Positions 1 through 37,071 of a DNA stretch of 37,071 bases are shown here, in pieces. Made by a program: the position numbers and the translations under genes. The stretch comes from Gammaproteobacteria bacterium (GTDB lineage Bacteria; Pseudomonadota; Gammaproteobacteria; SKWO01), in the NCBI GenBank assembly GCA_007128895.1, contig SKWO01000054.1, positions 1-37,071 of the forward strand, given 5' to 3'. How positions within the stretch are numbered: position 1 is the first letter of the stretch; each line of letters begins with the position of its first letter. The notes under the pieces are model-generated. The model did not search any database, had not been told where the DNA came from, and saw nothing but the letters and a program-made list of their open reading frames with translations.

Positions 1-1266
<1,266 letters not shown>

Positions 1267-1388
1267 GAAAACTCCAGAAGAAAACATCGGCCTGTCGCCG
1301 TGAAGGGCGCCAGTCAAAGGCAGACGGGGATCAGCGCAGCTGCGCAAAAGAGGGGCAGCGCATAGACTGGTAGGGCGCTGCTGGAAGC

Positions 1389-1394
1389 AGTATA
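1389..1394 (-). promoter_or_regulatory. possible -10 box for rhlE
   Basis: TATACT on the minus strand, about 120 bases before the rhlE start codon. I see no good -35 at 16-18 bases. The leader between would contain the 12-base palindrome GCGCAGCTGCGC (1334-1345) and a CAGCGC/GCGCTG inverted repeat (1356-1361 and 1375-1380), so a structured 5' leader is possible. Weak call based on one hexamer. Confidence 0.25.
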
Positions 1395-1410
1395 CCCTGT
1401 TTCTGTCGAA

Positions 1411-2328
<918 letters not shown>

Positions 2329-2784
2329 TCAGTGGCGCCCGGAGTGGCCGAAGCCGCCCTCGCCGCGCCGGCTGCTGTCGAATTCGTCGACCAGATCGAA
2401 GGCCGCCTGTACCACCGGGACGAAGACCATCTGCGCGATGCGCTCGCCCGGCTGGATGGTGAACGGGGTGCTGCCCCGGTTCCAGCACGAGACGAAGAGC
2501 TGCCCCTGGTAGTCGGAGTCGATCAGACCGACCAGGTTGCCGAGGACGATGCCGTGCTTGTGGCCGAGGCCGGAGCGCGGCAGCAGTACGGCGGCCAGTG
2601 CCGGGTCGCCGATGTGGATGGCAAAGCCGGTCGGAATCAGTTCGGTCGCGCCCGGTGCGAGTTCCAGCGGCCCGTCGATGCAGGCGCGCAGATCAAGACC
2701 GGCGGAGCCGTCGGTGGCGTATTCGGGCAGCGGAAACTCGCTGCCCAGGCGGGGGTCGAGCCGCTTGAGCTGGATTCGATGCAT
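2329..2784 (-). CDS. dut: dUTP diphosphatase (dUTPase)
   Basis: Hydrolyses dUTP to dUMP and pyrophosphate, keeping uracil out of DNA and feeding dTMP synthesis. The frame is open to 2805, but I place the start at the ATG ending at 2784: this gives 151 residues beginning [20 protein letters not shown], the length and N-terminus of the trimeric bacterial enzyme, and it begins 4 bases after the cheV stop codon. Family motifs are visible: [13 protein letters not shown] (motif I), [13 protein letters not shown] (II), [11 protein letters not shown] (III), GERIAQMVF (IV), and the glycine-rich C-terminal motif ending in [12 protein letters not shown] (V). All five are complete. Probably cotranscribed with cheV upstream and argB downstream. 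Confidence 0.96.
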
Positions 2785-2788
2785 CGGC

Positions 2789-3733
2789 TCAGCGCTTGAT
2801 GGCAAATTCCTGAATCGCCGCGGCCATCTGCTGCGGGCTGATCTTGGGGATGAAGCCGGAGGCGCCGAGCTGCATCGCCTCGCGCTCGTTGTTCTTTTCC
2901 GACATCGACGAGTTGACCACGATCGGGATGTGCTGGAAGGTCGGGTTGGCCTTGATCTCCTTGATCACGGTAAAGCCGCTGACCTCAGGCATCTCCAGGT
3001 CGGTGATGATCAGGCCGATGCTCTCCGGATCGGCGCCGGAGATGTACTCGAGGATCTCGCGCCCGTTGTTGAACATCAGGTAGTCGGCGATGCCGAGCAG
3101 GCCGAGCTGCTTCTTGATCTGCGAGCGGGCGACGTGGGAGTCCTCGGCGATCAGGATGCGCTTGAGGTTGTTGACCGGGTGCGGGGTCAGATGTTCGACG
3201 TTGCTCTCCTCCATCTCCGAGAAGCGCGGCGCGATCTCCTGCAGCAGCTGCTCGACATCGAGGATGTAGACGACCGACTCGCTGCCGTCGTCGTTGGTGA
3301 TCTTGGTGGTGTTGGTGATCTTGCCGATCTCCAGCAGGCTGGGCGGCGGGATGTGGATCTCGGACCAGTCCTTGCGGATGATCTTGGCCTCCTTGTTGGC
3401 CAGCAGCCCGACATTGCTCTTGTTGTATTCGCAGATGATCACCTTGTCATCGTTCGCACCCATCCCCTCGCCGAGCCAGCGGGCCAGGTTGATCACCGGC
3501 AGCAGGCCGATGCGGTGGTCGATCATGCCCTCGATCACCGGGCTGCCGGTATCGGCGACGTGGTCGATGTAGTAGGAGCTGCGCTTGACCACCTCGCGCA
3601 CCTTGAAGACATTGATCGCGTAGAGCGAGTGGCTGTCGCCGACATTGAAACAGAGCAGCTCCAGTTTGTTGGATGCGGCCAGCTGGGAGCGGGCATCAAC
3701 CTCTTTCAGGGCGCTGGATGTGTTGCGTGCCAT
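2789..3733 (-). CDS. cheV: CheV chemotaxis coupling protein (CheW domain plus receiver)
   Basis: Couples chemoreceptors to the kinase CheA and can be phosphorylated to tune the array. The 314-residue protein has an N-terminal CheW-like domain (about 25-170) and a C-terminal response-regulator receiver (about 190-312) with the acidic pair E197-D198, the phospho-acceptor D245 in ITDLEMP, and K297 in FIPK. All receiver residues needed for phosphorylation are present. No other chemotaxis gene lies nearby, so it works with an array encoded elsewhere. It opens a cheV-dut-argB run; a TAGAAT hexamer on the minus strand (3761-3766) is a possible -10, without a convincing -35. Confidence 0.95.
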
Positions 3734-3831
3734 AGTCGTGGTCCCGTAGTGCGAAGCTCGATTCTACCGCCGCGAGTCGGGCCGCGCCACGTTACCGGGG
3801 GCGGCTTCGCTCAGGCAGGGCAGTATTGCGT

Positions 3832-3837
3832 TATACT
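3832..3837 (+). promoter_or_regulatory. possible -10 box for trmB
   Basis: TATACT lies 28 bases before the trmB start codon, in the 132-base divergent gap with cheV. Spacing to the gene is right, but the -35 region is poor, so this is a tentative assignment. Confidence 0.35.
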
Positions 3838-3865
3838 GGCACACTTTTCAGCGTTGTGCATCTCC

Positions 3866-4552
3866 ATGAATCAAGAGACCCACCCGCGTACCGTGCGCAG
3901 TTTCGTTCGCCGCGAGGGGCGCCTGACCACCGGCCAGGCGCGCGCGCTCGAGCGTTGGCTGCCGGCCCTGTCGATCCCGCCCGGCGATGCGTTGCTGGAC
4001 CTGAACGCCCTCTTTGGTCGTGACGCCCCGCGCACGCTGGAGATCGGCTTCGGTGACGGCGAGGCGCTGCTGGCGATGGCAGCGGCCGCGCCCGACCAGG
4101 ACTTTCTCGGCATCGAGGTTCACCGCCCGGGGGTTGGCCACCTGCTCGCCGGGGTCGAGCGGCTGGGGCTGACCAATGTGCGCGTGGCGTGTCAGGACGC
4201 GATCGAGGTACTGGCGCGCATCCCGCCGCAGAGCCTCGACCGGGTGCTGCTCTTCTTTCCCGATCCGTGGCCGAAGAAGCGCCACCACAAGCGGCGCATC
4301 GTGCAGGCTGCCTTCATCGAACGGGTGCGCGAGCGCCTGCGCGAAGGGGGGCGGTTTCATGCCGCGACCGACTGGCAGCCGTACGCCCAGTGGATGGTCG
4401 AGGTGCTGGAGCAGGCGCCGGGCATGGTGAACTGCGTGGCGCCCGGCGCCTATGCGCCGAAGCCGGACTACCGCCCCCAGACCAAGTTCGAGCGGCGTGG
4501 TGAACGGCTCGGCCACGGGGTGTGGGACCTGCTCTACTGTCGAGAGGGTTAA
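3866..4552 (+). CDS. trmB: tRNA (guanine-N7-)-methyltransferase
   Basis: Methylates N7 of G46 in the variable loop of many tRNAs using S-adenosylmethionine. The 228-residue product has the SAM-binding motif [12 protein letters not shown], the family signature [15 protein letters not shown], and the C-terminal [17 protein letters not shown] block typical of TrmB. The start is the ATG at 3866; the Shine-Dalgarno sequence is weak. The reading frame is open far upstream, but that part runs antisense through cheV and dut and is not coding. It ends one base before the stop codon of the convergent lipoprotein gene. Confidence 0.96.
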
Positions 4553-4553
4553 C

Positions 4554-5018
4554 CTACTCTTCGATCAGCGAGAAGACCACGCGCTGATCGAGGCGCGGTA
4601 CCCGCACCAGGTGGAAGGGCTGGGTCAGCGCCTGGGTGGCGATACCGTCGGACGGCGGGGTACGGCTGACCATGCGCACCAGTACGGCGCCACGGTGCTC
4701 CATCACCTCGCTGACGGTGATGTGGTAGCCGCCACTGGGGCGTTGCCCCATGAAGGCGACGATCACCATGTCACGGGTGAAATCGATCTCCGGCAGCGGG
4801 GGCGCCGGCTGGCGCATGGCGTGGTGTGCCTGCCACAGCGCCTGCCAGGCCTCGCCGTCGCGTACCACGCTCAGGCGCGGTGCGTCGATGCCGCTGTGCA
4901 GCCCCTTGCTGAGCGTCTCTACCGGCAGCGGGTGGCCGTCGCCGGCGATCGGTGTGCTGCTGCAGCCGCCCAGCAGCAGGGCCGTCAGCAGCCCGAAGGC
5001 GATGAGGGTGGCTCTCAT
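4554..5018 (-). CDS. PrcB-like lipoprotein, function unknown
   Basis: Predicted outer- or inner-membrane lipoprotein of 154 residues. The N-terminal hydrophobic segment ends in a lipobox (LGGC, Cys19). The rest is one small domain with MVIVAFMGQRPSGGYHITV, which resembles the TGGY-containing domain of PrcB, the partner protein of a spirochaete protease complex; this similarity is from memory of the family and says little about function here. An in-frame ATG exists at 5048, but the one at 5018 has TGAGGA about 9 bases upstream and gives a clean signal peptide. It lies just upstream of nothing on its own strand (it follows hemW by 32 bases), so it may be the last gene of the rph-rdgB-hemW run. 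Confidence 0.8.
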   Translation of the reverse strand: MRATLIAFGLLTALLLGGCSSTPIAGDGHPLPVETLSKGLHSGIDAPRLSVVRDGEAWQALWQAHHAMRQPAPPLPEIDFTRDMVIVAFMGQRPSGGYHITVSEVMEHRGAVLVRMVSRTPPSDGIATQALTQPFHLVRVPRLDQRVVFSLIEE

Positions 5019-5050
5019 GTGCTCTGTCCTCAGTGTTTTGTTGCCCATAA

Positions 5051-6208
5051 CTATACAAACAACCCGAGCAGGTCGTCGAGATAGCGGCGGCCCTTTTCCG
5101 TCGGTGCCAGTCGGTCTGGGTCATCGCGCATCAGGCCGCGCCGCTGCGCCTCGGCCAACTCTGCGGCGATCGTCGCCAGCGGCAGGCCGGTGCGCCGGCT
5201 GAAGAGGTCGCGCTCGACGCCGTCGTGCAGGCGCAGGCCGTTGATCAGAAACTCGAGTGCCAGTGCCGGGCCGCTGATCGCCTCGCGGCCGGCCGTGGTC
5301 GCCTCGCCGCGTGCGGCACGCGCCAGGTAGTCGCGCGGGTGGCGTACGCGGTGGTGGCGTTCGACCTGCAATACCCCCTGCTCGGTCGTGTGGGTCAGCT
5401 TGCCGTGGGCGCCAGGGCCGATGCCGAGGTAGTCGCCAAAGTGCCAGTAGTTGAGGTTGTGGCGGCTCTGCCGCCCGGGGCGCGCCCAGGCGGAGACCTC
5501 GTAGGGGCGGTAGCCGGCGGCCTCCAGCCGGTCGCGGCCGAGCTGGTGCATCTGCCATAGCGGCTCGTCGTCGGGCAGGGGGGGCGGCGCGGCGCCGAAG
5601 GCCGTGTTCGGCTCGATCGTCAGTTGGTAGCGCGACAGGTGTTCCGGGGCGTGGCTCAGGGCGGCGTCGAGGTCGGCCTCGGCCCCTTCCGGGCGCTGAC
5701 CGGGCAGGCCGAACATCAGGTCGAGGTTGAGGTTGTCGAAGCCGGCCGCGCGGGCGGCCTCGATCGCTGCGTGGGCGCTGCGACCATTGTGGATGCGCCC
5801 GATCGCCGTGAGCAGGTGGTCGTCGAAGCTCTGCACCCCGAGCGAGAGTCGGTTGATGCCGGCCTCGCGGTAGCCGTGAAAGCGCGCTTGGTCGACCGTG
5901 CCGGGGTTGGCCTCGAGGGTGATCTCGGCCCCCGGACGCAGGCGCAGCCGGGCACGTACCGCCGAGAGCAGCCGCTCGATAGCGGCCACGCTGAGCAGGC
6001 TGGGGGTGCCGCCGCCGATGAAGAGGGTGTCGAGCGGGCGGCCCCAGACACGCGGCAGTTCGTGCTCGAGGTCGGCGATCAGGGCGTCAACGAAGGCGGC
6101 CTCCGGCAGTGGCTCGCGCAGCGGATGGGAGTTGAAGTCGCAGTAGGGGCACTTGCGCACGCACCACGGCACATGGACGTAGAGCGCCAGCGGTAGCGGT
6201 GCGGGCAA
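5051..6208 (-). CDS. hemW: radical SAM heme chaperone HemW
   Basis: Radical SAM protein of the HemN family that binds heme and hands it to respiratory proteins; earlier annotated as an oxygen-independent coproporphyrinogen oxidase. The [4Fe-4S]/SAM motif CVRKCPYCDF has Cys16, Cys20 and Cys23; GGGTPSLL, EANPGT and NRLSLGVQSF follow in the expected order. The length, 385 residues, and the absence of the long HemN N-terminal part favour HemW over HemN. The start codon lies one base after the rdgB stop, so translation is probably coupled, and rdgB-hemW is a common gene pair in gammaproteobacteria. Confidence 0.93.
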   Translation of the reverse strand: MPAPLPLALYVHVPWCVRKCPYCDFNSHPLREPLPEAAFVDALIADLEHELPRVWGRPLDTLFIGGGTPSLLSVAAIERLLSAVRARLRLRPGAEITLEANPGTVDQARFHGYREAGINRLSLGVQSFDDHLLTAIGRIHNGRSAHAAIEAARAAGFDNLNLDLMFGLPGQRPEGAEADLDAALSHAPEHLSRYQLTIEPNTAFGAAPPPLPDDEPLWQMHQLGRDRLEAAGYRPYEVSAWARPGRQSRHNLNYWHFGDYLGIGPGAHGKLTHTTEQGVLQVERHHRVRHPRDYLARAARGEATTAGREAISGPALALEFLINGLRLHDGVERDLFSRRTGLPLATIAAELAEAQRRGLMRDDPDRLAPTEKGRRYLDDLLGLFV

Positions 6209-6209
6209 G

Positions 6210-6803
6210 TCAGCGTGCCTTGAGCTGTTCCAGCAGGCCGTTCAAGGCGCGGGCGCGGTGGCTGATGCGGTTCTTGGTCTCGGCCGGGAGCTCGGCGGCG
6301 GCGCAGTCGTGATCCGGCACGTAGAAGACCGGGTCGTAGCCGAAGCCGCCGTCGCCCTGAGCCGCTTCGAGGATGCGCCCGTTCCAGATCCCCTGGCTGA
6401 TCAGCGGGGTCGGGTCGTCGGCGTGGCGCAGCCAGACCAGCACGCAGACAAAGCGGGCGCTGCGCAGGTTGCGCGGGGTGCCCTCCAGTTCGCGCAGCAG
6501 CCGCGCCACGTTGTCGGCATCGCTGCTGCCCGGCCCGGCGAAACGGGCCGAGCGGATGCCGGGGGCGCCGTGCAGGGCGTCGACCTCCAGCCCGGAGTCG
6601 TCGGCCAGCGCCGGCAGGCCGCTGACGCGGGCGGCGTGGCGCGCCTTGATCAGGGCGTTCTCGACAAAGGTCAGGCCGTTCTCCTCGGCCTCGTCGACGC
6701 CGAGCTGGCTCTGGGCGACGACCTCGAGGGCGAGCGGTTCGAGCAGGGCGCCGATCTCACGCAGCTTGCCCGGGTTGTTGCTGGCCAGAACGATCCGGTT
6801 CAT
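6210..6803 (-). CDS. rdgB: XTP/dITP pyrophosphatase (non-canonical purine NTPase)
   Basis: Hydrolyses dITP, ITP, XTP and related nucleotides to monophosphates, preventing their insertion into DNA and RNA. The 197-residue product begins with the nucleotide-binding [11 protein letters not shown] and has [29 protein letters not shown] and the C-terminal SHRARAL, all characteristic of the Ham1/RdgB family. Its ATG overlaps the rph stop codon (ATGA), and hemW follows after one base, so the three genes form an operon. Confidence 0.97.
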
Positions 6804-7516
6804 CCTTGCAGTGCCTCCTTCTGGTGGTCGATCAGGTCGTCGATGCCGCCGGCGGCGAGGGCGAGCATCGCCTGCAGCTCATCGGGCCGGAACGGGTGGC
6901 CTTCGGCGGTGCCCTGGACCTCGATGAAGGCGCCGTCGCCGTTCATCACGACATTCATGTCGGTCTCGCAGGTCGAGTCCTCGGCGTAGTCGAGGTCGAG
7001 GATCGGCGTGCCTTGGTAGATGCCGACCGAGACTGAGGCGAGCCAGCCCCGGCGCGGGTCGCCCTTGATCCGCTTCTCCCGGCGCATCCAGTCGAGGGCG
7101 TCGCACAGGGCGACGAAGCCGCCGGTGATCGCCGCGGTACGGGTGCCGCCATCGGCCTGGATCACGTCGCAGTCGACCGTGATGGTGTGCTCACCGAGCA
7201 GGGTGAGGTCGACCGAGGCGCGCAGGGAGCGGCCGATCAGACGCTGGATCTCCAGGGTGCGGCCGCCGCGCTGGTGGGCGGAGGCCTCACGCTGCATGCG
7301 GCGGCCGGTCGAGCGCGGCAGCATGCCGTACTCGGCGGTAACCCAGCCCTGCCCCTTGCCGCGCAGAAAGCGCGGTACGCTGGTATCGACGCTGGCGTTG
7401 CACACCACGCGCGTCTCGCCGAATTCGACCAGCACGGAGCCCTCCGCATGTCGGGTATAATGGCGGGTCAGACGAATGGGGCGGAGCTGGTCGGGTGTTC
7501 TGCCGCTGGGGCGCAT
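6800..7516 (-). CDS. rph: ribonuclease PH
   Basis: Phosphate-dependent 3'-5' exoribonuclease that trims the 3' ends of tRNA precursors. The frame is open to 7666, but the ATG ending at 7516 gives 238 residues starting [16 protein letters not shown], exactly the usual size and N-terminus. Conserved blocks include [18 protein letters not shown], the arginine-rich RMQREA, and [17 protein letters not shown]. No truncation of the C-terminus is seen, unlike the frameshifted rph of E. coli K-12. First gene of the minus-strand rph-rdgB-hemW run, divergent from yicC. Confidence 0.97.
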
Positions 7517-7552
7517 GGCGGGTACCTGCAATGGATGGCCTGTCGGCCGCCC

Positions 7553-7581
7553 ATTATACGACCCGCGCCGAGGAGTGACCA
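7553..7581 (-). promoter_or_regulatory. promoter of rph
   Basis: On the minus strand, TGGTCA (7576-7581) and a perfect TATAAT (7553-7558) are separated by 17 bases. Transcription would start about 7546, giving a leader of about 30 bases before the rph ATG. The -35 overlaps the ribosome-binding region of the divergent yicC. A second perfect TATAAT, on the plus strand at 7456-7461 inside rph, could serve yicC but lacks a -35. Confidence 0.55.
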
Positions 7582-7583
7582 CG

Positions 7584-9087
<1,504 letters not shown>

Positions 9088-9118
9088 CCGGTGCCAGAGC
9101 GGGCGTGTGCAAGCAAAA

Positions 9119-9147
9119 TTGTGATAGGCCTTCGCAAGGCCTATAAT
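9119..9147 (+). promoter_or_regulatory. promoter of rpoZ-spoT
   Basis: TTGTGA (9119-9124) and a perfect TATAAT (9142-9147) are spaced by 17 bases, which fits sigma70. Transcription would start near 9154, about 34 bases before the rpoZ ATG. The spacer is filled by a perfect inverted repeat, described separately. Confidence 0.65.
9125..9143. repeat. 8-base perfect inverted repeat inside the rpoZ promoter
   Basis: TAGGCCTT (9125-9132) and AAGGCCTA (9136-9143) are exact reverse complements separated by CGC. The dyad fills the space between the -35 and -10 hexamers and touches the -10. It could be a repressor operator, or the stem of a hairpin at the 3' end of the gmk transcript; no T-run follows, so a standard terminator is unlikely. 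Confidence 0.6.
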
Positions 9148-9187
9148 AAACGGTTACCCCCTGAATACCCGCTTGCGGAGGAAGAGC

Positions 9188-9517
9188 ATGGCCCGTATTA
9201 CCGTCGAAGACTGCCTCGATAACGTCGATAACCGTTTCCAGTTGGTGCTGGCCGCCTCGATGCGGGCGCGGCAGCTGGCCAACGGCGCCGAGGCGCGCGT
9301 CGAGTGGGAGAACGACAAGCCGACCGTGGTGGCGCTGCGCGAGATCGCCGATGGGCTGACCGGCCTTGAGGTGCTCGACGAGGAGAGCCGTCAGAAGCGG
9401 GCCGCCTCGACCATCGATGAGGCGCAGATTGTGGCCGAGTTGCAGGCCGAGCTGCGCGCCGAGGCGGGCGAAGAGGCCGCCGGTGGCGCTGCCATGGAGG
9501 ACGAGGGCGCCGAGTAA
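9188..9517 (+). CDS. rpoZ: RNA polymerase omega subunit
   Basis: Small subunit that helps fold and hold the beta' subunit and forms part of a ppGpp-binding site on RNA polymerase. The product is 109 residues and begins [20 protein letters not shown], the standard omega N-terminus, with the [15 protein letters not shown] block near residue 43. The C-terminal third is rich in Glu and Ala and varies in the family. The ATG at 9188 follows a GGAGGAAGAG ribosome-binding site. spoT follows immediately, so the two genes of the stringent response are expected on one transcript. Confidence 0.97.
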
Positions 9518-9536
9518 GCGCCCTCACGCCAGCGCC

Positions 9537-11675
9537 GTGAGCGCGACTCTGCCGTCCGTTCACAAGATTCACGACCTCGTTGCGGTCGTCGATACCTACC
9601 TCAAGCCGGAACAGGTAGCCGAGATCTACCGTGCCTACCTGTTCGGCGCCGAGGCACATGAAGGGCAGTGCCGCATGTCCGGCGAGCCCTATATCTTTCA
9701 TCCCCTCGCCGTGGCCCTGATCCTGGCCGAGATGCGTCTCGACTACGAGAGCATCATCGCCGCCCTGCTGCACGACGTGATGGAGGATACCGGCACCCGC
9801 AAGGAGGAGCTCGCCCACGCCTTTGGTGAAGAGGTGGCCGAGCTGGTCGACGGGGTCAGCAAGCTGACCCACATCCACTTCGAGAGCAAGGCGGAGGCGC
9901 AGGCGGAGAACTTCCGCAAGATGATGCTGGCGATGGTGCGCGATCTGCGCGTCATCCTGATCAAGCTGGCCGACCGTCTGCACAACATGCGCACGCTCGG
10001 CATCATGCGCCCGGACAAGTGCCGCCGCATCGCCCGTGAGACACTCGAGATCTACGCCCCGATCGCCCACCGCCTGGGCATGAACCGGGTGCGTCTGGAG
10101 CTGGAGGAGCTCGGCTTTGCCGCCCACTGGCCGCTGCGCCACCGGGTGTTGGCCGAGGCGGTGCGCAAGGCGCGCGGCAACCGGCGCGAGGTGATCAACC
10201 GCATCGAGACGTCACTCGGGGAGCGGCTGCAGCAGGAGGGGATCACCTGCGAGGTGCAGGGACGGCAGAAGCACCTCTACAGCCTCTATCGCAAGATGGT
10301 GCACAAGCACCTCTCCTTCGGCGAGGTGCTCGACCTCTACGCCTTTCGCATCGTGGTCGACTCGGTCGACACCTGCTACCGCGTGCTCGGCGTGGTGCAC
10401 AACCTGTACAAGCCCAAGCCCGGCACCTTCAAGGACTACATCGCCATTCCCAAGGCGAACGGCTACCAGTCGCTGCACACCGTGCTGTTCAATCCGTACG
10501 GCTTTCCCATCGAGGTACAGATCCGTACCCGGGACATGGATCAGGTGGCCGAGGCCGGCATCGCCGCCCACTGGCTCTACAAGACCGACGGCAGCAGCAG
10601 CAGCGCGCAGAGCCGCGCCCGCGACTGGCTGCGCGGCCTGTTGGAGCTGCAGCAGTATGCCGGCGACTCGATGGAGTTTCTGGAACACGTCAAGATCGAC
10701 CTCTTCCCGGACGAGGTCTACGTCTTCACCCCGCAGGGCGAGATTCGTGTCCTGCCGCGTGGCGCCACCCCGGTCGATTTTGCCTACGCGGTGCACAGTG
10801 ATGTTGGCAACACCTGTGTCGCTGCCCGGGTCAATCAGCATCTGGTGCCGCTGCGCAGCGAGCTGTTGACTGGCCAGACGGTGGAGATCATCACCGCCGC
10901 CGGCGCCCGACCCAACCCGGCCTGGCTCGACTTCGTGGTCACCGCCAAGGCGCGCTCGGCCATTCGCAACTATTTGAAGAATCTCAAAGAGGACGACGCG
11001 ATTGCGCTCGGACGCCGGCTCCTTGAGCGCGCCTTGGGCAGCCTCTCCCTGAGCCTGGACAGTCTGCCGGATGGGCGTTTGCAGGCGCTGCTGGCGCAGA
11101 CCGGCAGCGAGAGCCTGGATCAGCTGCTGGCGGAAATCGGCCTGGGCAAGCGCATGCCGCTGCTGACGGCGCGCGCACTGGCCCCGGAGGGGCAGGATGA
11201 GGCGCCGGAGGTGGGCGATAGCGCCGGCGAATCGCGCCCGCTCTCGATCCGTGGCACCGAGGGCATGGTGGTCAGCTTTGCGCGCTGCTGCCGCCCGATC
11301 CCGGGTGACTCGATCCTCGGCTTCCTCTCGGCGGGACGCGGCATCGTCATCCATACCCAGTCGTGCAAGAATGTCGGCGAGTTTCGCAACAAGCCGGACA
11401 AGTGGATCGATGTCCAGTGGGAGCCGCAGACCGAGGGCGAGTTTCCGGTCGAGGTGCGCGCCCAGGTGGCCAACCAGCGCGGCGTGCTGGCGACCGTGGC
11501 CGCGGCGATCGCCGAGATGCACGCCAATATCGAACATGTCCAGATGGACGAGCGCGACGGCAGCCACAGCAGCCTGACCCTGCTGATCACCGTGACCGAT
11601 CGCCGCCATCTGGCCCGTATCCTGCGCCGTCTGCGCCATCTGGAATCGGTGCTGCGCATTCAGCGTACCCGTTAA
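9537..11675 (+). CDS. spoT: bifunctional (p)ppGpp synthetase/hydrolase SpoT
   Basis: Makes and, mainly, degrades the alarmone (p)ppGpp. Domain order over 712 residues: HD hydrolase (HD at 79-80, inside LLHDVMEDT; FRKMMLAMVRDLRVILIKLADR after it), synthetase region (GRQKHLYSLYRK, DLYAFRIVVDS, DYIAIPKANGYQSLHT), TGS (DEVYVFTPQGEI, GATPVDFAYAVHSDVG), then a C-terminal ACT domain. HD and regulatory parts look intact; whether the synthetase is strong cannot be read from the sequence. I chose the GTG at 9537, 19 bases after rpoZ; the frame is open further upstream but runs through rpoZ. The Shine-Dalgarno sequence is weak, so coupling to rpoZ is possible. Confidence 0.96.
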   Translation: MSATLPSVHKIHDLVAVVDTYLKPEQVAEIYRAYLFGAEAHEGQCRMSGEPYIFHPLAVALILAEMRLDYESIIAALLHDVMEDTGTRKEELAHAFGEEVAELVDGVSKLTHIHFESKAEAQAENFRKMMLAMVRDLRVILIKLADRLHNMRTLGIMRPDKCRRIARETLEIYAPIAHRLGMNRVRLELEELGFAAHWPLRHRVLAEAVRKARGNRREVINRIETSLGERLQQEGITCEVQGRQKHLYSLYRKMVHKHLSFGEVLDLYAFRIVVDSVDTCYRVLGVVHNLYKPKPGTFKDYIAIPKANGYQSLHTVLFNPYGFPIEVQIRTRDMDQVAEAGIAAHWLYKTDGSSSSAQSRARDWLRGLLELQQYAGDSMEFLEHVKIDLFPDEVYVFTPQGEIRVLPRGATPVDFAYAVHSDVGNTCVAARVNQHLVPLRSELLTGQTVEIITAAGARPNPAWLDFVVTAKARSAIRNYLKNLKEDDAIALGRRLLERALGSLSLSLDSLPDGRLQALLAQTGSESLDQLLAEIGLGKRMPLLTARALAPEGQDEAPEVGDSAGESRPLSIRGTEGMVVSFARCCRPIPGDSILGFLSAGRGIVIHTQSCKNVGEFRNKPDKWIDVQWEPQTEGEFPVEVRAQVANQRGVLATVAAAIAEMHANIEHVQMDERDGSHSSLTLLITVTDRRHLARILRRLRHLESVLRIQRTR

Positions 11676-11699
11676 ACGTCTATCCAAGGAGAGAGGACC

Positions 11700-12089
11700 A
11701 TGAGCCGACGCACCCCCATCACCACCGACCGCGCCCCGCAGGCGATCGGTACCTACTCCCAGGCAGTACGGGTCGGCACCACGGTCTACCTCTCCGGCCA
11801 GATCCCGCTGGTGCCGGAGACGATGGCGCTGGTGGAGGGCGACATGGCGGCACAGATCAGCCAGGTCTTCGATAACCTTGCCGCCGTGGCCGAGGCGGCC
11901 GGCGGCTCACTGGCCGATGTCGTCAAGCTCAACGTCTTTCTCACTGATCTGGGCCACTTCCCGCTGGTCAACGAGGTGATGGCGCGCTACTTCAGCGAGC
12001 CCTACCCGGCGCGTGCCGCGATCGGGGTGGCTGCACTGCCCAAGGGGGCGGCGGTGGAGATGGACGCCATCCTCGAACTCGAGCGGTAA
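11700..12089 (+). CDS. ridA: RidA family enamine/imine deaminase
   Basis: Hydrolyses reactive enamines and imines such as 2-aminoacrylate that leak from pyridoxal-phosphate enzymes. The 129-residue protein shows [12 protein letters not shown] at 12-23, [10 protein letters not shown] at 30-39 and the active-site Arg105 and Glu120 region. AAGGAG lies 8 bases or so before the ATG. Its position between spoT and recG is conserved in several gammaproteobacteria and fits one long transcript, with recG beginning 9 bases after its stop. Confidence 0.95.
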
Positions 12090-12098
12090 GCAGCCGGC

Positions 12099-14171
12099 GT
12101 GATCGACGCCGCCCTGCCCGTCACCGCGCTCAAGGGGGTCGGCCCGCGGCTGGCCGAGCGGCTGCAGCGGCTCGGCATCCACCACGTCCACGACCTGCTC
12201 TTCCACCCGCCGCTGCGCTACCAGGATCGCACCCGTGTGGTGCCGATCGGCGGCCTGCGTCCGGGCGACGAGGCGGTGGTGCAAGGGCGTGTCGAGCTGA
12301 GCGACCTGCAGCGCGGACGCCGTGCGATGTGGCTGGTGCGCATCAGCGATGGCAGCGGTGCGCTGACCCTGCGTTTCTTCCATTTCAGTGCCGCGATGCG
12401 GGCCACGCTGGCGCGGGGCGCCACTGTGCGCTGTTTCGGTGAGGTGCGGCGGGGTGCGGCCGCGCTGGAGATGGTCCACCCCGAGTTTCGCCTGGTCGAC
12501 CCCGAGGCGCCGGTACCGGTCGAGGCGGCGCTGACCCCGATCTATCCGACCACCGAGGGGCTCAGCCAGCAGAGCCTGCGCAACCTGACCGAGCAGGCGC
12601 TGGCCCTCTGCTCGGACGGCACGATCCCGGACTGGCTGCCGACGCCGCTGCTGGCCCCGCTTGGCCTGCCGCCGCTGGCCGAGGCGCTGCGCTTTGTCCA
12701 TCGGCCGCCACCCGAGGTCGAGCGTGCCCGGCTGCAGGCCGGGGCCTACCCGGCCCAGCAGCGGCTGGTCTTCGAGGAGCTGCTGGCCCACCACCTGAGT
12801 CTGCGCATCCTGCGCGCGCGCGCCCATCGCCATCAGGCCCCTGTGTTGAGGGGTGACGGTGCGCTGCGCACCGCCCTGCAGCAGCGCCTGCCCTTTGCGC
12901 TGACTGCCGCCCAGCAGCGGGTAATCGCCGAGCTGGCCAGCGACCTGCAGCGGGATCACCCGATGCAGCGCATGGTGCAGGGCGATGTCGGTTGCGGCAA
13001 GACGGTGGTGGCGGTACACGCCGTGCTGCAGGCGGTGGAGGCCGGCTATCAGGCGGTGGTGATGGCGCCGACCGAACTGCTGGCCGAGCAGCACCGGGAC
13101 AATTTCCAGCTCTGGCTGACGCCGCTCGGCCTCGAGGTGGCGTGGCTCAGCGGGCGGGTCAAGGGGCGGCGGCGCGAGGCGGCGCTGGCACAGTTGGCCA
13201 GCGGTACCGCTCGCGTCGCGGTCGGCACCCACGCCCTGTTTCAGGACGACGTCCGCTTTCACGCCCTGGGTCTGGTGATCATCGACGAGCAGCACCGCTT
13301 CGGCGTCCATCAGCGGCTCGCCCTGCGCGAGAAGGGCTGCCACCAGGGGCGCTATCCGCACCAGTTGATCATGACGGCGACGCCGATTCCGCGCAGTCTG
13401 GCGATGACCGCCTACGCCGACCTCGACCTCTCGGTGATCGACGAGCTGCCGCCGGGGCGCACACCGGTGGAGACGGTGGCGCTCCCCGACAGCCGGCGCG
13501 ACGAGGTGGTCGAGCGGGTGCGCGCCGCCTGTGGTGGTGGGCGCCAGGCCTATTGGGTCTGCACCCTGATCGAAGAGTCGGAGGCGCTGCAATGCCAGGC
13601 GGCGGAGCAGACCGCGGCCCTGCTGGCCGAGCAGCTGCCGGAGCTGCGCGTCGCGCTGGTGCATGGCCGCCTGAAGGCGAGCGAGAAGGCGGCGCGGATG
13701 GCGGCCTTCAAGGCCGGTGACTGCGACCTGCTGGTCGCCACCACGGTGATCGAGGTCGGCGTCGATGTGCCCAACGCCAGCCTGATGATCATCGAGAACC
13801 CGGAGCGGCTCGGGCTGGCCCAGCTGCACCAGCTGCGCGGTCGGGTCGGTCGGGGCAGCCGCGCCAGTGTCTGCCTGTTGATGTATCATAGCCCGCTGTC
13901 GGAGAACGCCCGCGCCCGGCTGGCGGTATTGCGCGAGAGCAACGACGGCTTCGAGATCGCGCGGCGCGACCTCGAGCTGCGCGGCCCCGGCGAACTGCTT
14001 GGCACGAGGCAGACCGGCCTGCAGCAGCTGCGCATCGCCGATCTGGTACGGGATCGCGACTGGTTGCCGCAGGTGGCCCAGGCCGCCGACGGCCTGCTGC
14101 GCGACCACCCGGCATCGGCCCGCGCCCTGATCCGGCGCTGGGTGCCCGGCGAGATCTACGGAGACGTATGA
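12099..14171 (+). CDS. recG: ATP-dependent DNA helicase RecG
   Basis: Branch-migrating helicase that remodels stalled replication forks and Holliday junctions. The 690-residue protein begins with the wedge/OB-fold part (LKGVGPRLAERLQRLGI near residue 10), followed by helicase motifs: GDVGCGKT near residue 295, APTELLAEQH, the Walker B variant DEQHRFGVHQR near 396, TATPIPRSLA, and in the second RecA domain TTVIEVGVDVPNA and QLRGRVGRG. Translation starts at GTG 12099. Its stop overlaps the ubiC ATG (ATGA), indicating coupling. Confidence 0.97.
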   Translation: MIDAALPVTALKGVGPRLAERLQRLGIHHVHDLLFHPPLRYQDRTRVVPIGGLRPGDEAVVQGRVELSDLQRGRRAMWLVRISDGSGALTLRFFHFSAAMRATLARGATVRCFGEVRRGAAALEMVHPEFRLVDPEAPVPVEAALTPIYPTTEGLSQQSLRNLTEQALALCSDGTIPDWLPTPLLAPLGLPPLAEALRFVHRPPPEVERARLQAGAYPAQQRLVFEELLAHHLSLRILRARAHRHQAPVLRGDGALRTALQQRLPFALTAAQQRVIAELASDLQRDHPMQRMVQGDVGCGKTVVAVHAVLQAVEAGYQAVVMAPTELLAEQHRDNFQLWLTPLGLEVAWLSGRVKGRRREAALAQLASGTARVAVGTHALFQDDVRFHALGLVIIDEQHRFGVHQRLALREKGCHQGRYPHQLIMTATPIPRSLAMTAYADLDLSVIDELPPGRTPVETVALPDSRRDEVVERVRAACGGGRQAYWVCTLIEESEALQCQAAEQTAALLAEQLPELRVALVHGRLKASEKAARMAAFKAGDCDLLVATTVIEVGVDVPNASLMIIENPERLGLAQLHQLRGRVGRGSRASVCLLMYHSPLSENARARLAVLRESNDGFEIARRDLELRGPGELLGTRQTGLQQLRIADLVRDRDWLPQVAQAADGLLRDHPASARALIRRWVPGEIYGDV

Positions 14172-14698
14172 AGACCCAATGGCACCATCCGAACTGGTCC
14201 GCTCCCAAGCCCAGTGCTGCGCTGCGCGCACGCCTGCTTGACCCGACCTCGCTGACCCGCCGGCTGACGGCTGAGTGCGGCCACTTCAGCGTGCGTCTGC
14301 TGGCGCAGCGCCGCCAGCGCCCCTACCGCGACGAGGCCGTACTGCTGGGGCTGCGGCGGGGCGAGTGGGCCTTGGTGCGCCGCGTGCTGCTGCTCTGTGA
14401 TGGCGAACCGGTGGTCTATGCGCGCACGGTGATCCCGCCGAAGAGCCTGAGTGGGCCGCGCCGGCGTCTGCTCCACCTCGGTAGCCGTTCCCTTGGCGGT
14501 GTGCTCTTCGCCAGCCACTCGCTGCATCGAACCGAGCTGCAGTTGACCCGCTTGCACCCTGGCCAGCCCCTGCACCGTGAGGCGACTGCCGCGGCGGGCG
14601 ATCGCGCTGCCCCAGTCTGGGGGCGGCGCTCCTGCTTTACCCTGCACGGTGCGTCGCTACTGGTCAGCGAGTTCTTTCTGCGCGGGGAGGCCGACTGA
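14168..14698 (+). CDS. ubiC: chorismate pyruvate-lyase
   Basis: Removes pyruvate from chorismate to give 4-hydroxybenzoate, the ring precursor of ubiquinone. The 176-residue product has the family's SLTRRL start region, [19 protein letters not shown]-like segment near 55, the [12 protein letters not shown] block, the [11 protein letters not shown] motif with the conserved glycines, and the WGRRSCF and LLVSEFFL C-terminal blocks. Overlaps recG by 4 bases and precedes ubiA by 1 base, so ubiC-ubiA are translated together and form the first two steps of the pathway. Confidence 0.92.
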
Positions 14699-14699
14699 G

Positions 14700-15547
14700 A
14701 TGGTGGCGCGCCTGGCTCAGTACGCCCTGCTGATGCGGCTGCACCGACCGGTCGGCATCTTTCTGCTGCTGTGGCCGACCCTCTGGGCTCTGTGGATCGC
14801 GGCCGAAGGGGTGCCGGCGTGGCCGGTGTTGCTGGTCTTCGTCGCCGGGGTCGTGCTGATGCGCTCGGCTGGCTGTGTGATCAACGACTACGCCGACCGC
14901 CACATCGATCGCCACGTACGCCGCACCCGGGATCGCCCGCTGACCAGCGGTCGGGTCACCGAGCGCGAGGCGCTGGCGCTCTTCGCCGTGCTCTGCCTGA
15001 TCGCCTTCCTGCTGGTGCTGACACTCAACCGGCTGACGGTGCTGCTCGCCTTCGGTGCCGTGACGCTGGCCGCGATCTACCCCTTCATGAAGCGCCACAC
15101 CCACCTGCCGCAGATCGTCCTGGGTGCGGCCTTCGGCTGGGCCGTGCCGATGGCCTTTGCCGCCGTCACCGGCGCCGTCCCGCCCGGTGCCTGGCTGCTC
15201 TTTACCGCCACCGTGCTGTGGACCACCGCCTACGACACCATGTATGCCATGGTCGATCGCGACGACGACCTCAAGATTGGTGTACGCTCGACCGCGATCC
15301 TCTTCGGCGACAGCGACCGGGTGATGATCGGGCTGCTGCAACTGTTGACTCTGGCGGCGCTCTGGCTGGCCGGAGAGGCGTTCGAGCTGGGGCTCTACTG
15401 GTGGCTGGGGATGGCCGCGGCGACACTGCTGGGTCTCTACCAGCAGTGGCTGATCCGTCGCCGCGATCGGGCCGACTGCTTCACCGCCTTCAGCAACAAC
15501 AACTGGCTTGGGCTGGTGCTTTTCCTTGGGTTGCTGGCGGAGTTCGC

Positions 15548-15557
<10 letters not shown>
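14700..15557 (+). CDS. ubiA: 4-hydroxybenzoate octaprenyltransferase
   Basis: Integral membrane enzyme that joins a polyprenyl diphosphate to 4-hydroxybenzoate in ubiquinone synthesis. The 285-residue protein has about eight or nine hydrophobic segments, the first aspartate-rich motif [12 protein letters not shown] and the second, [17 protein letters not shown], both needed for magnesium-diphosphate binding. The ATG at 14700 has GGGGAGG in the ubiC tail as ribosome-binding site; the frame is open upstream only because of GC bias. It overlaps the following ABC gene by 10 bases. Confidence 0.96.
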
Positions 15558-16441
<884 letters not shown>

Positions 16442-16463
16442 CGCCATTCTGTCGGAGCCGTTC

Positions 16464-17498
16464 ATGCGATTGCGTCGTCTCTATGCGCTGGTGGTAGCGC
16501 GCAACAAGGAGTTCACCCGTGACCGCCATGCGCTGGGGTGGAACCTGCTCTTTCCGCTGGTGGTGGTGATCGGGCTCGCCTTTGCCTTCTCGGAGGAGAG
16601 CGAGCGTATGCCGTGGAAGGTCGCCGTTCACGGTGAGGCGGCCACGCCTGCGCAGGAAGCGCTGCTTGGGCTGCGCCACGTCGATTACCTGCCGGTCGAC
16701 GAACTGGAGCGGGCGGTGCGCAGCGTCGAGCGCCATCGGGTTGATCTGCTGCTCGCCTTTGACGGGGTGCAGACGCGCTACTGGAGCAACGACGACAATC
16801 CGGCCGCTTACCTGCTCGAGCGGGCGCTGCTGGCGGCGCTGGCTGAGGCAGCGCCGGGGCAGGTGCCGGAGTTGCAGCGGGCCCAGGTCAGTGGGGCGCA
16901 AGTCAGCTATGTGCAGTGGGTGCTGCCGGGGGTGCTGGCGGTCAATATCATGTTCAGCGCGCTCTATGGGATCGGCTTCGTGACCGTGCGCTACCGCAAG
17001 AATGGCGTGCTCAAGCGGTTGCGGGCGACCCCGCTCAGGGCCAGTGACTTCCTGTTGGCTCAGCTGCTCTCGCGCATCTGGCTGATCGTGCTGGTCAGTG
17101 TCCCGCTCTTTGCCGGCATGGCGTGGTTTCTCGGTCTTGCCGTCGAGGGGTCGCCGTGGCTGCTGCTGCTGGTCTTGTTGGTAGGGACCTTCAGCCTGAT
17201 CGCGATGGGGATGATCGTGGCGGCGCGTCTGGTCAGCGAGGAGCTGGCCGACGGCCTGCTCAATCTGATCAGTTGGCCGATGATGCTGCTCTCGGGGGTC
17301 TGGTTCTCACTGGAGGGGGCGCACCCGGCCATGCAGGCGCTGGCGGCGCTGTTGCCGCTGACCCACATGCTGGAGGCGGCACGCGGCATCATCTTCGACG
17401 GCCATGGGCTGCTCGAGATTGCCCCCCATCTGGCCGCGCTGGTGCTGATGACCGCCCTCTTTCTCGCCGTCGGCGCGCGCCTGTTTCGCTGGGAGTAG
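16464..17498 (+). CDS. ABC-2 type transporter permease
   Basis: Membrane subunit paired with the preceding ATPase. The 344-residue protein has one N-terminal membrane segment (about 25-40), a soluble loop of about 120 residues that probably faces the periplasm, then five hydrophobic segments between about 150 and 340. RYRKNGVLKRLRATPL and the SGVWFSLEGA region match the ABC-2 membrane family. It begins 22 bases after the ATPase stop and ends 3 bases before the stop of the convergent ferredoxin gene. Substrate unknown. Confidence 0.9.
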   Translation: MRLRRLYALVVARNKEFTRDRHALGWNLLFPLVVVIGLAFAFSEESERMPWKVAVHGEAATPAQEALLGLRHVDYLPVDELERAVRSVERHRVDLLLAFDGVQTRYWSNDDNPAAYLLERALLAALAEAAPGQVPELQRAQVSGAQVSYVQWVLPGVLAVNIMFSALYGIGFVTVRYRKNGVLKRLRATPLRASDFLLAQLLSRIWLIVLVSVPLFAGMAWFLGLAVEGSPWLLLLVLLVGTFSLIAMGMIVAARLVSEELADGLLNLISWPMMLLSGVWFSLEGAHPAMQALAALLPLTHMLEAARGIIFDGHGLLEIAPHLAALVLMTALFLAVGARLFRWE

Positions 17499-17501
17499 CG
17501 C

Positions 17502-17786
<285 letters not shown>

Positions 17787-17791
17787 CTATT

Positions 17792-18292
<501 letters not shown>

Positions 18293-18889
18293 TCAGGCGA
18301 TAGTGTAGCGCAACAGACGGCCGATGACCTGCCCGGCGCGCGTCTCCCGGTGCGGAGTGAGTTCGGCAGGTAGGGGAGGGGCGTCGGCGGTATCGGCGGG
18401 GTGCTCCAGATAGAGCAGGGCACCCCTTTGCAGCCAGCCACGCGCGATCAGCCGTTGGCAGGCGGGCAGCCACAGGTCGGCATCAAACGGTGGGTCGAGA
18501 AAGGCGATATTGAACGGGGCCACGGGGGCCGCGTCGAGCCAGTGCAGGCCATCGGCCTCGATCAGTTCGGCGCCGGTGGCTTCCAACTGGGCAATGCTGT
18601 CGCGCAGTCGGGCGGCGGCCTGCGGCTGGCGTTCAATCAGCACACTGGTAGCGGCACCGCGTGAGAGTGCCTCCAGCCCCAGCGCCCCGGAGCCGGCAAA
18701 GAGGTCGAGGCAGCGGGCTCCGGGGAGCTCGAAGGCGAGCCAGTTGAAGAGCGTTTCACGCAGCCGATCGGGTGTTGGTCGCAGACCGGGCAGGTCGCTG
18801 ACGGTGAGTTGCCGACCGCGCCAGCGACCACCGATGATGCGAACCCGCCCCCCATTATCCGGGCGCCGGGCGGCACGCCGTCGGCTCAC
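18293..18889 (-). CDS. rsmD: 16S rRNA (guanine966-N2)-methyltransferase
   Basis: Methylates N2 of G966 in 16S rRNA of the assembled 30S subunit. The 198-residue protein has RIIGGRWRGRQL near the N-terminus, RPTPDRLRETLFNWL (37-51), SAM-binding LDLFAGSGALGLEALSRG (61-78) and catalytic DPPF (132-135). The start is GTG, whose bases overlap the stop codon of the upstream M16 peptidase gene, so it is probably translationally coupled. coaD follows 24 bases downstream. Confidence 0.95.
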   Translation of the reverse strand: MSRRRAARRPDNGGRVRIIGGRWRGRQLTVSDLPGLRPTPDRLRETLFNWLAFELPGARCLDLFAGSGALGLEALSRGAATSVLIERQPQAAARLRDSIAQLEATGAELIEADGLHWLDAAPVAPFNIAFLDPPFDADLWLPACQRLIARGWLQRGALLYLEHPADTADAPPLPAELTPHRETRAGQVIGRLLRYTIA

Positions 18890-20238
18890 TCGCCGCCGAC
18901 CCGGATCACGCTCATCCGCTGCGGGTCGACCCGCCGCTGGAAGGCGTCGCGGATCTGTTCGACGGTGACGGCATTGACCGCCTCGTTATAGCGGTCAAGC
19001 CAGTCGAGCGGGCGCTCGTTGAAGCCGATCGCGGCGACCTGGGCAACGATCTTGCGGTTGTTGTCGATATTGAGGGCAAAGCCACCGGTGATGTTGCGCT
19101 GGGCGAGGACCAGCTCGGCCTCGCTCGGCCCTTCGGTGATGAAGTCGTCGAGCAGGTTGAAGAGCAGCTCCAGCGCGGCGTCGGCATTCGCGTTGGCGGT
19201 CTGCATCGAGAGCAGCAACGGGCCGTGGCCGTGCAGCGGCGTGATGCTGCTGCGCGCGCTGTAGGCCAGCCCGCGCTGATCACGCACCTGAGCGAAGATG
19301 CGCGAGGTGAAGCTGCCGCCACCGAGGATGTGGTTGCCGACCAGCAGGGCGAAGTGGTCGGGGTCGTCGAGGCCGAGCAGTGGCAGACCGACGTGGATGT
19401 GGCTCTGTGCCGAGGGATGGCTCTGCACGCGGTGCTCGCCCTGAGCCGGCGGTGTGGCGATGGGCAGGGACGGGTGGTGGCTGCCCGACGGCAGGCCGCC
19501 AACGGCGGCTTCGGCCACCGCCTCAGCGGCGGCGCGGTCGAGGTCACCGACGATGGCCAGTACGCTGTTGGCGCCGGTGTAGTGGCGGGCGTGGAATTGC
19601 TGCAGGTCGCTGCGCCCGAGTGCGGCGAGGCTCGCCTCGCTGCCCAGCGGGTTGTGCGCGTACGGGTGGTCGGCATAGAGGGTCTGCCAGACCAGGTTGC
19701 CGGCGACGGCGCCGGGTGACTGGCGCTGGGCGCGCAGACTGACCAGGGTGCGTGCCACTTCGCGGCGCAGGTCGGCCTCGGGGAAATCGGGGCGTTGCAG
19801 GATGCGGGCGAAGTTGTTCAGCGCTGGCTCCAGAATGGCCGGATCGCTCAGGCTACGCAGGGAGAGGCTGGCAGAGCTGCGCCCGGCACTGGCGCTGAAC
19901 TCGGCGCCGAGCTGTTCGAAGCGGTCAGCGAGTTCGGCGAGGTCGAGGCCATCGGCACCGGCTTCGAGCAGGTTGGCGGTGAGTCGGGCGAGGCCGGGAC
20001 GCTCACCATCACGCGCACTGCCGGCGTCGATCATGAGGTACAGATCGACCATCGGCAGCTCGCGCGCCTCGACGAAGAGGACACGGGTACCGTTGCGGGT
20101 GGTCCACTGTTCGATGGTCGGGCCGGAGGCGGCACTGGCGGTGGCCTCCGGGCGCGGTGTCTGGTTGGCGCAGCCGCCCAGCAGCAGGAGGGCGCTCAGC
20201 AGCACAGTGGTGAGAAAGAAGGGGGTGGCTCTGTACAT
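18886..20238 (-). CDS. M16 peptidase-like lipoprotein, non-catalytic partner
   Basis: Second member of an M16B pair, 450 residues, with a lipobox (LGGC, Cys23), so it should be membrane anchored. At the place where active M16 enzymes have HxxEH it reads GLARLTANLLEAG, so the zinc ligands are missing; it keeps the RDQRGLAYSARSSI arginine/tyrosine block that non-catalytic partners use for substrate binding. The ATG at 20238 has AAGGAA upstream; an in-frame ATG at 20262 gives a longer, less hydrophobic start. Follows the catalytic M16 gene by 36 bases, and the two probably act as a heterodimer in the periplasm. Substrate unknown. Confidence 0.92.
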   Translation of the reverse strand: MYRATPFFLTTVLLSALLLLGGCANQTPRPEATASAASGPTIEQWTTRNGTRVLFVEARELPMVDLYLMIDAGSARDGERPGLARLTANLLEAGADGLDLAELADRFEQLGAEFSASAGRSSASLSLRSLSDPAILEPALNNFARILQRPDFPEADLRREVARTLVSLRAQRQSPGAVAGNLVWQTLYADHPYAHNPLGSEASLAALGRSDLQQFHARHYTGANSVLAIVGDLDRAAAEAVAEAAVGGLPSGSHHPSLPIATPPAQGEHRVQSHPSAQSHIHVGLPLLGLDDPDHFALLVGNHILGGGSFTSRIFAQVRDQRGLAYSARSSITPLHGHGPLLLSMQTANANADAALELLFNLLDDFITEGPSEAELVLAQRNITGGFALNIDNNRKIVAQVAAIGFNERPLDWLDRYNEAVNAVTVEQIRDAFQRRVDPQRMSVIRVGGE

Positions 20239-20274
20239 GGTCGTTTCCTTGCGTGGACGCATGGGCGTGGCGGC

Positions 20275-21651
20275 CTATCGGGCGTGCATCAGCGGACGGC
20301 TATCGCCGAGGCCGTGGCCAGGCGGCGCTGCGCCGGCGATCGGTTCGAGGATGCCTACGGTCAGCCGGTCGTCGACCAGATAGCGGCGAGCGACCGACTG
20401 AACCTGCTCCGGGGTGACGGCGCGGATGCGCTCGGCGTAGGCGTCGAGCTCGCGCCAGCCGATGCCGGCCGTCTCCAGCATGCCGAGCAGCATCCCCTGG
20501 TAGAAGAGCGAGTCCTGCTGGAAGACGTTGTCGGCCAGGACGCGGATGCGAATGCGCTCCAGCTCGCTTTCGTCCACCCGCTCATCACGTAGCCGCGCCA
20601 CCTCGGCGCGCAGGGCCGCCTCGACCGCCGCGACATCGTGACCGTCGGCAGGAACGGCATTGACGGTAAAGAGGTCGTCGAGGCGTGCGTAGAGGTTGTA
20701 GCCGGTGCTGACGCTGCTGACGATCTCGCGCTCGCGCTCCAGCCGGCTCTGCAGGCGGGCGGTGGTCGAGCCGCCGAGGACGGCGGCGGCCACGGCCAGG
20801 GCGTAGGCGTCGTCCGGGTCGTCGGCGGTGGCCAGCGACGGGGTCAGGTAGCGCAGGCTGACCAGCGGCACCTGGGCCGGGATGCGCACCGTGGCGCGTC
20901 GCTCACCCAGCGGTTCGACCTCCGGGCGCGGCTTGGGCGGCACGATCGCGCGCGCCGGGATCGGCCCGAAGTGGCGCTGCGCCTTGGCGTGGACGGCCTC
21001 GGCATCGACATCGCCGACCACCACCAGAATGGCGTTGTTCGGGGCGTACCAGCGTGCATACCAGGCGCGCAGATCGTCGAGGGTATAGGACTCGATATCG
21101 CTCATCCAGCCGATGATCGCGTGGCGGTAGGGGCTGGAGGCGAAGGCGACGGCGTTGAAGCGCTCACCGGCCACGGCGCGTGGGTTGTCGTCCAGGGTCA
21201 GGCGGCGCTCCTCCTTGATCACCTCCATCTCGCGGGCGAACTCCTCCGGGTCGAAGAGCAGGCCGCGCATGCGGTCGGCCTCCAGATAGAGCATCTTGTC
21301 CAAGTGGACACGATCGATCTGCTGGAAGTAGGCGGTGAAGTCGCGTCCGGTGAAGGCGTTGGAACGGCCGCCGCGCTCGGCCACCAGGCGCGAGAAGACG
21401 CCCGGTCCATACGTCTCGGTGCCCTTGAACATCATGTGCTCGACGGCGTGGGAGATGCCGGTGATGCCGTCGTGCTCGTGGCCGGAGCCGACCCGGTACC
21501 AGACCATGGAGACGGCAACCGGGGCGCGCCGGTCCTCCTTGACCAGGATCTGCATGCCGTTGTCGAGGAAGAACTCATGGACCTCTGCGCTGGCCGGCAG
21601 GGCGGCGATCAGCAGGAGCAGGGCCGGTAGCAGGTGTCTGAATCGGTTCAT
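20275..21651 (-). CDS. M16 family zinc metallopeptidase, catalytic partner
   Basis: Exported zinc peptidase of 458 residues. A signal peptide (MNRFRHLLPALLLLIAALPASA) leads into an M16 domain with the zinc motif HAVEH (68-72) and the distal acidic residues at 147-148 (IKEERRL). A second, inactive-type M16 domain fills the C-terminal half, as in mitochondrial-processing-type peptidases. The ATG at 21651 was chosen over one at 21663 because it gives the best signal peptide and has GGAA upstream. Genes like this pair are often placed next to rsmD and ftsYEX in gammaproteobacteria; here the other side holds a TonB receptor instead. Confidence 0.93.
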   Translation of the reverse strand: MNRFRHLLPALLLLIAALPASAEVHEFFLDNGMQILVKEDRRAPVAVSMVWYRVGSGHEHDGITGISHAVEHMMFKGTETYGPGVFSRLVAERGGRSNAFTGRDFTAYFQQIDRVHLDKMLYLEADRMRGLLFDPEEFAREMEVIKEERRLTLDDNPRAVAGERFNAVAFASSPYRHAIIGWMSDIESYTLDDLRAWYARWYAPNNAILVVVGDVDAEAVHAKAQRHFGPIPARAIVPPKPRPEVEPLGERRATVRIPAQVPLVSLRYLTPSLATADDPDDAYALAVAAAVLGGSTTARLQSRLEREREIVSSVSTGYNLYARLDDLFTVNAVPADGHDVAAVEAALRAEVARLRDERVDESELERIRIRVLADNVFQQDSLFYQGMLLGMLETAGIGWRELDAYAERIRAVTPEQVQSVARRYLVDDRLTVGILEPIAGAAPPGHGLGDSRPLMHAR

Positions 21652-21798
21652 CGCGGGTTCCATGGGTCGTGGGCGAATGGAGTTCTATGCTCCAGACAGT
21701 CGACAGTGGTGCAGGTTCCCCGGCGGGCACCTGACGGCGCAGATCGGGCATCGTAGCACACGACGCTGCGCCATTTGCCCGACTCTGATGAGTGATAT

Positions 21799-21820
21799 GG
21801 CTCAGATTGAGCCGTCTTTT
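21799..21820 (+). terminator. short hairpin with T-run in the TonB receptor leader
   Basis: GGCTCA (21799-21804), GAT loop, TGAGCC (21808-21813), then GTCTTTT. The layout is that of a small intrinsic terminator reading toward the receptor gene, about 100 bases before its start. It could be a leader attenuator or a leftover terminator at the edge of an inserted segment. The stem is only 6 bases. The rest of the 270-base gap 21652-21921 shows no gene, and I find no clear Fur box or cobalamin riboswitch. Confidence 0.35.
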
Positions 21821-21921
21821 GGCGTGGGTGCCGTATCAACAAGCTGTTTATAGGTGGATTGTGAAGTGTGGCACTGGGATTGCTCAAGGTTGTGTCCAAC
21901 GATAAAACGGGATTTCATAGC

Positions 21922-23826
21922 ATGACATTGCATCGCCTTCATCAACCGGCTGTATGGGCGTCACTGGTAACGCTGGCGGTGTTTGTCAGCCCGCCGCCTC
22001 AGGCGAGTGAGCCAAGTGTTTACTCGCTAGATCATATTGTCGTGACAGCAACCGGAAGTGAGGCTCAGGTGCGCGATGTTCAGGCCAGTGTCGAGGTGCT
22101 TGATCGGGACCAGTTCGACCGATTTGGCGGCGCCAGCGTTGGTCAGGCGCTGAAACACGCGCTGGGCGTCAGTACGTCGGACTCGGGGGCGACGGGGGAT
22201 ATCTCGATTCGCGGTTTCAATCGCAATCACACCTTAATTCTGGTCGACGGCTTCAGACGCACTAATAATTACGGCAGCAATAATCTGTCTCAGATCGGCT
22301 TCTTTGATATCGAGCGGATCGAAGTGGTGCGCGGTCCGCTCTCCTCTCTGTATGGTTCGGATGCCCTGGGCGGGGTGGTCAATGTCATCTCACGACACCC
22401 GGGTAGCTCACCCGGCACAGATCTCTACGTTCGTGCAGGCACGGCGGAGCGGGGCAGAGAGTCGCTGCTGACGGGTATCAACCACCGCTTTGGCGACAGT
22501 CAGCTCGGCCACAGCCTGACCCTCGAGCAGAACTACCGCGAACGCCTGCGTCATGCAGGTGCCACCGAGGATGATTTTGGCCGACTGAACAACTGGTCCG
22601 GCAGTTACCGCGGTCGCTGGACACCTGATGGAAACCGCAGCCTGGGTTGGACATTGGAGGCCTTTGAGCGGGACAGTCGGGCGCAGAGGGAAGGTCACAC
22701 CCGTTTTGAGCGCGAGCAACGCCGCTTCGGCAGTCTGGACTACCATCAGCAGCTTGGTGAGGGCGAGCTGGTCGTGCGTGGCAGTGTTGGCAGAAGCCGG
22801 GGCTCGACCAATCGCAGCCACCCGAACATCGAAACCACCGACTTTCATCAATACCAGGCCGATGCGGTCTACCACGCCTATGTTGGTGATGATCACATAG
22901 TCTCTGTGGGGGCAGGGGGTGGCCGTGACCGGCTCGATGTCAGTATCAACAGCCGTATTGCCAGTCGCGATAACCGTTTCGTCCTGCTGCAGGACCAATG
23001 GCAGCTCAATGACCAGTGGATGCTGGTCGCCGGACTGCGTCATGACCATTACGACGATTTTGGCACCACGACCAACCCCAGGATCTCCCTGGGATGGGAG
23101 GGCGGGATCTGGCAGGCGCGTCTGGGCTATGGCACGGCGTTTCGCGCACCATCCCTGCTGGAGCAGTATTCCAGTTTTGTACGTGGCCGGCTGTTGATCC
23201 GCGGCAACCCCGATCTGGAGCCCGAACGGTCCACTACCTGGGAGGCCATGCTGCGGCGTGAGTTTGGCGCCGGCCATGTCGAGCTCACGCTGCACCGCAA
23301 CCGGATCCGTGATCTGATTGAGTCCTTCACCACCGGAGTGGTGCTGCCCGGACCATTGAGCGAGGTCGAGTATCGCAATCTCGGCAAGGCGCATATTGAT
23401 GGGGCCGAACTGCACGCGGTCTGGGCACTGACGCCACGCTGGACGCTCATCCCCTCGGTCGAGTGGCTCGACGCGCGTAACGCCGAGACCGACGAGCGGC
23501 TGACCGGGCGTGCAAGGCAGACGTGGCGTCTGGAGAGCCGTTACCAATCCGGCAAATGGGCGATGAGCGCAAGGGTGCGCCATCTGCATGACTATCTGGC
23601 TGTCGGCATCACGGCCCCGCGGGGCACCCCGCCCCACAATACCGACCTCACCGTCACCGATCTGGGCATTCAGTATCGTTACCGTGGTGGCCTGGAGTTC
23701 TTTGGGGGTATCGACAACCTGTTCGACCGACGCGATCCGGACAACTTTAGTCTGACGGCTACCGGCACCCAGCGTAGTGACCCGGATGCGCGTTTCTTCT
23801 ACTTCGGCGCCCGTGTGTCGTTTTGA
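21922..23826 (+). CDS. TonB-dependent outer-membrane receptor
   Basis: Gated outer-membrane channel of 634 residues that imports a chelated metal or vitamin using TonB energy. A signal peptide (cleavage probably after PPPQA) is followed by a TonB box-like DHIVVTATG, a plug domain with ISIRGFNRNHTLILVDGFRR and IEVVRGPLSSLYGSDALGGVVNVIS, and a barrel ending in aromatic-rich FFYFGARVSF. FRAPSLLEQYSS and GNPDLEPERSTTWE are typical barrel signatures. It most resembles the BtuB/CirA/heme group; the substrate is not determined. The ATG at 21922 gives the signal peptide; an in-frame start at 21868 does not. Base composition is lower in GC than the flanks. The polyferredoxin gene follows 24 bases later. 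Confidence 0.92.
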   Translation: MTLHRLHQPAVWASLVTLAVFVSPPPQASEPSVYSLDHIVVTATGSEAQVRDVQASVEVLDRDQFDRFGGASVGQALKHALGVSTSDSGATGDISIRGFNRNHTLILVDGFRRTNNYGSNNLSQIGFFDIERIEVVRGPLSSLYGSDALGGVVNVISRHPGSSPGTDLYVRAGTAERGRESLLTGINHRFGDSQLGHSLTLEQNYRERLRHAGATEDDFGRLNNWSGSYRGRWTPDGNRSLGWTLEAFERDSRAQREGHTRFEREQRRFGSLDYHQQLGEGELVVRGSVGRSRGSTNRSHPNIETTDFHQYQADAVYHAYVGDDHIVSVGAGGGRDRLDVSINSRIASRDNRFVLLQDQWQLNDQWMLVAGLRHDHYDDFGTTTNPRISLGWEGGIWQARLGYGTAFRAPSLLEQYSSFVRGRLLIRGNPDLEPERSTTWEAMLRREFGAGHVELTLHRNRIRDLIESFTTGVVLPGPLSEVEYRNLGKAHIDGAELHAVWALTPRWTLIPSVEWLDARNAETDERLTGRARQTWRLESRYQSGKWAMSARVRHLHDYLAVGITAPRGTPPHNTDLTVTDLGIQYRYRGGLEFFGGIDNLFDRRDPDNFSLTATGTQRSDPDARFFYFGARVSF

Positions 23827-23850
23827 TTGAACTGCCCAAGGGGCGAACAG

Positions 23851-25293
23851 ATGAGTAAGCAGATTCAGATAAAAGAGGGTATGCATGTGGCCGATGCAGC
23901 GGGGCAAGGTCGGGTACTGACGCACAGGCCGCTGCTCGGCTGGATGCTGCGGCGGGGTTATCTGATGACGGCACTCAGAACGGTCACCTTGTTGCTGTTT
24001 GTCACCGGTGTGGCTACCGGCCTATGGCTGGAGGATGCCAGAGTCGGGCTGGCCACATTACTGATGTGGGGCATTTTCTGGCCGCTTTTCACTAGCGTGG
24101 TGACCCCCTCGCTGGGCAATGTCTACTGTGGCATTTGTCCGCATGGTTTTGTCGGCAAGTGGTTAAGCCGGATCGGTCTGCGCAAGGTATATCCCAGGCG
24201 GTTGCGTGGGGTGTGGGTCGGTCTGGTGGTCATTGTGCTGGCTTACTGGGTGGTGGCCTACGCCATGCCGGGTAGCCTCTCGGCCTCAACCAAGGTGACG
24301 GCCTGGTATTTTCTGGTCTTCACCGTGCTGGCCTTCACTATCTTTTTTATCTATCGGGATATGGCCTGGTGTCAGCACGTCTGCCCGCTAGGGCGCGTGC
24401 TGGCTACCCATGGCAAGGTGGGGGTGTTGCAGATCGATACTGACGCTTCTGCCTGTCAGGACTGCAAGAGCTTTGAGTGCGCCAAGGCGTGCAGTTACCA
24501 CCTGTCACCGTTTCGCTTTGCACAGCGTAATAACATGGAGGCGTGCACGCTGTGCGGTGACTGCCTGACAGCGTGTGAGCATGCACATCTGGTCGGCAAG
24601 AGACCTGGAGTGGTCATGCGCCGACCTGTCGCCGGGCAGGATCGTCACGAGATGTGGGTCTTCCTGATCATTCTCGGTGTCGCCGGGGTGGGGATCCAGT
24701 TCCTGCACGGCCTGCAGCACACGCCACTCAAGCCCTACCTGCCGTGGACGCTGGCTGGCGAGTGGCTGCACGCAAGGGTGGCGCTGGACGCTAGCCTCTT
24801 CAATCTGGGACGCTTTCTGGCGCTGGTACTTGGGATCGGCCTGACCGTGCTGATCGGGCTCTGGGCCTACCGACAAGCTGCCAGGTTGGCCGAAACAAGC
24901 TGGCGCGAGGCCGCCAATACGCTGGCGCTGGGGCTGGCGCCGCTGGCGATCATCGGTCTGATCCCGCATGCGGTGACGACCTTTGCCACCCGAAACGCGC
25001 ACGCGTTGGGCAATGAGATCGGAGCACTCGCCGGGCTGGGTTGGCAGCTCACACCACTAGCTGAACGAGGCGATGCCTGGATCGGCTGGTTGGCGTTGTT
25101 GCCTTATGCAGGTATGGTATGGACGCTCTGGCTGATCTGGCAGCGAGCCAGTCTGCTGGTCCCGGCCGGTTCGCACCTACGCTTGCGCATCTGGCTCTAC
25201 GGCAGTGCACCGGCCCTGCTCTATATTTCGATCTTTCTTACCAAGGTGCTGGCCAACTGGTTGATGCCTGGTGTAGCGCATCATCACCATTGA
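23851..25293 (+). CDS. membrane polyferredoxin, NapH/NosR C-terminal type
   Basis: Integral membrane iron-sulfur protein of 480 residues. Hydrophobic segments lie at about 40-60, 66-83, 120-140, 150-167, 268-285, 320-340, 355-375, 408-430 and 447-467. Between the early membrane segments are CGICPHG (93-99) and CQHVCPLG (174-181), paired CxxC(P)/CxxxCP motifs as in NapH and NosR. Then come two cluster motifs: C202-x2-C205-x4-C210-x3-C214 and C232-x2-C235-x2-C238-x3-C242. The protein ends in four histidines. It should pass electrons across or to the face of the inner membrane; I infer a role in reducing the substrate of the receptor encoded just upstream, but no direct evidence fixes it. AAGGGG precedes the ATG. 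Confidence 0.85.
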   Translation: MSKQIQIKEGMHVADAAGQGRVLTHRPLLGWMLRRGYLMTALRTVTLLLFVTGVATGLWLEDARVGLATLLMWGIFWPLFTSVVTPSLGNVYCGICPHGFVGKWLSRIGLRKVYPRRLRGVWVGLVVIVLAYWVVAYAMPGSLSASTKVTAWYFLVFTVLAFTIFFIYRDMAWCQHVCPLGRVLATHGKVGVLQIDTDASACQDCKSFECAKACSYHLSPFRFAQRNNMEACTLCGDCLTACEHAHLVGKRPGVVMRRPVAGQDRHEMWVFLIILGVAGVGIQFLHGLQHTPLKPYLPWTLAGEWLHARVALDASLFNLGRFLALVLGIGLTVLIGLWAYRQAARLAETSWREAANTLALGLAPLAIIGLIPHAVTTFATRNAHALGNEIGALAGLGWQLTPLAERGDAWIGWLALLPYAGMVWTLWLIWQRASLLVPAGSHLRLRIWLYGSAPALLYISIFLTKVLANWLMPGVAHHHH

Positions 25294-25302
25294 GTTAGGT
25301 TG

Positions 25303-26697
25303 CTATCGGGTAAGGGGGTCGGGCAGCGTCTTGCCCGGGTTGAGGATGGCGCGCGGGTCGAACAGCCGTTTGATGCCGTGCATCACGGCGAGCGCCTGTG
25401 GGTCGAGTTCGCGGCTGATGTAAGCGCGCTTCTCGCTGCCGATGCCGTGCTCGCCGGAGAGGGTGCCGCCGAGCTGCAGCACCAGGTCGAAGAGGCCGTC
25501 CAGGCAGGGGGCGGCAGCGGCCATCTGCTGCGGGTCGTCGGGGTCGATCAGCAGGTTGACGTGGAGGTTGCCGTTGCCGGCGTGGCCGAAGCTGACGATG
25601 GTAATGGCGTGGCGCGCGGCCAACCGGTCGACGCCGTCGAGCAGCGCGGGGATGTGCGAGACCGGCACGACGACGTCCTCGTTGATCTTCTTCGGCGCGA
25701 TGCGGCGCAGCGCCGGCGAGAGCGCCTTGCGCACCGCCCACAGGCGTGCCGCCGCGGTGGCATCGGTGGCGCTGGCAAAGCGCAGCCGTCCATCGACCGC
25801 ACTGGCGGCGTCGATCGCGGCGACCGCCTCGTCGAGCCCGCTGGCAGGGCCGTCGACCTCGATCATCAGCAGGGCGTCGGCCCCCTCTGGCAGGTCGACC
25901 CCATCGGCATCGCGGATCAGGCCGAGGGCGTGGCCGTCGAGCAGCTCGAGGGCGCACGGTACCACCGGCTGCGCCATCAGCCGGGCCACCGCGTGAGCGG
26001 CGGCGACGGCATCGCGGTAGACCGCCTGCATCGTGCGCACCGCCTCTGGTTTTGGCGTCAGGCGCAGGGTCGCCTCGGTAATCACCCCCAGCGTCCCTTC
26101 GGAACCGATCAGCAACCGGGTCAGGTCGTAGCCGACCACCCCTTTGGTGGTGCGGGTGCCGCTGTGGACGATGCTGCCGTCACCGGTCACGGCGGTGAGG
26201 CCAAGGACATTCTCGCGCGTAGTGCCGTACTTGACCGCGCGCGGCCCGGCCGCGTTGCAGCCGAGGTTGCCGCCAAGGGTACAGAAGGGGGCGCTGGTCG
26301 GATCGGGTGGCCAGAAGAAGCCGTGCTCGCCGGCAGTGCGCTGGATCTCGGCGTTGAGTACGCCGGGCTGGGCCACCAGCAGGCGGTTGTCGGGGTCGAC
26401 CTCGAGGATGCGGTTCATCCGCTCCAGCGAGAGGACCACGCCGCCGGCCAGCGGCACCGCGCCGCCGGCGGTGCCGGTGCCGCGTCCGCGCGTGGTCAGC
26501 GGGGTGGTGAAGTCGTGGCAGGCACGCACCACGGCGGCGACGCTGGCCGTGTCACGGGCCAGCACCACGGCGTCGGGCGCGTGGTGACGGCGGCTGTTGT
26601 CACCGCCATAGGGCCAGCAGTCGCCGGGGGCGGTGAGCAGCTGCTCGCCCCCGACCGCCTCCCGCAACGCTTGCAGCAGGGCGGGGTCGAGCGCCAT
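25303..26697 (-). CDS. FAD-linked oxidase, GlcD/D-lactate dehydrogenase type
   Basis: Flavoprotein of 464 residues that oxidises a 2-hydroxy acid such as glycolate or D-lactate. N-terminal FAD-binding domain: [23 protein letters not shown]-type segment near 70-92 and [25 protein letters not shown] near 145; C-terminal domain: [13 protein letters not shown] and [15 protein letters not shown], with the histidines expected for substrate and flavin. The ATG at 26697 shares a base with the stop codon of the preceding pyrD (TGATG), so they are coupled. The open frame to 27168 runs antisense-free through pyrD and is not used. No glcE or glcF is adjacent, so it probably works alone as a D-lactate dehydrogenase-like enzyme; the substrate is inferred. 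Confidence 0.88.
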
Positions 26698-27644
26698 CAG
26701 CGGCCGTTGAGCACCAGCGAGCCGGTCAGCTGGCCGACGCTGGCAAAACCGTGGTGGTCGAGGTAGTCGACGATGCCACGATTGATCTTCGGCAGCAGCA
26801 GCGGATCGTAGAAGAGGGCGGTGCCGATGCCGACCGCGCTGGCCCCGGCGATGAGGAACTCGATCGCATCCTCGGCCGTGGTGATGCCGCCCTGCCCGAT
26901 GATCGGGATGGCGTGGTCGCGGCAGACCTGGTGGACCTGGTGGACCTTGAGCAGCGCCACCGGCTTGATCGCCGGGCCGGAGAGGCCGCCCTGGTTGTTG
27001 CCCAGCACCGGGCTGCGCTGCTCGATGTCGATCGCCATCCCCATCAGGGTGTTGATCACGGCGAAGGCGTCGGTGCCGGCCTCGATGCAGCGGCGGGCGC
27101 TCTGGGCGATATCGGTCTGGTTGGGCGAGAGCTTGGTGATCAGCGGTTTGCGCGTCGCCTGTCGGCACGCCTCGACGACGCGCGCCGACATCTCAGGATC
27201 GTTGCCGAAGGCGACGCCGCCGGCCTTCACGTTGGGGCAGGAGATGTTGATCTCGATCGCATCGACCGGCGAGTCGTCGAACAGGCGCGCCACCTCGGCG
27301 TACTCCTCCACAGTGTTGCCGGCGATGTTGGCGATGAAGCGGCTCTCGCCGAAGTCGAGCTGCGGCAGGATGTGGTCGATCACATGGCGGGCGCCGGGGT
27401 TCTGCAGGCCGATGGCATTGAGCATGCCGCCCGGCGTCTCGCAGACCCGGTGGGGCGGATTGCCCAGGCGCGGTTCCAGCGTGGTGCCCTTGAGGCAGAC
27501 GGCGCCGGCATCGCGATTGGAAAAGCCGTGCACGCGGGTATACTCCTCGCCAAAGCCGACGCAGCCGGAGAGCAGCACCAGTGGCGTGTTCAGGGTCAGG
27601 CCGCAGAAATCGACCTGCAGGCGGGCTGCGTCATCCGCATTCAT
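26697..27644 (-). CDS. pyrD: dihydroorotate dehydrogenase, class 1B-like catalytic subunit
   Basis: Oxidises dihydroorotate to orotate with FMN in pyrimidine synthesis. The 315-residue protein has a short soluble N-terminus without the membrane helix of class 2 enzymes; the family's NISCPN motif carries the catalytic Cys136, the mark of class 1. KGTTLEPRLGNPPHR, NAIGLQNPG and the C-terminal GQGGITTAEDAIEF and AGASAVGIGTALFYDP phosphate-binding blocks are as in class 1B enzymes. These normally need an iron-sulfur/FAD partner, PyrK, which is not encoded here. Most gammaproteobacteria use class 2, so this is unusual. Divergent from trmL with 22 bases between. Confidence 0.9.
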   Translation of the reverse strand: MNADDAARLQVDFCGLTLNTPLVLLSGCVGFGEEYTRVHGFSNRDAGAVCLKGTTLEPRLGNPPHRVCETPGGMLNAIGLQNPGARHVIDHILPQLDFGESRFIANIAGNTVEEYAEVARLFDDSPVDAIEINISCPNVKAGGVAFGNDPEMSARVVEACRQATRKPLITKLSPNQTDIAQSARRCIEAGTDAFAVINTLMGMAIDIEQRSPVLGNNQGGLSGPAIKPVALLKVHQVHQVCRDHAIPIIGQGGITTAEDAIEFLIAGASAVGIGTALFYDPLLLPKINRGIVDYLDHHGFASVGQLTGSLVLNGR

Positions 27645-27666
27645 CTATTATCTGCCTCGTGAAACC

Positions 27667-28131
27667 ATGTTCGATATCGTATTGTACCAGCCGGAGATAC
27701 CCCCCAACACCGGCAACGTGATCCGGCTGTGCGCCAACACCGGCATGCGCCTGCACCTGATCGGCCCGCTGGGGTTTGAGCTCGACGACCGGCGGCTGCG
27801 CCGCGCCGGTCTCGACTACCACGAGTTCGCCACGCTCGCCGTGCACGAGACGCTCGACGACTATGTCGCGACGGCCCGCCCGCAGCGCCTGATCGCCTGC
27901 TCCACGCGGGGTCGTCTCAGCCACGCCGAGATCGTCTGGCAGCCGGGTGATGCCCTGCTCTTCGGCCCGGAGACGCGCGGCCTGCCGCAGCCGTTGCTCG
28001 ACCGACTGCCGCCGGAACAGATCGTGCGACTGCCGATGCGCCCCGGCTCGCGCAGCCTGAACCTCGCCAATGCCGTCGCAGTGGTGGTCTATGAGGCGTG
28101 GCGCCAGCACGACTTTGCCGGTCAGGGGTAG
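27667..28131 (+). CDS. trmL: tRNA (cytidine/uridine-2'-O-)-methyltransferase, wobble position
   Basis: Methylates the ribose of nucleotide 34 in leucine tRNAs. The 154-residue SPOUT-fold protein has PEIPPNTGNVIRLCANTG near the N-terminus and the knot motifs FGPETRGLP and LPMRPGSRSLNLANAVAVV near the C-terminus. Length is normal. It starts only 22 bases from the divergent pyrD and its last 10 bases overlap the 3' end of the convergent gpsA. In enteric bacteria trmL also lies close to gpsA and secB, though in a different orientation. Confidence 0.95.
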   Translation: MFDIVLYQPEIPPNTGNVIRLCANTGMRLHLIGPLGFELDDRRLRRAGLDYHEFATLAVHETLDDYVATARPQRLIACSTRGRLSHAEIVWQPGDALLFGPETRGLPQPLLDRLPPEQIVRLPMRPGSRSLNLANAVAVVVYEAWRQHDFAGQG

Positions 28132-29135
28132 ACCTCGGGCTTGAGTTCCCGCGCCAGCAGCGCGTGGGCCGCGGCCTGTGGCGAGACGCCTTGATAGAGC
28201 ACGGCAAAGACCTGCTCGGTGATCGGCATCTCGACAGCGTGCTCTGTGGCCAGTGCGTGGACCTCACGGACCGTCTCGGCCCCTTCGACCACCTGGTCGA
28301 TCGAGGCCCGTGCTTCGGCCACGGAGGCGCCGCGCCCGAGGGCGAGGCCGAAGCGGCGGTTGCGCGACTGGTCATCGGTGCAGGTGAGCACCAGGTCGCC
28401 GAGGCCGGCCAACCCCATGAAGGTGGTTGCCTGGCCGCCCATCCGCTCACCCAGACGCATCATCTCGGCCAGCCCACGGGTGACCAGTGCGGCCCGGCTG
28501 TTGGCGCCCAAGCCTAGGCCGTCCGCCACGCCGGCGGCGATCGCCAGGACGTTCTTGACCGCGCCACCGAGCTGGACGCCGACCATGTCATCACTGGTGT
28601 AGGCGCGGAAGTACTGATCGGAGAAGGCGTGAGCCAGTTCGGCCGCGTAGTCGGCATGGTGCGAGGCGATGGTGACCGCCGTGGCCATGCCGCGTGCGAC
28701 CTCGCCGGCGAAGGTCGGGCCAGAGAGAACCGCGGTCGGGCGCGACGCTCCGACCGCCTCGGCCACTACCTCATGCAGCAGGCGGCGGCTGTCCGGTTCC
28801 AGCCCCTTGGTTGCCCACAGGAGGCGTTGCTGGGCACTCAGCAACGGCGTGATGCGCTGCACGAGGCCGCTGAAGTGGGCGCTGGGAACGCAGACCAGCA
28901 GGTCGCGTCCAGCCTGTACGGCAAGCTCCAGGTCAGCCTCAAAGGTGAGGGTGGGCGGCAGGGCAACGTCGGGCAGGTAGCGCGGGTTGGTGTGGCTGGC
29001 GGCCATGCGCGCGACGTGCTCGGGGTCGCGCGCCCACAGGGTGACGGCATGGCCGGCCCGGGCCAGCTGGGCAGCCAGCGCGGTACCCCATGAGCCGGCG
29101 CCAAGGACGGTGAACCCCGTGCGCGGCGCGGCCAT
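28122..29135 (-). CDS. gpsA: glycerol-3-phosphate dehydrogenase [NAD(P)+]
   Basis: Reduces dihydroxyacetone phosphate to sn-glycerol 3-phosphate for phospholipid synthesis. The 337-residue product starts with the Rossmann motif LGAGSWGTALA (11-21) and has SGPTFAGEVARG, VQLGGAVKNVLAIAAG with the catalytic lysine, and FMGLAGLGDLVLTCT. Start codon 6 bases after the secB stop, so rhodanese-grxC-secB-gpsA looks like one operon, an order conserved in gammaproteobacteria. Confidence 0.96.
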   Translation of the reverse strand: MAAPRTGFTVLGAGSWGTALAAQLARAGHAVTLWARDPEHVARMAASHTNPRYLPDVALPPTLTFEADLELAVQAGRDLLVCVPSAHFSGLVQRITPLLSAQQRLLWATKGLEPDSRRLLHEVVAEAVGASRPTAVLSGPTFAGEVARGMATAVTIASHHADYAAELAHAFSDQYFRAYTSDDMVGVQLGGAVKNVLAIAAGVADGLGLGANSRAALVTRGLAEMMRLGERMGGQATTFMGLAGLGDLVLTCTDDQSRNRRFGLALGRGASVAEARASIDQVVEGAETVREVHALATEHAVEMPITEQVFAVLYQGVSPQAAAHALLARELKPEVYP

Positions 29136-29141
29136 GGGTGA

Positions 29142-29639
29142 TTAGCTGGCCTGGCTGTCCTGTGCCGACTCGGCGGCCTGCTGCTGTTGCAGTTGCTGCA
29201 GGCGCTGGGCGTAGATTGCCTCGAAGTTGACCGGCGAGAGCAGCAGCTGCGGGAAGCCACCCTTGGTGACCAGCTCGGCGATCGCCTCGCGGGCAAACGG
29301 GAAGAGGACGTTGGGGCAGTAGCCGCCCAGCATGGCATCGGTGTTGGGGCTGTCGAAGCCGGCGATGGTGAAGATGCCGGCCTGATGCACCTCGACCAGG
29401 AAGGCGGTCTTGTCGCCCACCTTGGCGGTGACGGTGATCGTCAGCACCACCTCCCAGACGTTGTCGGCCAGCTGGCTGGTCCGGTTGTCCAGATCGAGGT
29501 TGACCTCCGGCTGCCACTGCTCGGTGAAGATCTGCGGCGAATTCGGTGTCTCGAACGAGGTGTCCTTGAGGTAGACGCGCTGGATGTGGAACTGCGGCTG
29601 CGGCTGTTCGCTACTGCTCTGCGGGTTGGCTTCGGCCAT
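29142..29639 (-). CDS. secB: protein-export chaperone SecB
   Basis: Tetrameric chaperone that keeps exported precursors unfolded and delivers them to SecA. The 165-residue protein shows [19 protein letters not shown] at 17-35, [29 protein letters not shown] in the middle and [16 protein letters not shown] with the zinc-contact region of SecA further on. The C-terminal tail is rich in glutamine. The ATG is preceded by AAGGAGC about 5 bases upstream. Follows grxC by 45 bases. Confidence 0.97.
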
Positions 29640-29684
29640 CGGGTGCTCCTTGGGAATGGGGGTACGTAAGGCGAGTCGCTGCGA

Positions 29685-29948
29685 TCAGCCGCCGAGGCCA
29701 AGCAGCGGGTCAAGCTCACCGTCGAAATCGAGTTCGTAGAGGTCGTCGCAGCCGCCGACGTGGCGGCCGTCGATGAAGATCTGCGGGACCGAGGTCAGGC
29801 CGCCGGCCTTCTGCACCATTTCCGGATAGCGCGCCTGCTCCTGATCGACCCGGATCTCGCTGAAGCCGACCCCCTTCTTGTCCAGCAGCATCTTGGCGCG
29901 GATGCAGTAGGGGCAGGTTCCGGTTGTATAGAGTACGACCTCGGCCAT
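29685..29948 (-). CDS. grxC: glutaredoxin 3
   Basis: Dithiol glutaredoxin of 87 residues that uses glutathione to reduce disulfides. Active site CPYC (Cys12, Cys15); SVPQIFIDGRHVGGCDDL supplies the cis-proline and glutathione-binding GGCDD residues. The ATG at 29948 has GGAGGA upstream, which partly overlaps the stop codon of the rhodanese gene; an in-frame upstream extension lies inside that gene and is not used. Cotranscribed with rhodanese, secB and gpsA. Confidence 0.96.
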   Translation of the reverse strand: MAEVVLYTTGTCPYCIRAKMLLDKKGVGFSEIRVDQEQARYPEMVQKAGGLTSVPQIFIDGRHVGGCDDLYELDFDGELDPLLGLGG

Positions 29949-29952
29949 CGTC

Positions 29953-30414
29953 TTATCCTCCCTTTTTCTTGCTTTTGCTCTTTTCCTTGCGTTCGCGGCT
30001 GACCGGCAGGTTGGCATTCTGCCAGGCGATCATGCCGCCCTTGAGATTGTATATCTTCTCATAGCCCTGCTTGCGCAGCGTGGTGCAGCCGAAGGCGGAG
30101 CGCTTGCCGCTGCGGCAGACCACCAGCAGCGGCCGATCGCCGGCCTTCTTCAACTCGTCGGCGCGCTTGGCCAGTGAGCCGAGCGGCATGTGATGGGCGT
30201 CGAGGATATGCCCTTCGGCGTACTCGCTGTTCTCGCGGACATCGACCACCACCGCCTCTTCCTGATTGATCAGGCGTACGGCTTCGAGCGGGGGTACGTC
30301 ATTGATGCCGCGGATGCGGTTGCCGAAGATGTCCCAGATGAGGACGCCGACCACCACGAAGAGGGTGAGGAAGAGGACCCACTGGTTGACGACGAATTCG
30401 AGAAACTGAGCCAT
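29953..30414 (-). CDS. yibN: membrane-anchored rhodanese-like protein (YibN type)
   Basis: A sulfurtransferase-like protein of 153 residues with one N-terminal membrane helix (about 11-30) and a rhodanese domain (about 45-135). The active-site loop VCRSGKRS contains Cys100, so it is of the catalytic type, able to carry a persulfide. The very basic C-terminal tail (KSKSKKKGG) is at the cytoplasmic side. It sits at the head of the grxC-secB-gpsA operon, as yibN does in E. coli. The gene for a DUF2892 membrane protein lies upstream across a hairpin, so it may also take part in the sulfide-response group described in the findings. Confidence 0.92.
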   Translation of the reverse strand: MAQFLEFVVNQWVLFLTLFVVVGVLIWDIFGNRIRGINDVPPLEAVRLINQEEAVVVDVRENSEYAEGHILDAHHMPLGSLAKRADELKKAGDRPLLVVCRSGKRSAFGCTTLRKQGYEKIYNLKGGMIAWQNANLPVSRERKEKSKSKKKGG

Positions 30415-30435
30415 GGCCTTCTGTATCGGAAAGAG

Positions 30436-30462
30436 TCAGGCCGCGTATTGTACGCGGCCTGA
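30436..30462 (-). terminator. 12-base hairpin between the DUF2892 and rhodanese genes
   Basis: TCAGGCCGCGTA (30436-30447), a 3-base loop, then TACGCGGCCTGA (30451-30462), an exact inverted repeat. Reading on the minus strand, the stem is followed by CTCTTTCC, a weak T-run, so it may be an intrinsic terminator or attenuator for the DUF2892 transcript before the rhodanese operon. The loop region contains TACAAT, which could also act as a -10 box, so a new promoter here cannot be excluded. Confidence 0.5.
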
Positions 30463-30516
30463 TGGGTGGATGAAACCGCCCTCGCCTCAGGTGTCGTGAC
30501 GAGAGACGGGAGCACC

Positions 30517-30714
30517 TCAGCAGGAGGTGCTCTTGATGCCCATCTTGTTGAGGATCTTCTCCAGCGGGCAGAAGCAGGTGAAGGCGCTCTGCAGCAGGTT
30601 GAAGCCGACGAAGGCGGTGAACCAGAGCCACATCGGGCTGTGGTAGTGGGCCAGAGCCAGTGAGATCAGGATGAAGCTGCCGGCGACGATGCGGATAATG
30701 CGTTCTGCGTTCAT
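30517..30714 (-). CDS. small DUF2892 membrane protein (YgaP-like membrane domain)
   Basis: Membrane protein of 65 residues with two hydrophobic segments (about 7-22 and 28-45) and a cysteine-rich end, FTCFCPLEKILNKMG (Cys47, Cys49) and Cys65. This matches DUF2892, which in E. coli YgaP is fused to a rhodanese domain. Here the membrane part is on its own and a rhodanese is encoded next in line. It begins about 70 bases from the arsR stop and has its own strong promoter. The cysteines could carry sulfane sulfur; this is inference. Confidence 0.88.
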   Translation of the reverse strand: MNAERIIRIVAGSFILISLALAHYHSPMWLWFTAFVGFNLLQSAFTCFCPLEKILNKMGIKSTSC

Positions 30715-30734
30715 GGTGTGGACTCCATCAGGTT

Positions 30735-30752
30735 TATTAGTTTCGGCTAATA
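30735..30752. promoter_or_regulatory. operator-like inverted repeat over the DUF2892 -10 box
   Basis: TATTAG (30735-30740), 6 bases, CTAATA (30747-30752): exact 6-base arms. The dyad spans from the -10 hexamer to just past the predicted start of transcription. ArsR-family repressors bind dyads of this kind at this position, and the arsR gene is next door, so I infer it as its operator. Confidence 0.45.
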
Positions 30753-30776
30753 TAGCATGACCGATGCGGATGACAA
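30749..30776 (-). promoter_or_regulatory. promoter of the DUF2892 gene
   Basis: On the minus strand TTGTCA (30771-30776) and TATATT (30749-30754), five of six matches each, 16 bases apart; the -10 is extended by TGC. Start near 30742, about 28 bases before the ATG. It is the strongest promoter seen in this part of the window. Confidence 0.65.
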
Positions 30777-30781
30777 GCCGG

Positions 30782-31120
30782 TTACGGCTCCTGGTGTGCG
30801 CTGCAGAAGACCTCGCGCATCATGCCGATCAGGTGCAGGGTACGGCTGTCGCTGACCCGGTAGTAGACCCGGTTGGCGTCCTTGCGCGAGGCGAGGATGC
30901 CCTTGTCGCGCAGGATCGCCAGGTGTTGGGAGATGTTGCTTTGCGAGGTGCCGACGCTGTCGACGATGCCCTGCACGCTGATCTCGCGATCACCGATCAC
31001 GCAGAGGATCTTCAGGCGCAACGGGTGTGACATCGCCTTGAGCGAGCGGGAGGCGCGGTTGATATCGCTGTCGCGGGTCATCAGCCCGCCGGCATTCTCT
31101 ACGGTGTCGATCATGGCCAT
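30782..31120 (-). CDS. ArsR family repressor, sulfide/persulfide sensor type
   Basis: Winged-helix transcription repressor, 112 residues. The helix-turn-helix reads TSQSNISQHLAILRDKGIL (59-77), preceded by LKAMSHPLRLKILC (27-40). The only cysteines are Cys40 and Cys106, placed as in YgaV, BigR and SqrR, which form a disulfide or polysulfide link in response to sulfide and release DNA; the CxCxC-type metal site of ArsR/SmtB proteins is absent. It precedes the DUF2892 gene on the same strand. Start choice between ATGs at 31120 and 31114 is open; no good ribosome-binding site is seen. The sensing function is inferred from cysteine positions. Confidence 0.88.
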   Translation of the reverse strand: MAMIDTVENAGGLMTRDSDINRASRSLKAMSHPLRLKILCVIGDREISVQGIVDSVGTSQSNISQHLAILRDKGILASRKDANRVYYRVSDSRTLHLIGMMREVFCSAHQEP

Positions 31121-31237
31121 CTGCGTGCAGTGTGGTGGGACGGCTTTGGCCGCTTATAGGTATCTGCTGTTTGGAAAACGATATACAATAATAGAAAGTT
31201 TGAAAAGTCTTTTATGTTGATGAACGGATTATCCCCA
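31121..31237. promoter_or_regulatory. AT-rich divergent promoter region, arsR / gpmI
   Basis: Gap of about 117 bases with an AT-rich core. On the plus strand TACAAT (31184-31189) is a possible -10 for gpmI; on the minus strand TATAAG (31153-31158) is a possible -10 for arsR. Neither has a convincing -35, so exact promoters are not called. I see no copy of the TATTAG/CTAATA dyad here. Confidence 0.3.
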
Positions 31238-32809
31238 ATGCAAGAACGTCACCGGCCGCTGCTGCTGATCATTCTGGATGGGTGGGGCTACTCGGAAGAG
31301 GTGCGCCACAACGCCATCCGGGCGGCGCGCACCCCCTTCTTCGACCGCCTTTGGCAGGACTTCCCGCATACGCTGATCCGTGGCTCGGGCGCCGAGGTCG
31401 GGCTGCCCGCCGGCCAGATGGGCAACTCCGAGGTCGGCCACCTCAACCTGGGGGCTGGTCGGGTCGTCTATCAGGAGTTCACCCGCATCGGGCGGGCAAT
31501 CAAGACCGGCTCCTTCTTCACCAACCAGACCCTGACCGAGGCGGTCGATGCCGCCAAGGCGACCGGTGGTGCGGTGCACGTTGTCGGCCTGCTCTCCCCG
31601 GGTGGGGTGCACAGCCATGAGGAGCATCTGCATGCAATGGTCGAACTGGCCGTGCAGCGCGGCGCCGAGCGGGTCTATCTGCACGCCTTCCTGGATGGTC
31701 GCGATACGCCGCCACGCAGTGCCCACGACTCGGTCGAGGCGACCGAGCGGCGTTTGGCCGAGATCGGTCGCGGGCGCATCGGTTCGCTGGTCGGGCGTTA
31801 CTATGCGATGGATCGAGACCACCGCTGGCCCCGCGTGCAGGCTGCCTACGACATGCTGACCCTGGGTGAAGCCCCCTTTGCCGCGCAGAGCGCCACCGAG
31901 GCGGTCGACATGGCCTATGCGCGGGGTGAGAACGACGAATTCGTGCAGCCGACCCTGATCCATCCGGAGGGCGAGGCGCCGGCGGTGATTCGCGACGGCG
32001 ACGCGGTGGTCTTCATGAACTTCCGTTCCGACCGCGCACGCCAGATTACCCGTGCCTTTATCGAGGGCGACGAGTTCGACGGCTTCGAGCGTCGTGCCCG
32101 TCCCCAGCTGGCCGCTTTCGTCACCCTGACCGAGTACAATGCCGATTTCGACGTGCCGGTCGCCTATCCACCGGAGCGGCTGCGCAACATCTTTGGCGAG
32201 TATGTTTCGCGCCTTGGTCTGCACCAGTTGCGCATCGCCGAGACCGAGAAGTACGCCCACGTGACCTTCTTCTTCAATGGTGGGGTGGAGGAGCCGTTCG
32301 TCGGTGAAGAGCGCGTGCTGGTGCCGTCGCCTCAGGTGCCGACCTACGACTGCCAGCCGGAGATGAGCGCGCCGGAGGTGACCCGACGCCTGATCGAGGC
32401 GGTCGACAGCGGTCGCTACGATGTCATCATCTGTAATTACGCCAACCTCGACATGGTCGGCCATACCGGCGACTTCGAGGCGACCGTGCGCGCGGTGGAA
32501 GCGCTTGACGGCTATCTGGAACAGGTGGTCAAGGCGGTCCGGGCGCAGGACGGCGAGGTGCTGATTACCGCCGACCACGGCAATGCCGAACAGATGTACG
32601 ACGGCGAGAAGGGGCAGGCGCACACCGCGCACACCTGCAATCCGGTGCCGCTGATCTATGTCGGACGGCGCCCGGTCACTCTGGCGGCCAGCGGCATTCT
32701 GGCCGATATCGCGCCGACCATGCTCGAGCTGCTGGGTCTCGAGCAGCCGGTCGAGATGACCGGCCATTCGCTGATCGTGCGCGATGGAGATGATGACGCA
32801 CAAACGTGA
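31238..32809 (+). CDS. gpmI: 2,3-bisphosphoglycerate-independent phosphoglycerate mutase
   Basis: Manganese-dependent enzyme that interconverts 3- and 2-phosphoglycerate in glycolysis. With the ATG at 31238 it has 523 residues, and the first metal motif LILDGWG lies exactly where it does in E. coli GpmM; two further in-frame ATGs at 31214 and 31220 would add 6 or 8 residues. The catalytic Ser64 is in [44 protein letters not shown] and [10 protein letters not shown] supply the other metal and substrate residues. It overlaps envC by 26 bases; gpmI-envC-ctpA-yibQ is a conserved gene order. Confidence 0.96.
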
Positions 32810-33944
32810 TCGGCACGGTCGGCTGTGGCCGCTTCTGCTGGGCTTGTTGTGGCTGGCGGAGAGCGGGGTGGCCGACGAGCTGGGCGAGGCGCGTGAGCGA
32901 CTCGAGCGGGTGCAGCAGGATATCACCCAGCTGCGCCAGCAGCAGAATGCGTTGCGCCGCGACGAGGTGGGTGCGCGCGAGGCGCTCGCCGCCAGCGAGC
33001 AGCAGATCGACCGGCTGCACCGTCGTCAGCGGGCCTTGGCCGCTGAGCGCGGTGTCGTCGAATCCGCGCTGGATGAACTGGCCGCCGAGCGCCGTGCGCT
33101 TGATCAGGCGCTGGCCGGCCAGCGGGCCGGGTTGGCCGTGCAGTTGCGCGCCGCCTATGCCAGCGGCAGTGATGGCCGACTGCGACTTCTGCTCAACCAC
33201 GACGATCCGGTCACGGCCGCGCGCCAACTCACCTACCACGGCTACCTCTCCCGCCAGCGTGTCGAGCAGATCCGCCATATCGAGACGTTGGCAGCGGCCA
33301 GTCGTCAGCTCGAGCGGCAGCAGCACGAGGAGCGTCAGCGACTGGTCGAGCTGGAGCAGCAGCAGCGGCGGCAGCAGCAGGACTTGGCGCGGGAGCAGCG
33401 CGAGCGGGAGCGGCTGCTGCAGTCCGTGGCCAGAGAGCTGGCCGACGCCGACAGCGATCTTCAGCGGCTGGAGGCGGACCAGCGTGAACTGGGGGAGGTG
33501 ATCGACCTGCTCCAGCGCCGCCTCGGTGGTCGCCCGGCCATGCGCCCCTTCACCGAGCTGCGCGGCCAGCTGCTTCGGCCGGCCGAAGGCCGCATCCGGC
33601 ACGGTTTCGGCTCACGACGCGGGGAGGGCGGGCTGACCTGGAACGGCGTGGTCATCGCCGCCGGCGAAGGTGCGCCGGTGCGTGCCGTGGCGACCGGCCA
33701 GGTGGTGATGACCGAGTGGCTGCGTGGCTACGGTCTGGTGCTGATCCTCGATCACGGTGACGGCTGGCTCAGTCTCTACGCCCACAACCGAACCCTGAAC
33801 CGGGAGGTCGGCGAGTGGGTCGAGGCGGGCGATGTGATCGGTGAGGCGGGCAGCAGTGGTGGTCAGCTGCAAGCCGGGATCTACTTCGAGATTCGGCACA
33901 ACGGCCAGGCGGTCGATCCGGCGCGCTGGTGGCGGCGGGGCTGA
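32784..33944 (+). CDS. envC: EnvC-like murein hydrolase activator (degenerate M23/LytM)
   Basis: Periplasmic activator of the cell-division amidases. The 386-residue protein has a signal peptide, a long coiled coil (about 30-250) rich in Gln, Arg and Glu, and a C-terminal LytM domain (about 275-383). That domain keeps LYAHN but replaces the zinc histidines: WNGVVIAA in place of the usual HxGxD, and AGIYFEIR in place of HLHFE. So it should not cut peptidoglycan itself, like E. coli EnvC. Possible starts are ATG at 32784, 32790 or 32793. Overlap with gpmI suggests coupled translation. Confidence 0.93.
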
Positions 33945-33967
33945 GGCTCGCGGCGGCTCGGGACATT

Positions 33968-34007
33968 TGGTATAGTTTGAATTCGATCCAAGGGGAACGG
34001 CGTTCCC
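33968..34007 (+). promoter_or_regulatory. extended -10 promoter and leader hairpin of ctpA
   Basis: TGGTATAGT (33968-33976) is an extended -10 box about 40 bases before the ctpA ATG; the -35 is poor. The short leader holds an exact hairpin, GGGAAC-GGC-GTTCCC (33993-34007), that ends directly before the GGAG ribosome-binding site (34008-34011), so it may affect translation. Confidence 0.45.
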
Positions 34008-34016
34008 GGAGTCTGC

Positions 34017-35330
34017 ATGATGAAACACTACACACCCCGCACCCTGCTGATCCTGCTGCTTGGCGTCACCATGGGCGTGCTGCTGGCGGTCGGTGGCCAC
34101 GTGATTGCCGACCGGGCCGAAGCGCGTGGTGATGCGTTGCCGCTGGAGCAGTTGCGCGCCTTCACCGAGGTCTTCAACCGGATCAAGAGCGACTACGTCG
34201 AGGAGGTTGACGATCGGACACTGATCGAGCACGCCATCCGCGGCATGCTCACCGGTCTCGATCCACACTCGGCCTATCTCGATGAGGAGTCGTTCTCCGA
34301 TCTGCAGATCGGCACCTCCGGCCAGTTCGGTGGCCTGGGTATCGAGGTCGGCATGCAGGACGGCTTTGTGCGCGTCATCGCACCGATCGACGATACCCCG
34401 GCCGCTCGCGCCGGGATTCGTGCCGGTGACCTGATCACCCGCCTCGACGAGACCTCGGTGAAGGGGATGGCGCTCAGTGATGCGGTCAAGATCATGCGTG
34501 GCGAGCCGGGCAGCAAGATCACCCTGACCGTCGTGCGTGAGGGTGAGGATCAGCCTCTGCGCATCACCATCACCCGCGCCATTATCCGGGTCCAGAGCGT
34601 GCGTGCGCGGATGCTCGAGCCGGACTTCGGCTACCTGCGTATCACCCAGTTCCAGTCGCGTACCGGCGATGACGTCAACCGCGCCGTGCGTGAGCTCAAG
34701 CGCGAGAACGGCGGTCCGCTCAAGGGGCTGGTGCTCGATCTGCGCAACAACCCGGGTGGGGTGCTTAACGCCTCGGTGACGGTGGCCGATGCCTTCCTGC
34801 GCGAGGGCAAGATCGTCTACACCGAAGGGCGCATCCCCGATTCGCGCTTCGAGTTCCGCGCCACCCCGCAGGATATCCTCGACGACGCCCTGATGGTGGT
34901 GCTGGTCAACGGCGGTTCGGCCTCGGCCTCGGAGATCGTTGCCGGTGCCCTGCAGGATCACCGCCGCGCGATCATCATGGGTGAGCCGACCTTCGGCAAG
35001 GGCTCGGTCCAGACCGTGGTGCCGCTGACCCAGACCACGGCGCTGAAGTTGACCACGGCACGTTACTACACCCCCTCCGGCCGTTCGATCCAAGCTGAGG
35101 GGATCGAGCCGGACATCATTCTCGACTCGATCGAGGTGGCGGCCACGGCGCGTGATGCCGACCGCATCCGCGAGGCCGATCTCAACCGCCGACTCGACAA
35201 CGGTCGTGGCCGCGAGCGGGATGAGGACGCCGATGACGGTGAAGAGCGCCTCTCGCTGGCGCGTAGCGACTTTCAGCTTCACGAGGCACTCAACCTGCTG
35301 CGTGGCATGTCGTTGATGCTGTCGCGCTAG
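34017..35330 (+). CDS. ctpA: carboxyl-terminal processing peptidase, S41 family
   Basis: Periplasmic serine protease that trims or degrades envelope proteins, often those remodelling peptidoglycan. The 437-residue protein has an N-terminal membrane or signal segment (9-30), a PDZ domain (about 100-185, with GGLGIEV and IRAGDLI) and the S41 catalytic domain with GLVLDLRNNPGG (237-248), catalytic Ser303 in GSASASEI and Lys328 in FGKGS, 25 residues apart as in Prc. The C-terminal tail is charged. Lies between envC and yibQ, consistent with a role in cell-wall maintenance. Confidence 0.95.
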   Translation: MMKHYTPRTLLILLLGVTMGVLLAVGGHVIADRAEARGDALPLEQLRAFTEVFNRIKSDYVEEVDDRTLIEHAIRGMLTGLDPHSAYLDEESFSDLQIGTSGQFGGLGIEVGMQDGFVRVIAPIDDTPAARAGIRAGDLITRLDETSVKGMALSDAVKIMRGEPGSKITLTVVREGEDQPLRITITRAIIRVQSVRARMLEPDFGYLRITQFQSRTGDDVNRAVRELKRENGGPLKGLVLDLRNNPGGVLNASVTVADAFLREGKIVYTEGRIPDSRFEFRATPQDILDDALMVVLVNGGSASASEIVAGALQDHRRAIIMGEPTFGKGSVQTVVPLTQTTALKLTTARYYTPSGRSIQAEGIEPDIILDSIEVAATARDADRIREADLNRRLDNGRGRERDEDADDGEERLSLARSDFQLHEALNLLRGMSLMLSR

Positions 35331-35339
35331 GTCGTCGCG

Positions 35340-36158
35340 ATGCGGTATCGACTGGCGTGGTTGCCGCTGCTGCTCCTGCTGGCCGCATCGGCGCATGCCG
35401 GCGACGCGTACGAGCCGGTCTACATCGCTCTGATCATCGACGACCTCGGCGAGCGTCTCGATCTCGACCGGCGTGTCAGTGATCTGCCGGTTGCGGTGAC
35501 CTGCGCCGTGCTGCCCTTTACGCCGCACGGGCGCGAGATGGCCGAGCGTTGCCACCGCCAAGGCAAGGAGGTGATGCTGCACATGCCGATGGAGGCGGAC
35601 AACGGCGCCAACCCCGGGCCGGGTGCGCTGACCGTCGATATGCATCGCGATCAGGTTGAGGCGGCGCTGGCCGCCGCACTGGCCGACCTGCCCCACGTGC
35701 GTGGCGTCAACAACCACATGGGCAGTCGCTTTACCCGCGACCAGCAGCGCATGAGTTGGACCATGCAGGCGCTGGCCCGCCATGGCGGGCTCTACTTCAT
35801 TGATAGTCGCACCAGCCACCAGACGGTCGCCGCCTACCAGGCGGCGCTGCACGGCATTCCGCAGGCATCGCGTCACATCTTCCTTGACCACGATATCGAG
35901 CCGCACCTGATCGAGCGGCAGTTCCGCAGCCTGCTGCTGCACGCCTTCCGTCACGGCCACGCCATCGGGATTGGCCACCCCTATCCGGAGACCTTGGCGC
36001 TGCTCGAGCGGGTTTTGCCGCGACTGGCCCAGATCAACGTCCATGTCGTGCCGGTTTCGGAACTGCTGGCCCGTACCCGCCCTGAAGAGAGGAGTCCACA
36101 GCTATGGGAAGCGTCCTTGTCCCCCTCGCCGACGGCTGCGAAGAGCTCGAAGCCGTAA
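35340..36158 (+). CDS. yibQ: divergent polysaccharide deacetylase family protein (YibQ)
   Basis: Exported protein of 272 residues with a signal peptide (cleavage after SAHA, about residue 20) and a divergent polysaccharide-deacetylase fold: ALIIDDLG (30-37) with the first acidic pair, VMLHMPME, GVNNHMGSRFT and YFIDSRTS, and IGHPYPET near the C-terminus. These are the family's conserved blocks; activity is not proven for most members. Start 9 bases after the ctpA stop. Its last 55 bases overlap the start of yajL in a different frame, and the tail there (rich in Ser, Pro, Ala and Lys) looks unconserved. Confidence 0.92.
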   Translation: MRYRLAWLPLLLLLAASAHAGDAYEPVYIALIIDDLGERLDLDRRVSDLPVAVTCAVLPFTPHGREMAERCHRQGKEVMLHMPMEADNGANPGPGALTVDMHRDQVEAALAAALADLPHVRGVNNHMGSRFTRDQQRMSWTMQALARHGGLYFIDSRTSHQTVAAYQAALHGIPQASRHIFLDHDIEPHLIERQFRSLLLHAFRHGHAIGIGHPYPETLALLERVLPRLAQINVHVVPVSELLARTRPEERSPQLWEASLSPSPTAAKSSKP

Positions 36159-36685
36159 CCATCATCGACATCCTGCGCCGGGCCGGGGTTGAGGTGGTCG
36201 TTGCCGGCCTCGCCGATGGCCCGGTGCGTGCCAGCCGTGGCACCGTGCTGCTGCCGGAGACGACGCTGGAGGCGGTGCGCGAGCGCGAGTTCGACCTGAT
36301 CGTGTTGCCCGGCGGGCTGCCCGGTGCCGACCACCTGCAGGCCGATACGCGGTTGATCACCCTGCTGCAGCAGAGCGTGGCGCGTGGCCACAAGGTGGCG
36401 GCGATCTGTGCCGCGCCCAAGGTGCTGGCCCACGCCGGTCTGCTCCAGGGGCGCCACGCCACCGCCTATCCGGGCGCGCTGGAAGGGTGCGGTGTGGATG
36501 GCTTTGTCCGGCTCGACGAGCCGGTGGTCGAGGACGGGCCGGTGATTACCTCGATGGGGCCGGGCACTGCCCTCGATTTCGCGCTCCATCTGGTCGAGAC
36601 GTTGTGCGGGCACGAGCAGCGCGAGGCGGTCGAGCGGCCGCTCTGTCGTCCGCATGGGGGCGCTGGCCACGGGGAGGCTGTGTGA
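36104..36685 (+). CDS. yajL: DJ-1/PfpI family protein, YajL type
   Basis: Cytoplasmic DJ-1 superfamily protein of 193 residues, implicated in protection against oxidative and carbonyl stress. The nucleophile Cys102 lies in AAICAAPKVLA and the partner acidic residues in GCEELEAVT near residue 14; LPGGLPGADHL and SMGPGTALDFAL match YajL. The ATG follows GAGGAG by 9 bases, inside the end of yibQ. The last 20 residues, rich in Gly, Arg and His, extend beyond the usual domain. The stop overlaps the ATG of the next gene. Confidence 0.92.
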   Translation: MGSVLVPLADGCEELEAVTIIDILRRAGVEVVVAGLADGPVRASRGTVLLPETTLEAVREREFDLIVLPGGLPGADHLQADTRLITLLQQSVARGHKVAAICAAPKVLAHAGLLQGRHATAYPGALEGCGVDGFVRLDEPVVEDGPVITSMGPGTALDFALHLVETLCGHEQREAVERPLCRPHGGAGHGEAV

Positions 36686-37017
36686 TGGAGTGGATCACCG
36701 GTCTGATCGGCAGTTTTTCCGCCTGGTTGCGCCCACACCTCGGGATGGTCGGCTTGGCACTGGTGGCCACCCTGCTGGTGATCTATGGCCACGATCTCAA
36801 TCGGGCCTTCCAGGAGCTGGTCAAGCGGCTCCACTTCCTGCTGCGGGTGGCCCTCTTCGTGCTGGTCTGTGCCTTTGGTTACGGTGCTGTGATCAACTAT
36901 CTGGCGCCGCTGCTGGCCCGTCTGCTGGCCTCGCTCAACGACCTCTGGCTGGGGCCGTTGGTGGTGGGCGCCTTCCTGCTGGTCGGCATACTGGCCGAGC
37001 GCCGCCGCTACTGCTGA
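36685..37017 (+). CDS. DUF3392 family inner-membrane protein
   Basis: Small membrane protein of 110 residues with three hydrophobic segments (about 18-34, 51-70 and 88-104), the YGHDLNR block after the first, and an AERRR end. The pattern fits DUF3392, whose function is unknown. The start is the ATG sharing its A with the yajL TGA, with GGGGAGG upstream, so it is coupled to yajL. Recognition of the family is from memory of its pattern. Confidence 0.83.
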   Translation: MEWITGLIGSFSAWLRPHLGMVGLALVATLLVIYGHDLNRAFQELVKRLHFLLRVALFVLVCAFGYGAVINYLAPLLARLLASLNDLWLGPLVVGAFLLVGILAERRRYC

Positions 37018-37071
37018 GTCTGTTTCGGCGCACTGCCGACGACCTGGCTGAGCGTGTCGATCAATTGTGAC
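37008..37071 (-). CDS. possible C-terminal end of a convergent gene (partial)
   Basis: On the minus strand one frame stays open from the window edge for 20 codons to a TAG at 37008-37010 and reads SQLIDTLSQVVGSAPKQTQQ, a plausible protein tail. It would overlap the end of the DUF3392 gene by 10 bases, as trmL and gpsA do earlier in the window. Far too short to identify. Confidence 0.3.
   Translation of the reverse strand, partial: SQLIDTLSQVVGSAPKQTQQ

Follow-up and report, generated by a model that had tools for sequence, protein, structure and literature searches.

A TonB-dependent receptor-polyferredoxin gene pair as a candidate copper-acquisition module in a gammaproteobacterium

Known copper systems and the receptor-polyferredoxin locus

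Copper uptake and reduction in Gram-negative bacteria are poorly known; the literature read yielded only a few receptors for copper and, as candidate reductases, two types, CcoG and CrpH. The plan of a TonB-dependent receptor (TBDT) joined to an inner-membrane reductase is itself known from CrtA-CrpH. In the cruR-crtA-crpH operon of Bordetella, CruR is a proven copper-responsive sensor and leader (PMC9426467; PMC12914433, PMC13038864). Three other described proteins bear on the present case: the OprC/NosA receptors (TIGR01778); CcoG (FixG/RdxA), which is reported to reduce Cu(II) and not Fe(III) (PMC7558416); and the NosL chaperone, a free lipoprotein that binds Cu(I) (PMC6530538).

The window analyzed here is a 37,071-nucleotide stretch of contig SKWO01000054.1 (positions 1 to 37,071) of a gammaproteobacterium, hereafter the host. 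It carries a TBDT gene and, on the same strand after a spacing of 24 nt, a gene for a membrane polyferredoxin (PFD) (Table 1). Position 21799, where an earlier span for the pair began, lies in leader DNA and is not a gene start.

Table 1. Features of the TBDT-PFD pair and its surroundings in the window
Feature	Coordinates	Strand	Remarks
rsmD, 16S rRNA methyltransferase	18293-18889	-	
M16B, second M16 peptidase	18886-20262	-	
M16A, M16 peptidase	20275-21663	-	divergent left neighbor of the pair; marks synteny break
Intergenic leader upstream of TBDT	21664-21921	+	no CruR/DUF2946 ORF, Rfam riboswitch or convincing Fur box
TBDT, TonB-dependent receptor	21922-23826	+	ATG 21922, stop 23826; 634 aa
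PFD, membrane polyferredoxin	23851-25293	+	ATG 23851, stop 25293; 480 aa
FAD-linked oxidase gene	25303-26679	-	convergent right neighbor; 9 nt from PFD stop

The locus resembles the Bordetella pertussis system in that a TBDT gene is followed by a gene for a putative inner-membrane metal reductase. Moreover, four members of the window's clade have a CruR (DUF2946) leader, which the window itself lacks; there is a link to heme-copper oxidases, and some loci have a dedicated ExbBD/TonB set. It differs in that the putative reductase here is a 4Fe-4S polyferredoxin, unrelated to the PepSY_TM heme protein CrpH, and in that the receptor of the window falls outside the CrtA family. We found no description of a polyferredoxin acting as reductase in this new receptor clade in the open-access literature searched, an incomplete collection, and the text of the CruR survey makes no mention of ferredoxins. 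If our reading of the pair is true, PFD would be a third type of reductase, one whose fold has yet to be solved, and the receptor would represent a new clade.

Anatomy of the receptor and the polyferredoxin

The product of the first gene has a signal peptide, a Pfam Plug domain (92.9 bits) and a barrel (145.7 bits), which identify it as a TonB-dependent receptor, and a TonB-box-like sequence, DHIVVTATG. Among solved structures it is closest to CirA (iron-catecholate) and BtuB, and its structure model matches CirA at a TM score of 0.82. By sequence, it scores 275 bits against CirA, versus 73 bits, in the plug only, against CrtA (9rvq). Three assignments were rejected. OprC/NosA (TIGR01778, at least 472 bits) is not among the best 25 of 33 models, the lowest of which scores 40 bits; the likeness to OprC/NosA lies in outer-membrane copper uptake under the proposed reading and not in family membership. 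CrtA fails by length (634 aa, versus 707-911 aa in the CrtA cluster), by the confinement of the 9rvq match to the plug, and by gene order, the next gene encoding PFD and not a PepSY_TM protein. As for a vitamin B12 receptor, the best NCBIfam model, TonB-B12, gives only 222 bits against a cutoff of 600, and there is no cobalamin riboswitch in the window or in the six kin loci scanned.

PFD contains Fer4_5 (35.5 bits in Pfam) and two ferredoxin-type Cys motifs, with 12 conserved Cys residues in all; among 59 sequences, eleven are conserved at 100% and the twelfth at 98%. Judged by sequence, these are enough for three [4Fe-4S] clusters, predicted to lie on the cytosolic side. The AlphaFold2 model, which is confident (pLDDT 89.4, pTM 0.88), has about nine transmembrane (TM) helices. 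From these helices, hydrophobicity and the positive-inside rule, we assign a probable topology in which four TM helices precede a cytosolic ferredoxin part, five more follow it, and the C terminus is periplasmic; Lys plus Arg per residue is 0.171 in the loops called inside versus 0.081 in those called outside. H286 and H373, both 100% conserved, fall at periplasmic ends of helices in the predicted topology. The C-terminal tail is HHHH in the window and HMHH or HAH in others, and 50 of 55 short tails contain His. In 19 of the 80 listed loci (see below), a NosL domain (CGM, CSxHC) occupies the tail position, replacing or extending the tail. Longer extensions (DUF4198-like, with a further TM helix) occur in 30 of the 80, 12 of them with NosL. 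The PFD of the window has no NosL domain, and where the domain does occur it is fused to the polyferredoxin, unlike the free chaperone.

PFD does not belong to any of the families that it recalls. With CcoG it shares its place in the membrane and the CxxxCP and ferredoxin-type 4Fe-4S motifs. However, it lacks Fer4_18 and FixG_C, having only Fer4_5 in Pfam, while the real CcoG of the host has both; additional TM helices in the C-terminal half of PFD and its periplasmic His tail set it further apart. The two proteins are 23% identical, with a profile match confined to the ferredoxin part. With NapH/MauN it shares Fer4_5, the Cys spacing and a weak HMM match (37.4 and 36.5 bits, versus NCBIfam cutoffs of 213 and 234), but PFD is about 200 aa longer and has a C-terminal membrane half of its own. 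Nor is it a PepSY_TM protein. As regards FtrD of the FtrABCD iron system, we noticed no ftr genes in the vicinity of PFD. A PDB search with the model found no solved structure resembling PFD by fold (best E 0.38), and none was found by sequence. We define the TBDT-PFD module by a TBDT directly upstream, the 12 Cys residues, H286, H373 and a His-rich C terminus, all of which the window has.

Distribution of the pair and the case for copper

We scanned 84,980 species genomes; 80 of the 107 loci obtained are listed and form the basis of the locus counts. A TBDT gene lies upstream of PFD on the same strand in 74 of these 80, directly in 48, with one gene between in 17 and with about three in 9; in four of the remaining six the contig stops less than 700 nt from PFD. 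The adjacency that the earlier note had asked to see in other genomes is therefore found, and the pair is not rarely adjacent elsewhere. The loci are spread over Proteobacteria, Campylobacterota, Aquificota and other groups. Partner TBDTs differ for the most part between the two large PFD clades, belonging to a CirA/BtuB-like or a siderophore/PqqU-like subfamily, and ExbB-ExbD and TonB genes are close by in about a third of loci. This conserved gene order supports a true functional pair. Four loci, L023 to L026, were rejected as members; their polyferredoxins are distant, and a nitrate-reductase-like large subunit is encoded in the same clusters.

The pair is widespread in Sulfurimonas, Arcobacter and related bacteria, which are important in sulfur and nitrogen cycling. 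The long form found in Campylobacterota also encodes a second, NapH-like polyferredoxin, a DsbD_2 protein, a double-cubane reductase (NF040772, 346.5 bits versus a cutoff of 350) with its ATPase activator and sometimes an RND pump. In L041 (positions 6289-19579) and about 26 other Campylobacterota loci, TBDT, DsbD_2, PFD (often with NosL) and NapH-like genes stand with an HgdB-type double-cubane gene, its activator and RND genes. Such operons suggest ATP-driven low-potential reduction within a TonB uptake operon. If this is true, they would link double-cubane ATP-driven reductases, and ATP-boosted low-potential electrons, to metal uptake.

The earlier note had left the metal as iron, copper or another. 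We can narrow this to copper, which is favored over iron for the module because of marks found in relatives: CruR leaders, NosL fusions, a TonB-copper receptor neighbor and a heme-copper oxidase neighbor. A CruR-like leader ORF precedes the TBDT in 4 of the 9 loci of the window's clade (L029, L030, L031 and L035), ending 50-68 nt before it. In these ORFs a CxxC motif (CxxxC in L035) is followed after 43-45 residues, as against the 45-residue spacing of the CruR criterion, by RAPP (RASP in L029), which stands 2-3 residues before the end. DUF2946 exceeds its cutoff of 23.7 bits in L029 (34.6) and L035 (27.1) and falls below it in L030 (19.7) and L031 (15.1). The CruR motif pattern has 5 matches in 2.9 million six-frame codons of the loci, all five just before TBDTs, and none in 1.26 million control codons. 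Directly after PFD, L029 encodes a TIGR01778 copper receptor of the OprC type (797.6 bits), and L103 has a TIGR01778-like receptor after PFD, with COX1 adjoining. In L029 (8123-10645), a second CruR heads the OprC-type receptor that follows the CruR-TBDT-PFD set, so that two copper receptors stand in tandem.

Neither in the window nor in Nitrincola, its nearest kin, is there a CruR leader, a NosL domain or an adjoining copper gene. A leader ORF at about 21677-21853 contains CAIC, but it was rejected as CruR, having neither a DUF2946 match nor RAPP. Box scans upstream of the pair in the window gave nothing convincing for Fur, Zur, FNR, CueR or CsoR-like sites, and a Pfam survey of operon neighbors showed no further copper or iron bias. 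The host itself needs copper, because its genome has CcoG and CcoI genes and an oxidase subunit I gene, truncated where its contig stops, that we read from its sequence as probably of the cbb3 type. An ArsR/SmtB-family regulator gene at 30782-31120 of the window (81 bits to a metalloregulator model) lies 5.5 kb from the pair.

On balance, we think it fairly probable that the pair is a module for copper acquisition gained by horizontal transfer, in which the TBDT would import a Cu(II)-chelate and PFD would reduce the metal to Cu(I). The receptor would draw on TonB energy to carry chelated Cu(II) to the periplasm. PFD would take electrons from a cytosolic donor into its three predicted [4Fe-4S] clusters and pass them to copper at a periplasmic His-rich metal site, where it would hold Cu(I) or hand it on, in the host most likely to cbb3 oxidase assembly. 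We infer reductive metal release from the anatomy, and also infer the copper cargo in this host, the reduction reaction, the electron donor and the crossing of the membrane by electrons. We identified in PFD neither a heme pair nor any other obvious route or cofactor for electrons across the membrane, and reduction of copper on the cytosolic side, as by CcoG, is a rival to the periplasmic site. The broader proposal, that TBDT-PFD is an undescribed phylum-spanning system of reductive copper uptake yielding Cu(I) at the periplasmic face, to which the Campylobacterota form adds NosL, the NapH-like protein and the ATP-driven double-cubane reductase, is put forward tentatively.

Iron is the obvious competitor, with the TBDT importing a ferric siderophore or heme and PFD reducing periplasmic Fe(III) so that Fe(II) is released. 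The receptor is indeed nearest CirA in both sequence and fold, the partner receptors in Campylobacterota match siderophore models best, and PFD adjoins CobN/HmuS-like genes in L022 and L061. HmuS takes iron from heme (PMC12583661). Set against this are the copper leader CruR in the window's own clade, the NosL fusions to PFD, the lack of a convincing Fur box upstream in the window, and the absence of cobalamin or other riboswitches from the seven loci scanned (the window and six kin loci). We therefore regard an iron module as unlikely. A cargo that varies by lineage, with PFD as a general donor for periplasmic release and the receptor setting the metal or chelate, would accommodate both receptor subfamilies and the differing accessory genes (ExbBD-TonB, DsbD_2, double-cubane reductase and activase, CobN-like). 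Copper marks, however, are found on either side of the PFD tree, where the proteobacterial clade has CruR and Campylobacterota have NosL, and we hold this alternative to be quite unlikely.

In L061 (7774-17673) and L022 (5811-14441), PFD and TBDT adjoin a CobN/HmuS-like chelatase, an ExbB-like protein and DUF2149; these neighbors may point to a tetrapyrrole-bound metal in some lineages, which counts against copper as the general cargo. L061 is also the only locus with a PepSY_TM protein, located after PFD.

Composition, site and origin

The earlier note had called the pair an acquired, low-GC cassette differing sharply in composition from its neighbors. Its three hand-made GC counts were reproduced exactly on recounting: 45.8% at 22201-22320, 55.8% at 24301-24420 and 73.3% at 12121-12240. 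The contrast itself holds in a milder form; the pair does have lower GC and atypical codons, but the 46% patch is an extreme and the deficit of the whole pair is moderate. Against a baseline of 383 windows of 3.5 kb from 256 kb of host genome, the pair has 60.7% GC versus 66.3% (sd 2.3; z = -2.5), and 0.8% of host windows are as low. GC3 is 0.69 and 0.72 in the two genes versus 0.75-0.91 in trusted host genes, with one exception, a further TBDT at 0.675. Trusted genes were used here in place of all long ORFs because many of the latter are probably wrong-frame in a high-GC genome. When 22 genes were ranked by codon atypicality with leave-one-out scoring, PFD came first, another host TBDT second and the TBDT of the pair third.

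The site is also unusual. In 25 of the 29 best M16 relatives, ftsY is directly divergent from M16A, which bears out the claim that the M16 pair commonly lies beside ftsY and that TBDT-PFD takes its place here. The host has its own ftsY and cell-division ABC genes on another contig, C38 (L166), where ftsY, the ABC partner genes and an rpoH-like sigma gene adjoin a hemL-like gene and not the M16 pair. The other flank differs as well, an FAD-oxidase/DHOD block bordering the pair. Since ftsY has moved away and the other flank also differs, we describe a rearranged site and not a demonstrated clean insertion. As for signs of a mobile element, there is no tRNA at the pair, and there are no flanking repeats beyond gene-internal ones. 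What stands of the acquired cassette is thus the foreign composition and the broken ancestral gene order, and what does not is a clean insertion.

Full-length PFD occurs in only 2 other genomes of the 369 in our class sample, at 49% (G308) and 29% (G066). The nearest kin of the pair is in Nitrincola (59%), and in the tree the PFD of the window is sister to that of Nitrincola lacisaponensis (SH-aLRT 99), within a proteobacterial clade that also holds Thioalkalivibrio, Pseudomonas, Ectothiorhodospiraceae and Tistrella. The refuting case named in the earlier note, close relatives all carrying the pair here with matching composition, did not arise among the genomes compared. Because of the patchy distribution in the class, the synteny break, the Nitrincola sister position and the composition, the pair was likely acquired horizontally, and as a pair, the genomes compared including none of the same family or order. 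For that reason kin may carry the pair, and both genes could be old residents of the lineage whose composition drifted, a reading that the odd composition of another host receptor gene, on contig C33, also favors. Yet the rarity of full-length PFD in the class, the break in gene order exactly at the pair and the well-supported sister position all speak against long residence, which we judge quite unlikely.

The other host TBDT gene just mentioned (L167, 6151-8235) has codon usage as atypical as that of the pair; it was possibly acquired too.
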